A DNA stretch of 64,000 nucleotides from Desulfovibrionaceae bacterium. GTDB taxonomy: Bacteria; Desulfobacterota; Desulfovibrionia; Desulfovibrionales; Desulfovibrionaceae. A program made the position numbers and the translations under genes. Within the stretch, counting starts at the first letter, position 1, and each line of letters starts with the position of its first letter. The notes under the pieces are model-generated. The model was not told the origin of the DNA and made no database searches. It saw only the letters and a program-made list of their open reading frames with translations. Shown here in pieces: positions 1 to 64,000 of the stretch. The stretch covers positions 1-64,000 of the forward strand of contig JAFLSV010000008.1 of the NCBI GenBank assembly GCA_022510785.1, written 5' to 3'.

Positions 1-1559
<1,559 letters not shown>

Positions 1560-1563
<4 letters not shown>

Positions 1564-2735
1564 AAGCCCTGCTCGCTCTTGAAGACGGCTTTTTTCTGGA
1601 AGGCGAATCCTTTACCGGCCCCATCGACGAAGCCGGGGGAGAAGTCATCTTCAACACGGCCATGACCGGTTACCAGGAACTGCTGACCGATCCCTCCTAC
1701 ACCGGCCAGATGGTGTGCATGACCTGGCCCCTGGTGGGCAATTACGGCATCAATCCCGAAGACATGGAGTCGGGCCGCATTCACCTTTCGGCCCTGCTGG
1801 TCAAGGAATGCTGCAAGGTTCCCTCCAACTGGCGCTCAACCGAAAGCCTGCCCTCCTTCCTCATGCGCCACGGCGTGGCCGGCGTGGAGGGCCTGGATAC
1901 CCGCGCGCTCACCCTGCACCTGCGCAACCACGGGGCCATGCGCGGCATACTTTCCAGCTCCGAGCTCGACCCCGCGGCTCTGGCCGCTAGGGCCCGCAGC
2001 CTCCCGGGCATGGAAGGGCAGAATCTGGTGCCCCGCGTGGCTCCGGCCGCGCCCTACCGCTGGATAGCCGACCCGGGCCACGCCTGGGGCAAGGGCGGCC
2101 GCCCCCAAGCGGTGACGCTGAACCCCGACGGTTCCTACGCCTGGCCCGCCGGCACCGGCCCGGACGGTACGCCCGCCGTGCGCATTGTGGTCTATGACTT
2201 CGGCATCAAGTGGAATATCCTGCGCCTGCTCACGGCCCATGGCATGGAACTGCTCATCGTGCCGCCCTCCTTCAGCTTTGATCAGGTGAAGGCTGTGGCC
2301 CCGGACGGCATTTTCCTGTCCAACGGGCCGGGTGACCCCGCCACCCTCAAGGACGAAATCGCCACCATTGCCCGGCTGGCCGATACCTACCCCATGGCGG
2401 GCATCTGCCTGGGGCACCAGCTGCTGGCCCACGCCCTGGGCGGCTCCACCGCCAAACTGAAGTTCGGCCACCACGGCTGCAATCACCCGGTGAAGAACCT
2501 GCTCACCGGAAAAATTGAAATATCATCGCAAAATCACGGCTTCCATGTGCTGCCCGAGAACATAGAGCCCACCCATATCAACCTCAACGACCACACCGTG
2601 GAGGGCTTCCGCCACCCCGCAAAGCCCATCATCACCGTGCAGCACCACCCCGAGGCGGCCTCCGGCCCCACCGACTGCCGCCCCTTCTTCACCTACTTCA
2701 AGGATATGGTGCTGGAACATAAAACGAGAAATTGA
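1560..2735 (+). CDS. carA: Carbamoyl-phosphate synthase small (glutaminase) subunit
   Basis: A 391-residue protein of normal CarA length. The N-terminal CPSase small-chain domain carries [11 protein letters not shown] and the C-terminal class I glutamine amidotransferase carries GICLGHQ, with the nucleophile at about C283, and HPEAASGP with the catalytic His-Glu pair. It hydrolyses glutamine and feeds ammonia to CarB. The start codon overlaps the carB stop (ATGA), indicating translational coupling. Downstream lies a 76-base gap and then the AT-rich methyltransferase, so this gene sits next to an insertion point. Confidence 0.97.
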
Positions 2736-2778
2736 CCAGGCGCTTTTCCCGGCACACGCTCATGCCCCAAAAATACCC

Positions 2779-2788
2779 TTAACTCAAG
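2779..2788. repeat. Left copy of 10-bp direct repeat flanking the methyltransferase
   Basis: TTAACTCAAG occurs here and again, identically, at 3718-3727. The left copy lies 24 bases before the methyltransferase start, where GC-rich host sequence gives way to AT-rich DNA. A target-site duplication or recombination product is inferred; chance cannot be excluded for a 10-mer. Confidence 0.6.
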
Positions 2789-2811
2789 GAGACTGCGGGA
2801 GAGAAAAACAT

Positions 2812-3822
2812 ATGCCCAAAATTACCATATACCATGATGATAATCTCAACGTATTAAAAAAGCTACCCAGCGAATGCGTTGATATGATATATATTGACCC
2901 GCCATTTAATACAGGAAAAATACAACAAAGAACCCAGATAAAAACCATTGCTGACGAGGAAGGCGACCGAACAGGATTTAAAAACAAGCGTTATAAAACT
3001 ATTAAGCTTGATACAAAGGGATACAATGATAAATTTGACGATTTTTTAGGCTTTCTCCGTCCCAGGATGGAAGAAGCGTACAGAATTTTAAAAAGAAATG
3101 GATCTCTTTTTTTTCACTTGGATTATAGAGAAATCCATTATTGCAAGATAATGCTGGATGAAATTTTTGGCAGAGAATCTTTTATTAATGAAATCATATG
3201 GGCCTATGACTACGGGGCGCGATCAAAAAACAAATGGCCTGCCAAGCACGACAATATTCTCTGGTATGCCAAAAATCCTGATGATTATACATTTAATTAT
3301 GATGAAATGGACAGAATACCCTACATGGCGCCCGGACTTGTGGGAAAAGAAAAAGCCGAACGGGGCAAAACCCCGACTGATGTCTGGTGGCATACCATTG
3401 TCAGCCCAAACGGGAAAGAAAAGACAGGCTATGCCACACAAAAACCGCTTGGCATCATTTCCCGTATTGTAAAAATTCATTCCCACGCCGGAGATCTTCT
3501 GTGTGATTTTTTCGGAGGCAGCGGAACTCTTGGAGAAGCGGCTTATATATTAAGCCGAGACTGTATACTTATAGATCAAAATCCAGAAGCTATTGCCGTT
3601 ATGAAAAAACGATTCCAAAATTTTAATACGGAATGGATAGGCTGTAATGACATTAAAAAATGCCAGTATTCGGAATTAAAAAAATCAGAAAAGGATATTT
3701 GCACGACAAAGGAAAATTTAACTCAAGTATCACCTGTATCCGCGCCACTGCCCAAAAGAAGAGCCAACCCCGGAAAAGACAACACCTCACGATCAGCACA
3801 CTTGGGAGGGACGCCATGCTGA
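2812..3822 (+). CDS. Orphan DNA (adenine/cytosine-N4) methyltransferase, beta class, horizontally acquired
   Basis: A 336-residue amino-methyltransferase. Motif IV is DPPF at about residues 29-32 and the SAM-binding motif I is DFFGGSGT at about 232-239. The order IV before I is the beta class, shared with Mod subunits, HinfI-type and CcrM-type enzymes. It should methylate adenine N6 or cytosine N4 in DNA; the target is not predictable by eye. No restriction endonuclease or specificity gene is adjacent, so it is called an orphan. Base composition is unlike its neighbours (3001-3060 is 19/60 G+C). The last 34 or so residues, from the right direct repeat onward, are encoded by GC-richer host-like DNA and look like read-through. 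It ends 7 bases inside the next gene. The start is chosen after GGGAGAG. Confidence 0.88.
3718..3727. repeat. Right copy of 10-bp direct repeat flanking the methyltransferase
   Basis: TTAACTCAAG, identical to 2779-2788. It lies inside the methyltransferase frame (codons Leu-Thr-Gln from residue 303) at the point where AT-rich DNA returns to host composition. Confidence 0.6.
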
Positions 3823-5396
3823 CTGACGACAAGCGCATCTATGCAGCTGCCGCTGGCGATCAGGAATTGTGCCTTTTGCCGCGCATGGGCAACCGGCACG
3901 GTCTGGTGGCCGGGGCCACGGGCACGGGCAAAACCGTCACCCTGCAAACTCTGGCCGAAGGCTTCAGCGGGCTGGGCGTGCCGGTTTTCCTCACCGACGT
4001 GAAAGGTGACCTGGCGGGCGTCAGCCAGCCGGGCGCGCCGCAAGGCAGCATTGCCGCCCGCATCGAGGACTTGGGACTGCGCGGCAAAGGCTACGCCAAC
4101 CGCGGCTTTCCGGTCTGCTTCTGGGCGCTGGACGAAGGCTCGGGCGCGCCCAAGGGGCACCCTCTGCGGGTCACGGTCAGCGACATGGGCCCCCTGCTCC
4201 TGAGCCGCCTGCTTGACCTCAACGATGTGCAGAGCGGCATCATGAGCCTGATTTTCCGCATCGCGGACGATCAGGGCCTGCTGCTTCTGGATCTGAAAGA
4301 CCTGCGCAGCATGACCGCCTGGGTGGGGGAAAATCGCCGGGATTTCCTGCAGGAATACGGCCAGATTTCCCCGTCCAGCATCGGGGCCATCCAGCGCGGT
4401 CTGGTGCGCCTGGAAGAGGAAGGCGCGGATCGCTTTTTCGGGGAACCGGCCCTGCACCTGGAAGATTTGCTGCAAAGCGATCTGTCCGGCCGGGGTGTCA
4501 TCAATATTCTGGAGGCCGACAGCCTCTTGCGGCGCCCCAGGCTCTATGCCTCCCTGCTCCTGTGGCTGCTTTCGGAACTGTTCGAGCGGCTGCCCGAACA
4601 GGGCGACGCGGAACGGCCGCGCATGGTGCTCATGTTTGACGAAGCGCATCTGCTGTTCCGTGACATGCCTGCCGTGCTGCTGGAAAAGGTGGAACAGGTG
4701 GTGCGGCTCATCCGCTCCAAGGGCGTGGGGGTCTATTTCATTACCCAGAACCCCGCCGACCTGCCCGCCCCGGTGCTGGGCCAGCTCGGCAACCGGGTTC
4801 AGCACGCCCTGCGGGCCTTCACCCCGGCGGATCGCAAGGCCGTCCGCGCGGCGGCCCAAACCTTCCGCCCCAATCCTGACTGGGATGCGGAAGACGTCAT
4901 CAGCGCCCTGTCCACGGGCGAGGCCCTCGTTTCCTTTCTGGATGCCAAGGGCGCGCCCGCCGTGGTGGAGCGCGGCCTCATTCTGCCGCCTGAAGGCCGG
5001 GTTGGCCCTATCAGCGATGAGGAACGCCGGAGCATCCTGGCCTCGTCGCGCCAGGCCGGGCGCTATGATACGCCGGTGGATCGGGAATCCGCCTACGAGC
5101 TGCTTTCCGCCCGCTTTGCCGAACGCCAGCAGGCGGAAAGCGAGGCGAAACGCCTCAGGGAAGAGGCAAAGCAGGCCAGGGAGGCGGAAAAGCAGCGCCG
5201 CGAGGCGGAACGCGAGGCCCTGCGGCAGGAAAGGGAGGCCAGGCGCCAGGCCAGGGAAAACCCCAACCTGCTGGGACAGGTCTTTCAGGATGTCACCCGG
5301 CAGGCCCGGCGCACCGTCACCAACAGTGTGGGCCGCCAGATAGGCAATACCATATTGCGCGGCGTGCTGGGCAGCCTGTTCGGAGGAAAAAAGTAA
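3816..5396 (+). CDS. HerA/FtsK-superfamily ATPase, DUF853 (YjgR) family
   Basis: A 526-residue protein. The start ATG at 3816 follows GGGAGGG at good spacing, so the longer upstream frame is not used. Walker A is GATGTGKT at about residues 33-40, followed by the family's [12 protein letters not shown] strand; Walker B is MFDEAH with D275/E276, then the ITQNPADLP sensor strand. The tail (about 420-500) is a charged Glu/Arg/Ala coiled coil. DUF853 proteins are hexameric P-loop ATPases related to HerA; their cellular role is not settled. Composition is that of the host, so this is probably a native gene whose 5' leader was invaded by the methyltransferase upstream, with which it overlaps by 7 bases. 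Confidence 0.85.
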
Positions 5397-5525
5397 GGGG
5401 GCATCGTCACGCTGGCGCCGGCCGCTTTGCGCGTGACGCCTCTTTTCGCCCCATGCCTGATTTTCGGGGCTGCCGGAGGTATCGGCGGCCCCTTTGCCTG
5501 GTATGGTTTAATTCTCGTCCTCAGC

Positions 5526-5555
5526 TTGCCTTCCCCGGCGGATATCCTGTATGCT
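5526..5555 (+). promoter_or_regulatory. Possible sigma-70 promoter of the CoA-disulfide reductase gene
   Basis: TTGCCT at 5526-5531 and TATGCT at 5550-5555, spaced by 18 bases, about 70 bases before the start codon. This is a match by eye only. Confidence 0.35.
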
Positions 5556-5624
5556 AATGCCCGGCAGGCTGCGGCATGGTGCCGGGCCTGTCTCTTGTCT
5601 CCCTTTTGCCGCGAGGTGATTGCT

Positions 5625-7334
5625 ATGGCACAACACGTTCTGATCATTGGCGGAGTAGCCCTGGGCCCCAAGGCTGCCTGCCGTTATAAACGCCTTCAGC
5701 CTGACGGCCATGTCACCATGATCGACCAGGGCTCCTATATTTCTTACGGGGGCTGCGGTATTCCGTATTTTGTCTCCGGCGATGTGGGGTCTATGGACGC
5801 CTTGCGCCAGACCTCGGCCCATGTGATACGCGACCCTGAATTTTTTGAAAAAATGCGCGGGGTGGAGGTGCTGACCCAGACGCGCGCCCTGTCCATCAAC
5901 CGCCAGCAGAAAAGCGTGACGGTGGAAAATACCGTCAGCGGTGAAAAGCGGGACCTGCCCTATGACAAGCTGGTCATCGCCACCGGCAGCTCGCCTAAAA
6001 TACCGCCCATCCCCGGTCACGACCTTAAAAACGTCAGCACCGTCACCTGCCTGGAAGCGGCCCAGGCTGTGCAGTCGGCCTGCGCGGCGCGGAAAATACA
6101 GCACGCCGTCATTGTGGGCGGGGGCTTCATCGGGCTGGAAATGGCCGCGGCCCTGGCTGATCAGTGGGGCATCCAGACCACGATCATCGAAGTGCTGGAT
6201 CACCTGCTGCCCGCCCAGCTTTCACCCAATCTGGCCCAGATGGTGCGGCACGATCTGGAAGAGCTGGGCATCACCGTGCTGACCGGTGAAAAAGTGACGG
6301 AGCTCAAAGGCAAAGACGGCGCGGTCTGCCAGCTGATTACCGACAAGCGCACGCTGGATGCCGACTATGTCATCTTTTCCGTGGGCGTGACGCCCAATTC
6401 CCAGATCGCGGCCGACGCGGGCCTTGTCTGCCACCCGCGCGGGGGCATTGTGGTCAACTCGCACATGCAGACCAGCGATCCCGACATCTATGCGGGCGGC
6501 GACTGTGTCGTGCTGCGCAACCTCATTTCCGGCGAACAGTCCTATCTGCCCCTGGGCTCGCTGGCCAACCGCCAGGGCCGCGTCATTGCCACCAACCTGG
6601 CCGGCGGCGACGATGTGTTCGAGGGCATGGTGGGCACCTGGTGCGTCAAGCTGAACAAAATGAACGCCTGCGGCACCGGGCTGACCCTGGTTCAGGCCAG
6701 GCGCGCGGGCTTTGACGCCGTGGCGGTCTCCATGGAGCAGCTGGACAGGGCCCACTTCTACCCCGAAAAAAATATGATGAGCCTGGAAGTGGTGGTGGAC
6801 AAGCCTTCCCGCCGCGTGCTGGGCATGCAGGGCTTTTGTGTCGACGGCATCGCCCTCAAGGCCCGCATCGACGCCGTGGCCGCCATGCTTCAGTTCGCGC
6901 GGCCCACACTCAACGACCTGGCCAATCTGGAAGTGGCCTACGCGCCGCCTTTCGCCGCCGCCATGGACGTGGTCAACACGGTGGCCAACGTGGCGGATAA
7001 CGTGCTGGCGGGCCGCCACAAGGTTGTCGGCGCGGGTGAATTCGTCAGCATGTGGGAACGGCGGGCCGAAAACCACTGCGTGGTGGTGGACGGGCGTCCG
7101 GCTCAGGCCGGGCACGAGCTGGCCGAAAAGTATCCCGGCCTGTGGCTGACCATTCCCATGGAGGAACTGGCGGAGCGGATGCACGAAATTCCCCGTGACC
7201 GCCCCGTGGCCCTCATTTGCAACAGCGGCTCCCGCGCCTATGACATGCAGCTCAAAATGCGGCGGGCGGGCATTGATTCGGTAAACTCCGAAGGCGGGAT
7301 GCAGGCCATGAAAAAACGCGGGCAGACCTTTTAA
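5625..7334 (+). CDS. CoA-disulfide reductase / NAD(P)H sulfur reductase with C-terminal rhodanese domain
   Basis: A 569-residue flavoprotein. The start is ATG 5625, after GCGAGGTG; the frame is open further upstream but without a better start. The FAD Rossmann motif is LIIGGVALGPKAA, the redox-active cysteine is C44 in the SYGGCGIPY motif of the CoADR group, the NAD(P)H Rossmann motif is VIVGGGFIGLE, and a second FAD motif is DIYAGGDCV. Residues from about 475 form a rhodanese domain with active-site loop CNSGSRA (C532). CoADR-rhodanese fusions reduce CoA disulfide, CoA persulfide or polysulfide with NAD(P)H; in a sulfur-metabolising anaerobe a role in persulfide/sulfur reduction or oxygen-stress defence is likely. 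It is cytoplasmic and transcribed alone. Confidence 0.9.
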   Translation: MAQHVLIIGGVALGPKAACRYKRLQPDGHVTMIDQGSYISYGGCGIPYFVSGDVGSMDALRQTSAHVIRDPEFFEKMRGVEVLTQTRALSINRQQKSVTVENTVSGEKRDLPYDKLVIATGSSPKIPPIPGHDLKNVSTVTCLEAAQAVQSACAARKIQHAVIVGGGFIGLEMAAALADQWGIQTTIIEVLDHLLPAQLSPNLAQMVRHDLEELGITVLTGEKVTELKGKDGAVCQLITDKRTLDADYVIFSVGVTPNSQIAADAGLVCHPRGGIVVNSHMQTSDPDIYAGGDCVVLRNLISGEQSYLPLGSLANRQGRVIATNLAGGDDVFEGMVGTWCVKLNKMNACGTGLTLVQARRAGFDAVAVSMEQLDRAHFYPEKNMMSLEVVVDKPSRRVLGMQGFCVDGIALKARIDAVAAMLQFARPTLNDLANLEVAYAPPFAAAMDVVNTVANVADNVLAGRHKVVGAGEFVSMWERRAENHCVVVDGRPAQAGHELAEKYPGLWLTIPMEELAERMHEIPRDRPVALICNSGSRAYDMQLKMRRAGIDSVNSEGGMQAMKKRGQTF

Positions 7335-7421
7335 TGGTCTGTCCGGCGCGCAGGCCGCCCGGCATCGTCCATGAAACACCCGGCGCGGTTCTGAACTGAG
7401 GGTGAAGCCGGGCGACCCCAA

Positions 7422-7444
7422 AGCCGGGGGCACTGCCCCCGGCT
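7422..7444 (+). terminator. GC-rich hairpin, possible terminator
   Basis: AGCCGGGGGCA pairs with TGCCCCCGGCT almost without a loop, 88 bases after the flavoprotein stop. There is no T-run, so intrinsic termination is doubtful. Confidence 0.35.
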
Positions 7445-7552
7445 GTCTTCCGTTCCGGAACCAGCCGCTTTCCGAACCCAAGGGGCATCGTGTTCTTCCC
7501 GGTTTGGCTGGAGATAGTGTCAGCACCGCTTCCCCGTGCCCAAGGATATTGC

Positions 7553-8629
7553 ATGCAGAATCACACATGGTTTGCCGAGCGCCGCGAGCGCCTGCGCCGC
7601 CTCATGGCCCGCGAAGGCCTCGACGCGCTGCTCGTCAGTCACCCCGCCAACCGCTATTACCTGTCCGGCTTTGAACTGCACGACGGCCAGTGCAACGAAA
7701 GTTCCGGCTGCCTCCTGCTGACCCGCGGCGGCCAGGACTGGCTGTGCACGGATTCCCGTTACGAGGAAGCCGCCGCCGGCCTGTGGGAACGCGAGCGGGT
7801 GTTCCTGTACCAGGGCTCACCGGCCGAGGACGTGCGGGCGCTTATCAGGGACAAGGTTTCAGGCACCACGGGCTTTGAGGCGAAAATTCTGTCCTGGGAC
7901 TATGTGCGCCGGATAGAACCGGGGCTGACACTCAGAGAGGCCGACGGCCTGGTGGAAGAGCTGCGCGTCATCAAGGATGACATGGAAATAGCGCGTCTTG
8001 AGCGTTCGGTGCGCCTGAACCACGACATGCTGGCCTGGCTGCCGTCCATCCTGACCGCGGGCCGCAGCGAAGCGGACATTGCCTGGGCCATGGAAAAATA
8101 TTACCGGGAAAACGGCGCTTCGGAAAACAGCTTTCCGCCCATTGTGGCCAAGGACGCGCACGCCGCCCTGCCCCACTACCGGCCGGACAAGCCCGCCGTG
8201 TTGACGCCCAACTGCCATGTGCTGGTGGATCAGGGCGCAAGGGTGGATCAGTATTGCTCGGATCAGACCCGCACCTTCTGGGTAGGCGACAAGCCCTCGG
8301 ATCGCTTCCTCAAGGTGCTGGAAAGCGTGCGTGAGGCCCAGCGCCGGGCCATAGCCCATATCCGCCCGGGCGTGAGCGGGCGCGAGGTTCATCAGGTGGC
8401 CGTGGACTTTTTCGCCTCGCGGGGGCAGGAAAAGGCCTTCACCCACTCCCTCGGGCATGGCGTGGGGCTGGAAACCCACGAGGAACCACGCCTGAGCCCG
8501 CGCAGCACCACCAAACTCCGGCCCGGCATGATTGTCACCGTGGAGCCCGGCCTCTATTACCCCGGCTGGGGCGGCGCGCGCTGGGAATATATGGTGCTGG
8601 TCACCGAAGACGGCTGCCGGGTGCTGTGA
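7553..8629 (+). CDS. Xaa-Pro peptidase (M24 family, PepQ/aminopeptidase P type)
   Basis: A 358-residue, two-domain M24 metallopeptidase. The N-terminal creatinase-like domain holds the motif SHPANRYYLSGF. The pita-bread catalytic domain carries all five metal ligands: D226 (LVDQGA), D237 (SDQTRTF), H302 (GHGVGLETHEEP), E331 (VEPGLYY) and E345 (WEYMVLV). It removes residues preceding proline from short peptides in the cytoplasm. The start is set at ATG 7553 by alignment with the family N terminus; the Shine-Dalgarno sequence (AAGGA about 9 bases upstream) agrees. The 218-base gap upstream contains only the hairpin at 7422-7444. Confidence 0.93.
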   Translation: MQNHTWFAERRERLRRLMAREGLDALLVSHPANRYYLSGFELHDGQCNESSGCLLLTRGGQDWLCTDSRYEEAAAGLWERERVFLYQGSPAEDVRALIRDKVSGTTGFEAKILSWDYVRRIEPGLTLREADGLVEELRVIKDDMEIARLERSVRLNHDMLAWLPSILTAGRSEADIAWAMEKYYRENGASENSFPPIVAKDAHAALPHYRPDKPAVLTPNCHVLVDQGARVDQYCSDQTRTFWVGDKPSDRFLKVLESVREAQRRAIAHIRPGVSGREVHQVAVDFFASRGQEKAFTHSLGHGVGLETHEEPRLSPRSTTKLRPGMIVTVEPGLYYPGWGGARWEYMVLVTEDGCRVL

Positions 8630-8688
8630 AGCGGCACCGGGGACGGGCTTCTCCACGGGCAGGATCAACGGCCTTTGCTCTATGAAAA

Positions 8689-8711
8689 GCGCCGCGGAAA
8701 ATCCGCGGCGC
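8689..8711 (-). terminator. Rho-independent terminator of the DUF362 gene
   Basis: A perfect 9-bp stem, GCGCCGCGG / CCGCGGCGC, with a 5-base loop. Read on the minus strand it is followed by TTTT. It lies between the convergent peptidase and DUF362 genes. Confidence 0.7.
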
Positions 8712-8839
8712 CTGTCTGTAAGCCGTGCCGCGCCCCGCTTGTGACAGGCCCGGCCGCCCCAGGCGAGCGGGGTATGACGGCGTTTCCGCCGCCACCCCCG
8801 GGTCTTCAAGGCGTCGCCCCGCGCGGACGGGGCCTGGGC

Positions 8840-9949
8840 TTACACGGTTATAAGCTCATATTTGGCCGTGCCCAGGCCGATCTTTTCGGCGTGTTCAATC
8901 TGACTGCGCCAGTCGGTGGTGGGATGAACATCCGTAAAGTGATCGTGATGCGTGCGTTCGCGCTGGGACAGGATGCTGGACTCAATAACGGGCGCGGCGT
9001 TGACCGCGTCAATGCAGGCCTGATCCAGGGCCACGGGGTCAAAGCTGGCGAACATGCCCAGGTCAGGCACCAGGGGCACGTCGTTTTCGCCGTGGCAATC
9101 GCAGAACGGCGACACCTGATTGACAATGCTGATGTGGAAATGGGGCCGGCCATCCACCACGGCCTTGGCGTATTCGGCCATACGGCAATTGAGGTCATAG
9201 CTGCCCGCGTCAAAGTTGTTGACTATGGCGTTGTAGTTGCATGTGCCGATACAGCGCCCGCAGCCCGCGCATTTTTCATGATCAATGACGGCCTTGTGAT
9301 TTTCGCCCATGCTGATGGCCGACTGCGCGCAAAATTTGGTGCAGGTGCGGCAGCCCCGGCACAGCGTCTGATCCACAACGGGCTTGCCGTTGGCGTGCAT
9401 GGCCATTTTGCCCGCCCGGCTGCCCGAACCCATGCCGATATTCTTGATGGCGCCGCCAAAGCCCGCCAGCTCATGCCCCTTGAAATGCGTCAGTGAAATG
9501 AACACATCCGCGTCCATGACAGCCCGGCCGATAAGAGCGCTTTTCAGATAAATTCCGCCCCGCACGGGCACTTCCACATCGTCCGTGCCCTTGAGACCGT
9601 CGCCGATGATGATCTGACACCCTGTGGACAAGACCGTATAGCCGTTTTCCTGGGCGGCGCTCATGTGTTCCAGCGCGTCCTTGCGCCGCCCGACATACAG
9701 GGTATTGCAATCCGTCAGGAAAGGATATCCGCCGAGCGTCCGCACCGCATCCGCCACGGTTTTGGCAAAATTCGGCCGCAGAAAGGACAAATTGCCGGGT
9801 TCGCCGAAATGCAGCTTGATAGCCACATATTTCTGACCCATGTCCATGCTTTCCAGACCCGCGCGCCGGATCAGACTGTCCAGCTTCTGGAGCAGGCTGA
9901 CGCCAACCTTGCACCTCATATCGGTGAAATACACTGGGGAAGCGTTCAT
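8840..9949 (-). CDS. DUF362 protein with two [4Fe-4S] ferredoxin clusters
   Basis: A 369-residue protein. Residues 1-185 and the C-terminal part match the DUF362 fold (KLHFGEPGN, TDCNTLYVG, HFKGHELAGFGGAIKN). Between them is a bacterial ferredoxin module with two complete CxxCxxCxxxC sets (CRGCRTCTKFC and CAGCGRCIGTC). The family is annotated as an iron-sulfur/ferredoxin-like protein of unproven function, common in strict anaerobes and probably part of electron transfer. The start is ATG 9949: AAGGAG lies 9 bases upstream, inside a longer TTG-initiated frame that is therefore not used. It is monocistronic. Confidence 0.85.
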   Translation of the reverse strand: MNASPVYFTDMRCKVGVSLLQKLDSLIRRAGLESMDMGQKYVAIKLHFGEPGNLSFLRPNFAKTVADAVRTLGGYPFLTDCNTLYVGRRKDALEHMSAAQENGYTVLSTGCQIIIGDGLKGTDDVEVPVRGGIYLKSALIGRAVMDADVFISLTHFKGHELAGFGGAIKNIGMGSGSRAGKMAMHANGKPVVDQTLCRGCRTCTKFCAQSAISMGENHKAVIDHEKCAGCGRCIGTCNYNAIVNNFDAGSYDLNCRMAEYAKAVVDGRPHFHISIVNQVSPFCDCHGENDVPLVPDLGMFASFDPVALDQACIDAVNAAPVIESSILSQRERTHHDHFTDVHPTTDWRSQIEHAEKIGLGTAKYELITV

Positions 9950-10206
9950 ATGCGTCAACTCCTTCAAAAAAATTCAGATCCCGCCGCAAGGGGCCATGCA
10001 ACCGAGTATTGCTTATACCAGCTTGTCCCCCAATCCGCAAGCGAGACAGCGCCGCGCGACCCAGCCCTTCCATGAAATCCGCCGTTCTTCCCCGCGCCGC
10101 CGGAAGAATTTTCCCGCGCATGGGAACAGGCCGCCCCTGCCGCGCGACGGAGCGGGGGGCGGAGGATGAAGCATGCCAAGGCTTCGGCAAAAAAAAGACA
10201 AAAAAA

Positions 10207-10236
10207 GGCCACGGGCGGAAAACTCCGACCGTGGCC
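10207..10236 (-). terminator. Rho-independent terminator of gap
   Basis: An 8-bp perfect stem GGCCACGG / CCGTGGCC followed, on the minus strand, by seven T residues. It lies 11 bases after the gap stop codon. Confidence 0.9.
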
Positions 10237-10246
10237 GAAAGGACGT

Positions 10247-11263
10247 TTACAGGCCCATCTTCTGGAAATGATGGATCAAATCGGTCACCCGGCAGGAATA
10301 GCCCCATTCGTTGTCATACCAGCTGACAACCTTGGCCAGGGTGCCGTCCTGCACTTCGCAGTATTCGGCCTCCACAATGGACGAGCGGGGATCTCCCTTG
10401 AAATCCATGGAAACCAGCGGCTTGTCGCTGATGCCCAGAATACCCTTCAGCCTGCCGTCCGCATAGCTGCGCAGAGCGGCCAGCACCGCGGCGGTGTCGG
10501 CGGGCTTTTCCAGCACGGCGCTAAAGTCCACAATGGACACCGTGGGCGTGGGCACGCGCAGCGAATAACCGCTGAAACGCCCCTTAAGGGCGGGAATGAC
10601 CTCGGCCACAGCCTTGGCCGCCCCGGTGCTGGTGGGAATAATGCTGCACGCGGCGGAGCGTGCCCGGCGCAAATCCTTATGCGGCTGATCGAGGATGCGC
10701 TGGTCGTTGGTATAGGAATGCACCGTGACCATGTTGCCCAGTTTTATACCAAATTCATTATGCAGCACCAGGGCCACGGGGGCCAGGCAGTTGGTGGTGC
10801 AGGACGCGTTGGACACGATGTGATGGCGGGCCGGATCGTACATATCCTGGTTGACGCCCATCACCACGGTCAAATCCGGTTCCTTGGCCGGGGCGGTGAT
10901 AATCACCTTTTTGGCCCCGTTGTCCAGATGCACCTGGGCCTGCTTGGCCGAGCGGAAAATGCCCGTGGATTCCACCACAACATCCACGCCCAGCTTGCCC
11001 CAGAGCAGATTGTGCGGATCGCGTTCAGCCAGGCAGGCCACGATCCAGTCACCGACTTTGGCCTTGTCGCCTTCCACCACGGCATCCAGATGGGCGCGGC
11101 CGTAACTGGTGTCATATTCGAGCAGGTGAAAATTGGTTTCCGCGTCGAACAGGTCGTTGACGGCCACCACTTCGGCCGTGTCGCGGTAGTGAGCGTGAAG
11201 AGCGCGGAACACCTGACGGCCTATGCGGCCGAATCCATTGATGCCTATTCTGACTTTATTCAT
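10247..11263 (-). CDS. gap: Glyceraldehyde-3-phosphate dehydrogenase (NAD-type)
   Basis: A 338-residue type I GAPDH starting at [15 protein letters not shown]; the longer upstream frame belongs to a neighbouring gene. The catalytic cysteine is in [12 protein letters not shown] and the His in VHSYTNDQ. The cofactor loop reads VNDLFD, keeping the Asp that contacts the NAD ribose, so NAD is predicted. It is the second gene of a GAF-gap operon: its ATG follows the GAF stop by 4 bases. A second, divergent GAPDH with a different cofactor loop lies at 35961-36959. Confidence 0.97.
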
Positions 11264-11267
11264 GGCC

Positions 11268-11825
11268 TTAGTCCTCGAAAACCTGATAGGAGTAAGTGTT
11301 TTGCAGCTCAAAGGCCGCGCCCAGGGCCGCGTGAAGCCGCGCGTTCTGAATGGCCAGGGCGGACACGCCGGCCACGGCTTCCATGAACTCGCACTCGTCC
11401 CGCGTGAAGTCGCGTTCCTTGTCGGAGTAAACGCGGATAAGGCCGATGGCCTTGCCGTCCACCATGAGCGGCGTGGACAGCACGGAAATGAGCCCTTCCG
11501 TGCGGGCGGCCTGAGGGTACTGAAAGCGGCCGTCACTGGTCGCGTCGCGCAGATGGATGGTTTTGCCCTTCAGCACCTCGCCGTCCATGCCGCTTTTGGC
11601 CACCTGCACCGGGCCCTTGCGCATATAGTCCGGGGACAGGCCATACGCCGCGCTGGCCTGCAGCACTTCCCCGCTTTTATCGAGCAGGCGCAGGGTCGAG
11701 GCCTTGCACTGCATGGTTTTGGCCGTCTGCTCCGTCACTCTGGCCAGCACTTCGCGCGGGTCAAGGCTGGACGCGATGACCATCACCACCTGGCGCAACG
11801 CCTGAAAGTAATCGTGTGTCGTCAT
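11268..11825 (-). CDS. GAF-domain sensor protein upstream of gap
   Basis: A 185-residue protein that is essentially one GAF domain (about residues 20-165), with the typical strands [32 protein letters not shown] and the flanking helices. No output domain follows. The start is ATG 11825, preceded by AGGAG at 8 bases; the GTG three codons upstream overlaps that site and is rejected. GAF domains bind small molecules or sense redox; the ligand is unknown. The 4-base spacing to gap means the two are co-translated, hinting at a link to central carbon flux. Confidence 0.82.
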
Positions 11826-12134
11826 GAAATACACTCCTCGTTAAAATCAGAGCAAGTTGGTTAAGCTTGTGCAGAACTTGTATACCCCGTCTCCCGGCGG
11901 CAGGCAAGAGAGGCGGGAGGACTGTTTTTTCATGGCCCGCCGCGGCGTGAAAACCGGCCTCCGCCCCCGCGCGCCAATCCCCGGCCGGCAAAACAGCGCC
12001 CACAGCGCTGGCACTTTTTTCACAAAAGCCCGGGGCAGGCTCACGGCCGATTCATGCCGGGCTTGCCAAGTGTCACGGCGTGGTTTAGTCTGCACCGCTC
12101 GACAACCTCAGCGCTTTTTTGTGGAGGAAGCGCC
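11826..12134. other. Divergent intergenic region between the GAF-gap and argA-argF operons
   Basis: About 310 bases without a convincing gene. A weak plus-strand promoter (TTGCCA at 12063-12068, TAGTCT at 12086-12091, 17-base spacing) could serve the argA-like gene. On the minus side no clear -35/-10 pair stands out. No riboswitch signature was seen. Confidence 0.4.
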
Positions 12135-12701
12135 ATGTATCCGGCTTCGTCCATGCCTCAGGAACACGGCACGCTCCTGCCGCTTGTCGACCCCGCCGCC
12201 CTGCCGCCCGACCCGGCGCCCCGCAAGGCGACCATTGACGACGTGAGCGGCATGTCGGCCCTGATCAACGAATTTGCCTCCGCCCGCATCATGCTGGCCC
12301 GCGGGCCGCTCTATCTGTATCAGACCATCCAGGACTACCGGGTCATTACCGTGCCCCTCAACGGACGCGAGACCGTGGTGGCCTGCGGCGGACTGCATGT
12401 GCTGTGGGAGGATCTGGCCGAAGTGCGATCCGTGGCCGTCCATCCAGCCCTGCAGGGCAAGGGACTGGGAGGGGCCGTGGTGCGGGCTCTCATCGAGGAT
12501 GCGCGCCGCCTCATGGTGCGGCGTGTGTTTACCTTCACCCTGGCGGAGCTCTTTTTCCAAACCCTGGGTTTTTCCGCCATCGCGCGCGAAACCCTGCCGC
12601 CCGTGGTGTGGGCCGAGTGCAGCAAATGCCCGAAATTTTATAAATGTGATGAAGTGGGCATGATGCTCCACCTGGGCGCCCAGCCCTCCGCGCGCCCATA
12701 G
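12135..12701 (+). CDS. argA: Short GNAT-type amino-acid N-acetyltransferase (probable N-acetylglutamate synthase)
   Basis: A 188-residue GNAT protein. The acetyl-CoA loop is [15 protein letters not shown] (Q/RxxGxG/A type) at about residues 105-120. It ends with a cysteine-rich segment, [12 protein letters not shown], found in the short stand-alone N-acetylglutamate synthases of delta-proteobacteria and others that lack the kinase-like domain of E. coli ArgA. The first step of arginine synthesis is therefore the likely role, supported by argF 79 bases downstream. The start is ATG 12135, after GTGGAGGAAG. An unrelated GNAT substrate cannot be excluded. Confidence 0.78.
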
Positions 12702-12780
12702 CGCGCACACGCGAACCTGCCCCGGAATACCAGGAACAGCGGCGCGGAAAGCGCCGCCCGCTCCCCCATCAGGAGGCCCC

Positions 12781-13803
12781 ATGTTCAGCCTTAAGCATCG
12801 CGATTTTTTAAAAATTGAAGATTTTTCCGCTCCGGAACTGCATTTTCTGCTCAACCTGGCGGCGCGCCTTAAACAGGCCCGCAAGGCGGGCACGGAACCC
12901 CGCTTTCTGGAAGGCAGGCGCATGGCCCTGATTTTTGAAAAGGATTCCACACGCACGCGCTGCGCCTTTGAGACAGCCGCCTATGACCAGGGCGCGCATT
13001 GCACCTATCTGGGTTCCAGTGGCTCGCAGATGGGCAAAAAGGAATCCCTGGCCGATACGGCCCGCGTCCTGTCCCGCATGTTTGACGGCATCGAATACCG
13101 GGGCCACGGGCAGGCCGTGGTGGAGGAACTGGCCCGCCACGCCGGCGTGCCGGTGTGGAACGGCCTGACCAATGAGGCTCACCCCACCCAGGTGCTGGCC
13201 GACCTTCTCACCATGCGCGAGCACTGCGCCAGGCCCCTGCACGACATTACCTTCGCCTACCTGGGCGATGCCCGCTACAATATGGGCAATTCACTCATGA
13301 TGGGCGCGGCCAAGCTGGGCATGAAGTTCCGCTCGGTGGCGCCGCCCGCGCTCCAGACCAGCGCGGGCATCGTCGAGCGCGCCAGGGCCGTGGCGAAGGA
13401 AAGCGGCGCCAGCATCCTGTGCACCGACGATGTGGCCGAAGGCGTGGCCGGATGCGACTTCGTGTACACCGATGTGTGGGTCTCCATGGGGGAACCGGAA
13501 GAGGTCTGGAAAGAGCGCATCGACCTCCTTCTGCCCTATCAGGTCAACAGCCGTGTGATGGAACTGACCGGCAATCCGGAATGCCGCTTCCTGCACTGCC
13601 TGCCGGCCTTCCATGACCGCAAGACCGGCATAGGCGAGGCCATCTATCAAAAATACGGTCTGGAAGCCATGGAAGTGACGGATGAGGTGTTTGAATCGCC
13701 CCGCTCCCTGGTTTTTGACGAGGCCGAAAACCGCATGCACACCATCAAGGCCGTCATGGTGGCCACCCTGACCGACGTGCCGCCGGTCTTCATGGAAGAT
13801 TAA
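12781..13803 (+). CDS. argF: Ornithine carbamoyltransferase
   Basis: A 340-residue enzyme transferring the carbamoyl group from carbamoyl phosphate to ornithine. The carbamoyl-phosphate loop STRTR is at residues 56-60 and the ornithine-site motif HCLPAFHD is in the C-terminal half; the MGxPxE strand ([12 protein letters not shown]) is also typical of OTCase, not ATCase. AGGAGG lies 4 bases before the ATG. It is probably co-transcribed with the argA-like gene. Confidence 0.97.
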
Positions 13804-14040
13804 CGGCGACGCCCTCGCGAAGACCAAGAGCCGCGCCCGGGCCCGGCGGCAGGCGCGCCGCTCCGGGCCGACCCGGGCCTGGCCCGGCCGGATACCGGCC
13901 CGCACGGAATCCGCCATGGCGGGGCGGGACGCGCGCGTGCGGGAACCGGAAGCGCCCCATGTGACTATTTTTTAGCCTTAACAGGCGCGCTTACTGTTCA
14001 ATTTTTATCCATATACATTCTCTCCCGGACACGGGCAGAT

Positions 14041-14062
14041 CTAAAATATTTATATATTTTAG
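14041..14062. promoter_or_regulatory. AT-rich perfect palindrome, operator-like
   Basis: CTAAAATAT and ATATTTTAG are exact inverted repeats (9 bp each) separated by TTAT. It lies in an AT-rich patch upstream of a possible RNA gene. The binding factor is unknown. Confidence 0.45.
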
Positions 14063-14081
14063 TATATTACAAATATATCAT

Positions 14082-14246
14082 AGCTCTGGCACGCTCTGTG
14101 CAAAGTCTGGAGTCAGGAAGAAAAAGCCCTTCTTCCCCTTGCCTCCCCGAATGGGGGCACACGGTGCTCTCTCCTCACCGCCTCCTCCTGGCCACGGCAC
14201 TCCCAAACCAAAAGCCTCCCTTTCTCTCCGGGGAGGCTTTTGGTTT
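14082..14246 (+). ncRNA. Candidate small RNA ending in a strong terminator
   Basis: About 160 bases bounded on the left by an AT-rich, promoter-like stretch (TATCAT at 14076-14081) and on the right by a 16-bp perfect hairpin with a T-rich end. It contains an internal hairpin (TGCCTCC..GGGGGCA near 14140-14160). No protein start fits. It matches no RNA family I can recognise; the terminator may simply serve the convergent ybaK-like gene. Confidence 0.25.
14205..14246. terminator. Bidirectional rho-independent terminator
   Basis: A perfect 16-bp stem, AAACCAAAAGCCTCCC / GGGAGGCTTTTGGTTT, with a 10-base loop. T-rich sequence follows on both strands, so it can end the ybaK-like gene (minus) and anything transcribed from the left. 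Confidence 0.85.
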
Positions 14247-14274
14247 TCACAGTCAGAGAGCGGGCTGACGAGGC

Positions 14275-14739
14275 TTACGCGATCGTGCAGATGTCCACCC
14301 AGGACGCGCCGGTGACGCGCTCCAGATCCGCCAGGGAAATTTCCACGGCGTTGTTGGTCGCCCCCGCGGCGGGATACACCGGATCAAAAAGGCGCAGGCT
14401 CTCGTCCAGAAAGACGCGAACCCCGGGCGGCGCGGCAAAGGGACAAACCCCGCCCATGGGGTGGCCCACCAGATTTTCCAGCTCGTCAGGCCTGGCAAAA
14501 CTGGCCTTTTCGCCGAACTGATCCTTGAATTTGCGGTTATCCACGCGCGCCGTGCCCATAACCACCACAATGACGGGCCCGCCCCGGGTCACAAAGGTCA
14601 GCGATTTGGCAATGCGGCCGGGCTCACAGCCCAGGGCCGCGGCAGCCAGTTCCACCGTGGCGCTGGATCTTTCAAAGGAACGGTAGGCGCCGGCCAGGCC
14701 ATGACCGGCCAAAAAACGCCGCACGGCTTCCACACTCAC
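14275..14739 (-). CDS. YbaK/EbsC-family aminoacyl-tRNA deacylase
   Basis: About 154 residues. Family marks are SLTFVTRGGPVIVVVMG, with the Lys of the active site just before (IAKSL), RVDNRKFK, GHPMGGVCPF and DPVYPAAGATNNAVEIS. YbaK-type proteins hydrolyse mischarged tRNAs such as Cys-tRNA(Pro) in trans. The frame is open to 14844, but the GTG at 14739, preceded by GGGAG at about 8 bases, gives the family's normal length and is preferred; this start is an inference. Confidence 0.85.
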   Translation of the reverse strand: MSVEAVRRFLAGHGLAGAYRSFERSSATVELAAAALGCEPGRIAKSLTFVTRGGPVIVVVMGTARVDNRKFKDQFGEKASFARPDELENLVGHPMGGVCPFAAPPGVRVFLDESLRLFDPVYPAAGATNNAVEISLADLERVTGASWVDICTIA

Positions 14740-14982
14740 ACGCAAGCTCCCGGAGACAGAGGGTGGGTCACGGCTTTCCCTTAGCCGCGGAACGCCGCGC
14801 CCGGCCCCGGAGGCCGGACACGCGCCGGCGTTCGGGCGTACCATAGCGCAAAGACGCAGCAGTTTTCAAGGGCGCGGAGGCACACGAACGGCATGCGGCC
14901 GGCCAGAATCAGCGCGCCGGAAGACCCGGCACGAGGCCGGCGCCGCTGCGGACGCACAGCGCCCGCAGCGGCGCCCGAAGGC

Positions 14983-15534
14983 TTATTGCTTGACAATCTC
15001 GATGGTTCTGCTCTGGGGCTTGTCAGGTTCCTTGCGGGGAATGGCGATGCACAGCACGCCATCCTTATGCGTGGCGCTGATCTCATCCGCCACCGCATCT
15101 TCCGGCAGCGTCAGCACACGCTCAAAGGAACCGTAGGAACGTTCACTGAGATAACAGGCCTCGTTGTCGCCGCTGCCTTCGGACTTTTTTTCGCCCTGAA
15201 GAATCAGCACGTGGTCGCGCACCTCGATTTTCACGTCATCAGGCTGGACGCCCGGCAGCTCGACGCTCACGGTATAGGCCTTTTCATTGCTGCGCACATC
15301 CAGCCGGGGCATGACGGACGCCGCGCCGCCCGCATGGGACGAACCCAGCCGGGGCAGAAAGCCGAAATCCCACGGGCTCATCATGCCAAACACACTGTCA
15401 AAGAGCCGGTCGATATCGTCGTGCAACTGAAGCACCGGCGCATAGGACGAACCCCGCCGCTCATTGTCCGGGCGGACAACGGGACTGGGCCGGGAAGCAA
15501 AGCCGCGCTGTGTATTCACATGGGGAGTATACAT
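14983..15534 (-). CDS. Small heat-shock protein (Hsp20/alpha-crystallin)
   Basis: A 183-residue protein with a disordered N-terminal arm (1-80), an alpha-crystallin domain (about 82-172; VELPGVQPDDVKIEVRDHVLILQGEKK, then DGVLCIAIPRKE) and a C-terminal IEIVKQ tail containing the IxI/V motif used in oligomer assembly. It is an ATP-independent holdase chaperone. The start follows AAGGAGG at 7 bases. Upstream is a clear sigma-70-like promoter; no CIRCE palindrome was seen. Confidence 0.95.
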   Translation of the reverse strand: MYTPHVNTQRGFASRPSPVVRPDNERRGSSYAPVLQLHDDIDRLFDSVFGMMSPWDFGFLPRLGSSHAGGAASVMPRLDVRSNEKAYTVSVELPGVQPDDVKIEVRDHVLILQGEKKSEGSGDNEACYLSERSYGSFERVLTLPEDAVADEISATHKDGVLCIAIPRKEPDKPQSRTIEIVKQ

Positions 15535-15569
15535 ACTCTAACCTCCTTGTGGAAATCTTTTCTAATATA

Positions 15570-15597
15570 CTTATAAGTCTGGATTTAAATGTGTCAA
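15570..15597 (-). promoter_or_regulatory. Promoter of hsp20
   Basis: On the minus strand TTGACA and TATAAG are spaced by 16 bases, 36 bases before the start codon. This is one of the cleanest vegetative promoter matches in the window. Confidence 0.65.
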
Positions 15598-15672
15598 CAT
15601 CCTGTTGATAAATTCTTTTGCCGGGTACTTTCCAGCCTCAGCGCGCTTTCCCGCTCCTCCGAAAACAGCAGC

Positions 15673-15698
15673 GCCCCCGTCCATGGCGGAACGGGGGC
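15673..15698 (-). terminator. Possible terminator hairpin of the larC-like gene
   Basis: GCCCCCGT pairs with ACGGGGGC around a 10-base loop, 60 bases past the larC-like stop on the minus strand. It is followed only by a short T-rich stretch. Confidence 0.4.
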
Positions 15699-15758
15699 AC
15701 TGGGCCGCGCGCGGCCTTTCTCTTCAGAATCCTGTTGTTCAGCCGCCAAAGTCCTTCA

Positions 15759-16622
15759 TCAGATGGTCACGGCCCCGCTGTTCCCCGTCCCGCGCCCCCA
15801 CGCGAACATGGCGCCGTTGGGCGCGTTCTCGAACACATAGGTTCCGTAAACCAGAGCCCGCCGTTCCACGCGCATGGCGGGCCAGGGACCGAACTGTGCC
15901 CCCAGGCTCCGGAGCAGGGCCAGAGCGGTGGGCGTGACGGTTTCTCCCCGTCCCGCGAAGGGACGCACGGGCACCCCCTCCAGAAGTTCCAGCACGGCCG
16001 GCGCGGGCACGGGCAGGATGCCGTGGGCGCAGCTGACCTCGCCGTCCGCCATGGGCAGAGGGCTGACCACGAAACGCGAGGGATCAAGCCGGGCAAAAAG
16101 TTCGCAGCTGAGGCAGATGTCCAGAATGCTGTCCAAAGCGCCCACCTCGTGAAAGCGGACGTCTTCCGGCCTTTTTCCATGTACGGCGGCCTCGGCTTCG
16201 GCCAGCAGGGTGAAGCTTCCTGTGGACAGCTCCCGGCCGGCGGGGCTCAGGCCGCTTGATGCGATAATGGCCACAATGTCCGCCAGGCTGCGGTGAACGT
16301 GCTGATGGGGCAGCGTCACCTCGGCGTGCCAGCCGCCCACATGGTTCACCTCGCGCCGGATAAGACGCACAGACCCCGCCAGTTCGGGCAGGATGGAACC
16401 CAGGAGGCCATCCAGGGCGTCGCCTTCCATGCCCGTCATGCGCATGAGGCCGGCCAGGAACATGTCGCCGGACAGGCCGGAATGCGCGCGCACGGTCAGC
16501 ACGCTTCCCCCGCGCGCCGCGGCGTCGCGGGGCGCATCCGCGCGGGCGCGGCCGCGCCCGGAGGAGGCGTCATGATCGTGGGGCGAAGGCTCCCCTGCCT
16601 GATGCTGATGGACGTCGCTCAT
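15759..16622 (-). CDS. larC: LarC-like (DUF111) nickel-insertion protein, N-terminal type
   Basis: A 287-residue protein with the LarC/DUF111 marks SGLSGDMFLAGL, HHH-like HQHVHRSL, HEVGALDSILDI and ETVTPTALALL. LarC inserts nickel into the pincer cofactor of lactate racemase-type enzymes using CTP. The length fits the N-terminal (LarC1) portion only; the C-terminal LarC2 part is absent here. The first 22 residues are histidine-rich (HQHQ, HDHD), consistent with metal handling. No larA, larB or larE is adjacent. The start is ATG 16622, after GGGAA; the upstream open frame has no family similarity. Confidence 0.82.
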   Translation of the reverse strand: MSDVHQHQAGEPSPHDHDASSGRGRARADAPRDAAARGGSVLTVRAHSGLSGDMFLAGLMRMTGMEGDALDGLLGSILPELAGSVRLIRREVNHVGGWHAEVTLPHQHVHRSLADIVAIIASSGLSPAGRELSTGSFTLLAEAEAAVHGKRPEDVRFHEVGALDSILDICLSCELFARLDPSRFVVSPLPMADGEVSCAHGILPVPAPAVLELLEGVPVRPFAGRGETVTPTALALLRSLGAQFGPWPAMRVERRALVYGTYVFENAPNGAMFAWGRGTGNSGAVTI

Positions 16623-17030
16623 ACAAGTTTCCCGGTTCCGGCGCGGCGCGCCGAAACCCGTTGCGGTGCCCGGGCTCCGCCCCGCCCGGAACAGGCGGGC
16701 CGTTCCTGTGAATCCTACAGAAAAAAGCAAGGGAAAGCGAGGGGAAAACAGGCAGGATTCTCTCCTGTTGTTGCCCGATTCTCCCAAAGAGCGCCCCATG
16801 CGGGCATGGCATTTTTTCTCGACCTTTGCCCTTCCGTCTGGCATGATGGCGGCCGCCCGCGCCTTCTCCGGCCGCTCTGGCCAGCCTCTGCCGGCCGCGC
16901 GCGCGGCCCAGGCGCCGGGCAGGAGGCCGGCCGCCCCCAAAGACACAGGGACATGGCCGTGTCGCCCGGTATTGTACCACGCTCCCGGCCACGCGCCGGC
17001 AATGCGTCACATCACGAATCAGGATTGTTC
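16623..17030. other. 408-base divergent intergenic region, larC-like / cobalamin operon
   Basis: There is no convincing gene. It contains a short hairpin with a T6 tail (CCATG..CATGG at 16796-16809, Ts at 16812-16817) that could end or attenuate a plus-strand leader of the cobalamin operon, and a GGAAC/GTTCC hairpin near 16690-16710. I searched for the B12-box and core elements of a cobalamin riboswitch and did not find them. Confidence 0.4.
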
Positions 17031-17732
17031 ATGAACACGGGAACCTTATACGGCGTGGGCATAGGCCCCGGCGATCCGCGCTATCTCACACTCCGCGCCG
17101 CGGAGCTGTTGCGCTCGGTGGATGTCATCTTTACCGTGATCTCCGCTCACGCGGAGGACAGCACCTCGCGCAGGGTGGTGGAATACCTCAAGCCCCGCGG
17201 GGAAATACGGCTTCTGGTCTTCAGCATGTCCCGCGACCAGGGCGCCCGCGAGGCACAGGTGCGGGCCAACGCCGACGCCATCATCGCCGAGCTGCGCGCC
17301 GGGCGTGACTGCGCCTTTGCCACCCTGGGTGACGCCATGACCTACAGCACCTTCGGCTATGTGCTGAACCTCATCCGCGCGGCCATCCCTGATCTCCCCC
17401 TGGAAATTGTGCCGGGCATCACGTCGTTCGCCACGCTGGCCGCCAGGACGGAAACCGTGCTGGCGGAACATACGGAAGAGCTCCGGATCATTCCGTCCTT
17501 CCGCCCCGACAGGGCGGAACGTCTCGACTTTCCCAGGGGTTCCACCACCATTCTTCTCAAGACCTACCGCAGCCGCGCGGCCCTTCTTGACCGCCTGGAG
17601 CGCGAGAATGATGTGGAAATTTTCTACGGTGAGCGGCTCGGGCTGGAGGATCAGGTCGTTCTGACCGGCATGGATGCCATCCGTGAGCGGCCGGAAACCT
17701 ACCTTTCGCTCCTGATGGTTAAAAAGCGGTAA
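17031..17732 (+). CDS. cbiL: Precorrin-2 / cobalt-precorrin-2 C20-methyltransferase
   Basis: A 233-residue SAM-dependent tetrapyrrole methylase. GVGIGPGDPRYLTLRAAELL is the N-terminal SAM/tetrapyrrole motif; TLGDAMTYSTFGY and VPGITSFATLAA are the motifs that set CbiL/CobI apart from other members. It adds the C20 methyl group, the first committed step after (cobalt-)precorrin-2. It is the first gene of the plus-strand cobalamin run. Given the cbiD and cbiG partners the anaerobic, cobalt-early route is inferred. Confidence 0.93.
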   Translation: MNTGTLYGVGIGPGDPRYLTLRAAELLRSVDVIFTVISAHAEDSTSRRVVEYLKPRGEIRLLVFSMSRDQGAREAQVRANADAIIAELRAGRDCAFATLGDAMTYSTFGYVLNLIRAAIPDLPLEIVPGITSFATLAARTETVLAEHTEELRIIPSFRPDRAERLDFPRGSTTILLKTYRSRAALLDRLERENDVEIFYGERLGLEDQVVLTGMDAIRERPETYLSLLMVKKR

Positions 17733-17833
17733 ACCCCGCGTTTGCACGGAGCCGACGCCCTGCGGGAGCGGGGTTCCGCCGCGCCCCGGCCCCGCGAACA
17801 GCCCGGCAGGAATACAGGCAAGGATACCTGAGA

Positions 17834-18475
17834 ATGGACATACGCTGGAATCTGAGCGCGTCGGACATAGAAAGGGAGAGCTTCCGCGCCATTGAGTCAG
17901 AATGCCCCCTGCGCGAAACACTGCCTGAACCCGAATGGCGCGTGGCGCGCCGCCTTATCCACAGCACGGCGGATATTCATATTGCGGACACGCTGGTCTT
18001 TCGCCATCAGCCCATTGACGCGGGCCTGAGCGCCCTGCGCCGCCGCGCCCCCCTGTTCTGCGATTCCAAGATGCTGCGCTCGGGCCTGTCCATGGCGCGC
18101 CTGCGCGCGCTTCATCCGGACTATAATCCGGACTGCCTGCACTGCTATATTGACGATCCGGACGTGGTGGCCCGCGCCAGGGCCGAGGGCCGCACCCGCG
18201 CCCTGTGCGGCGTGGAAAAGGCGCGCCCCATGCTGGATGGAGCCATTGTCCTCATCGGCAACGCTCCGCTTGCCCTGGCCCGCATAGCCCGCTACATTCT
18301 GGAAGAAAAACTGCGGCCCGCCCTGGTCATCGGCATGCCCGTGGGTTTTGTCAACGTGGTGGAGTCCAAGGAGCTGCTGAGCCTCTGCCCCGTGCCGCAC
18401 ATTGCGCTGGAAGGACGGCGCGGCGGCAGTCCGCTGGCCGTGGCCGCCCTGCACGCCATTCTGGAAAGTGCCTGA
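17834..18475 (+). CDS. cbiC: (Cobalt-)precorrin-8 methylmutase
   Basis: A 213-residue enzyme that moves the C11 methyl to C12 to give (cobalt-)cobyrinate. The catalytic histidine is in RLIHSTAD; other family marks are CDSKMLRSG, NAPLALARI and VIGMPVGFVNVVESKE. AAGGA lies 9 bases before the ATG. It is separated from cbiL by 101 bases and from cbiD by 48. Confidence 0.95.
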   Translation: MDIRWNLSASDIERESFRAIESECPLRETLPEPEWRVARRLIHSTADIHIADTLVFRHQPIDAGLSALRRRAPLFCDSKMLRSGLSMARLRALHPDYNPDCLHCYIDDPDVVARARAEGRTRALCGVEKARPMLDGAIVLIGNAPLALARIARYILEEKLRPALVIGMPVGFVNVVESKELLSLCPVPHIALEGRRGGSPLAVAALHAILESA

Positions 18476-18523
18476 CCCTGACATGTTAAAGGCGGATCCT
18501 GCCCCTGACCACAGGAACTGACA

Positions 18524-19636
18524 ATGAAGCACTCACACCAGAAGCTGCGCTGGGGGTACTCCACCGGCGCGTGCGCGGCGGCGGCGGCAACGGCGGCCTG
18601 GACAGGACTGGCGCGGGGCGTCCGCCCGGCCAGCGTGCGGGTGCGCTTCCCGGACGGCAGGGATCGGGAACTGCCCCTGCGGCCCGGTACGGCGCACATG
18701 GCGGCCATTGTCAAAGATGGCGGCGATGACCCGGACTGCACGCACGGCGCCACCCTGTACGCCGATATCCGCCCCTGCCGGCCGGACGACATGCGGGCGG
18801 AGGACTACGCGCTCACGGTGGGCGGAGGCCTGGTCATCCTGCGCGCGGTGGAAGGCATCGGCCTGTGCACCCGCCAGGGGCTGGACTGCGACGCGGGCCG
18901 CTGGGCCATCAACCCCGGGCCGCGCCGGATGATCACGGACAACCTCCGCGCCGCCGGGCTGAACGCGGGATGCTGGCTTCTGGAAGTCGGCGTCGAAAAC
19001 GGCGCGCGCCTGGCAAAGCATACCCTCAACGCCCAGCTGGGGATTGTGGGCGGCCTGTCGCTGCTGGGCACCACGGGACTGGTGCAACCCTACAGCCACG
19101 ACGCCTATATTCACACCATAGATCTCTGCGTCCGCTCCCATGCGCGGGCCGGCGCCTCGGCGGTGGTCTTCTGCACCGGTGGACGAAGCAGGGCCGGGGC
19201 CAGTATCCGGCTTCCGCATCTGCCCCCGGGCGCTTTCGTCCCCATCGGGGACTTTATCGCCGAAAGCCTGGCCGCGGCCTGCCGTTTCGGGATGCGGGAC
19301 ATTGCCGTGGCCTGTATGCCCGGCAAGCTGTGCAAGTACGCGGCCGGCTTCGCCAATACGCACGCCCGCAGGGCCAGTCAGGATATGAAGCTGCTGCGCG
19401 CCGAAACGGCCAGAATGCTGCCGGAGGAAAAAGGACTGCACCAGGCGCTCGGGCACAGCGCGTCCGTGCGCGAGGCCCTGCTGTCCATCCCCGAGCCGGC
19501 GCGCGAAGGGCTGCTGCGCCGCCTGGCGCGCACCGCCCTTGGTCACTTTGCCCGCCGCTGCGGCGGCGGACAGGCTCTGCGCCTGCTGCTCTTTGACTTT
19601 CAGGGCGAATTTATGCTTGAGGAATCACGGCCATGA
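18524..19636 (+). CDS. cbiD: Cobalt-precorrin-5B C1-methyltransferase
   Basis: A 370-residue CbiD, recognised by the N-terminal LRWGYSTGACAAAAATAA and the NPGPRRMI and GTTGLVQPYSHDAY motifs. It methylates C1 in the anaerobic pathway and is diagnostic of it, since the aerobic route lacks CbiD. Its stop overlaps the ATG of the next gene (ATGA). Confidence 0.95.
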   Translation: MKHSHQKLRWGYSTGACAAAAATAAWTGLARGVRPASVRVRFPDGRDRELPLRPGTAHMAAIVKDGGDDPDCTHGATLYADIRPCRPDDMRAEDYALTVGGGLVILRAVEGIGLCTRQGLDCDAGRWAINPGPRRMITDNLRAAGLNAGCWLLEVGVENGARLAKHTLNAQLGIVGGLSLLGTTGLVQPYSHDAYIHTIDLCVRSHARAGASAVVFCTGGRSRAGASIRLPHLPPGAFVPIGDFIAESLAAACRFGMRDIAVACMPGKLCKYAAGFANTHARRASQDMKLLRAETARMLPEEKGLHQALGHSASVREALLSIPEPAREGLLRRLARTALGHFARRCGGGQALRLLLFDFQGEFMLEESRP

Positions 19637-22269
19637 ACGCGCATGTGACCTTTGTCGGCGCTGGCCCGGGCGCGGAAGACCTCATCACCGTGCGCGGCCT
19701 GCGAACCCTTGAGGAAGCGGATCTGGTGGTCTACGCCGGTTCGCTGGTCAATCCCGCTCATCTGAAGGCCTGCAAGGCCGGCTGTATCTGCCTGGACAGC
19801 TCGTCCATGACCCTGGAGGAGCAGATCGAAACCCTGAGTTCCGCCGCCCTGCAAGGCAGGCGCGTGGTGCGCCTGCACACCGGCGATCCGGCCCTGTACG
19901 GCGCCATCAACGAACAAATCCGCGCCCTGGCCGAAAAAGGCGTCAGCGCCTCCATGGTGCCCGGCGTCAGCAGCGTGTTTGCCGCCGCGGCCGCGCTGGG
20001 CTGTGAACTCACCTGCCCCGGCGGCAGTCAGAGCGTTGTCCTCACCCGAAGCCCCGGCCGCACCCCCATGCCGGAAAGCGAGGACGCCGCCGCCTTTGCC
20101 CGCACCGGGGCCACGCTGGTCTTTTTCCTGAGCGCCGGCAGAGCGGGTGAGCTGACGGACAGCCTCATACGGCGCGGAGGACTGCCCGCGACAACCCCGG
20201 CGGCCCTTGTCTACCGCGCTTCGTGGCCCGATCAGCGCATCCTGCGCGGCTCGCTGGGAGATCTGGCCCGTCAGGCCGAAGAGGCGGGCATCGGCCGCCA
20301 GGCCCTGATTCTGGTGGGACAGGCGCTGGAACCCGACCTCGCCGCATCCCGCCTCTATGATGCCGGCTTCTCCCACGGGTACCGGAATCAGTTGCCGGAC
20401 GAAAGCTTTTCCGGCCGCTGCGCCCTGTACGCCTTTACCGACACGGGCCTGACCAGAGCGCGCAACCTCGCCGCCGGGCTGGGACTGCCCGTGCGCGTCT
20501 ACAGCACGCGGCCCTGTCCGGATCAGGATGCCCATCCGGATGTCGTCCATGTGCCGGGCCAGGATTTCCGCGCCCGCTTTGCCAGCCTGTGGGATCAGTA
20601 TGACGCGCACATTTTCATCGGCGCCGCGGGCATTGCCGTCCGCGCCATCGCCCCCCTGCTGCGCGACAAGGCGTCGGATCCCGCCGTGCTGGCCTGCCCT
20701 GAAAACGGCGCCCATGTGATCAGCCTCTGCGCCGGCCATCTGGGCGGAGCCAACCGGCTGGCCCGCCGCGTGGCCCGCCTGAGTGGCGGACAGGCCGTCA
20801 TCAGCACGGCCACGGACGTCCGCGATCTGCCCGCTTTTGACGAGGCGGCTGCCCGGGAACAGGCGCGCATTCTCAATACGGAATCCATCAAAGCCCTCAA
20901 CGCCGCCCTGCTGGACGGCATACCCATCGCCTTCTGCGGGCCGCGCCCGATCTTTGACCGTCATTTCGCCGCCAGCGGGCGGGTCATCTTTGTGGATGAC
21001 CCGCGTCACATCACACAGTCCCACGTCGTCCTCTGGGACAGGGACGCCGCCTTGCCCCAGGCCGTGTGCCGCCTGGATGTGAGCAGCCGCGCCTTTGTGC
21101 TGGGCATCGGCTGCCGGCGGGGGGCCGACCCGCAGACCCTGCGCCTTGCCGCCGAGCGATTCCTCGCCGAGCACGGCCTCAACCCGGGCAGCCTGGCCGC
21201 CCTGGCCTCCTGTGATATCAAGACGGACGAGGCGGCCATCCTCGACCTGGGCCGGACATGGGCCGTGCCCGTGAATTTCCATGCCGCGGCGGATCTGGAC
21301 GCCGTGCCCGTGCCCACCGCGTCGGAACGGGTTCGGGACAAGGTGGGCACCGCGTCGGTATGCGAGGCGGCCTGCCTGCTGTCGGCGGGCTGGGGCGGCT
21401 CTGGACGGCCCAGGCTTCATGCCCCCAAAACGGTGCGGGGCGACGTCACCCTGGCCCTGGCCCGCCTGCCGCACCGCGCCTCGTCCGGGGCCGAGCCCGG
21501 AAGCCCCGGCAGCGTGACGGTGGTGGGGCTGGGCTCGGGCAGCCCCGGCCAGATCACGCCCGAAGCGGACGCGGCCCTGCGCCGCTGCGACACCGTGGCC
21601 GGATACGGGCCCTATGTCGATTTCATCCGCGGCCGCATTGCCGGAAAGCCGGTCATCCAGAGCGGCATGAGGGGGGAGATGGAGCGCTGCCGGGCCAGCC
21701 TGGAAGAAGCTCTGGCCGGGCGCGAGGTATGCATGGTATGTTCGGGCGACCCGGGCATTCTGGCCATGGCGGGCCTGCTGTACGAGCTGCGTCTGCGCGA
21801 GGCGCGCTTTGCGGACATTCCCATCCGCGTGCTACCGGGTATCACCGCGGCCAGCATCGCGGCGGCGGCGCTGGGAGCGCCGCTGCAAAACGGTTTCTGC
21901 CTGGTGAGCCTGTCCGACCTTCTGGTTCCGGCGGACGAAGTGCGCCAAAACCTCCGGGCCGCGGCGCGCTCCGCGCTGCCTGCGGTGCTGTATAATCCGG
22001 CGGGGCGCAAGCGCCGTGACCTGCTGCATGAAGCCCTGCTCATCTTCCGGGAACAGCGGGGCGGCGAGGTGCCGTGCGCCTGGGTCAAAAACGCGGGCCG
22101 CCCGGGGGAAAGCGCCTGGACGGGCACGCTGGCCGACTTTCCCGCGGACGATGTGGACATGTCCACCGTGGTCATCCTAGGCGGCCCCCGCACCCGCCTT
22201 AACCACGGCGTGTTGTACGAAGCGCGCGGCTATATGGAAAAATACGGAACGCCCGGCGGTATGCCATGA
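19633..22269 (+). CDS. Trifunctional CbiF-CbiG-CbiH fusion (cobalt-precorrin-4 C11-MT / precorrin-5A hydrolase / precorrin-3B C17-MT)
   Basis: One uninterrupted 878-residue frame with three cobalamin enzymes end to end. Residues 1-255 are CbiF/CobM ([33 protein letters not shown]). Residues 260-600 are CbiG ([40 protein letters not shown]), which opens the lactone and releases acetaldehyde. Residues 628-878 are CbiH/CobJ ([30 protein letters not shown]), which contracts the ring. All three act consecutively, so the fusion could channel unstable intermediates. It is coupled to cbiD and to the following gene by ATGA overlaps. Two-domain fusions in this set are known; I cannot say how common the triple form is. 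Confidence 0.92.
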
Positions 22270-24266
22270 CCCCATTCCACGCCTTCTGTCTGGCCGCCCC
22301 GCGCTCCGGCGAGGGAAAAACCACCACGGCCATCGCGCTCATGCGGGCTTTCACGCGGCGCGGGCTCATCGTGCAGGCCTTCAAGTGCGGGCCGGACTAC
22401 ATCGATCCCACCTTTCACAGTCAGGCCGCCGGCCGCCCGGCCCGCAACCTTGACACCTGGATGATGGGACGAGGCGGGGTTCGCGCGCTGTGGGCCCGGT
22501 ACGCCCGCCAGGCCGACGCCGCCGTGTGCGAAGGCGTCATGGGACTTTTTGACAGCCGCGACCCGGGCGATCCCGCGGGCGGCACGGCGGACTGCGCTCT
22601 CACCCTTGATATCCCCGTTGTGCTGGTGTTCAACGCCCGTGGCATGGCGGGCTCCGCCGCGGCCCTGATTGCCGGTTTTCAGCTCTACGCCGCCCGCATG
22701 GGACTCAACCTGGCCGGAGTCATCGCCAACAACACGGGCGGCCCCCGCCACGCCGATATCCTGCGCCGGGCTCTCGCGCACGAGGGACTGCCGCCCCTGC
22801 TCGGCGCCCTGCCCCGCAACGGGCTGTGGCGGCTGCCCGAACGCCAGCTGGGGCTGGTGCCCTCCGGCGAGGCAGGCATCACGCCGCCATGGCTTGACGA
22901 TCTGGCCGGCGCGGCGGAGCGGCATATCGACATAAGCCTGCTCCTGCGCCTCACCGAAACCCGGCGCCCCGAGCCGCCCGCGCCTGCCGTCCCGTCCCGC
23001 GCCCGGCCCCGGCGCATGGCCGTCGCCAGGGACAAGGCCTTCTGCTTTTACTATGAGGAAAACGAACGCGCTCTCACCGCGCGGGGCTGGGAACTTGCGC
23101 CCTTTTCCCCCCTGGCGGACACAAGCCTGCCCCCGCGCATCGACGCCCTCTATCTGGGCGGGGGCTACCCCGAAGTTTTTGCCCGCGAGCTTTCGGACAA
23201 TACGCCCATGCGGAACGCCATCCGCGCTTTCGCCGAACAGGGCGGGGAAATCTATGCCGAATGCGGGGGCTACATGTACCTCTGTTCCCGGCTCGAGGTT
23301 CCCGCGCGAAACGACGGCGCCCCCGGGGCCGGAGTCTGGCCCATGTGCGGGGTCATCGACGCCACGGCCCGCATGGGCGGCCGCCTCCGCTCCCTGGGCT
23401 ACCGCGAGGTGACCATGTGCGGAGACGCGCCGCTGGGCCTGACCCGTCACTCCTTTCGCGGGCATGAATTTCACTGGTCGCATATTGAGCCGCACCGTGC
23501 CTATGCGCCGCTGTATACCGTGCGGGGCGGCCCGCATGGGCAGGATCAGCAGGACGCTCCGGATCAGGGCGTTGCCGAGGGAAAGATACGCGCGGGCTAC
23601 ATCCACCTGTATTGGGGCGACACGGACATGGAAGACCGCGCGGACGCGCCATGCCCCCTGCCCGCCGGCGCCGCGCAGCGGCCCGCAGCGGCCACAGGCC
23701 GGGTCATCCTGCTCAACGGCCCGTCCAGCGCGGGCAAAACCACACTGGCCCGAGAGCTGCAACGCAGGCTGCACCACGACCACGGCCTGCCCAGCCTGGT
23801 TCTGTCCGTGGATCAGGCATTGCGCTCGGCCCCGGGGCGGTATACCTCTCTTCGGGAGGGGCTTGCGCAAACCGGGCTGCCCCTTGTGGACATATTCCAT
23901 GCCCAGGTGGCCGAAGCCGCCCGGGCCGGCGCCTGGACCGTCGTTGACCACGTCATCGGGGAAGACCCGCGCTGGCTTGACGACCTGTTCCGGCGCCTGG
24001 CGGGCCTGCCCGTCCTGTGTGTGCAGGTCACATGCGACCTCGCGGAACTGCGCAGGCGCGAGGCCGCCCGCCGCGACCGCCCGCCGGACTGGCCCCACGC
24101 CGAAAGCCAGGCCCGGCGCATCCACATTCCCCTGCCCGGACAAATAACGGTGGACACAAGCGTGAACAGCCCCGATGCCTGCGCCGCCCGTGTTCTTGAT
24201 GCCCTGTTCGGCGAGCGCGCGAGCCTTCAGGCCTCTTCTTCCCCCTGCCCCGCGAGTTCCGTATGA
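22266..24266 (+). CDS. cbiA: Cobyrinate a,c-diamide synthase fused to a CPT-like small-molecule kinase
   Basis: A 666-residue protein with two parts. Residues 1-455 are CbiA: an ATP-binding domain with [12 protein letters not shown] and [12 protein letters not shown], then a glutamine amidotransferase with the nucleophile C333 (AECGGYMYL) and its His in GYIHLYWGD. Residues 478-655 are a separate P-loop kinase resembling chloramphenicol phosphotransferase (Walker A GPSSAGKT at 485-492; [28 protein letters not shown]; a C-terminal [14 protein letters not shown] segment). CbiA amidates side chains a and c. The kinase is unexplained; because the next gene encodes threonine-phosphate decarboxylase, an L-threonine kinase role is a plausible inference. 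ATGA overlaps on both sides. Confidence 0.9.
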
Positions 24267-26929
24267 AACCCGATGCCCACGGCGGAGATCGACGCCGCAT
24301 GGCGGCCACGGCCGGGCGTGATCCCTCGGATCTGCTTGATTTCAGCGTGAATATCCGGCCCGAGGGCCCGCCGGAATTTCTCCGCGCCGCACTGCTCCGG
24401 GCCAGCGCGGATCTGACGGCGTACCCCTCGCCCCATGCCGAGGAAGCCCTTGACGCGGCGGCCCGCCGCCACGGCCTGCCCGCCAGCCGCTTCGCCTTTG
24501 GCAACGGCAGCAACGAGCTCATCCACGCCCTGGCCCGCGCGCTCAAAAAACGCGGAACGTCCACGGCGATCATCCTTGAGCCGGCCTTCAGCGAATACGC
24601 GCTGGCCTGCGGCCTGGCGGGCCTGGACACGCGCCGGATTCAGGATTGCCTGCCCCGGCCCGCCCGTGAAGCGAAGGAAGCGACAGCGGAGGAAAAGAGC
24701 GAAGGCGCATGCTTCCCGCTCGACGAACTGCGCCACGCCCCGGCGGGCTCGGCCGTCTTTTTCGCCAACCCCGGCAACCCTTCCGGCCTGCTGCGCACGG
24801 CGGAGGAATGCCTTGCGCTGCTGGCCGCCCGGCCCGATCTGCTGTGGATTGTGGATGAGGCCTTTATCGAATACGCCGGGCCGGAGGATGCGTGCTCCAT
24901 TCTGCGCCGCCTGCCCGCCAACGGCGTTGTCCTGCGCTCGCTGACCAAGTTCCACGCCCTGCCTGGGGTGCGCGTGGGCTATCTGGCCGCCCCGGATGAG
25001 CTGGCAGAGGCCGTCCGCGCAGAAATACCCGCCTGGAGCGTCAACGCCTTCGCCCTCAGCGCCGCCGTGGCCGCCCTGGATGACAGATCGGATTTCGCGG
25101 ATCGCGCCCGCGCGGACAACGCCGGACGCCGCGCCGATCTCCTGGCCGCCCTGAACGCTGTGCCCGGCGTGCGGGCCCTTCCTTCCGCCGCCAGCTATGT
25201 GCTGTTCCGCTGGCCGGACGCTCCCCCGGATCTGTACGGCGCGCTGTTGCGGCGCTTCGGCATCGCCGTGCGCGACTGTTCCAACTATCGGGGTCTGGAA
25301 GACGGCACCTGGTTCCGGGCAGCCGTCCGCTTCCCCGACGAGCACCGCGCTCTGGCCGACGCGCTGCGCGCGCTGGGCGAAGAGGGGGGGCGGGGCTCCG
25401 CCGTCCGCCTCAGGCGCGGCCCGCGCCCCACGCCCGCGCTCATGCTCCAGGGCACCTCCTCCAACGCGGGCAAGAGCATTCTGGCGGCGGCCTTCTGCCG
25501 CATTCTGCGCCAGGACGGCTATCACACGGCCCCGTTCAAGGCGCAGAACATGTCGCTCAATTCCGGCGTCACGGCCGACGGCAACGAAATGGGACGCGCC
25601 CAGATTGTCCAGGCCCAGGCGGCATGCGTGGAACCCGACGCGCGCATGAATCCCATTCTGCTCAAGCCCCATTCGGACACGGGCTCGCAGGTGATCCTGC
25701 TCGGCCGGCCCCTGGGGCACATGCCGGCACGCGAGTATTTCCAGAAAAAAAAGGAGCTCTGGCAGGCGGTCAGCGGCGCCTATGACAGCCTGGCCGCCGA
25801 GCACGACATCATGGTACTGGAAGGCGCGGGCAGCCCCGCTGAAATCAATCTCAAGGCCCACGATCTGGTCAACATGCGCATGGCCGCCCACGCCCGCGCG
25901 TCCGTGCTGCTGGTGGGCGACATCGACCGTGGCGGGGTCTACGCTTCCTTTCTGGGCACCTGGCTTTCCTTCACCGACGCGGAACGCCGCCTGCTCACCG
26001 GATATATCGTCAACCGCTTCCGGGGCGACGCCTCCCTGCTGGCTCCCGCGCACGACGCCATGCTCGCGCAAACAGGCGTGCCCGTGCTGGGCGTTATCCC
26101 CTATATCCGCGATCTCGCCATTCCCGAAGAGGACATGGCGGGCTTTTCGTGGAGCCGGAGCGGCGACGGCGGCCCAAAGCCGCCGGGCTGCCTGGATGTG
26201 GCCGTCATCATGCCGCGCCATGTCTCCAACTACACGGATTTTGCCCCCCTGGCCGCGGAACCCGGCGTGCGCCTGCGGCCCGTCCGCGGCCCGGAGGAAT
26301 GGGGCGACCCGGATGTGATCATGCTGCCCGGCTCCAAAAGCGTGGTGGCCGACCTTGACGAGCTGCGCCGCTCTGGCCTGGCGGAACGCATTGTCGCGCA
26401 CGCCCGGGCCGGACGCTGGATCTTTGGCATTTGCGCCGGACTGCAAATTATGGGAAGGAGCATCCTTGACCCCTCGGGACTGGAATCCTCCCAGGCGGAC
26501 GTGCCCGGCCTTGGTCTCATGGATTTGCGCTCCAGTTTCGCGGCGGGGAAAACCCTGGTGCGGGTGGATCGGGCCGAAACCCCCCTCGGGGTCAGCGCCA
26601 GCGGCTACGAAATTCACCATGGCGTCACCGAGCACGGGCCTTCGGCCCTGCCGCGCTTTCTGCGCTGCGGCCCCGCCTGGACAGACCCGGCCGACCGGGT
26701 GTGCGGCTACGTCACCGGACGGCTTTGGGCCACCTATCTGCATGGCGTCTTTGACGACGATGGCTTCCGCCGGGCCTGGCTCGATCATGTGCGCGCCGAT
26801 CTGGGCCTGCCCCCCCAAAAAACCGGACTGGTCAGCCACGATCTGGAAAAGGCCCTGAACAGACTGGCGGATCTGGTGCGCGAACATTCGGATATGACCG
26901 CCATCTACCGCAGCATGGGGCTGGCATGA
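24263..26929 (+). CDS. Threonine-phosphate decarboxylase (CobD) fused to cobyric acid synthase (CbiP)
   Basis: An 888-residue fusion. Residues 1-370 are a fold-type I PLP enzyme of the histidinol-phosphate aminotransferase family ([35 protein letters not shown] lysine K229 in [10 protein letters not shown]) matching CobD, which makes (R)-1-amino-2-propanol phosphate. Residues 390-888 are CbiP/Cob[13 protein letters not shown] (P-loop from 397), [30 protein letters not shown] and the amidotransferase C724 in [10 protein letters not shown]. CbiP adds four amides to adenosylcobyrate; CobD supplies the linker that CbiB then attaches, so the fusion joins adjacent inputs of one step. It overlaps both neighbours by 4 bases. 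Confidence 0.93.
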
Positions 26930-27945
26930 ACCTTGCCGCTCTCGCCCTTCTGCCGGCGGCGCTGCTTCTTGACCGCCTTCTGGGGGAAGCTCCTTCCCGC
27001 ATCCATCCCGTATGCCTGATAGGCTGGCTGGCCGTGCGGGTTGAAGCCCTGCTCCGGCGCGGGGACGGCGCGGCTTCCCCGTCCGTCAGAAGATCTGCCC
27101 GGATGTCGGCGGCCGGCGCCCTGGCCTGCCTGATGGTGCTTCTGCCGTCCACGGCCACGGCCTGGGGACTGGTGGAAGCCGCCCGCTGGTGCGGCGGCCC
27201 CCGCGCGGCCTGGTTCATGGCCGCGGCGCTGATCTATGTGTGCCTTGCCCCGCGCAGTCTGGACGAACACGCCCGCCGGGTGGCCGCCCCGCTGGCCCGG
27301 AATGACCTTGAAAGCGCGCGCCGGGCCGTCTCCATGATGGTGGGCCGCCAGACAGCGGCCCTGGACGCGGAGGGCGTGGCCCGGGCCTGTGTGGAAAGCG
27401 TGGCCGAAAACCTCACGGACGGCGTGCTGTCCACCCTGTTCTGGGCGGGCGCCGGCCTGCTCGCGGCCGGCTGCGCCGGGGCCGCGGCCCTGGCTGTTCT
27501 CCACCGATCCGCCAATGTCCTGGATGCCATGTGGGGGAAAAAAAGCGAGGCCTATATCCGCTTCGGCGCCCTGGCCGCGCGGCTGGATGACGCGCTGAAC
27601 TTTGTGCCGGCCAGGCTGTCCCTGCCCTGCATCGCCCTTGCGGCGCGGGCTGTTCCCGGCCTGCGGCACAAAGATGCCCTGCGCGTGGGCTGGGCATACC
27701 GGGCCGCGCATGAAAGCCCCAATTCCGCCTGGAGCGAGGCGGCCTTTGCCGGGGCGCTCGGCCTGAAGCTTGGCGGCCCCGCCCTGTACGGGGCGGAGCG
27801 CGTTGACCATCCCTGGCTTGGCGACGGCACGCCTGACGCCCGCCCGATCCATATACTTCTGGCCCTGCGCCTCTTGTGGCATGCGACGTATGCCTTTACC
27901 CTGTGCGAAGTCTTCGTCATCGGCCTGTTCGGGAGCCCGCTATGA
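26926..27945 (+). CDS. cbiB: Adenosylcobinamide-phosphate synthase (membrane)
   Basis: A 339-residue integral membrane protein with several hydrophobic helices. Family marks are LLLDRLLGEAPSRIHPVCLIG at the N terminus, ARRAVSMMVGRQTAALD, SVAENLTDGVLSTLFW and SPNSAWSEAAFAGALGLKLGG. It joins aminopropanol phosphate to cobyric acid. It overlaps the upstream CobD-CbiP stop and the downstream cobS start (ATGA). Confidence 0.95.
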   Translation: MNLAALALLPAALLLDRLLGEAPSRIHPVCLIGWLAVRVEALLRRGDGAASPSVRRSARMSAAGALACLMVLLPSTATAWGLVEAARWCGGPRAAWFMAAALIYVCLAPRSLDEHARRVAAPLARNDLESARRAVSMMVGRQTAALDAEGVARACVESVAENLTDGVLSTLFWAGAGLLAAGCAGAAALAVLHRSANVLDAMWGKKSEAYIRFGALAARLDDALNFVPARLSLPCIALAARAVPGLRHKDALRVGWAYRAAHESPNSAWSEAAFAGALGLKLGGPALYGAERVDHPWLGDGTPDARPIHILLALRLLWHATYAFTLCEVFVIGLFGSPL

Positions 27946-28694
27946 CAACGCTGCGCGCCGCACTCGGCTTTTTTACGCGACTGCCCGTCGGTTCCGCGCC
28001 TTCTTCAGACGTTCGGGGCATAATGCGCTGGTTTCCCGTGGTGGGGCTCATTGTCGGCACGCTGACGGGCCTGCTGACGGGCCTGGCGGCCCTGATCCTG
28101 CCCCCGCCGCTGTCCGGCGTTCTGGGCTGCCTTGCCTGGGTGTTCCTCACCGGGGGCCTGCATCTGGACGGCGTGGCGGACTGCGGTGACGGCCTGCCGG
28201 TGGAGGCGCCCCCGGCCCGCAGGCTGGAAATCATGAAAGATTCCCGGCTGGGAACCTTTGGCGGCGCCGCGCTGTTTTTTGTCCTGGCCGTCAAGGCCGC
28301 GGCCCTGGGCACGCTGACGGCGTCGCTCGCGCCCTTTGCCGCAGGCTGGAAGGCCTTTTTCCCCCTGGCGGGCATGTGCTGCATGGCCGCCACACTGGGG
28401 CGCAGCCTCACCGTGCTGGCCATGCGCCTGCCCGCGGCCCGGCCGGACGGACTGGGCGCCCGCGCCAGGGATGGCATGACCTTTTGGGATGAGGCCATGG
28501 CCCTGGCTCTGGGTCTTGCCGTCTGCCTTGTCAACGGCGCGCGCGGACTGACCGCGCTGGCCGCCGCCCTCCTCGCGGCATGGCTCATTCTGTCCGCCGC
28601 CCGGAAACGCCTGGGCGGCGTGACAGGCGACGTGTTCGGCTGTCTGACGGAATCGGTGGAGTGCGCAGCGCTCACAGCCTGCTGCCTGATGTAA
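27942..28694 (+). CDS. cobS: Adenosylcobinamide-GDP ribazoletransferase (cobalamin synthase)
   Basis: A 250-residue membrane enzyme. Recognised by FFTRLPVG at the N terminus, LTGGLHLDGVADCGDGL, and the following MKDSRLGTFG (the KDSxxGxxG metal site). It joins the lower-ligand nucleotide to adenosylcobinamide-GDP. The start ATG 27942 overlaps the cbiB stop; a longer open frame upstream lies inside cbiB and is not used. Confidence 0.95.
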   Translation: MTTLRAALGFFTRLPVGSAPSSDVRGIMRWFPVVGLIVGTLTGLLTGLAALILPPPLSGVLGCLAWVFLTGGLHLDGVADCGDGLPVEAPPARRLEIMKDSRLGTFGGAALFFVLAVKAAALGTLTASLAPFAAGWKAFFPLAGMCCMAATLGRSLTVLAMRLPAARPDGLGARARDGMTFWDEAMALALGLAVCLVNGARGLTALAAALLAAWLILSAARKRLGGVTGDVFGCLTESVECAALTACCLM

Positions 28695-28760
28695 ACCCTG
28701 ACGCGGCGGATGCGGCCCGCCGCCGTCTCCGAACCAGGGCCGCTGCCAAGGAACACAGCG

Positions 28761-29357
28761 ATGATACGCGCCACGAATCTGACACTCTATGTGGGCGGCA
28801 CCCGCAGCGGCAAGAGCGAGCAGGCCGAAGCGGCGGCCCTGCGGGCGGGCGGGCCGGTTCTGTATGTGGCCACGGCGGAAACCAGGCAAAATGATGCCTC
28901 CATGCTGGAGCGCATCCGGCGGCACCGCGTCCGCCGCCCCGCGCACTGGCGCACGCTGGAATGCCCGTGCCGCCTGGCGGAGGCTGTCGCCGCCGCCCTG
29001 GAGCAGCCGCCCTTTGCGCGGCGGGCCGGCGGCCAGGAGCCCGGCCCGACCGTCCTGGTGGACTGCGTGACCCTGTGGATGGCGAATATTCTGTTCCGCC
29101 TGCCGGATCCGGACAATCCGGCCCTGTTCGAGGCCGCCGTGCACGCGGAGGTGGAGGCCCTGCTGGCCGTGGCGGAGCGGTCAGCCTGCCGCTGGCTGCT
29201 GGTCTCCGGCGAAGTGGGGCTTGGCGGCACAGCCCCGGATGCCGTCAGCCGCCACTACGCCGACGGCCTGGGACTGGCCAATCAGCTCATCGCCGCCCGC
29301 GCCGGAGACGTATTTCTGGTCGTGGCCGGCCGCCTGCTGAGGCTGGAAAAGGGGTGA
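28761..29357 (+). CDS. cobU: Adenosylcobinamide kinase / guanylyltransferase
   Basis: A 198-residue CobU/CobP. The P-loop GGTRSGKS is at residues 12-19, followed by VATAETRQNDASM and the RIRRHRVRRP segment bearing the histidine that is guanylylated; DCVTLWMANILF and SGEVGLGGTAPD complete the family pattern. AAGGA precedes ATG 28761. It is the last gene of the cobalamin run and converges on RNase E/G, only 13 bases away, without a visible terminator. Confidence 0.95.
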   Translation: MIRATNLTLYVGGTRSGKSEQAEAAALRAGGPVLYVATAETRQNDASMLERIRRHRVRRPAHWRTLECPCRLAEAVAAALEQPPFARRAGGQEPGPTVLVDCVTLWMANILFRLPDPDNPALFEAAVHAEVEALLAVAERSACRWLLVSGEVGLGGTAPDAVSRHYADGLGLANQLIAARAGDVFLVVAGRLLRLEKG

Positions 29358-29370
29358 GCCTCCGCGGCAA

Positions 29371-32088
29371 TCAGATGACGCAGGGCTTGAGCCGGATTTC
29401 AATGGCGACGCCGAAACGGCCCTCCAGCTCCGTCAGGCGATCCCGCTTTTTATTGAGCAGATAAAGGCCCAGTTCCGGCTCGGCATCATACACGAAGACC
29501 CCGCCGGCATGGCCGTTTTTGCCGTTGCTGTCACCCTTCCTGTTCTTGCCGGCTTCGGCGGGCAGGCTTTTGACCAGTTTGGACTGAAGCTCGCGCAAGG
29601 CGTGCAGCGCCTGCCACTCCATGTTGCGGCGCACCCCCGTGCCCCGGCAATAGGGGCAGGGCTCGGACGAAATGGAAATGGCCGAGGTGCCGGTGCGCTG
29701 GCGCACCAGTTCCAGCAGGCCGAAAGAACTCATACGGCCCACATCGTGGCGGGCGCGATCCAGGCGCATGGCATTGCGCAGAACCTTTTCCACCTCGCGG
29801 CAGTGATTGCGGTCGCGCATTTCGATAAAGTCGATGACCACCTGACCGCCGATATCGCGCAGGCGCAGATGCCGGGCAATGGCTTCGGCCGCCTCCATAT
29901 TGGTGCGGAAGACCATGGCCTCAAAATTTGATTTGCCCTGTGTTTTTCCGGAGTTGATGTCAATGGCCATGAGCGCTTCGGTCTGGTCGAACACCAGGCG
30001 GCCGCCCGAAGGCAGGATGACTTCCCGGCTGGCGACTTCCTCCAGCTGGCGCTGAAGGTTAAAACGCTCCCACAGGGTATGGCGCGGGTCGCGGTGCAGC
30101 TTGATGATATCCTGACGGCGGGGGAAAAGCAGGCCGGAGGTTTCGCGGATGCTCTCCAGTGTGCTTTCATCGTCCACCCATATTTCCCGGATATCGTCGG
30201 CCAGATAGTCGCGCAGCACGCGCGAGGCCAGATCCGCCTCCTGATAGATGAGGCAGGGCGACTTTTCGCTGCCGACCCGTTTGCGGATATCCTTCCACAG
30301 CCGCTTGAGGAACTGAAGATCCTTCTGGATGCTGGTCTTGCCCGCGCCTTCGCTGGCCGTGCGGATAATCACGCCCATGTTTTCGCCGGGGTCAATGCCC
30401 GCCAGAAGTTCCTTAAGCCGCGTGCGTTCCTCGGGGTCTTCCACCTTGCGGGACACGCCAATTTGCTCCTGCCCCGGCGTCAGCACCAGAAAACGGCCCG
30501 CCAGCGAGACCCAGGTGGTCAGAAAGGCGCCCTTGGTGCCCGAGGGTTCCTTGACCACCTGCACCAGCACCTCCTGCCCGACCTTCAGCACCTTCTGAAT
30601 GGGCGGATATTTGGGCCCCTTGCCGGGCTCGTGGGGGGTCAGCCAGTATTCGGGGTGAACCTCGTCAATCTGCAAAAAGCCGTTTTTTCCACCGCCAAAG
30701 TTGACAAAAGCGGCCTGAAGATTGGTATCAATATTATTGATGACGCCCTTGTAGATATTGCCCCGGATTTTGGCCTGATGCGCCATTTCCACAAAGTATT
30801 CCGTCACCTGCCCGTTGTCGGTGATCACCACCTCCACCTGTTCGTCGGGCACCACGCTCATGTACAGCACCCGCTTGCCCGCCGGGGCTTCAGGGGCGGA
30901 CTCCGCCGGTTCCGCCGCCTTTGCGGCGGGCGGGGCGGGGCGGGAGGATCTGGCAGGCCTGGCGGGGCGGGCTGCCTTGCGGCCCCGGCCCTTATCGGGC
31001 CCGGGAGCGTCTATCCGGTTGCCGTTGACGGCTTCGTCCAGGGCTTCCAGATCCTCCTCGGCCATCGGGGTGGACGGCAGGGCCAGCGAAGGCTGCCCCG
31101 GCAGGGCGGGCTGTGGCCCGTCTTCCTCAAATTCCTCCGTCTCGTCAGGCAAGGCAAAGCGATCGCCCGCGGCCAGCACGGAAGACGGATACATGTCCGC
31201 AAAAGCTTCCGGCGCAAATGGTTCAGGCGTGCCAGGCTTGTGCTTGCGGCGCGGATGGCGCCGCCTGGAATGCAGGGGATCCATATCCACGGCACCCGGC
31301 AGCGGCGGCTGCACCAGGTCGTACAGCGAAAGATCCGGCGCCATGCCAAAGCCATCGCCGGACAGGACATTGCCCGACTTTCTGGCGTGGTGGCGCGGCC
31401 CGCGGCGGCGCATCCGCTCATCCCGCTCGGCGGGCAGCGGCAGAATATGGGTGACAATGCCCTCGTCCTCGTAGACAGGACGAGGGGCAGCGGCATCCCC
31501 GGTCTGCGCGCGTGTTTCCGTCTGCCGCCGCGGCCCGGCCCCGGGCGTGTCAGCGCCCGTGCCGGCTTCGTCCACAACCTGCGCAGGATCCGCCGGCGCG
31601 GTGGGGGCATTTTCCGCCTCCGCGCGGGAACGGCGGGGCCGGACGGCCCCGGTCACGGGCGCGGGCTGAGGCCCGGCCTGTTCCGTCGTCCGCTCCACGG
31701 CAGCGGCCTCGGCCTTTGCCGAGCGACGGCGGGGCTTCTGAGAAGGCGCCGCATCAGCGTTTCCGGGAACGCTCCTTTCTTCCGCCTGCGCGGATTCACC
31801 CGGCGTTTCCGTCGCTTTCGCGCGGGAAGCGCGGGTGCGGCGCACGCGCGCGGCAGCCGGGGGGGTGTCCGCGTCCGGGGCGGAGGGGAAGACATCGTCC
31901 GCCACGGGCGCGGAAAGGGCCGGATCCGGCGCGGCCGCGTCGGCCACGGCCCTGCGCCGGCGGGTTTTGGTGACGCTTGCGGCGCCGCTCTCTTCGCCGC
32001 CTTCCGGGGAGACGGCGCGGCGGGCGCCGCGCGCGGAACGTGGACGGGGGGACTTCGGCTGTTCTGAAGTATCCTGTTCCTGAGTCAT
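29371..32088 (-). CDS. Ribonuclease E/G with about 400-residue disordered N-terminal extension
   Basis: A 905-residue protein. The catalytic core starts at about residue 405 (KRVLYMSVV): S1 domain (RGNIYKGVINNIDTNLQAAFV), 5'-sensor, DNase I-like domain with the metal aspartates in MAIDINSG and VIDFIEMRD, and the Zn-link CPYCRG. The C-terminal RNase E scaffold is absent. Instead residues 1-404 are low-complexity, rich in Pro, Ala and Arg, with arginine-rich blocks (RRRHPRRKHKPG) that could bind RNA or partners. It processes and degrades RNA. GAGG lies 5-6 bases before ATG 32088. It is 38 bases downstream of the phosphoesterase gene. Confidence 0.93.
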   Translation of the reverse strand: MTQEQDTSEQPKSPRPRSARGARRAVSPEGGEESGAASVTKTRRRRAVADAAAPDPALSAPVADDVFPSAPDADTPPAAARVRRTRASRAKATETPGESAQAEERSVPGNADAAPSQKPRRRSAKAEAAAVERTTEQAGPQPAPVTGAVRPRRSRAEAENAPTAPADPAQVVDEAGTGADTPGAGPRRQTETRAQTGDAAAPRPVYEDEGIVTHILPLPAERDERMRRRGPRHHARKSGNVLSGDGFGMAPDLSLYDLVQPPLPGAVDMDPLHSRRRHPRRKHKPGTPEPFAPEAFADMYPSSVLAAGDRFALPDETEEFEEDGPQPALPGQPSLALPSTPMAEEDLEALDEAVNGNRIDAPGPDKGRGRKAARPARPARSSRPAPPAAKAAEPAESAPEAPAGKRVLYMSVVPDEQVEVVITDNGQVTEYFVEMAHQAKIRGNIYKGVINNIDTNLQAAFVNFGGGKNGFLQIDEVHPEYWLTPHEPGKGPKYPPIQKVLKVGQEVLVQVVKEPSGTKGAFLTTWVSLAGRFLVLTPGQEQIGVSRKVEDPEERTRLKELLAGIDPGENMGVIIRTASEGAGKTSIQKDLQFLKRLWKDIRKRVGSEKSPCLIYQEADLASRVLRDYLADDIREIWVDDESTLESIRETSGLLFPRRQDIIKLHRDPRHTLWERFNLQRQLEEVASREVILPSGGRLVFDQTEALMAIDINSGKTQGKSNFEAMVFRTNMEAAEAIARHLRLRDIGGQVVIDFIEMRDRNHCREVEKVLRNAMRLDRARHDVGRMSSFGLLELVRQRTGTSAISISSEPCPYCRGTGVRRNMEWQALHALRELQSKLVKSLPAEAGKNRKGDSNGKNGHAGGVFVYDAEPELGLYLLNKKRDRLTELEGRFGVAIEIRLKPCVI

Positions 32089-32126
32089 ACAATCCTCAAA
32101 AAATAAAAAATAATGATGGAGCGAGG

Positions 32127-32906
32127 TCAGGCATCCAGTCTGCGCAATTCGGCCCGTACCTCATCGCCAAGGTGCAGAAGAGCATACCCGCCGGCGGCAA
32201 AGGCTCCGGAGTTGAGCACATGGGTGCGGCCTATGCGCTGTTCGCCGCGCGCCTCGTGGATGTGGCCGCACAGGCAGACCTGGGGCTGATGTTCCTCAAT
32301 AAATTCGCGCACAGCGCGCGAGCCCGCATGCTGGCCATTTCCGGTGCGGTCACAGACCGTGTCCCACGGGGGGGTATGGCACGCCAGCACCAGGCCGCGG
32401 TACTCCCGTGCCCGGGCGGCCAGGGCTTCCAGCCATTCGGCGAAGCGGGCCTCGGGAAACTCCGACGGCGTCCCGAAGGGCGTGAAGGTGGAGCCGCCCA
32501 CACCCAGAAGCGCCGTATGGGGAGCCAGTTCCCGCACCTTGCGGTGCAGATTGATGCCTTCCCCTTCCAGCCATTCGTTCACTTCCGGCCGATCCATATT
32601 GCCGATCTGGGCCAGAACCACGGGATTCACGGCCTGAATGGCCTCGATGACCGCGCGGGCCGCCGACACGGCGCCCAGTTTGGTCAGGTCGCCGGTGAGG
32701 ATGACGCCGTCCGCGCCGGCCAGTTCGGGAATGTCAGCTATGCGGCCGACCTCGCCGTGCACATCGCCCAGCACAACCCAGCATTGCTGCCGGGTATGCG
32801 GCGCGCCCTCCGCCGAAGCGGCGGAACACGCATCCGTCACGGGCGAACAACCGGAAGCGCCGGTTGCGGGGCAGACGCCTTCTGCCGCCTGACAGGGGCT
32901 TGGCAT
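32127..32906 (-). CDS. Calcineurin-like metallophosphoesterase
   Basis: A 259-residue protein with the five blocks of the superfamily: GDVHGE, TGDLTK, GNMDRPE (Met in place of the usual His of GNHD), ACHTPPWDT and GHIHEARG. The fold is that of YfcE/Icc-like phosphodiesterases; the substrate is unknown. The first 45 residues are cysteine- and alanine-rich and not conserved-looking. The start is ATG 32906, preceded by AAGGA at about 10 bases. It is probably co-transcribed with the RNase E/G gene. Confidence 0.85.
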   Translation of the reverse strand: MPSPCQAAEGVCPATGASGCSPVTDACSAASAEGAPHTRQQCWVVLGDVHGEVGRIADIPELAGADGVILTGDLTKLGAVSAARAVIEAIQAVNPVVLAQIGNMDRPEVNEWLEGEGINLHRKVRELAPHTALLGVGGSTFTPFGTPSEFPEARFAEWLEALAARAREYRGLVLACHTPPWDTVCDRTGNGQHAGSRAVREFIEEHQPQVCLCGHIHEARGEQRIGRTHVLNSGAFAAGGYALLHLGDEVRAELRRLDA

Positions 32907-33052
32907 GGAAGCTGGTTCCTTGTTACCGTATACAAAACAACGGGGGGCTCCCGCGCCAGCCACAGCCGGGGGAGCATCGCGTTTTTCGTCTTTGTAGCCT
33001 ACTTTGTCCACTTTGACAAAGCCCTTTTCATCCCCATTTCCGCCCAGGTTTC

Positions 33053-33667
33053 ATGACTGTGGACACCACGCCCCCCACGCCCCGCCCTTCCCCGCCGCCT
33101 GGGGACAAGGCGGCCCTGCGCGCCCGCCTGCGCGCCCGCCGGGCCGCCCTTGCCGCCGATACGGCGCGCCACGCCGCTTTGTCCATGGCCTTGCAGCGCC
33201 ACCTGCTGAACAGCGGCCTGTGGCGCGCAAGCCCCGTCATCATGCTGTACTGCGCCGTGCGCGGCGAAGTGCAAACCTCACTGCTGCTGGACGAGGCCTG
33301 GGCTTCGGGCAAGCTCGTGCTGCTGCCCCGCTGCCGCCCGGGCGGGCACGGCGTCCTGGATGCCGTGCCCTGCTCCGGGCCGGATGCCCTGATCCGCTCA
33401 AGGCTGGGTATTCCTGAACCCACAGGGGAAGCCGCGCCCACGAGTCTGACGCGCGAGGCGCTCATTATCACGCCCGGCCTGGCCTTCGACCGGGAGGGGT
33501 ACCGCCTGGGCTACGGCGGAGGCTATTACGATCGCCTGCTCCAGGGGGGCGCGCGCCTGGCCGTGGGTCTGCTTTTTGCCGAATTTCTTCTTGACCGCCT
33601 GCCCCGCCAGGCGTGGGATCAACCCGTCAGCATCCTGTGCACCGAGGAAGGCTTGCTATGGATATGA
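33053..33667 (+). CDS. 5-Formyltetrahydrofolate cyclo-ligase
   Basis: A 204-residue enzyme identified by VMLYCAVRGEV-type N-terminal fold, LLPRC, and the strongly conserved PGLAFDREGYRLGYGGGYYDR block, shown here in parts: PGLAFD and LGYGGGYYDR. It converts 5-formyl-THF to methenyl-THF with ATP. The N-terminal 18 residues are proline-rich and the start could lie slightly downstream. It overlaps the next gene by 10 bases. Confidence 0.92.
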   Translation: MTVDTTPPTPRPSPPPGDKAALRARLRARRAALAADTARHAALSMALQRHLLNSGLWRASPVIMLYCAVRGEVQTSLLLDEAWASGKLVLLPRCRPGGHGVLDAVPCSGPDALIRSRLGIPEPTGEAAPTSLTREALIITPGLAFDREGYRLGYGGGYYDRLLQGGARLAVGLLFAEFLLDRLPRQAWDQPVSILCTEEGLLWI

Positions 33668-34413
33668 CCTTTCTGCCCTTTCGCTTTCCCGGCATAGAGA
33701 CTGTGCGGTGCGCCTTCGGCAGCCGCGCCGCCGGAAATTTCTCACTGGACGCGCCCGAAGCCAGGGCTGATCCGGCGGCCACGGCGGCCCGCCGGCGCGG
33801 CCTGCCGTCCCTGCTCAGGGTGGAGGCTGTGGCCGAGATCAGGCAGGTGCACGGGGTGCGCACCCTGTTCGAACCCGAGCCCTGGCACGCGGAACGCCCC
33901 GCCGCCGCCGAAGGCGACGGCATGGCCACACGCCGCGAAGCCCTGGCCCTGGCGATCAAAACGGCCGACTGCCAGCCCCTGCTTCTGGCCCATTCGTCAG
34001 GCCGCGTGGTGGCCGCCGCGCATGTGGGCTGGAGAGGGAACCGCCAGAATTATCCCGGGCGGATCGTGGCCGAGCTGTGCGAGCGCTATGATCTCAATCC
34101 CGCTGACCTGTCAGCCGTGCGGGGGCCGAGCCTGGGCCCGGCCGCCGCCGAGTTCACCGGCTTTGACAGCGAATGGGGCGAGAGCTTCCGGCCCTGGTTT
34201 GACGCCTGCGCCCGCGTCATGAACCTGTGGCGGCTGACCCGTGATCAGCTCATTGAGGCAGGCCTGCGGCCGGAGCGGATATACGGCCTGGATCTGTGCA
34301 CCGCCTCCCTGGCCGACGCCTTTTTTTCCTACCGCGCCGATCGAAACTGCGGGCGGCAGCTGTCCCTCATCTGGATTGAAAAGCGGCATGAGCCAAGGGA
34401 TGGCCGCCCCTGA
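33658..34413 (+). CDS. pgeF: PgeF/YfiH-family purine nucleoside phosphorylase-type multicopper-like protein
   Basis: A 251-residue DUF152 protein: RQVHGVRT, GDGMATRR, AIKTADCQPLLL and AAHVGWRGNRQN give the conserved Cys and His metal site. E. coli PgeF edits peptidoglycan precursors by removing misincorporated serine-containing products; other members are adenosine phosphorylases/deaminases. The start is ATG 33658, inside the cyclo-ligase gene, after GAGGAAGG; a second in-frame ATG two codons on is possible. Confidence 0.88.
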   Translation: MDMTFLPFRFPGIETVRCAFGSRAAGNFSLDAPEARADPAATAARRRGLPSLLRVEAVAEIRQVHGVRTLFEPEPWHAERPAAAEGDGMATRREALALAIKTADCQPLLLAHSSGRVVAAAHVGWRGNRQNYPGRIVAELCERYDLNPADLSAVRGPSLGPAAAEFTGFDSEWGESFRPWFDACARVMNLWRLTRDQLIEAGLRPERIYGLDLCTASLADAFFSYRADRNCGRQLSLIWIEKRHEPRDGRP

Positions 34414-34515
34414 AATTCCGCCCGCCCGGGTTGTAAAAAAAACTTTCCTCTTCTTAGAAAACAGGATAAGAAGATTATTGCCTGACGCCGCTAAAAGGCG
34501 CCCAAGCATATTTAT

Positions 34516-34529
34516 AGTGAGCACTCACT
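34516..34529. promoter_or_regulatory. Inverted repeat upstream of fadL, operator-like
   Basis: AGTGAG and CTCACT flank a CA dinucleotide, 43 bases before the fadL start and just after an AT-rich TATTTATA stretch that may be the -10 region. The shape resembles operators of TetR-type repressors; no such regulator is in the window. Confidence 0.45.
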
Positions 34530-34571
34530 TTATTTCAACCGGGTTCTTCCCCTCTTACCGCAAGGAGCACC

Positions 34572-35840
34572 ATGAAAAAAACCACCTCCCTTGCCGGCGC
34601 GATCCTGATGCTGGCCCTGACTGCTTCCGGAGCCCGCGCCGAGGGTTTCGCCATCAGCGAATGGAGCGCGCGCGGCATGGCGCTGGCCGGCGGCCTGGTC
34701 GCCCGCGCCGATGACGCCTCGGCCGTGGCCTACAACCCGGCGGGCATCACCCAGCTGCCGGGCACCACCCTCATGTTCGGCTCCGCCCTGTCGATGCCCT
34801 CAGGCAGTATCGAAACCCGCTATATGGGGCAAGATATCTCGACGGATGCCAAAAAAACCTACTGGGTTCTGCCGCACTTTTACCTCAGCCATCAGATGAC
34901 GGACTCGCTGTGGCTGGGCCTGGGCGCGTTCCCCCGCTTTGGCCTGGGCAACAGCTTCCCCTCCAACTGGCCGGGCAGTACAGGCCTGACCGACGTGGCG
35001 GTGAACACCTTCACCGTCAATCCCAACATCGTGTGGAAGGTCAATGAGTACCTTTCCCTGGCGGCGGGGCTGGAACTGACCGGCGGCACCATGACCCTGA
35101 AGCAGCATTACCAGCCCGCCCTGACCCGCGGCATCGACAACTACTCCAAGCTCACGGGCACGGGCGGCGCCGTGGGGGGCAACCTCGCCCTGCATCTGCG
35201 CTTCAACGACGAGTGGTCCGCCGGTCTGACCTATCGCAGCCGCATGGCCCTCAACATCCACGGCAAGGTGAAGTGGGACAGCCAGATCGGGGCTGCCGTC
35301 CCCCAGGCGCACTTTATGCAGAACGCGGATGTGCACGGCATCATGACCCTGCCCGACGGCCTGGCCCTCGGCGTGGCCTGGAAGCCCCGGCCCGACCTGA
35401 GCTTTGAGGCCGACGTAACCTATATGACCTGGAGCAATTACCGGCACCTGAACATCTATCTGGAAAGTCCGGCGAATCATGTGTTCCGGCAGGACAAGTA
35501 CTGGCGCGACAACTGGGGCTTCAGCGGCAGCGTGGAATACAAGCCCCTGGACTGGCTGGCCCTGCGCGCGGGCTACACCTATGAAACCAGCCCCCAGCGT
35601 GAGGGCTACGCCGACTACCTGGTTCCCGTCAACGGCCGTCAGTATTTTACCCTGGGCGCGGGCTTCTTCTGGAAGCGGTGGACCCTGGATCTCGCGTATA
35701 CCTACATCCCCATGGGCGACCTGCATTATGACCAGTCAGCCGCGCGCCTGGCCGCGCGCAATGAGCCCTCGGTACTGCCCGGGCGTTCCCACAATGTCCG
35801 GGCCCACAATGTGGGCGTCAGCCTGGGCTATACCTTTTAG
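34572..35840 (+). CDS. fadL: FadL/OmpP1-family outer-membrane transport protein
   Basis: A 422-residue outer-membrane protein. A signal peptide (MKKTTSLAGAILMLALTASGARA) ends at about residue 23-24. The mature N terminus has the family's hatch motif GFAISEWSARGMALAG and DDASAVAYNPAGI (NPA motif). Alternating beta-strands follow and the last residue is Phe, the beta-barrel assembly signal. It imports hydrophobic compounds such as long-chain fatty acids. AAGGAG precedes the ATG. It is monocistronic, with an operator-like repeat upstream. Confidence 0.93.
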   Translation: MKKTTSLAGAILMLALTASGARAEGFAISEWSARGMALAGGLVARADDASAVAYNPAGITQLPGTTLMFGSALSMPSGSIETRYMGQDISTDAKKTYWVLPHFYLSHQMTDSLWLGLGAFPRFGLGNSFPSNWPGSTGLTDVAVNTFTVNPNIVWKVNEYLSLAAGLELTGGTMTLKQHYQPALTRGIDNYSKLTGTGGAVGGNLALHLRFNDEWSAGLTYRSRMALNIHGKVKWDSQIGAAVPQAHFMQNADVHGIMTLPDGLALGVAWKPRPDLSFEADVTYMTWSNYRHLNIYLESPANHVFRQDKYWRDNWGFSGSVEYKPLDWLALRAGYTYETSPQREGYADYLVPVNGRQYFTLGAGFFWKRWTLDLAYTYIPMGDLHYDQSAARLAARNEPSVLPGRSHNVRAHNVGVSLGYTF

Positions 35841-35924
35841 CCCATACCCGCGCACATGAAAGCGCCCCCTGGCCGCAAAGGCGGCGCGGGGGGCGCGAAG
35901 CGCTGCCGGCGCTGCGGCCGTAAA

Positions 35925-35954
35925 AAAAGCCCCTGCCCGCGGACAGGGGCTTTT
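35925..35954. terminator. Bidirectional terminator between fadL and gap2
   Basis: A perfect 11-bp stem, AAAAGCCCCTG / CAGGGGCTTTT, with an 8-base loop; T- or A-tracts occur at both ends, so it can serve both convergent genes. Confidence 0.88.
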
Positions 35955-35960
35955 GCCGGC

Positions 35961-36959
35961 CTAACGGCTGCCCACCAGGCGCACCAGCCGGAAAAGCTGG
36001 TTGGTGAACCCGGCTTCGTTGTCGTACCAGACGATGAGTTTGAGCATGGTGCCATCCATGACCCTGGTCAGGAGCGAATCCACCACCCCGCCGTAGGTGG
36101 AGCCCACATAGTCCACGGACACCAGCGGTTCCTCGCTGTACCCCATGTTGTCCCTGAGCGCTCCGGCGGAGGCCGCCTTAAGCGCGGCGTTGACCGCCGC
36201 GGCGTCGGTGGCGCGCTCCAGCTCGACGGTCAGATCCACCAGCGACACGTCCGGCGTGGGCACACGCACGGCCATGCCGTCCAGCTTGCCCAGCAGGGCC
36301 GGACACACCGTGCCTATGGCCCTGGCCGCGCCGGTTTTGGTGGGAATCATGGACATGGCCGCCGCGCGCGAACGGCGGATGTCCTTGTGCGATCCGTCCA
36401 GCATGCGCTGGGTCATGGTGTAGGAATGAATGGTCGTCATCAGGCCGTGCCGGACGCCGAAGCTTTCGGCAATGACCTTGGCGACCGGAGCCAGGCAGTT
36501 GGTGGTGCACGAGGCGGCGGACACCACATCGTGGCCAGCCGGGTTGTAGACGTCGTGGTTGACGCCCATGACGATCATGGCGTCCGCGTCATTCATGGGC
36601 GCGCTGACCACCACCTTCCCCGCGCCGCGTTTCAGGTGCTCGGCCGCGGCCTCCCGGGTTTTGATGGTTCCCGTGCTTTCCACCACCAGGCCGGCCCCGT
36701 ACTCGGCCCAGTCCCATTCGCCCGTGGGTTTGCGCGTCACGGGCACGTCACGGCCGTTGATGCTGAGGCCCGTGTCCGTGGCGCTGACCGGAAAGGGAAA
36801 GTGACCGTGCACGGAATCGTACTTCAGCATGTGGGCAAGGGCGGCGTTGTCGGCCCGGGCATTAATGACAGCGAGTTCAATATCCGGGGCGGCGGCCACC
36901 AGCCGGATGAGGTAGCGGCCTATGCGGCCGAAGCCGTTAAGCCCGATTCTGATAGGCAT
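35961..36959 (-). CDS. gap2: Second glyceraldehyde-3-phosphate dehydrogenase, likely NADP-accepting
   Basis: A 332-residue GAPDH starting MPIRIGLNGFGRIG, catalytic Cys in [12 protein letters not shown] and His in IHSYTMTQ. Aligned to NAD enzymes (…VNDLTD…), its cofactor loop reads INARAD: the Asp that binds the NAD ribose is Ala and the next residue is Arg. The same change occurs in NADP-using GapB-type enzymes, so an anabolic (gluconeogenic) role is inferred. It lies 36 bases downstream of fba in the same operon. AAGGAG precedes the start. Confidence 0.93.
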   Translation of the reverse strand: MPIRIGLNGFGRIGRYLIRLVAAAPDIELAVINARADNAALAHMLKYDSVHGHFPFPVSATDTGLSINGRDVPVTRKPTGEWDWAEYGAGLVVESTGTIKTREAAAEHLKRGAGKVVVSAPMNDADAMIVMGVNHDVYNPAGHDVVSAASCTTNCLAPVAKVIAESFGVRHGLMTTIHSYTMTQRMLDGSHKDIRRSRAAAMSMIPTKTGAARAIGTVCPALLGKLDGMAVRVPTPDVSLVDLTVELERATDAAAVNAALKAASAGALRDNMGYSEEPLVSVDYVGSTYGGVVDSLLTRVMDGTMLKLIVWYDNEAGFTNQLFRLVRLVGSR

Positions 36960-36995
36960 GAAAGACTCCTTTGAAAATAAGCGGAAAAGACAGGC

Positions 36996-37919
36996 TTACG
37001 CCTTGCCGGAGCAGCCCAGCACATGCTTAATCTTGTGCTGCACCATGTCGCGCACGGCCTCGCGCGCGGGCTTGAGGTAGGCGCGGGGGTCAAATTCCTC
37101 GGGATGCTCGGCAAAATGACGACGGATGGAGGCCGTCATGGCCAGGCGAATGTCGGAATCTATGTTGATTTTGCACACGCCCGAGCGGGCGGCCTGGCGC
37201 AGCATGTCTTCCGGCACGCCCCGGGCGCTGCCCAGCTTGCCGCCGTACTTGTTGGCCATTTCCACAAATTCCTGAGGCACGCTGGAGGCGCCGTGCAAAA
37301 CCAGAGGGTACCCCGGCAGAAGCGCCGAGATGGCGTCCAGGCGCTCAAAGTCCAGCTTGGCTTCTCCCTTGAACTTGTACGCGCCGTGGCTGGTGCCTAT
37401 GGCCACGGCCAGAGAGTCGCAGCCGCTGCGCTGGACAAATTCCACGGCCTGGTCGGGGTCGGTGTACACGCTGTGCTCGGACGAAACGTGCTCCTCCACG
37501 CCGGCCAGTTTGCCGAGTTCGGCTTCCACCCACACGCCGCGCTCGTGGGCGTAGTCCACCACGCGCCTGGTGACGGCGATATTTTCCTCGAACGGCAGGT
37601 GCGAGCCGTCAATCATGACGGACGTGAAGCCGCCGTCAATGCAGGCTTTGCACAGCTCAAAGTCCGGCCCGTGATCGAGGTGAACCACCACGGGCAAATC
37701 GTCATCCATGAGGGCGGCTTCCACCAGTTTCATGATATAGTTCTGCCCGGCGTATTTGCGGGCCCCGGCCGACACCTGGAGGATCAGGGGAGCGTGCTCC
37801 GCGGCCCCGGCCTGCATGATGCCCTGGATAATTTCCATGTTGTTGACGTTAAATGCGCCGACGGCGTACCCTTCCGCATAAGCCCGTTCAAACATGGCGC
37901 GGGGATTGGTGATGTGCAT
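36996..37919 (-). CDS. fba: Class II fructose-1,6-bisphosphate aldolase
   Basis: A 307-residue zinc aldolase: VGAFNVNN, VHLDHGPD with the zinc/catalytic region, MIDGSHLPFEENI, EAELGKLAGVE, IGTSHGAYK, LHGASSVP and INIDSDIR. It interconverts fructose-1,6-bisphosphate and the triose phosphates. GGAGG is 5 bases before ATG 37919, fixing the start; the longer upstream frame is not used. With gap2 it forms a two-gene glycolysis/gluconeogenesis operon. Confidence 0.96.
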   Translation of the reverse strand: MHITNPRAMFERAYAEGYAVGAFNVNNMEIIQGIMQAGAAEHAPLILQVSAGARKYAGQNYIMKLVEAALMDDDLPVVVHLDHGPDFELCKACIDGGFTSVMIDGSHLPFEENIAVTRRVVDYAHERGVWVEAELGKLAGVEEHVSSEHSVYTDPDQAVEFVQRSGCDSLAVAIGTSHGAYKFKGEAKLDFERLDAISALLPGYPLVLHGASSVPQEFVEMANKYGGKLGSARGVPEDMLRQAARSGVCKINIDSDIRLAMTASIRRHFAEHPEEFDPRAYLKPAREAVRDMVQHKIKHVLGCSGKA

Positions 37920-38209
37920 GATATCCTCCGGAAAAATAACGGTTCTTCGCCTGCAAACCTGAACTGAGCCGTTTCGAGCATATCCTCTCCCTCTTTTTTT
38001 AGCAACGAAGAGGAAGCGGCATCTGCCCCGGAACGGACACATTTCACGGCAGACGCGCGCGTCATCCCTGAGCTGAACGAAACGCCCGATTGACAAAACC
38101 CGGCGCTCGCGCGATTTTGCCCTCATGGAGCAGACACAGCTCTCTTCCGGAAATTGCCGAACGACAACCCGGCTCAGCGCCGCCGCTCCCCGCTTTTTCA
38201 AGGAAAGCC

Positions 38210-39421
38210 ATGCCGCAACGTCAGACTGTCCATGACCTGAAAGCCAACGACGAGCTTCATTCCGTCTTCCTCATTGGCGCAGCCTCGCTCCAGCAGTCCC
38301 GCAACGGGCCTTACTGGCGGCTGGAGCTGCGGGACGCCACGGGCGCGGTGGAAGCCAAGATTTGGAGCCCGCTCAGCGCCTCTTTCACCGATCTGGCCGC
38401 CGGACAGATGGCGGACATCCGCGGCCGGGTTGGCCTGTTCCGGGATCAGCTGCAAGTCACGGTAGAGGCTCTGCGGCCCCTGACAGACGACGAAAGCGAC
38501 GCCCTGAACCTGGCCGATTTCATGCCCGCCAGCCCCCGCCCCGCGGCGGAAATGCTGGCCGAAGCCGAAGAACTGTGCCGGAAGGAGCTGACCCACGCGC
38601 CCTGGCGCAGCTTCGCCCTGGCCGTGCTGCATGACTCAGGCATCCGTGCCCGTCTTCTATCGGCTCCGGCGGCTAAAAGCGTCCATCACGCCTACGCCGG
38701 CGGCCTGCTGGAACACACGCTGTCCGTGGCCGGGCTCTGCCTGCGCATGGCCGACCATTACCCGGAACTGGATCGCCAGACACTGCTGGTGGCCGCCCTG
38801 TTCCACGACATCGGCAAGCTGGAGGAAATGGAGGGCGGCCTGACCACCGAATATACCGACGCGGGGCGCCTTCTGGGGCATATTCTCCAGGGGCTGGCCA
38901 TGCTGGAACCCTTCCTGGCCGCTTCGGATGTGGAGCCCGGCCTGGCCCTGCACCTGCGCCACCTCATCGCCAGCCACCACGGCGAACTGGAATTCGGCTC
39001 CCCCAGGCAGCCCGCCACGGCCGAGGCCTTTGTCCTGCACCATGCGGACAATGTGGACGCCAAGGTAGCCCAGTGGCGCGCCCTGTTTCCAAACCCCGCC
39101 GGGGAAAAGACGGAACAGGGCACGGACGCCCGGAGCGCCGGCGCAGGAAAGCATTCCGTCCCGTCCGCCCCTCCGGCCGGGAGCCTGGAATGGAGCCCGT
39201 GGCAGGGCACACTGAACCGCAGTCTGTGCCGCCCGGCCCGCACACCGGCGGCGCCCGATCCCGGCGGCACCGGGACGGCGCCAGGCAAGGGCAAACCCGC
39301 GCGCAAGGCCGCCCGCCCCCGTTCCCGTATCCGGGACGAATCAACGGACGGGATAACGGCCGGGGCGGAGGAAAAAACGCCCGGCCCAAGGCCCCAGAAC
39401 ACGGAACAGCTTTCCTTCTAG
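38210..39421 (+). CDS. OB-fold/HD-domain 3'-5' exonuclease (YhaM-like)
   Basis: A 403-residue protein. Residues 1-95 are an OB-fold nucleic-acid-binding domain (DVHSVFLIG-like start, YWRLELRDATGAVEAKIW). Residues 150-300 are an HD hydrolase domain with HHAYAGGLLEHTLSV, LFHDIGKLEE, and IASHHGELE. This architecture matches YhaM-type 3'-5' exoribonucleases. The C-terminal 100 residues are low-complexity and basic, which is unusual for the family and may aid RNA binding. AAGGA precedes ATG 38210. It leads a run with tmk, a glycosyltransferase and uxs. Confidence 0.85.
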   Translation: MPQRQTVHDLKANDELHSVFLIGAASLQQSRNGPYWRLELRDATGAVEAKIWSPLSASFTDLAAGQMADIRGRVGLFRDQLQVTVEALRPLTDDESDALNLADFMPASPRPAAEMLAEAEELCRKELTHAPWRSFALAVLHDSGIRARLLSAPAAKSVHHAYAGGLLEHTLSVAGLCLRMADHYPELDRQTLLVAALFHDIGKLEEMEGGLTTEYTDAGRLLGHILQGLAMLEPFLAASDVEPGLALHLRHLIASHHGELEFGSPRQPATAEAFVLHHADNVDAKVAQWRALFPNPAGEKTEQGTDARSAGAGKHSVPSAPPAGSLEWSPWQGTLNRSLCRPARTPAAPDPGGTGTAPGKGKPARKAARPRSRIRDESTDGITAGAEEKTPGPRPQNTEQLSF

Positions 39422-39475
39422 TCCACGGCTGGCCGGGATTTCAGAAAACCGACCCAAACTTCAGGACAATGGGCA

Positions 39476-40105
39476 ATGTTTCTTACTGTGGAAGGCGTGG
39501 AAGGATCGGGCAAAAGCACCTTGCTCACGGCTCTGGCCGTGCGCCTGGAAGCGCGGGGCACGACTGTCCTTCGCACCCGCGAGCCGGGCGGTTGTCCGCT
39601 GGGCGCGCGGCTCCGCCCCCTGCTCCTCAGCGCGGACTGGACACCTGACCCCAATGCCGAGCTTTTTCTGTTCCTGGCCGACCGCGCCCAGCATGTGGCC
39701 GAGGTCATCAGGCCGGCCCTGGCCGCCGGAGCGCACGTCCTGTGCGACCGCTACGCCGATTCCACCATCGCCTATCAGGGCTATGGCCGGGGCATGGATC
39801 TGGAATGGCTGCAGCGGCTCAACGATTGTGCCACGGGCGGGCTGTGGCCGGATCTGACACTGGTGCTGGATCTGCCCGCGGAAGCGGGACTGCTGCGGGC
39901 CGCGCGCCGCAATGAGGCCCAGGGCCTGAGCCAAACCGAGGGCCGCTTTGAGGCCGAATCCCTGGCTTTTCACGAGCGCATCCGGCAGGGCTTTCTGGAT
40001 CGCGCCCGCCGCTTCCCCGGGCGCTTTCGCGTGCTCGACGCCGCCCTGCCGCCCCCGGCCCTGGCCGATCAGGCCTGGGCCGCGCTGCGCATGGGCGCGC
40101 ATTAA
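39476..40105 (+). CDS. tmk: Thymidylate kinase
   Basis: A 209-residue dTMP kinase. P-loop [11 protein letters not shown] at residues 5-15; [16 protein letters not shown] (DRE/REPGG motif); LFLADRAQH and [17 protein letters not shown] (DRY/H motif and substrate site). It phosphorylates dTMP to dTDP. It lies 54 bases after the YhaM-like gene and 35 before the glycosyltransferase. Confidence 0.95.
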
Positions 40106-40140
40106 GACCAGGGGACTCCGGTAAGCCAAAGGGACACGGC

Positions 40141-41493
40141 ATGACCACGGTATCCATTGTCATTCCCCTGTACGGTCAATGGCCGCTGACCGAGGGATGT
40201 CTGCGCTCTCTGGCCGCAAGCACCCGGGATGTGCCCGATCTGGAAGTGCTGGCCGTGGACAACGGAGCCGCAAGCTTCCCCGGTGACGGCGAATCCTGCG
40301 CCGCCCTGGGCCGGGCCCTGTTCGGCGCGCGCTTTTTTTACCTGCCCCAGCCGGAAAACCGCAACTTCGCGGGGGCCTGCAATACGGGCGCGAGAGCGGC
40401 CCACGGCCGCTGGCTCTGCTTTCTCAACAACGATACCACACAGGAGCCGGGCTGGCTGGGCCGCCTGCTGGACACCCTCGGCAACCCCGATGACCCGCCC
40501 GACGCGGTGAGCCCTCTGCTGCTCTACCCGGCCGGGGCGGACGGGCCCGCCCGCGTTCAGCACCTGGGCGTGGCGGTGGGGCCCACCATGCGGCTGGCCC
40601 ACCTGTATGAACATTTTCCCGCCGGGCACCGGGTCACGCGGCGCCCCCGCCGCTTCCGCATTCTGTCCGGGGCCGCCCTGACTCTGGAACGGGAACGCTT
40701 TCTGGCCGCGGGGGCCTTTGACGAAGCCTTCCGCAACGGCTTTGAGGATGTGGAACTGTGCCAGCGCCTGGCCGGTCTTCCCGGCGGCGAGCCCCGTCTG
40801 GCCTGCGTGCCCGACGCCGTGGTCTGGCACCTGTGCGGCCAGACGCCGGGCCGCAGCGCCCACGAAGACCACAACCGCGCCGTTCTGGCCCAGCGCGGGG
40901 CGCACGACTTTTTCCGCCCCGACCTGCACCGGTATCTGCGTGACGACGGCTACATCCTGCGCCTGACCCCGTGGCTGACCTGGCAGCCGGCTCTGGCTCC
41001 GGCGGCCGAAGCCCGCCTGCTGCGCCGCGCGCTGCCCGGGCGGGAACCCATGGCCGCGGCTTCCGCTCACACGGAACAGCCAGCCGCCATGCCGCGCGAA
41101 GCCCTGGCCGCCCTGGCCGATCTGGTCAACGAGGAACCCTGGCTGCCCGATGTGTGGCGCCGGCGCATCGCGGCGGAACCGGACGCCGAGGCGGCTCTGG
41201 CCCTGGCTCGGCGGGCCGCCCTTTTTGATCTGTCACCCGCGCCCTGGCTGGCCATGCGCGATCTGGCCCGCCGCCTGGGCCGGACAGAGGTGGAACGCCA
41301 GGCTCAAAATACTCTGGAAAGCTACCTCATGCCGCGTGAAGAGCGGGTGCGGCGCCTGCGGCATCTGCGGCCCGTACTGCGCGTCCGCTGCCCGGAGCTG
41401 GCCGGGGAGCCCAATCGCATCCTGACCCGGGAAGCCGCCTTTCAGCGCGACGAATACCTTCCTTTCGAACGACGGCTTCGCGAGGCTTTCTGA
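40141..41493 (+). CDS. Family 2 glycosyltransferase
   Basis: A 450-residue cytoplasmic GT-A protein. SIVIPLYGQWPLTEGCLRSL begins the nucleotide-sugar domain, AVDNG and NFAGACNTGA follow, FLNNDT is the DxD-type metal site, and GFEDVELCQRL is the ED-containing catalytic region. The last about 150 residues are helical and not assigned. The sugar and acceptor are unknown; proximity to UDP-glucuronate decarboxylase 20 bases downstream suggests UDP-xylose or cell-envelope glycan synthesis. Confidence 0.85.
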   Translation: MTTVSIVIPLYGQWPLTEGCLRSLAASTRDVPDLEVLAVDNGAASFPGDGESCAALGRALFGARFFYLPQPENRNFAGACNTGARAAHGRWLCFLNNDTTQEPGWLGRLLDTLGNPDDPPDAVSPLLLYPAGADGPARVQHLGVAVGPTMRLAHLYEHFPAGHRVTRRPRRFRILSGAALTLERERFLAAGAFDEAFRNGFEDVELCQRLAGLPGGEPRLACVPDAVVWHLCGQTPGRSAHEDHNRAVLAQRGAHDFFRPDLHRYLRDDGYILRLTPWLTWQPALAPAAEARLLRRALPGREPMAAASAHTEQPAAMPREALAALADLVNEEPWLPDVWRRRIAAEPDAEAALALARRAALFDLSPAPWLAMRDLARRLGRTEVERQAQNTLESYLMPREERVRRLRHLRPVLRVRCPELAGEPNRILTREAAFQRDEYLPFERRLREAF

Positions 41494-41513
41494 ATGTATC
41501 CTAAGGAGTTTTC

Positions 41514-42464
41514 ATGCATACCCGAACCCGTATTCTGGTCACCGGCGGAGCCGGCTTTCTTGGATCCCACCTGTGCGAGCATCTGCTGAATCAGGGCCAC
41601 GAAGTTCTGTGCGTGGACAACTTCTTCAGCTGCGACCGGCAGAATGTGGAACACTTGCTGGACAACCGGCGCTTTGAACTCATCCGCCACGATGTGACCT
41701 TTCCACTCTATGTGGAGGTGGACGCCATCTACAATCTGGCCTGTCCGGCCTCCCCCGTCCACTACCAGCACGATCCGGTTCAGACCATCAAAACCTGCGT
41801 GCACGGGGCCATCAATATGCTGGGCCTGGCCAAACGGCTGCGCGCGCCCATCTTCCAGGCCTCCACCTCCGAGGTGTACGGCGACCCCGAAGTCCATCCC
41901 CAGACCGAAGAGTATTGGGGCCACGTCAACCCCATCGGCCTGCGTTCGTGCTATGACGAGGGCAAGCGCTGCGCCGAGGCGCTCTTCTTCGCCTATCGCC
42001 GGCAGGGCGGTCTGCCCGTCAAGGTGGGGCGCCTGTTCAACACCTACGGGCCGCGCATGCACCCCAACGACGGCCGGGTGGTATCCAACTTCATTCTCCA
42101 GGCCCTGCGGGGCGAGCCCCTCACCATTTACGGCGACGGCTCGCAAACGCGCTCGTTCTGCTATGTGGATGATCTTATAGACTGCATGATCCGCTTCATG
42201 GCCGCCCCGGACGACATCACCGGCCCGCTCAATATGGGCAATCCCGGCGAGTTCACCATCCGGAGCCTGGCCGAGCAGGTCATCGAACTGACGGGCAGCC
42301 GCTCGATCATTCTCCACAAGGCGCTGCCCGACGACGACCCGAAGCAGCGGCGGCCGGACATTACCCGTACCACGGAGCAGCTCGGCTGGACGCCCTCGGT
42401 TCCCCTGCGGGAGGGGCTCACGAAAACCATCGCCTATTTTGAGGCCATGCTGCGCAAGGGCTGA
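41514..42464 (+). CDS. uxs: UDP-glucuronate decarboxylase (UDP-xylose synthase)
   Basis: A 316-residue extended SDR. NAD motif [36 protein letters not shown]; catalytic STSEVYGDP and the YDEGKR of the YxxxK pair; [21 protein letters not shown]. These are the marks of UXS-type decarboxylases rather than 4-epimerases. It makes UDP-xylose from UDP-glucuronate. AAGGAG precedes the start. It is the last host gene before the AT-rich island, which begins 16 bases after its stop. Confidence 0.93.
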
Positions 42465-42481
42465 ACTCTGAGGGCTGTCCA

Positions 42482-42499
42482 ATTTTTATTCATAAAAAT
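42482..42499. promoter_or_regulatory. Inverted repeat at the left edge of the island
   Basis: ATTTTTAT and ATAAAAAT are exact inverted repeats separated by TC, 18 bases after the uxs stop. It could be an operator for the island genes or a weak terminator for uxs. Confidence 0.35.
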
Positions 42500-42612
42500 C
42501 AGCATATTAAAAATAAATATCGCGTCATACAACAAAATATAGACTTGAGAAGAGGAGCATGATAGGGTTAGTTAAACAATAGCATAATAGTACAGTTGGA
42601 GGCTTTAAAAAT

Positions 42613-45600
42613 ATGTCAAATACAGAAAGTATTCCTTTTTCCCAAGGGCAAAAAGTCATAGATAAAAATTCTCCTGGAAATATTGCAGAATATACAGGAA
42701 AAAACCGCTATCTTGGCTCGCGGTTAATGGTGGAAATTAAATTTTCTGATGGAACCTTACAGCTACGACCCGCATCAAGTATCTTAGCTATCGAAGAAGG
42801 AAAAATAAATAATTTACTTGAACAGATGCAAAATGGACTTTTTGGGAGACTATCTGATTTACGCCAACTCATTACATACGAAAAACTTAAAGGTTCTTTG
42901 CATGATGTAATTTATTCTATGGAAAGTGCACAAATAGATTTTTATCCATATCAATATAAGCCTGTAATTAAATTTATTGATTCACCTTCTGAAAGATTAT
43001 TGCTAGCTGATGAAGTTGGTCTGGGGAAAACAATTGAAGCTGCACTTATTTGGATGGAGATGCAGGCTCGATATCAAGCAAAGCGTCTTTTAGTTATTTG
43101 TCCTAAAAATTTAGCAGAAAAATGGAGAGCAGAACTCCAAGAAAAATTTCTTATTAATGCTAAAATTGTTGATTTTATTGGGTTTCGGGAAGAGATTGAA
43201 CAATTAAAAAAATATGGAGAAAGTTACCCGTTTGCATTAATCAGCACGTATTCCGGATTAAGACTTCCCAAAAACGAGCGGGACGCTCTCAGAACCCGAC
43301 CTGAAGATGCTCACCCCGCTTCCTCCAAGGTAGAACTTTTACGCGAATTAAGGTACTGGCCCGAAGAATATCAAGCAATAGATCTTGTTATTTTTGATGA
43401 AGCTCATTACATGCGCAATCAAGCAACAACAACCTACCTTCTTGGTGAAAGTTTATCATCATCAGAAGCATCTCGTGCAGTCCTTTGTGTTTCTGCAACC
43501 CCTGTTAATAATAAAAGCACAGACTTACATAGTTTATTAAAACTTATTGATGAAGATTTTTTCTCTACACAATCTAGTTTTGAAAATTTAATTAAAATTA
43601 ATAAACCTGCAGTAAATGCATGTAATGCATTGGCAAAATATCCTATAGATATTGAACTATTAACAAAATCTCTTAAACAAATGGAAAATGTTTCATATAT
43701 TAATACATCTCCATACTTTCCTGAATTGCTCAAAAAATTAAAAAAGCTTGAACAAAAAAATTTTACTGATTCTTCATTACTTGCAAAATGTCAGGATATT
43801 ACAGAAAAAATGAATGTTTTAGGAGCATATATTAATAGAACTCGGCGAATACAAGTACAAGAAAATAGACCGATTAGAGTATCTGTTGTTCGGCCTGTTA
43901 ATTATGCTCAAGAAGAAATGGAACTATATCAAGCTATACTTAGTGCAGTCAGAGCATATTGCCAAAAAAATAATTCAGAATTTCATGTGTTTCAAATTAT
44001 GACATGGCAATTAATGGCTGCAAGTTGCATCCCGGCCTTTGTTGAAAAGATAAAAAATGATAAAATATATGAATCTGATAGTATTCTCTCGGAAGCTTTT
44101 GGAGAGTTTGAGAATGATAACATGCAATCAGTAAATATATTTAAAGATACTATATCCTGGTCAAAATTGCTGAATTATGACTTTGAAAAAAATGATTCAA
44201 AATTGAATGATCTGTATACAATTTTAAAAAATGAACCAAAAGAAAAAATAATTATATTTTCTTACTATCGTGGCACATTAAATTACTTACAAAAAAAATT
44301 GATGGAAATTGGTGAAATAGTCTCTCTTATTCATGGTGATATACCAGTAGAGAAGAGATGGGATGAGCTTGAAAATTTCCGATCCCCCACAGGATCAAGG
44401 ATTTTACTTGCATCAGAAGTTGGAAGTGAAGGTATAGATTTACAATTTTGTCATATACTCATCAATTACGATCTGCCATGGAATCCAATGCGGATAGAGC
44501 AACGAATAGGCCGTATTGATCGCGTTGGCCAAACAGCAGAACGCTTATCTATAATTAATTTTAAGGTACATGGTACTATTGAAGAACGAGTATATGAAAG
44601 GTTACATCAAAAATTAGAAATATTTAGTAATAGTATCGGCGATCTGGATGAAGTTCTTGGAGCAGAAATAAAAAAACTTACTATTGATCTTTTAAGCAAA
44701 AATCTGACTAGCGAAGAGCAAGACAAGCGCATTATCCAAACACAGCAGGCTATAGCAAAAAAGCAAAGCGATATAAAATTTCTTGAAGAATCTGGTGAAG
44801 GATTAGTTGCTTTATCAGACTATATTCAAAAAAAAATAGAAGAAAATTATAATCGTGGAAGATATATACAGCCCGCAGAGCTTAAGGCATATGTTTCAAA
44901 TTTTTTCGGTCAATTCTTTAAAGGTACTATAATTAATTATAATACACCAACAAATGGTTGCCTGCAAATATCTCTTTCAGATGAAGCCAAAGCATCACTC
45001 TATAATTTTATTAAAGAAGATAAAAGCCTAGCAGCAACACAACTTCGCCAAAAATCAATTAATATGACTTTTGATCGGGAAATCGCACAAGAATTAGGAA
45101 GAAAAAAGAAAATAATTTTTATTAATCATATGTCACCATTTATTCGCTGGATGACTAAATTTAATAAAGAAAACGAATTAAACCTTCATAAAATTTCTGC
45201 TATTTCGTGTAATACTAATTTACTTCACAAAGGCATATATATTTTCAGAATTGATAGATGGATATTGAAAGGTATACTTTCAAAAGAAAAATTGGCTTAT
45301 GGATTTATTTCTCTTGAAAATGGGGAGTGTATATCATCTTATGATTCAGAAGTGATATTTCAATATATTTTTATCAATGGGAATGAATGGATATATCATG
45401 AGTATGACACAGGCAAATTTCAAATGAATTATGAAAAACTTGAACAATATATGTATGATCAACTCGATGAAGAAACTAAAGATTTTGAAATTGAGAATAT
45501 AAATACGATTCAGATCAAAAAAGAGCGTATATCAGTAATATTTAATCGAAAAATTGAGCAAGATAAACGCCGCTTATTAACTATGATTGAAAATAATCGT

Positions 45601-45747
45601 GGTGAGCAAATTATAAATATGACACGAGCTCGCATTAAAAAAAATGAAATTCTCATGGAGAATAGAGTTAAAAAATTAGATTCCAGCAAAAAAATTGATA
45701 TCAATGCAGAAATTGTAGCTTTAGGAATTGTTAAAATCGAATTATAG
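42613..45747 (+). CDS. SNF2/RapA-like DNA-dependent ATPase, accessory (candidate defence helicase)
   Basis: A 1044-residue superfamily 2 protein. Residues 8-60 look like an SH3/KOW-type barrel (QGQKVIDK..PGNIAEY..VEIKFSDGTLQLRP). The SNF2 motor follows: motif I DEVGLGKT (K139), motif II DEAH (262-265), motif III SATP (294-297), C-lobe with IHGDIPVEKRWDELENF and VGSEGIDLQFC, and motif VI QRIGRIDRVGQ (630-640). The last 330 residues are unassigned and helical. SNF2/RapA-like helicases of this size occur in defence systems such as DISARM (DrmD) and in Dpd clusters; none of the other genes of those systems are here. TTGGAGG precedes the ATG by 10 bases. Codon use is strongly AT-biased. The partner gene begins 13 bases after the stop. 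Confidence 0.85.
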   Translation: MSNTESIPFSQGQKVIDKNSPGNIAEYTGKNRYLGSRLMVEIKFSDGTLQLRPASSILAIEEGKINNLLEQMQNGLFGRLSDLRQLITYEKLKGSLHDVIYSMESAQIDFYPYQYKPVIKFIDSPSERLLLADEVGLGKTIEAALIWMEMQARYQAKRLLVICPKNLAEKWRAELQEKFLINAKIVDFIGFREEIEQLKKYGESYPFALISTYSGLRLPKNERDALRTRPEDAHPASSKVELLRELRYWPEEYQAIDLVIFDEAHYMRNQATTTYLLGESLSSSEASRAVLCVSATPVNNKSTDLHSLLKLIDEDFFSTQSSFENLIKINKPAVNACNALAKYPIDIELLTKSLKQMENVSYINTSPYFPELLKKLKKLEQKNFTDSSLLAKCQDITEKMNVLGAYINRTRRIQVQENRPIRVSVVRPVNYAQEEMELYQAILSAVRAYCQKNNSEFHVFQIMTWQLMAASCIPAFVEKIKNDKIYESDSILSEAFGEFENDNMQSVNIFKDTISWSKLLNYDFEKNDSKLNDLYTILKNEPKEKIIIFSYYRGTLNYLQKKLMEIGEIVSLIHGDIPVEKRWDELENFRSPTGSRILLASEVGSEGIDLQFCHILINYDLPWNPMRIEQRIGRIDRVGQTAERLSIINFKVHGTIEERVYERLHQKLEIFSNSIGDLDEVLGAEIKKLTIDLLSKNLTSEEQDKRIIQTQQAIAKKQSDIKFLEESGEGLVALSDYIQKKIEENYNRGRYIQPAELKAYVSNFFGQFFKGTIINYNTPTNGCLQISLSDEAKASLYNFIKEDKSLAATQLRQKSINMTFDREIAQELGRKKKIIFINHMSPFIRWMTKFNKENELNLHKISAISCNTNLLHKGIYIFRIDRWILKGILSKEKLAYGFISLENGECISSYDSEVIFQYIFINGNEWIYHEYDTGKFQMNYEKLEQYMYDQLDEETKDFEIENINTIQIKKERISVIFNRKIEQDKRRLLTMIENNRGEQIINMTRARIKKNEILMENRVKKLDSSKKIDINAEIVALGIVKIEL

Positions 45748-45760
45748 AGGAGAAACTTGA

Positions 45761-47308
45761 ATGGATAACTTCCGCAAAACACTAAAAAAACTTTCGAGTA
45801 AAATACTTCTTAAATCTCAAAATCCAAGAATAAAGGAAAGGCAAAATATAAAAAAATTTAAATTACCTCTTCAAGGTATAAAAGCAAATACTTCTCTACA
45901 CAGCAATAAACAATTAGTACCTCGCGATCCTTATTTTTTCCAAATTGGATTTGATTTTGGAACATCAAGTTCTAAAGCAATTATTCGTGATATAAATACA
46001 AATATTGCATGGATATATACTTATTCCAATAACATCACGAATAATACTATCTTAATTCCAAGTATTGTGATTTATCAAAATGGATATTTTGCGCAATACA
46101 AAAATATAGACACTCTTTACCCGAAAAATGGACTTTATCATCTTAAAATAGCGGCACAAAAAATTGCAAATGGTATCACGGAAGATCAGGTCTTTTCAGA
46201 GTATAAAAAAATTGCTGAGTCAAGTTTACCTTATCCGTATACTTACTTTATTGAATTAACCTGCATATATTTTCTTTCCTCAAGTTTTTCTGATATTCTT
46301 ATGAATATTACACAAAAATTTCCTAATTATGGTCAAAACCAAGATGATCAGATCGCTATTAATATGGCAATGCCAGTATCTGATATTAGTGATAATAATG
46401 TACGCATTTTGTTTGAACGCATCTTAAATATTTCTTGGAAAATTTCTTGTAAATTCAAACCTTTTCCTAAAAGAATTTCAATCCTTAGATTGAATGAAAT
46501 GGTCGTAGAATGTCAACAAAATGCTATAGAAAATTCTAATGATAGCTTATGTCATGTCTACCCAGAAGTTAGTGCAAATATGCAAGCATTTATCCGATCT
46601 CCAGCATCAAGCCCTAATGACTCTACTATCTATTTCTTCAATGATACTGGTGCAGGAACTGTTGATCAGTGTGTTTTTACTTATACCAGAGATAATAAAA
46701 AATTAAATTATTTTTCAGATGGAGTGTTTCTTAGAGGTTCAAGCCAAATTGAAACTATAGCCTGTGGTGATAATATCAATAAAGATAACCTTGAATTCTG
46801 GAGAAAGAAAAAAGAACAAGGAGAAAATTCTTCTACCCTTACACGTGCAAAGTATAAAATTACAGAAGAACTAAATATTGATACACAAAAAACTTTGCAA
46901 AAAACACTACATTGCCTTCGCTCTGGTCCAGGTGTTACTAAAATGGATACGCTTAAATATAATATAAGATTCATTTTCAGTGGTGGTGGACATACAAAAT
47001 TCCCTTATCACTATGCTGTAGTTGAGGCATATAAAGATTTTATGAAAACAAAAACAGATCCACTGATAACATCTATGGCAATTCCTCAAGACTTATTGAT
47101 AAAAGGCCACGAATTATGGATAAAACGTTTATATGTGGCTTATGGACTTTCTTTTCTATTTGAAGAACTTGCTGAAAATTCCTTCCCCACAGACAACAAA
47201 ATAGATGATAAAATCAAGCAAAACAAAACTATTGCTAGCGAAGAATGTTCTTGCCGTGGATATAATAAAAACTGTGTAAGATGCTACGGCACTGGAATTA
47301 TTCAATAA
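45761..47308 (+). CDS. Hsp70/actin-fold ATPase with C-terminal DnaJ-like zinc motif
   Basis: A 515-residue protein. The ASKHA ATPase marks are all visible: phosphate-1 GFDFGTSSSKA (D65), phosphate-2 NDTGAGTVDQ (D295-T300) and the adenosine motif SGGGH (407-411). The Hsp70 substrate-binding domain is absent. Instead the extreme C terminus has four cysteines, C496, C498, C505 and C508, in CSCRGYNKNCVRCYGTG, resembling one zinc-binding half of the DnaJ cysteine-rich domain. A basic 50-residue N-terminal arm precedes the fold. It is coupled to the SNF2 gene (13-base gap) and ends 5 bases before the convergent ddl stop codon. Function is unknown; a chaperone- or switch-like partner of the helicase is inferred. 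Confidence 0.82.
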   Translation: MDNFRKTLKKLSSKILLKSQNPRIKERQNIKKFKLPLQGIKANTSLHSNKQLVPRDPYFFQIGFDFGTSSSKAIIRDINTNIAWIYTYSNNITNNTILIPSIVIYQNGYFAQYKNIDTLYPKNGLYHLKIAAQKIANGITEDQVFSEYKKIAESSLPYPYTYFIELTCIYFLSSSFSDILMNITQKFPNYGQNQDDQIAINMAMPVSDISDNNVRILFERILNISWKISCKFKPFPKRISILRLNEMVVECQQNAIENSNDSLCHVYPEVSANMQAFIRSPASSPNDSTIYFFNDTGAGTVDQCVFTYTRDNKKLNYFSDGVFLRGSSQIETIACGDNINKDNLEFWRKKKEQGENSSTLTRAKYKITEELNIDTQKTLQKTLHCLRSGPGVTKMDTLKYNIRFIFSGGGHTKFPYHYAVVEAYKDFMKTKTDPLITSMAIPQDLLIKGHELWIKRLYVAYGLSFLFEELAENSFPTDNKIDDKIKQNKTIASEECSCRGYNKNCVRCYGTGIIQ

Positions 47309-47313
47309 AAAAG

Positions 47314-48267
47314 TTACCTATTGGCCGCGCCATGGCGGCGTATGGCATCTTCCAGCAGGCTCTCCAGAAGCTCCCCGAAGTCCATGCCCAGCGCGGCGGC
47401 TTCCTTGGGCACCAGACTGGCGGCGGTCATGCCCGGCAGGGTGTTCACTTCCAGAAGGTACAGCTGGCTGTCCGGCGTCAGGATAAAATCCGCCCGGCTG
47501 TAAGCGGCCAGGCCCAGGCAGCGGTGCGCGGCCACCGCCGCCCGCCGCACGCGATCCAGCACCTCGTCCGGCAGGGGCGCGGGGCACAGCTCCTGCGCGC
47601 CGTCCGGCGCGTACTTGTCGTGGTAATCAAAAAAGTCCCGCCGGGGGACAATGAGGATGGGCGGCAGGGCCTCCGGCCCCTTGCCGTTCACGTCCAGCAC
47701 CCCGCAGGTGACCTCACTGCCCGTCAGCATTTCCTCAATCAGCACTTCCTGCCCCGCACCGAACAGGGCATCCAGGGCCGTTTCAAGTTCGGCCTCATTC
47801 CGCGCGCGGAACAGATCCAGACTGGAGCCCCCGGTGTTGGACTTGACGAACAGAGGAAAGCGCAAATCAGGCTTCCAGTCCGCCGGAGGCCGCCGGGGCA
47901 GAAAGACGCCCGGCGGCACGCGCAGGCCCGCCCGGCGGAACAGGGCCTTGGCGGCCGCCTTGTTCAGGGCCAGAAAGGAGCCGGCCGGGCCCGACCCCTG
48001 GTAGGGGCAGCCGGCGCGCTCCAGCAGGGCCTGAACCAGGCCGTCCTCGCCGGGCTGACCATGCAGGTTGAGAAAGGCCGCATCCTGCCCGGCCGCCGCC
48101 TCGAGCAGGCGGTCAAAGCCGTCGGACAGATCCCAGAGGCTGACCTCATGCCCCCTCTTGCGCAGCGCGCGGGCTATGGCTTCCGCCCCGAGAAGAGAAA
48201 TGTCCCGTTCGGGCGACCAGCCGCCCGCCACCAGCAGTATGCGCCGCTTCCGGCTTGTGTCGCTCAT
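47314..48267 (-). CDS. ddl: D-alanine--D-alanine ligase
   Basis: A 317-residue ATP-grasp enzyme: VAGGWSPERDISL at the N terminus, HGQPGEDGLVQALLE, VKSNTGGSSLDL, and the metal site LLEVNTLPGMT. It makes the D-Ala-D-Ala dipeptide for peptidoglycan. The start overlaps the stop of the HD gene (ATGA). It has no room for a terminator of its own: the AT-rich island abuts its stop codon. Confidence 0.96.
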   Translation of the reverse strand: MSDTSRKRRILLVAGGWSPERDISLLGAEAIARALRKRGHEVSLWDLSDGFDRLLEAAAGQDAAFLNLHGQPGEDGLVQALLERAGCPYQGSGPAGSFLALNKAAAKALFRRAGLRVPPGVFLPRRPPADWKPDLRFPLFVKSNTGGSSLDLFRARNEAELETALDALFGAGQEVLIEEMLTGSEVTCGVLDVNGKGPEALPPILIVPRRDFFDYHDKYAPDGAQELCPAPLPDEVLDRVRRAAVAAHRCLGLAAYSRADFILTPDSQLYLLEVNTLPGMTAASLVPKEAAALGMDFGELLESLLEDAIRRHGAANR

Positions 48268-48887
48268 AGGGATCCCACCAGGGCGCTCAGGGCCCGTTCA
48301 TAGGTGAATGCCTGTTCCCGATTGACCCTGATTGACGCCCGGTGTTCCCCGGTATCGCCGTAGCGCTTCAGCAAATCGTCAAAACGCTCTTCCAGGCTGA
48401 CCACCTTGTCGTGCCGCACGCGCTTGTCGGCATACGACACCAGGAGGGGCAGGCGCAGAAGGTTCGCCTTCAGGGCCGCCGGGTCATGAATCCAGGGCCA
48501 GCTGACGTGAAAGAGCACCGCCTGGGCCAGATCGGGACGGCCCGTTTCCTCCCGCACCCAGGCCGCGCCCAGCTGGGCGTGGGCACCCCCGTGCAGAATG
48601 GTGTAGGTTTTGGCCAGATCATGCAGCAGCGCGGCGGCCCTCAGCGCGGGCACATCCACGGCATGGCCGAGGGCCGCGGCCCGCCGCGCCACATCAAGGG
48701 CCACCCGGGCCACCGCGTGGCTGTGCGCGCGGATGTTGGGCAGCATGCCGTACCTGTCCCACAGGCTGATGCAGGCCGCCTCGTCGGGAACAGGGGGCGG
48801 CGGGGGATCAGACGCCAAGACAAGGCCGGGTAAATCCACGATCCGCTCCGGGATCATCCAGGGCCGCGGCTTCTCGATTTGCGCCAT
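48264..48887 (-). CDS. HD-domain phosphohydrolase
   Basis: A 207-residue HD protein: HSHAVARVALDVARRA, ALLHDLAKTYT (the HD pair) and later YADKRVRHDKVVSLEER. Small stand-alone HD proteins act as nucleotidases or phosphodiesterases; the substrate is not evident. GGAAGG is best spaced for ATG 48887, not the ATG two codons earlier. It sits between dut and ddl, consistent with a nucleotide role but also with chance. Confidence 0.82.
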   Translation of the reverse strand: MAQIEKPRPWMIPERIVDLPGLVLASDPPPPPVPDEAACISLWDRYGMLPNIRAHSHAVARVALDVARRAAALGHAVDVPALRAAALLHDLAKTYTILHGGAHAQLGAAWVREETGRPDLAQAVLFHVSWPWIHDPAALKANLLRLPLLVSYADKRVRHDKVVSLEERFDDLLKRYGDTGEHRASIRVNREQAFTYERALSALVGSL

Positions 48888-48920
48888 CGCCATCCTTCCC
48901 CGCCATCCTTCCCGGATCGC

Positions 48921-49379
48921 TCACAGCGCTCCGGTGTGCCCAAAGCCCCCGGCCCCGCGCTCGGTGCCGGACAGGGTATCCGCCGCCACCGGTTCAGGCC
49001 GCCGCACGGGCTGAAACACCAGCTGCGCCACCCGATCGCCGCGCCGCACACGGATGGGCTCCGGCGAGGTGTTGAGCAGCCACACGCAAATTTCGCCCCG
49101 ATAGTCGGGGTCAATGACGCCCACGCCCTGAGCCACGGTGAGGCCCTTCACCGCGCCCAGGCCGCTGCGCGAATAGACAAAGGCGGCGCAGTCCGCGTCC
49201 GGGGGCTCCACAGCCACCCCGGCGGGCACACCCACCCGCGCGCCGGGGGCGATCCACAGCTCTTCCCCGTCCATGCAGGCCCGCAAATCCAGACCCGCCG
49301 AACCCGGCGTGGCATAGGCCAGCCCTCCGCCGTACAGCTCACGGGCGTCCCGCATATACTGAATACGCACTGAACTCAT
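48921..49379 (-). CDS. dut: dUTP diphosphatase
   Basis: A 152-residue trimeric dUTPase with the five motifs: PGSAGLDLRA, YSRSGLG, GVIDPDYRGE, RVRRGDRVAQLVF and the C-terminal RGAGGFGHTG. It hydrolyses dUTP to dUMP. GGGAG favours ATG 49379; an ATG two codons upstream sits against the ribosome site. First gene of a dut-HD-ddl run. Confidence 0.96.
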   Translation of the reverse strand: MSSVRIQYMRDARELYGGGLAYATPGSAGLDLRACMDGEELWIAPGARVGVPAGVAVEPPDADCAAFVYSRSGLGAVKGLTVAQGVGVIDPDYRGEICVWLLNTSPEPIRVRRGDRVAQLVFQPVRRPEPVAADTLSGTERGAGGFGHTGAL

Positions 49380-49749
49380 ATTCATCTCCCTGAAAGGGAA
49401 AGATAGCCCGGAACCCGTCATCGGACAAGCCGTGACAAAAGCGGCGCCGCCAGGCCGTCCCGCAGCCCTGTCCGGCCGTTCCCGGCCTTTTTCGCGCGCG
49501 GCGCCCCGCATTTTCGGGGCAGCAAGGCCCCGCCCGCGCCCATTCCGGCGCCCCGGACGGAAAAACTGCGTTCTGAGTGCCGCGCATGCTTGACAAAGCC
49601 GCAGGGACAGCCTTATACGGATGCCGAGCAGTGGAAGATCCTTTTCCGGCAGGGCGGACGGTCTTCTTCACATCCATATTTGACCGCTTCAGCGGTTGGA
49701 TGGGGTGGCCTGACGACGGCCCCCCCTTTTTATTTATGAAAGGCACGCC
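49380..49749. other. 370-base divergent intergenic region, dut / rimP-nusA-infB
   Basis: Holds the promoter described at 49590-49619, a small hairpin ACCGCT-TC-AGCGGT at 49683-49696, and a GGCC..GGCC step followed by a C6T5 run just before rimP that might act as an attenuator. No gene is convincing. Confidence 0.45.
49590..49619 (+). promoter_or_regulatory. Promoter of the rimP-nusA-rnpM-infB operon
   Basis: A perfect TTGACA at 49590-49595 and TATACG at 49614-49619, spaced by 18 bases, leaving a leader of about 125 bases. Confidence 0.6.
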
Positions 49750-50385
49750 ATGACCAGGGGCCCGTCCAAAGAAGAACGTCTGCGCCGCATCGCCGAAGCC
49801 GCCGCTCCGGTGGCGGCAGCCTTCGGGCTGGAACTGTGGGGCGTTGAGCTTGCCGGCTCGGGCCGCCCCGTGGTTCGCATCTTTGTGGATGCGCCCGCCC
49901 GCAATGCCGCCGGGGCTCCCGCCGCGGAAAACGGCCCGCCCCCCGGCGTGACGGTGGATCAGTGCGCGGAAATTTCACGCATGGTCGGTCTGGCCCTGGA
50001 CGTGGAAGACCTGTTTGCCGATGCCTGGACGCTGGAAGTTTCGTCCCCCGGCCTGGAGCGGCCCTTTTTCCGGCCTGGGCAGCTGCGCGCCTATGTGGGC
50101 CGCCAGGCGGAGGTTCTGCTCTGGGATCCTCATCCCGATTTTCCCGGTCGGCGCAAATTTTGCGGCCAGGTGGCGACCGTGGAGGGCGATACCTTCACCC
50201 TGCGCCTGTCCGCCGCGGACGATCCCGCCGGCGGGACGCCTGTGCGCATCCCGTGGGACGAGGTGCGCCGCGCCCGCCTCGTCCATCTTTTCCCCGACAC
50301 CAGCAAGCCCCGACCCGGCCAGGCCGCCGCGCCCAAATCCGCGCGGACGGCGGCCCCGGCGGAGGGCGGAGGGACACACGCATGA
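49750..50385 (+). CDS. rimP: Ribosome maturation factor RimP
   Basis: A 211-residue RimP. The N-terminal alpha/beta domain carries LELWGVELAGSGRPVVRIFVD and the linker EVSSPGLERPF is the family signature; a C-terminal SH3-like domain follows. It helps assemble the 30S subunit. A 30-residue Pro/Ala tail extends past the usual end. It overlaps nusA by 4 bases (ATGA). Confidence 0.95.
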   Translation: MTRGPSKEERLRRIAEAAAPVAAAFGLELWGVELAGSGRPVVRIFVDAPARNAAGAPAAENGPPPGVTVDQCAEISRMVGLALDVEDLFADAWTLEVSSPGLERPFFRPGQLRAYVGRQAEVLLWDPHPDFPGRRKFCGQVATVEGDTFTLRLSAADDPAGGTPVRIPWDEVRRARLVHLFPDTSKPRPGQAAAPKSARTAAPAEGGGTHA

Positions 50386-51689
50386 ACCTGGAACTCAAAA
50401 AGGCCATTGACCAGATCAGCAAGGACAAGGGGCTGGATCGCGACATGCTCGTGGACACCCTGGAAGAAGCCGTGCGCACTTCGGTGGAGCGCAAATACGG
50501 CGCGGATCTGGACGTGGAAGTCCGCTACAGCGACGAAACGGGCGATATTGAAGTGTATCAGTTCAAGTTCGTCGTGGAGGAAGTGGTCAATCCCCTCACC
50601 CAGATTTCCCTGGCCGAGGCCCGCGAGCACGATCCCTCGGTGCAGCTTGACGACGAAATGGGTTTTCGCCTGAAAATTGAAGACCTGGGCCGCATTGCCG
50701 CCCAATCCGCCAAACAGGTGATCATCCAGCGCATGCGTGACGCCGAGCAGGAAATCATCTACGACGAATACAAGGATCGCGTGGGCGAAATTGTCAGCGG
50801 CATCATCCAGCGCCGCGACAAGGGCGGCTGGGTCGTCAACCTGGGCCGCACCGAAGCCCTTCTGCCCAAAGAAGAGCAGATACACCACGAGCACTACAAA
50901 CGCGGCGAACGCACCCAGGCCCTGATTATCGAGGTCAAGCGCGAGGGACGCGGCCCCCAGGTCATCATTTCGCGTTCGCACCGCGACTATATGGCGGCCC
51001 TGTTCCGCCTGGAAGTGCCCGAAGTGGACGACGGCATCGTACAGATTATGGGCGTGGCCCGCGACCCCGGCTCCCGCGCCAAGGTGGCCGTGCTGTCGCG
51101 CGAGCGCGACGTGGACCCGGTGGGAGCCTGCGTGGGAGTTCGCGGTTCGCGCATTCAGAACATTATTCAGGAACTGCACGGCGAGCGCATTGATATTGTG
51201 GTCTGGAACCCCGAAATCACCACATACGCCCGCAACGCCCTGGCTCCGGCCATGGTGTCGCGCATTGCGGTGGACGAGGCCGAAAACCTGCTGGAAGTCA
51301 CGGTACCGGACGACCAGCTGACCAACGCCATCGGCCGCAAGGGCCAGAACGTCAAGCTGGCCGCCAAGCTTTTGGGCTGGAAAATCGATATTTTCACCGA
51401 ATCCCGCTACAACGAGGCCAACGCCATTGGCCGGGGCCTTGAACAGGTGGCCAGTGTGGCCGAAATTCCCGTGGAGCACTTTGTGAACGCCGGATTCACG
51501 ACCCTGGACACCCTGCGCTCCGCCAGCGACGAAGAGCTGGCCGACAAGCTGACCCTGTCCCAGGGACGCATCGCCGACCTGCGTTCGGCCATCAATTTCC
51601 TGAGCCCCGTGGTGGAAGGTTCGGACGACGGCACCGAAGCGGCGGAAGCAGGGGACAGCGCCGCGGCTCACGGGGAAGAGGGCCGCTGA
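50382..51689 (+). CDS. nusA: Transcription termination/antitermination factor NusA
   Basis: A 435-residue NusA: N-terminal RNAP-binding domain, S1 domain (GEIVSGIIQRRDKGGWVVNLG), KH1 (VGVRGSRIQNIIQEL) and KH2 (AIGRKGQNVKLAAKL), then a short helix-hairpin region (VEHFVNAGFTTLDTL) where E. coli NusA has two acidic repeats. The start is ATG 50382, overlapping the rimP stop; a much longer frame inside rimP is not used. Confidence 0.97.
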   Translation: MNLELKKAIDQISKDKGLDRDMLVDTLEEAVRTSVERKYGADLDVEVRYSDETGDIEVYQFKFVVEEVVNPLTQISLAEAREHDPSVQLDDEMGFRLKIEDLGRIAAQSAKQVIIQRMRDAEQEIIYDEYKDRVGEIVSGIIQRRDKGGWVVNLGRTEALLPKEEQIHHEHYKRGERTQALIIEVKREGRGPQVIISRSHRDYMAALFRLEVPEVDDGIVQIMGVARDPGSRAKVAVLSRERDVDPVGACVGVRGSRIQNIIQELHGERIDIVVWNPEITTYARNALAPAMVSRIAVDEAENLLEVTVPDDQLTNAIGRKGQNVKLAAKLLGWKIDIFTESRYNEANAIGRGLEQVASVAEIPVEHFVNAGFTTLDTLRSASDEELADKLTLSQGRIADLRSAINFLSPVVEGSDDGTEAAEAGDSAAAHGEEGR

Positions 51690-51690
51690 T

Positions 51691-51951
51691 ATGGCTGGAG
51701 GGCATCGGCCCACCAGAATGTGCGTGATATGCCGACGGCGCTTTGCCAAGTCGCGTTTGTTGCGCCATGTGCCTGCTCCCGTCACGGACGAAACGGAAGG
51801 CGAAATACGGGCGGGCGCGGGAAAAAGCGGGCTTGAGGCCGACGAGGCCCAGGTGCGGCCGGGACGGGGCTGCTATGTATGCTCCGATCCCAGGTGCCGC
51901 GAAAAGTTTATGAAGCTGGGCCAGGTAAGGCGCAAGCGCAAAGGGGGTTGA
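51691..51951 (+). CDS. YlxR/RnpM-family RNA-binding protein
   Basis: An 86-residue DUF448 protein: RPTRMCVICRRRFAKSRLLRH and GRGCYVCSDPRC, with basic C terminus. YlxR (RnpM) binds the RNase P RNA and modulates it in Bacillus. It is in the canonical nusA-ylxR-infB position, 1 base after nusA and 3 before infB. Confidence 0.92.
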   Translation: MAGGHRPTRMCVICRRRFAKSRLLRHVPAPVTDETEGEIRAGAGKSGLEADEAQVRPGRGCYVCSDPRCREKFMKLGQVRRKRKGG

Positions 51952-51954
51952 CGT

Positions 51955-54900
51955 ATGGATGAAAAAATCAAGGTCAGGGATTTGGCCGCCGACTTGGGCG
52001 TGAGCACCAAGGATCTCACCCGTGTTCTGCGCGAACTGGAGGTTGAGGTCAAAAGCTCGGCAAGCACCGTCAGCCCGGAAGACGCGGCAAAGGCCAAGGC
52101 GCGGCTTCAGCCTGAAGCCTCCGCCGAAGTCATGCGCAAGGAAATTCAGCCCGGCCTCATCGTGCGCCGTCGCCGCGTGCGCTCCGACACTGAGGCTCAG
52201 GCTCCGGCCGAAGCGGCTCCCCCCGCCTCCCCCGCCCCCGCCGAAGCCGCGGCGGAACGCGCCGAAGATACCCCCCATACAGGCGCGGAGCAAAGCGCCG
52301 CCTTGCCGGATTCCGAACAGGGCTCCCCCGGCGATCTCTCCGCCGGCGCCCGCCCCGCCCCGGCCGCGAGCGACAAGGCCCGCCCGGTCGAAGGCGAAAA
52401 AAAGCCCCGCCGCAAAAAGGCGCCGCTGGAAACACCGCCGGCCCGCGTGGTGCGCCCCGTGGCCAGCGCCGCGCCAACCCCTCCCCCGCCGGCCGCTGAA
52501 AGTCCGGACACGCCTGCCCCGGCGCCCGTCGCCCCGGAAGTTCCCGAGGCCAGGGTTTCCGCCCCTGAAACTCCCGCCGCCGCGGCCGAAGCCCCCGCAA
52601 AGCCCGCTGAAGCCGCGCCCGGGCCCGCTCCCAAAACGGAGGCCAGGGTTCGGGCTGATCGGCCCCGTCGCGCTCCGGCGGCCTCGGCCGAGCCAGACGG
52701 CTCCTCGCAGCCCAGTCTGCTGCCGCCCGTATCCGAATCCCGCCGCCCGAGGGACGATGGCGAGGAAGGCGAACGCCCCCGCCGGCGTCCGCAGGACGGG
52801 CTGTCCCCGCAGGTGCGCGTTATTTCGCGGCCCGATCCGTCCCAGGCCAGAGTGCTGGAACGCCCCGCGCCGTCCGACGCGCGCGGCGACGACCGCCGCC
52901 AGGGCTATCGCTCAGGCACACCGCGGCCTGGCGGCGCCTCCAGATCCGGCGGCCCGCGTCCCGGCGGGGCAAGAACCGCGGGCGCGGGCTTTCCGCCGCC
53001 CTTCGGCCAGCAGCCGCCCATGGAAGGCGCGGATCAAAGCCGCAAAAAGCGGAACAAGGGACGCCGCGCGATGGACTTTTCCCTGGGCTCCGGCGCTGAT
53101 TTTACCCGTCATCACGAGGATGACGAGGGCATGGTGCGCACCCGCAGCCGCAAGCCCAAAAAGCAGGCCGCCGCGCCCCAGTCCACCCAGCCCATGAAGG
53201 CCGCCAAGCGCAAAATCCGCGTGGAGGAAGCCATTCGCGTGGCGGACATGGCCCACCAGATGGGCGTGAAATCCGGCGAAATCATCAAGGTTTTGTTCGG
53301 CCTGGGGGTCATGGCCACCATCAACAATTCCCTGGACATTGACACCGCCACGCTGGTGGCGTCCGAATTCGGGTACGAAGTGGAAAAGGTGGGCTTTTCG
53401 GAAGAAGCCTTCCTGCCGCCCGCCGAATCGGACAGTCCCGAGCAGCTCAGGCCGCGTCCGCCCGTGGTCACCATCATGGGCCATGTGGACCACGGCAAAA
53501 CCTCACTGCTTGACGCCATCCGCAAAACCAGCGTGACCAGCGGCGAAGCGGGCGGCATTACCCAGCACATCGGGGCCTACCACGTCAAAACCAAGCGGGG
53601 AGACATCGTGTTCCTCGATACCCCCGGCCACGAGGCCTTTACGGCCATGCGCGCCCGCGGGGCACAGGTGACGGATCTGGTGGTTCTGGTGGTGGCCGCC
53701 GACGACGGCGTTATGGAGCAGACCCGCGAAGCCATCAACCATTCCCGCGCGGCCGGCGTGCCCATTCTGGTGGCGGTCAACAAAATTGACAAGGAAGGCG
53801 CCAACCCGGATCGCGTCCTGCGCGAACTGGCCGAACTGGGCCTCCAGGCCGAATCGTGGGGCGGCGATACCGTGGTGGGTTTTGTGTCCGCCAAGACAGG
53901 GCAGGGGCTGGATGAACTTCTGGAACTCATCGCCCTTCAGGCGGAAATACTGGAGCTTAAGGCCAACCCCGGCAAGCCCGCCCGGGGCCATGTGGTGGAA
54001 GCCAAACTGGACAAGGGCCGCGGCCCCGTGGCCACGGTGCTCATCCAGGGCGGAACCATCCATCAGGGCGACGTCTTTGTGTGCGGCGTGTTCGCGGGCC
54101 GCGTGCGCGCCCTGTTCAACGACCAGGGCCGCAAAATCAAGGAGGCCGGCCCCTCCATGCCCGTGGAAGTGCAGGGCTTTGAAGGCGTGCCCGAAGCGGG
54201 CGAGGAATTCATCTGCCTGGCCGATGAAAAGACCGCCCGCCGTATTGCCGAAGCCCGCGCCGTCAAGCAGCGCGAACGCGAACTGGCCAAGGAATCGCGG
54301 GTCACGCTCGAAACCTTCCTGGCCCGCCGGGCCGACGACGCCGAAGCCCTGGTGCTCAACCTGGTGCTCAAGGCCGACGTGCAGGGTTCGGTGGAAGCCA
54401 TTGCCGAATCCCTGCGCAAGCTCAGCACGGACAAGGTGCGCATCGACATCATCCACGGCGGCGCCGGAGCGATTTCGGAAAGTGACGTCATGCTGGCCGC
54501 CGCGTCCAGTGCCATCATCATCGGCTTCAACGTGCGTCCCACGGCCAAGGTCAAGGATGTGGCCGAGCAGGAAGGCGTGGACATCCGCTTCTACGACATC
54601 ATCTACAAGCTGGTGGATGAAATCAAAAGCGCCATGGCGGGCATGCTGGCCCCGGTGTCGCGCGAGGTCTACCTGGGCCAGGCCGAGGTGCGCGACACCT
54701 TCTCCCTGCCCAAAATCGGCGTCATTGCGGGCTGCTTTGTCACCGACGGCAAGATGACCCGCAGCGCGGGCGTGCGCCTCCTGCGCGACGGCGTGGTGGT
54801 GTATACCGGCAAAACCGCCTCTCTCAAGCGCTTCAAGGACGATGCCAAAGAAGTGCCCAAGGGCATGGAATGCGGCATGGGGCTGGAAAATTTCCACGAC

Positions 54901-54960
54901 ATCAAGGTGGGCGACATCATCGAAGCCTTTGAAACCGTGGAAGAGGCCGCCACACTGTAA
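51955..54960 (+). CDS. infB: Translation initiation factor IF-2
   Basis: A 1001-residue IF-2. Residues 1-50 form the IF2N domain ([25 protein letters not shown]); 50-400 are a Pro/Ala/Arg-rich linker; a second IF2N module precedes the GTPase ([38 protein letters not shown]). Domains II-IV follow and bind fMet-tRNA. It delivers initiator tRNA to the 30S subunit. It is the last gene of the operon, directly followed by a terminator. Confidence 0.97.
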
Positions 54961-55423
54961 CCCCCCGTGAAATCCGGCTTTCGGAGCCCGCCCGTGAACC
55001 GGCGGGCTCTTTTCGTTCCGGGAGGCCGGGGACACAGCCCCGCCATGGTCAAAAAATCATGGCATCCGGCGCCGCATGCTGTCATGCTCAGGGCTGCGGG
55101 GGATGGATCTTCCCGGGTGTTCTCTCCTCCATCCGGGGCCGCTTCCGGACAGGGGCTCCCCGCCGCCGCTTCCGCCGGCCGGGAGTCCCCCTGTGGATCA
55201 GCAGCGGCAGAGGTCTGCGGCCTCTCGCTGACTCTCTTCGCATGACGAACACTTCTTCAACGAGCTGTCTTCTCCAGAGGCGGCCCGCGCACGCGGGCCG
55301 CCTTGCCGTTCCGGGCGATCTTTGACGCAATCCGGCAAAAAGACTACGATCCGCCATGAGCTCCGCCGTGAAGCGACCGAGCCCCGCGGCTCCCTTTCCT
55401 GTCCACTGTCAAGGAGTGTTTCC
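54961..55423. other. 463-base region between infB and the ThiC-family gene
   Basis: Holds the infB terminator and, at 55278-55303, a perfect 12-bp GC hairpin AGGCGGCCCGCG / CGCGGGCCGCCT with almost no loop and no T-run. No gene is convincing. No THI box or TPP-riboswitch core, and no cobalamin riboswitch, could be found before the ThiC-family gene. Confidence 0.5.
54984..55013 (+). terminator. Rho-independent terminator of the infB operon
   Basis: A 9-bp stem GAGCCCGCC / GGCGGGCTC with an 8-base loop followed by TTTT, 24 bases after the infB stop. Confidence 0.85.
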
Positions 55424-56695
55424 ATGTCCCTGTTTGATCGCAATCCCGCGCTGACGGCGCTCTTCGCCGACCACGGGGCCGACCTGGCCTGTGAGGAACA
55501 GCTGCCCCTCGCCGACATACGAGGCGCCCTGGAAAGCGGCACCATGGTTCTGCTCGGCAACCCCGCCCACACGGGGCTTCGCCCCCTGCTGATAGGCCAG
55601 CCCGCGCGGGTCAAGGTCAACGCCAATATCGGCACCTCGCCGTTCCAGAACCATGTTCCCTGCGAAATGCGCAAGCTTGAAACGGCTCTGGCAGCCGGGG
55701 CCGATACCGTGATGGACTTGTCCATCGCGGGCGATCTGACGGCCATCCGCGCCGCCATGCTGGCCGCCTGCCCCGCTCCGCTGGGCACGGTGCCCCTGTA
55801 CGCCGTGGCCCAGACCTATATCGACCGGGGCGACGACCCGGCCGCCATGGATCCGGAAGTCCTGTTCAGGGAAATTGAGCGCCAGGCCGAGCAGGGCGTG
55901 GACTTCATGACCGTACACTGCGGTCTGACCCGGCGCGGCGCGGAATGGGCCGCCCACGGCGAACGAACCATGGGCATCGTCTCTCGCGGCGGGAGCATTC
56001 TGGCCCGCTGGATGCTGCGCAATGACAAGGAAAATCCCCTGCTTACCGGCTTTGATCGCCTGCTTGACATCGCCCGCGCGCACAATGTCACCCTGTCCCT
56101 GGGCGACGGCCTGCGCCCCGGCGCGGGCTCCGATGCCGGCGACGCCGCGCAGTGGGAGGAAGTGATCACCCTGGGCCGCCTGGCCCGCCGCGCCCTGGAG
56201 GCGGGCGTTCAGTGCATGATCGAAGGCCCCGGCCATGTCTGCATGGCCGAAGTGGAAGCCCAGATCAGGGGCATCAAAAAACTGACCCACGGCGCGCCGC
56301 TCTATGTGCTGGGGCCGCTGGTCACGGACATCGCCCCGGGCTGGGATCACATCGCCGGGGCCATAGGCGGGGCGCTGGCCGTGCGGGCCGGGGCGGACTT
56401 TCTGTGCTACCTGACCCCGGCCGAGCATCTGACCCTGCCCGGCGAGGCCGATGTGCGCACCGGCGTCATGGCCTCGCGCGTGGCGGCGCAGGCCGGTGAA
56501 AACGCCCTGGGACGCCCGGCGGCCCGCGCGGCCGAGGCCGCCATGGGCCGGGCGCGCAAGGCCCTGGACTGGGACGCCATGCGCGAGGTCTCGCTGGATC
56601 CCGCCGAAATGGATGAACGCCGCAAACCCCACCGGCATGAAGACGCATGCGCCATGTGCGGCAATTTCTGCGCGGTCAAAATGCTGCGCGACTGA
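55424..56695 (+). CDS. ThiC-family radical SAM enzyme (ThiC or 5-hydroxybenzimidazole synthase BzaF)
   Basis: A 423-residue ThiC-family protein: ARVKVNANIGTSPFQ, DTVMDLSIAGDL, PLGTVPLYAVAQ, FMTVHCGLT, SRGGSILARWM, LSLGDGLRPG, MIEGPGHVCM and GPLVTDIAPGWDHI. Both ThiC (pyrimidine of thiamine) and BzaF (lower ligand of benzimidazolyl cobamides) rearrange aminoimidazole ribotide and look alike. The C-terminal cluster motif is CAMCGNFC, spaced CX2CX3C, one residue shorter than the CX2CX4C of typical ThiC. There is no visible TPP riboswitch, and the strain has a full cobamide pathway, so BzaF is a real possibility. The start ATG 55424 follows AAGGAG at 8-9 bases. Confidence 0.85.
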   Translation: MSLFDRNPALTALFADHGADLACEEQLPLADIRGALESGTMVLLGNPAHTGLRPLLIGQPARVKVNANIGTSPFQNHVPCEMRKLETALAAGADTVMDLSIAGDLTAIRAAMLAACPAPLGTVPLYAVAQTYIDRGDDPAAMDPEVLFREIERQAEQGVDFMTVHCGLTRRGAEWAAHGERTMGIVSRGGSILARWMLRNDKENPLLTGFDRLLDIARAHNVTLSLGDGLRPGAGSDAGDAAQWEEVITLGRLARRALEAGVQCMIEGPGHVCMAEVEAQIRGIKKLTHGAPLYVLGPLVTDIAPGWDHIAGAIGGALAVRAGADFLCYLTPAEHLTLPGEADVRTGVMASRVAAQAGENALGRPAARAAEAAMGRARKALDWDAMREVSLDPAEMDERRKPHRHEDACAMCGNFCAVKMLRD

Positions 56696-56790
56696 CCTGT
56701 TCCGTCAGCCCGGGATCTGCCGCGCTCAACGGCCGCGCGGGCCGCAAACACGGCAAAGGCCGATCCGGCGCGGCAAAAAGGCCCCGCGCC

Positions 56791-59217
56791 TCAGAGCATA
56801 TTGAGCGGATCGAGATCGAGCGAGACCCGCCACTGACGCGGCGCGGCTCCGGGCAGGGCCCTGCCGAAGGCCTGCGCGTACGCGCGGCGCAGGGCCTGCC
56901 AATCCGCCGCCTTGAGCAGGCACTGATAGCGCAGTCGGCCCTGCAAACGGGCCAGGGGCGCGGGCGCGGGCCCCAGCACGGTCACGCCGGCTTCCCGCCC
57001 CGCCCCGCGCAGGGCCTGGGCCAGAGCCCCCAGCAATGCCGGGCCCTCCTTCCATTCCTGCGGAAAGGACGCCCGCACCAGAGCCAGCTTGACAAAGGGA
57101 GGGTAGCGCCGCTTTTCGCGCAGGGCGATTTCGCGCTCGTAAAAGCCCTCGTAGTCGGCGCGCTCCACAAAATTCCAGCAGTAGTGCCCCACATCGCGGG
57201 TCTGCACCAGGACAAGGCCGGGCTTTTCGCCCCGGCCGGCCCGCCCGGCCGATTGCACCAGCAGTTGAAAGGTGCGCTCGGCGGCGCGGTAATCGGGCAG
57301 ATTGAGCCCCATGTCGGCATCCGCGATGAGGGCCAGGGTCACGTTGGGGAAATGGTGCCCCTTGGACAGCATCTGGGTGCCCACCAGCACCTGCGCCTCC
57401 TGCCGGGCGAAGGCGGCCAGAATTTCCTCCATGCAGCCGGGGCGGCGGGTGCTGTCCCGATCCAGGCGCAGCACCCGGGCGCCAGGGGGCAGAACCCCGG
57501 CCAACTCTTCGCCGGCCAGGCGCTCTTCCAGACGCTCCGTGCCCTCGCCCATGGGAAGATAGTGAAGCCCCCCGCACGCCGGACAGGGTGAGGGAAAGGG
57601 CCGGGTATAGCCGCAGTAATGGCACACCAGCTGCTCGCGCCGCTTGTGGTAGGTCAGGCCGATGTCACAGTGCGGACAGCGGGCCACGGTGCCGCAGCCA
57701 AGGCAGTACATGAGCGGGGCGTATCCCCGCCGGTTGAGCAGCACCACGGCCTGTTCGCCCCGTTTGACCGTGTCGCGCAGGGCTTCCACAGAGGCCGGCG
57801 CCAGAGGGGAATCTCCGCCGTTTTCGCGGATATCCACCAGTTTCACCTCGGGCAGGGTTCCTCCGCCCACCCGGCGGGACAGGACGGCCATGGGGATCCG
57901 TCCCCGCCGGGCCGAGTAAAAGGTTTTGACGTCGGGCGTGGCCGAGCCCAGCACCAGCAGTGCCCTGTTTCGTGACGCCCTGCTCCAGGCCACTTCTTTT
58001 GCCTGGTAGTGAAGTCCCTCATCCTGCTTGAAGGACGCGTCGTGTTCCTCGTCCAGCACCACCGCGCCCAGGGCGGGCAGGGGCACAAACAGGGCGGAGC
58101 GGGTGCCCACCACCAGACAGGGCGCCGGAGGATCGGCCTGGGCACGGGCCGCCAGCTCGCGGAACACGCGCTCGCGCCGGGCCGGGCTTTGATAGCCGTG
58201 AAACAGGTACAGGGGCGCGCCGGGAAAGCTCTGGGCCGCGTCCCGGCGCAGCTTGAGGGCCAGGGCCACTTCCGGGGCCAGCAGCAGGATCGAGCGGCCC
58301 CGTTCCAGACAGGCGCGGGCCAGTTCCAGATACAGCGCCGTCTTGCCGCTGCCCGTCACGCCGAACAGCAGATGCGTGCCGGGCTCTCCCCCGGAAAGTC
58401 CCCGATCCAGGGCCGCGCGCAAAGCGTCCAGGGCCGCGCGCTGTTCCGCGGACAAGGTGAAGGGAGGCGAAAGAGGGGGCAGCAGGGCTTCCCCGGCCTC
58501 CTCCATGGCCCGATCATCCTCCCCGGGATCCACAGCGCGCACCCGGATCAGCCCCGCCCTGATCAGCGCGCCCAGCGCGGGCCCGCTTCCGGGCAGAGCC
58601 TCGCCCAGCCGGCGGCGGGACAGGCTCCCGTGATCCAGCAGATAATCGAGCACGGCCCTTTGCCGCAGGGCGTTGGGACGCACGGGCCAGGGAGGATCGC
58701 ACGCAAGCTCGCACGCCTCGCCGGAGGCCGCGTCCTCGGCCAGGGCCAGCACCTCGGCCTTACCTTCCGCAAAGGCCCGGCCAAGAGCGTCCCGCGCGGC
58801 GGCTTCCATGCCCGCCACTTCGCGCAGGGGATGGAGGCGGGGTTTCCCCCCGGCCCGGAACTCCCGCACCCGGATACGGGCCGTTACCCGAAGCCCCCGC
58901 GGCAGAACGGCCCCCAGGATATGCCCCGGCGTGGTCATCTGGCGGACAGCCAAATCCCGCACGCTGTCCAGATATTCGCCATTCAGCAGGGGGGCGGCCT
59001 CCAGCGGCCAGACCACGGGGCGCACCGTGGTTCCGGCGGGCAGACCGGCCATGTCCGGTTCAGGCGGGGTCAGCAGCACTCCGGCCCGGACGGCGCCCGT
59101 GCCCAGGGGCACGGCCACGCGCAGCCCCGGCCGCCACAGATCCTCGGGCAGCCAGGAAGGCAGACTGTAGGTGAAGGTGGCATAGGGAGGGCTGAGCAGC
59201 GCGACGGAGACGAACAT
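56791..59217 (-). CDS. priA: Primosomal replication restart helicase PriA
   Basis: An 808-residue PriA: N-terminal 3'-end-binding domain (VALLSPPYATFTYSLP), helicase motif I GVTGSGKTALYLEL, motif II DEEHDASFKQ, the split cysteine zinc region CLGCGTVARCPHC ... CHYCG ... CPACG, and C-lobe motifs GTQMLSKGHHFPNV and AGRAGRG. It reloads the replisome at stalled forks. The start is ATG 59217; the open frame continues upstream without family similarity. It is divergent from the CNNM gene. Confidence 0.96.
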   Translation of the reverse strand: MFVSVALLSPPYATFTYSLPSWLPEDLWRPGLRVAVPLGTGAVRAGVLLTPPEPDMAGLPAGTTVRPVVWPLEAAPLLNGEYLDSVRDLAVRQMTTPGHILGAVLPRGLRVTARIRVREFRAGGKPRLHPLREVAGMEAAARDALGRAFAEGKAEVLALAEDAASGEACELACDPPWPVRPNALRQRAVLDYLLDHGSLSRRRLGEALPGSGPALGALIRAGLIRVRAVDPGEDDRAMEEAGEALLPPLSPPFTLSAEQRAALDALRAALDRGLSGGEPGTHLLFGVTGSGKTALYLELARACLERGRSILLLAPEVALALKLRRDAAQSFPGAPLYLFHGYQSPARRERVFRELAARAQADPPAPCLVVGTRSALFVPLPALGAVVLDEEHDASFKQDEGLHYQAKEVAWSRASRNRALLVLGSATPDVKTFYSARRGRIPMAVLSRRVGGGTLPEVKLVDIRENGGDSPLAPASVEALRDTVKRGEQAVVLLNRRGYAPLMYCLGCGTVARCPHCDIGLTYHKRREQLVCHYCGYTRPFPSPCPACGGLHYLPMGEGTERLEERLAGEELAGVLPPGARVLRLDRDSTRRPGCMEEILAAFARQEAQVLVGTQMLSKGHHFPNVTLALIADADMGLNLPDYRAAERTFQLLVQSAGRAGRGEKPGLVLVQTRDVGHYCWNFVERADYEGFYEREIALREKRRYPPFVKLALVRASFPQEWKEGPALLGALAQALRGAGREAGVTVLGPAPAPLARLQGRLRYQCLLKAADWQALRRAYAQAFGRALPGAAPRQWRVSLDLDPLNML

Positions 59218-59384
59218 GGCTTGTGGTAGCGAAAGGCGGCGGCAAGCGCAAGAGTTCCGATCGCGGCTGCTTCCCGCCTTTTGGCCGGCCGGTTCAAAGC
59301 ATCCTTTCGCATTGCCGGAATGGCGGGCATGGGCTACAAAAGGGCAACCGTCCTTCACCTTCAACCCTCCGACGCGCCGCCGCC

Positions 59385-60440
59385 ATGCTTGCTCTCATCA
59401 TCACCGTTCTTCTGGCCACGGGCATTTCCGCCCTGTGCTCCACCACCGAGGCCATGCTGTATTCCGTGCCCCTGACCTCCATTGAAAGGCTTCGGGAAAA
59501 GGGCTCCCGGGCGGGGGAACTCCTGCACGCCATGCGCTCCAATATCGAGCAGCCCATCACCGCCGTGCTGACGCTCAACACCGCGGCCAACACGGCGGGG
59601 GCGTCCATTGCCGGAGCCCTGGCGGCCTCGGCCCTGGGGCAGGAAAACATGCCCCTGTTCGCCGTGGTCTTCACCCTGCTCATTCTCATCGCGGGCGAAA
59701 TTCTGCCCAAGACCTTCGGCGTCACCTACGCCGAGCCCCTGTCCGTCATCCTGGCCTATCCCCTGCGCTTTCTCATCCTCATCCTGAGCCCCATAACCTG
59801 GGCGGGCGGCCTTGTCGCCCGCCTGGCCTCGCGCCCGAGACGCGGCCCGGAGGCCACGGAGGATGATATCCGGGTCATGGCCAGCCTGTCACGCAAATCC
59901 GGCGGCATCAAGGCCTATGAGGAGACCGCCATCCGCAATATCCTGGCCCTGGATCAAAAAAGGGTGGAAGAGGTCATGACGCCCCGCACGGTGGTCTTTT
60001 CCCTGCCCGCCTCCATGGAGGTGGATGAGGCGTACCACAATGCCGACTTCTGGCATTTCAGCCGCATTCCGGTCTACGAGGACAACAACGAAGACGTGGT
60101 GGGCCTGGTGTCACGCCGCGACGTGGCCCTGCGCATGGCCGGGGAACACTCCCATGTGACCCTGGGCGACATCATGCGCCCCATCCATTTTGCGCTGGAA
60201 TCCCAGACCCTGGACAAGGTTCTGGCCGAGTTTCTCGAATCACGCCAGCATCTGTTCGCCGTGCTGGACGAATACGGCGGGCTGGCCGGCGTGATTTCCC
60301 TTGAGGATGTGCTGGAAGAAATGCTGGGCCGCGAAATTGTGGACGAAAGCGACGTGGCCCCCGACATGCGCGAAGCCGCCCGCCAGCGCCGCGCCGCGGC
60401 CCTGCGGGTGGCGGGCGCCGGGCAGCCCCGGCAAGGATGA
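59385..60440 (+). CDS. CNNM/CorC-family membrane protein with CBS pair
   Basis: A 351-residue protein. Residues 1-175 are a DUF21 (CNNM) domain with about four hydrophobic segments and the TLNTAANTAGASIAGA and AGEILPKTFGV motifs; residues 200-320 are two CBS domains (VEEVMTPRTVVF; DIMRPIHFALESQTLDKVLAEF; FAVLDEYGGLAGVISLEDVLEEMLGREIVDE). Such proteins transport or sense Mg2+ and Co2+. The C-terminal CorC/HlyC domain is absent. The start is ATG 59385 at the first hydrophobic helix. Confidence 0.88.
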   Translation: MLALIITVLLATGISALCSTTEAMLYSVPLTSIERLREKGSRAGELLHAMRSNIEQPITAVLTLNTAANTAGASIAGALAASALGQENMPLFAVVFTLLILIAGEILPKTFGVTYAEPLSVILAYPLRFLILILSPITWAGGLVARLASRPRRGPEATEDDIRVMASLSRKSGGIKAYEETAIRNILALDQKRVEEVMTPRTVVFSLPASMEVDEAYHNADFWHFSRIPVYEDNNEDVVGLVSRRDVALRMAGEHSHVTLGDIMRPIHFALESQTLDKVLAEFLESRQHLFAVLDEYGGLAGVISLEDVLEEMLGREIVDESDVAPDMREAARQRRAAALRVAGAGQPRQG

Positions 60441-60710
60441 AATCCCTTCTTCCCGGCAAGGGCTGGACAGTTCCACAAAAAAAGCGCTATCATGTTCCTA
60501 CCCCGGCACAATATATAAAAATACCATCCATATCAAGTAATTTCAGCGGGTTCGGCAGTTGTGCCCTATGGACATGGGATACGCCCATGCCAGACAGACA
60601 GGTTTGGAAGGGACAAGCGTCCGCATGCGGGGCCGGAAGGGGCCGCGCGCTTTCACGCCACGCGGATGAAGTCCGTTTGAGCAACGTCCACGGTGAAAAG
60701 GAGGCAAAGG
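60441..60710. other. Leader region of nrfHA
   Basis: About 270 bases. An AT-rich patch (60512-60540, ATATATAAAAAT) could hold the promoter; no clear paired palindrome for an FNR/HcpR-type regulator was found by eye. The long leader between it and nrfH has no obvious gene. Confidence 0.35.
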
Positions 60711-61178
60711 ATGTCGACCGACGCCAAAACCAGGTGCACACTGATACTGAGCGGCGTTGTGGCGGGCGTGCTCGTGCTGGCAGGTCTGGGGTGGGCCATG
60801 CGCACCACCGATGCGCGGCCTTTCTGCTCAAGCTGCCATGTCATGAATCCCGAAGCGGTGGCGCACAAGATGTCCGTCCACGCCAACCTGACCTGCAACG
60901 AGTGCCATGCGCCGGCAATGCTGCTGTCCAAGCTGCCGTTCAAGGCGCAGGAAGGCTTGCGCGACGTCTTCGTCAACACGGTGGGTTCCGCGCCGATGCC
61001 CATCATTGCCGGCGCGGCCACCAAAGATGTGGTCAACGCCAATTGCAAGCTGTGTCACGCCATGACCAACATGGGCGTCGCCAGCATGGAAGCCAAACCC
61101 TACTGCACAGATTGCCACCGCGGGGTGGCGCACATGCGTATGCAACCCATCAGCACAAGGATGGCAGCCGATGAATAG
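60711..61178 (+). CDS. nrfH: Cytochrome c nitrite reductase small subunit, tetraheme quinol dehydrogenase
   Basis: A 155-residue NapC/NirT-family protein: one N-terminal membrane anchor (LILSGVVAGVLVLAGLGWAM) and four CxxCH haem sites (CSSCH, CNECH, CKLCH, CTDCH). It carries electrons from menaquinol to NrfA. AAGGAGG fixes the start at ATG 60711. It overlaps nrfA by 8 bases. Confidence 0.96.
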   Translation: MSTDAKTRCTLILSGVVAGVLVLAGLGWAMRTTDARPFCSSCHVMNPEAVAHKMSVHANLTCNECHAPAMLLSKLPFKAQEGLRDVFVNTVGSAPMPIIAGAATKDVVNANCKLCHAMTNMGVASMEAKPYCTDCHRGVAHMRMQPISTRMAADE

Positions 61179-62733
61179 CCGTATTTTCACTCATGCCGCC
61201 ATGGCGGCGCTGCTCTGCGCCGCGGGGTGTCTCGCCGGGTGTTCCGACGTTGAAACAACCGAACTCAAGACGCCGGTTTATAAAACAGGCCTGGCGCGGG
61301 ACGAACTGCGCAATACCGCATTCAAGGCGCAATTCCCCGCCCAGTACGCCTCGTACCAGAAAAATGACGAAAGTTCCGTCATGACGGAATACAAGGGCTC
61401 GGTGAACTTCAACAAGGAAGACGTGTGGGATCCGCTGCCCGAAGGCTACAAGCACGCGCAGCCCTACCTGAAAAACCTCTGGCTCGGCTATCCCTTCATG
61501 TACGAATATCGTGAAGCGCGCGGCCACACCCACGCCATTGAGGATCAGCTTGAGATTGACCGCATTAACCGCTACGGCGAAAAGGGCATCCTCCCCGCTA
61601 CCTGCTGGAACTGCAAGACGCCCCAGATGGTCGCCTGGGTCAAGCAGTACGGTGACGAATTCTGGGCCAAGGACTTCAACGAGTTCCGGGACAAAATCAA
61701 CCTGGAGGACGACAGCATCGGCTGCGCCAACTGCCACAATGCCGAGACCATGACCCTCCAGCTCTACAGCGAACCGCTCAAGGACTACCTGAAGTCCGTC
61801 GGCAAGGATCCGCAGAATCTGCCGCGCAACGAAATGCGCTCCCTGGTCTGCGCCCAGTGCCATGTGGAGTACCACTTCACGGCCAAGGGGCACGGCCCGG
61901 AACAAAAGCCCGTTTTCCCGTGGGCCAACGGCTTCACGCCCGAAGCCATCTACACCTATTATGAAGACACGGGCAACGTGAAGGATCCTGGCTTTGAAGG
62001 CAACTTCGCGGACTGGACGCACCCGGCGTCGCGCACGCCCATGATCAAGATGCAGCACCCAGAATACGAAACCTGGATCGACAGCACCCACGGCGCGGCC
62101 GGCGTGTCCTGCGCGGACTGCCATATGCCCTACCAGCGTGAAAACGGCAAGAAGATGTCGAGCCACTGGTGGACCTCGCCCCTCAAGGATCCCGAACTGC
62201 GGGCCTGCCGGCAGTGCCATGCGGACAAGACGGCCGACTACCTCCGCGAACGCGTGCTGTACACGCAGGACAAGACCTTCAGGCTGCTGCTCACCGCGCA
62301 GGAATACTCGGTCAGGGCGCACGAAGCCGTGCGCCTCGCCACGGAATACGACGGTTCCCGGGACACCGACTATGATCAGCTGATGATCCGGGCGCGCAAG
62401 GGCATCCGCAAGGGCCAGATGTTCTGGGACTGGGTTTCCGCCGAAAACAGCGTGGGCTTCCACAATCCGGCCAAGTCCCTGGACACCCTCGCCCAGTCCA
62501 TCACCCTGAGCCAGGACGCGATCAACGCGGCCCTGCAGGCGACCCGCTACGGTATCGCCCCGCAGCTTGAAGGCGATATCCAGACCGTGGTGCCGCCTAT
62601 CCGCAAGATCACGCGCAAGCTGCAGCAGGATCCGGAATTCCTGACCACGCATCCCTGGCTCCGTTACCTGAAGCCGCTGCCCCAGGCCGATTTGTACTGG
62701 AAGGGCACGCAAAGGATTTCCTCCAACCAGTAA
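61171..62733 (+). CDS. nrfA: Cytochrome c nitrite reductase catalytic subunit
   Basis: A 520-residue pentahaem enzyme. The catalytic haem motif is CWNCK (residues 145-149); four further CxxCH sites are CANCH, CAQCH, CADCH and CRQCH. It reduces nitrite to ammonium in the periplasm. The N-terminal signal ends in a lipobox-like LAGC (CLAGCSDVE), so the protein may be lipid-anchored. Start within nrfH. Confidence 0.97.
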   Translation: MNSRIFTHAAMAALLCAAGCLAGCSDVETTELKTPVYKTGLARDELRNTAFKAQFPAQYASYQKNDESSVMTEYKGSVNFNKEDVWDPLPEGYKHAQPYLKNLWLGYPFMYEYREARGHTHAIEDQLEIDRINRYGEKGILPATCWNCKTPQMVAWVKQYGDEFWAKDFNEFRDKINLEDDSIGCANCHNAETMTLQLYSEPLKDYLKSVGKDPQNLPRNEMRSLVCAQCHVEYHFTAKGHGPEQKPVFPWANGFTPEAIYTYYEDTGNVKDPGFEGNFADWTHPASRTPMIKMQHPEYETWIDSTHGAAGVSCADCHMPYQRENGKKMSSHWWTSPLKDPELRACRQCHADKTADYLRERVLYTQDKTFRLLLTAQEYSVRAHEAVRLATEYDGSRDTDYDQLMIRARKGIRKGQMFWDWVSAENSVGFHNPAKSLDTLAQSITLSQDAINAALQATRYGIAPQLEGDIQTVVPPIRKITRKLQQDPEFLTTHPWLRYLKPLPQADLYWKGTQRISSNQ

Positions 62734-62779
62734 ACACGCAGGGTTCTCCCGCGTATCGCCGCCTTTACGGCGCGCACTC

Positions 62780-62811
62780 CTCCCCCGGTTCACCCCGGGG
62801 GAGCTTTTTTT
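62780..62811 (+). terminator. Rho-independent terminator of nrfHA
   Basis: A 9-bp stem CTCCCCCGG / CCGGGGGAG followed by C and seven T residues. Confidence 0.93.
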
Positions 62812-62996
62812 CGCCGCCGCCGCCGCGCGGAAACCGAGCCGGAGCCGCTGGCGGCGCGCGCCCGGCCCTGGCGGGAAACAACCCGTTGCTTGCAAAATTC
62901 ATAAAACTTGATATGCTTCAGCTCTCATTCAGGTTCTGCCCGTGCGGCCCCATGCCGCGCATGACGCCCCTGCCCTGGCTTGTCCGGAGACTTCTC

Positions 62997-63413
62997 ATGG
63001 CGCGCCAAAAATCTCTGTCCGTCTATGCTTTCGCCCTGCTGCTCCTCACGGGCGCTGTGGGCTTTATGGTCTGGTCGGGACTGTCCTCAAACAGCGTATA
63101 TTTCCTCAACGTGTCCGAAGCTCTGGCCATGCCGCCCCAGGAGCTTCAGGCCGCCCGCCTGTTCGGCACCGTGGCTGAGGACGGCATGGCCCGGCCCGGC
63201 AATGGCCTTGGGGTACGCTTCCGCCTGCAGGACGCCGAAAAGCCCGGCCTTGTCGTGTGGGTGGAATACACGGGCGTGGTGCCTGACACCTTCAAGCCCG
63301 GCGCGGAGGTCATCGTGGAGGGCGGCATGGGGCAGGATTCGTTCCAGGCCAAAAACCTCATGACCAAGTGCCCGTCCAAGTACCAGAAGGAAAACCGGGG
63401 CAGCCTGGCCTGA
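62997..63413 (+). CDS. ccmE: Cytochrome c maturation haem chaperone CcmE, cysteine (CXXXY) type
   Basis: A 138-residue CcmE with an N-terminal membrane anchor (VYAFALLLLTGAVGFMVWSG) and periplasmic OB fold (FRLQDAEKPGLVVWVEYTGVVPDTFKPG, EGG). Instead of the haem-binding histidine of E. coli CcmE it has CPSKY at residues 125-129, the CXXXY variant described in Desulfovibrio, in which the cysteine binds haem. It passes haem to the synthase CcmF, encoded next. The start is ATG 62997, after CGGAGA. Confidence 0.94.
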   Translation: MARQKSLSVYAFALLLLTGAVGFMVWSGLSSNSVYFLNVSEALAMPPQELQAARLFGTVAEDGMARPGNGLGVRFRLQDAEKPGLVVWVEYTGVVPDTFKPGAEVIVEGGMGQDSFQAKNLMTKCPSKYQKENRGSLA

Positions 63414-63528
63414 AAGTGAATATCCCGGATCTGTTTTCAGCCTGGCGGCCTCACATCCGGGGCGCGCGCGACTGACCCCGCATCCGGGCATCCCTGTTCC
63501 CTAACGCGCATCCGCCCCGGGAGATCTC

Positions 63529-64000
63529 ATGTATTTTGCTGCCTACGCTTCCCTTCTGCTGGCACTGCTTTTCGCCCTTGGCGGCGCGGGCGCGGGCGTG
63601 GCCCAATTGTGGCAGGAACGGAGCGACGACCTTGGCTGGCTGGAAAAAGCGCATCTGGGCGTGACCCTGTGCCTGGCGCTCGCCTCCGGCATTCTGCTGT
63701 CCGCTCTGGTCAACTGTGACTTTTCCTTGGACTATGTGGCCAGTTACACCGACCGTGCCCTGTCCCTGTTCTACCGCGTAACCGCGTTCTGGGCCGGGCA
63801 GGCCGGTTCACTCCTGTTCTGGGCCCTTATGGTGGCCCTGTGCGGCGCCCTGTTCCAGTTTTCTTCCGCCTACCGCGGCCTGAGCGCGCAAACACGGCTC
63901 TGGTACTGGATATTTTTTCTGTCCATCATGGCCTTTTTCGCCCTGCTTCTCTCAGCCTGGAGCAATCCTTTCGTGCGCGCGCTGCCCGCGCCGCCGGACG
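63529..64000 (+). CDS. ccmF: Cytochrome c haem lyase subunit CcmF, N-terminal part (runs off the window)
   Basis: 157 codons are visible from ATG 63529 (GGGAG 5 bases upstream) to the right edge. The protein is strongly hydrophobic (several transmembrane helices) and has DRALSLFYRVTAFWAGQAGSLLFW, shown in parts: AFWAGQAGSLLFW is the CcmF signature near the haem-handling WWD region. CcmF attaches haem to apocytochrome c, such as NrfHA just upstream. The frame is not closed inside the window. Confidence 0.93.
   Translation, partial: MYFAAYASLLLALLFALGGAGAGVAQLWQERSDDLGWLEKAHLGVTLCLALASGILLSALVNCDFSLDYVASYTDRALSLFYRVTAFWAGQAGSLLFWALMVALCGALFQFSSAYRGLSAQTRLWYWIFFLSIMAFFALLLSAWSNPFVRALPAPPD

What the first reader, a model, noticed from the sequence alone, without database searches (positions are those of the whole stretch)
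42613..47308. Two-gene SNF2 helicase + Hsp70-fold ATPase module on an AT-rich island: candidate new defence system
Seen: two coupled plus-strand genes (13-base gap), strongly AT-rich, dropped cleanly between GC-rich uxs and ddl. One is a 1044-residue SNF2/RapA-like motor with an N-terminal SH3-like barrel, the other a 515-residue Hsp70/actin-fold ATPase with a zinc motif. Known: SNF2-like helicases are core components of DISARM and Dpd clusters. None of the other known components (DrmA/B/C, DpdA, methylase, nuclease) are here. Inferred: a minimal system in which an ATP-driven DNA translocase is gated or assembled by a chaperone-like switch.
Basis: partly seen in the sequence, partly recalled or inferred. 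Interest (0 to 1): 0.85.

Follow-up and report, generated by a model that had tools for sequence, protein, structure and literature searches.

The report
Two-gene DNA motor plus Hsp70-like ATPase
Bacteria of at least a dozen phyla carry an inseparable gene pair, a RapA/SNF2-type DNA-translocating motor and an Hsp70-like ATPase that no protein-family library names, often among anti-virus genes, so it is probably an undescribed two-part defence system, although defence itself has not been shown.

Summary
Window 42613-47308 holds two intact genes 13 bases apart (31% GC in a 65% GC window): a RapA-architecture SNF2 motor (1044 aa) and an Hsp70 nucleotide-binding domain without a substrate-binding domain (515 aa; Z 26.8 to DnaK). 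The pair is a real module. A scan anchored on the helicase alone gave 80 loci, 73 with the Hsp70-like gene directly adjacent; only one of the other seven has an intact helicase and flank left to judge. Seventy measured pairs are all co-directional (median gap 14 bases) and their distances correlate (r 0.95; 0 of 5000 permutations). No third gene recurs. The Hsp70-like family matches nothing in Pfam, NCBIfam or PADLOC. The helicase resembles DISARM DrmD but is not it: it fails NCBIfam's cut-off, and the same genome encodes a genuine class-1 DISARM with its own DrmD elsewhere. The sister helicase clade pairs with a sacsin/Hsp90-fold ATPase, so 'RapA-type motor plus chaperone-fold ATPase' is a broader theme. 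Neighbours (restriction, BREX, Hachiman, CRISPR) and patchy horizontal spread make defence likely but unproven. Best model: the Hsp70-fold subunit is an ATP switch controlling the motor. No description was found in the open-access library searched.

The parts
42613..45747 (+). RapA/DrmD-like SNF2 dsDNA translocase, 1044 aa
   Evidence: Pfam SNF2-rel_dom 3.5e-26 and Helicase_C 7.6e-25; AF2 pLDDT 82, best PDB match E. coli RapA, Z 23.1, model residues 67-1044; DEVGLGKTIE and DEAH invariant in 47 relatives
42598..42602 (+). GGAGG, likely ribosome-binding site of the helicase gene
   Evidence: sequence 10 bases before the ATG; inference
42652..42789 (+). N-terminal SH3-like five-strand barrel, residues 14-59 of the helicase
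   Evidence: AF2 secondary structure
42994..43986 (+). SNF2-related ATPase lobe, residues 128-458, with Walker A and DEAH box
   Evidence: Pfam PF00176
44200..44529 (+). Helicase_C lobe, residues 530-639
   Evidence: Pfam PF00271
45409..45684 (+). Long C-terminal helices of the helicase, residues 933-993 and 998-1024, the proposed (untested) docking site for the partner
   Evidence: AF2 secondary structure; docking is inference
45761..47308 (+). Hsp70-fold ATPase, NBD only, 515 aa; unnamed family
   Evidence: AF2 pLDDT 85, pTM 0.83; DnaK/Hsp110/BiP NBDs, Z 24-27 over residues 58-477; family profile finds Hsp70 at 1.5e-5 by sequence; no Pfam/NCBIfam/PADLOC model
45764..45805 (+). N-terminal cationic amphipathic helix, residues 2-15
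   Evidence: AF2; similar helices in many, not all, relatives
45947..45976 (+). Phosphate-1 motif, residues 63-72 (GFDFGTSSSK)
   Evidence: G63, D65, G67, K72 invariant in 50 sequences
46643..46666 (+). Phosphate-2 motif, residues 295-302 (DTGAGTVD)
   Evidence: D295 and G297 invariant, T300 and D302 nearly so
46982..46990 (+). Adenosine-site GGG, residues 408-410
   Evidence: G408 and G409 invariant, G410 nearly so
47246..47296 (+). C-terminal four-Cys element (CxCxG...CxxCxGTG), DnaJ-zinc-finger-like, lineage-specific
   Evidence: sequence; present in few relatives
42460..47310 (.). AT-rich imported island that contains nothing but the pair
   Evidence: GC profile; no repeats flanking its edges, tRNA or integrase found

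Best explanation
It is a horizontally spread, self-contained two-gene module, most likely an anti-phage or anti-plasmid system. A RapA-type SNF2 motor translocates on dsDNA and remodels or strips protein-DNA complexes. An obligate Hsp70-NBD-fold ATPase binds it and acts as a nucleotide-dependent switch or assembly subunit that licenses the motor when foreign DNA or phage activity is sensed. Shown here: gene structure, folds, intact ATPase motifs in both proteins, obligate pairing, co-divergence, absence of a third conserved gene, distinctness from DISARM, island context. Inferred: physical complex, switching, DNA target, defence phenotype. Neither protein shows a recognisable nuclease domain, so I expect interference by displacement (RNA polymerase, replisome or entry complexes) rather than cleavage, unless a host or neighbouring nuclease is recruited.
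For: Pairing: 73 of 80 helicase-anchored loci have the Hsp70-like gene adjacent; five of the seven exceptions are contig ends, one has a broken helicase, one (L120) is open. In 395 genomes of the phylum the helicase scores split: all seven above 1000 bits sit beside the Hsp70-like gene, the 390-550-bit group does not. Co-divergence: Mantel r 0.95 over 70 pairs, 0.90 over 36 thinned pairs, 0 of 5000 permutations each; 70 of 70 co-directional. One helicase clade, SH-aLRT 99. No third gene in more than 6 of 75 loci. Folds: RapA and Hsp70 NBD. Defence context: 87 flanking ORFs match 222 PADLOC models at 1e-15 against 17 for 87 control ORFs, including type I and IV restriction, BrxL, PglX and GajB-like; Hachiman beside the Aminobacter pair and type I-D CRISPR upstream of the Leptolyngbya pair. 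Mobility: plasmids and 31% GC in a 65% GC window. Different from DISARM in the same cell.
Against: No experiment. Defence is guilt by association. PADLOC counts are of models, not genes, several restriction models hit one gene, and the control genomes come from one phylum; of ten evenly sampled flanks only two matched. In the window itself the neighbours are core genes, not a defence island. Physical interaction of the two proteins was not modelled. Mantel correlation and adjacency show a co-inherited unit, not what it does.
Confidence: 0.6

Rival explanations
1. It is an incomplete or minimal DISARM: an orphan DrmD that works with DISARM components elsewhere in the genome, with the Hsp70-like gene as an accessory.
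For: PADLOC model PDLC02623, named DrmD, matches over the full length at 677 bits. The same genome has DrmA and a DISARM-type methylase on contig C32. Two of about 80 relatives lie within 10 kb of DISARM genes.
Against: That DISARM has its own DrmD (1193 bits, above the 610 cut-off; the window helicase scores 358). PDLC02623 scores only 199 on a genuine DrmD but 979 on a member of this clade, so that model describes this clade, not DISARM. The clade is separate from DrmD in the tree. About 78 of 80 loci show no DrmA relative nearby.
Confidence: 0.07
2. A mobile housekeeping or repair module rather than defence: a RapA-like factor that recycles RNA polymerase or clears stalled complexes under stress, with an Hsp70-type cofactor.
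For: Closest solved structure is RapA, full length; Hsp70 fold is typical of stress functions; no nuclease domain recognised.
Against: Rare and patchy (8 of 395 genomes in the phylum), often on plasmids and beside restriction, BREX and CRISPR genes. The same-genus copy (G015) is less similar to the window helicase (44%) than one from another genus (72%), which indicates horizontal transfer.
Confidence: 0.18
3. The Hsp70-like protein is the sensor/effector (for example a phage-protein-binding or filament-forming actin-like ATPase) and the SNF2 motor is its regulator, possibly at the membrane.
For: NBD-only actin/Hsp70 folds often polymerise (ParM, BeeR and PilM are among the fold matches). Many relatives carry a cationic amphipathic N-terminal helix, and the cyanobacterial type a hydrophobic N-terminal segment.
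Against: Best matches are Hsp70 NBDs rather than filament-forming actins. Some relatives start directly at the NBD without any N-terminal helix. The helicase is the more conserved partner (median identity 35% against 22%), which fits a constant motor with a faster-evolving partner, but that also fits a sensor.
Confidence: 0.15

Closest known systems
DISARM class 1 (DrmD SNF2 helicase)
   Same: Full-length homologous RapA-type SNF2 motor; occurs in defence islands
   Different: No DrmA/DrmB/methylase partner; obligate Hsp70-fold partner instead; fails the NCBIfam DrmD cut-off (358-361 against 610); the same genome has a separate true DrmD
SNF2 + sacsin/Hsp90-fold pairs (sister lineage found here; L124, L125, L126, L036, L037)
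   Same: Sister helicase clade (SH-aLRT 96), two adjacent genes, chaperone-fold ATPase partner
   Different: Partner has a Sacsin (Hsp90-type) ATPase domain and matches the PADLOC Tiamat models, not an Hsp70 NBD
RapA (HepA), RNA polymerase recycling ATPase
   Same: Architecture along the whole motor, Z 20-23
   Different: RapA is a solitary chromosomal factor (own knowledge); this one is mobile and paired with an Hsp70-fold gene
CoCoNuT type III CnuD and other Hsp70-containing conflict systems (PMC11090510, PMC7159879)
   Same: Hsp70-like proteins inside predicted defence loci
   Different: CoCoNuT Hsp70 homologues carry NBD plus SBD and sit with McrBC GTPases; others sit with TRAFAC-type GTPases, tubulins or GrpE. 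Here NBD only, with a SNF2 motor
ARMADA / BREX / Dpd (BrxHII-, DpdE-like SNF2 helicases; PMC12458937)
   Same: RapA-like SNF2 motor as one component
   Different: They include methylases, YprA-type or other helicases and further genes (and own knowledge); none is conserved here
SWI/SNF, RSC and INO80 chromatin remodellers (PMC5969521)
   Same: SNF2 motor with actin-fold subunits that control it; an analogy of working, not kinship
   Different: Eukaryotic, Arps bind an N-terminal HSA helix; Hsp70 NBD and actin share only the fold; no complex shown here

Membership tests
DISARM (class 1) | DrmD helicase above the curated NCBIfam NF038317 cut-off (610 bits) | tested here: not met
   358-361 bits for the window helicase, 342 and 439 for relatives; true DrmD controls 1369 and 1193
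DISARM (class 1) | DrmA and DrmB genes in the locus | tested here: not met
   No relative of Oscillatoria DrmA or of its DUF1998 gene (taken as DrmB-like) in the window; DrmA within 10 kb in 2 of about 80 related loci. The genome's DrmA is on another contig, with its own DrmD and methylase
DISARM (class 1) | Associated PglX-type DNA methyltransferase | tested here: not met
   None in the window; related methylases near 3 of about 80 loci
Hsp70 superfamily | Hsp70-type nucleotide-binding domain fold with phosphate-1, phosphate-2 and adenosine motifs | tested here: met
   Z 26.8 to DnaK, residues 58-479; motif residues invariant in 50 sequences; sequence profile E 1.5e-5 to Hsp70
Hsp70 chaperones proper (DnaK type) | Substrate-binding domain and lid after the NBD | tested here: not met
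   The NBD match ends at about residue 477 of 515; the remaining tail is too short for an SBD and low-confidence in the model
RapA/HepA-type SNF2 ATPases | SNF2 core with the RapA-specific C-terminal architecture | tested here: met
   RapA aligned to model residues 67-1044, Z 20-23; profile E 1.6e-52
CoCoNuT type III | McrBC-type GTPase / CnuB-CnuC in the operon | not tested
   No recurrent third gene of any kind in more than 6 of 75 loci; CoCoNuT genes were not searched for specifically
Anti-phage defence system | Reduction of phage plating or plasmid entry | not testable with these tools
   Only context evidence

The most novel reading that the evidence does not exclude
A prokaryotic counterpart of the actin/Arp-regulated SNF2 remodeller: a nuclease-free defence machine in which an actin/Hsp70-fold ATPase is an obligate regulatory subunit of a RapA-type DNA motor and turns it on invading DNA, with an Hsp90/sacsin-fold version in the sister lineage. 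This would be a general principle of SNF2 motor plus chaperone-fold switch.
Probability: 0.28. Interest if true: 0.88.

Novelty: new variant of a known kind. Interest (0 to 1): 0.72.

Why it matters
SNF2 motors recur in DISARM, BREX, Dpd, Zorya and ARMADA, but what controls them is poorly understood. A minimal two-gene version, found in at least a dozen phyla with a strictly coupled ATPase partner, reduces that question to two proteins that can be purified. It also defines an Hsp70-fold family that no library names, corrects a PADLOC model that labels these helicases DrmD, and shows that the motor's closest relatives use an Hsp90-fold partner where this clade uses an Hsp70-fold one. That is a natural experiment on how a chaperone-type ATPase gates a DNA translocase.

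Tried and rejected
(1) DISARM membership: rejected by the score cut-off, the missing partners, and a separate true DISARM in the same genome. (2) Phage origin: no relatives in phage records or viral contigs; the viral scans used short patterns, so distant relatives could be missed. (3) Empty-site comparison: ddl keeps its neighbours in same-genus genomes, but the uxs-like gene is not next to it there, so no clean empty site could be shown. (4) Flanking repeats, tRNA, integrase or structured RNA at the island: none found. (5) Third component: the best recurrent flanking families reach 6 of 75 loci (another SNF2 helicase; an integrase). (6) A suspected pseudogene in G015 ('1 TAA') is just the terminal stop of a shorter protein. 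(7) The orphan Hsp70-like gene in G310 lacks its N-terminus and lies beside an IstA/IstB-like pair, so I read it as a decayed remnant, not a free-living use. (8) Promoter and terminator scans were little better than shuffles. (10) Literature: no SNF2-Hsp70 two-gene system found, but only open-access text was searchable, supplements were not, and DefenseFinder models were not available; a listing in a supplementary table elsewhere cannot be excluded.
Full report
Observation. The pair has 31.3% GC; the rest of the window has 65.5%, and no other 4.7-kb stretch is below 58%. The AT-rich stretch starts within about 50 bases of the end of the uxs-like gene and ends at ddl. No integrase, tRNA, flanking repeat or structured RNA marks its edges.

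The helicase. Pfam finds SNF2-rel_dom and Helicase_C. An AlphaFold2 model from 47 relatives (pLDDT 82) has a five-strand N-terminal barrel (residues 14-59), both RecA lobes and long C-terminal helices. E. coli RapA is the best solved match and aligns from residue 67 to the last residue (Z 23.1 for 8spg, rmsd 11.4 over 768 residues); a sequence profile agrees (E 1.6e-52). Walker A and DEAH residues are invariant in 47 relatives. It is a RapA-architecture SNF2 motor; dsDNA translocation follows from that family and was not tested.

The partner. It has no Pfam, NCBIfam or PADLOC match, and no informative model matches in 50 relatives or in five representatives. The AlphaFold2 model (pLDDT 85, pTM 0.83) matches Hsp70 nucleotide-binding domains over residues 58-477 (DnaK Z 26.8, rmsd 3.2 over 315 residues; Hsp110, BiP and Hsc70 close behind). 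There is no substrate-binding domain. Across 50 sequences the invariant residues include G63, D65, G67, K72, K129, E269, D295, G297 and G408-G409; by position in the motif order, K129 and E269 look like the Hsp70 catalytic Lys and Glu, but that correspondence is from general knowledge, not a residue-level alignment. Tails vary: many relatives end in [ST]KDx[CV], whereas the window and a few relatives carry a DnaJ-like four-Cys element instead.

Is it a module? I anchored a scan of 84,980 species genomes on a 47-residue helicase fragment only, so that the partner could not bias it: 185 relatives, the best 80 fetched. In 73 the Hsp70-like gene lies beside the helicase. Of the seven exceptions, five run into a contig end, L073 has a broken helicase, and L120 has a different 308-aa ORF and then the contig end. 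In 395 genomes of the same phylum, helicase scores form tiers: seven above 1000 bits, all beside an Hsp70-like gene; about ten at 390-550 bits, without it. Across 70 pairs all are co-directional, median gap 14 bases, 55 helicase-first and 15 Hsp70-first (the reversed order is cyanobacterial). Pairwise distances of the two proteins correlate at r 0.95, and 0.90 after thinning to 36 pairs under 60% helicase identity, with none of 5000 permutations reaching either value. No other gene recurs in more than 6 of 75 loci. So the pair is a complete, co-inherited unit.

Where it occurs. Desulfobacterota, Pseudomonadota, Cyanobacteriota, Verrucomicrobiota, Planctomycetota, Spirochaetota, Acidobacteriota, Chloroflexota, Nitrospirota, Myxococcota, Bdellovibrionota and Cloacimonadota. 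Many records are metagenome-assembled, but isolates and complete plasmids are included (Shinella, Leptolyngbya, Cyanobacterium, Aminobacter, Sphingobium). It is rare and patchy: 8 of 395 genomes of the phylum. The same-genus copy (G015; a contig of the same length, 14,617 bases, is titled uncultured Mailhella, L117) is only 44% identical to the window helicase, against 72% for one from a Desulfovibrio: horizontal transfer.

Is it DISARM? PADLOC calls the helicase DrmD (PDLC02623, 677 bits). But that model scores 979 on the Shinella member of this clade and only 199 on a genuine DISARM DrmD, so it describes this clade and is misnamed. NCBIfam's curated DrmD model gives 358-361 bits against a cut-off of 610; true DrmDs give 1369 and 1193. 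The same genome has a genuine class-1 DISARM on contig C32, with DrmD, a DISARM-type methylase and DrmA running off the contig end. DISARM genes lie within 10 kb of the pair in only two of about 80 loci. The two are separate systems.

A sister theme. The nearest related helicases (the 390-550-bit tier and plasmid relatives) sit next to a large protein with a Sacsin (Hsp90-type) ATPase domain, in Methanomethylovorans, Ensifer, Rhizobium and several Desulfobacterota; PADLOC places two of these partners near Tiamat. In the tree the Hsp70-paired helicases form one group (SH-aLRT 99), the sacsin-paired ones another (96), and the two together exclude DISARM DrmD (99) (quick method, midpoint root, some long branches). 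A RapA-type motor coupled to a chaperone-fold ATPase is thus a wider arrangement with two kinds of partner.

Defence? Indirect evidence only. 87 flanking ORFs match 222 PADLOC models at 1e-15; 87 control ORFs match 17. Models are redundant and the control is from one phylum; in an even sample of ten flanks, two matched, while the ten were hand-picked. Named neighbours include type I and type IV restriction, BREX genes (BrxL, PglX), GajB-like helicases, WYL regulators, Hachiman and type I-D CRISPR. None was found in viruses. I put defence at about 0.75 and the full switch model at 0.6.

How it probably works. The motor moves on dsDNA and displaces proteins, as RapA does with RNA polymerase. The Hsp70-fold subunit, with an intact active site and no substrate-binding domain, is better suited to an ATP/ADP switch than to folding proteins. 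The closest functional analogy is the actin/Arp module that controls SNF2 motors in eukaryotic remodellers, where Arp binding releases intramolecular contacts of the ATPase (PMC5969521). This is an analogy of working, not a claim of kinship, and no complex was modelled here.

Literature. CoCoNuTs and GTPase-centred conflict systems contain Hsp70-like proteins, but with other partners. Papers on YprA/ARMADA, BREX, phosphorothioation systems and DefensePredictor do not mention this pair in their main text. Only open-access text was searchable.

Verdict. The pair is a real, widespread, unnamed two-gene system built on a known kind of motor, with a partner family new to the libraries. Defence is likely, mechanism open.

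Noticed in passing
G000 contig C32 (L173) 6343-18509: The window's own genome carries a class-1 DISARM: DrmD (1193 bits), a DISARM-type methyltransferase and DrmA running off the contig end.
   Followed up: partly
L124:8806-15126, L125:8947-15431, L126:8809-15149, L036:8606-15196, L037:5052-11703: A second, apparently undescribed two-gene unit: DrmD-like SNF2 helicase plus a roughly 1000-1100-aa Sacsin-domain (Hsp90-fold, Tiamat-like) protein, in archaea and bacteria.
   Followed up: partly
PADLOC model PDLC02623: This model is named DrmD but fits the Hsp70-paired helicases (677-979 bits) far better than a true DISARM DrmD (199 bits): a likely source of wrong DrmD calls.
   Followed up: partly
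Hsp70-like proteins of L044, L080, L088, L101, L111, L113 and others, last residues: Many relatives end in a conserved [ST]KDx[CV] tail, reminiscent of C-terminal docking peptides such as EEVD; the window clade replaces it with a four-Cys element.
   Followed up: no
L011:11128-11900, L055, L059, L062 and other cyanobacterial Hsp70-like genes: Cyanobacterial members with reversed gene order carry a long N-terminal extension with a hydrophobic segment and coiled-coil-like sequence, possibly a membrane anchor.
   Followed up: partly
L017:6565-10254, L045:14570-18337, L047, L048, L111:263-4114, and L037:1473-5024: A 1180-1280-aa protein with an SF1 (RecD/UvrD-like) helicase domain sits beside the pair in 5 of 75 loci and also beside one sacsin-type pair: a possible shared accessory.
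   Followed up: partly
L015:8385-9668 and 14689-15954: The G054 copy of the pair is flanked by a HipA-like kinase gene and a tyrosine integrase, so it probably lies on an integrated element.
   Followed up: no
L032:6570-10426 (G310): A truncated Hsp70-like gene without helicase lies next to an IstA/IstB-like pair, apparently a decayed copy of the module.
   Followed up: no
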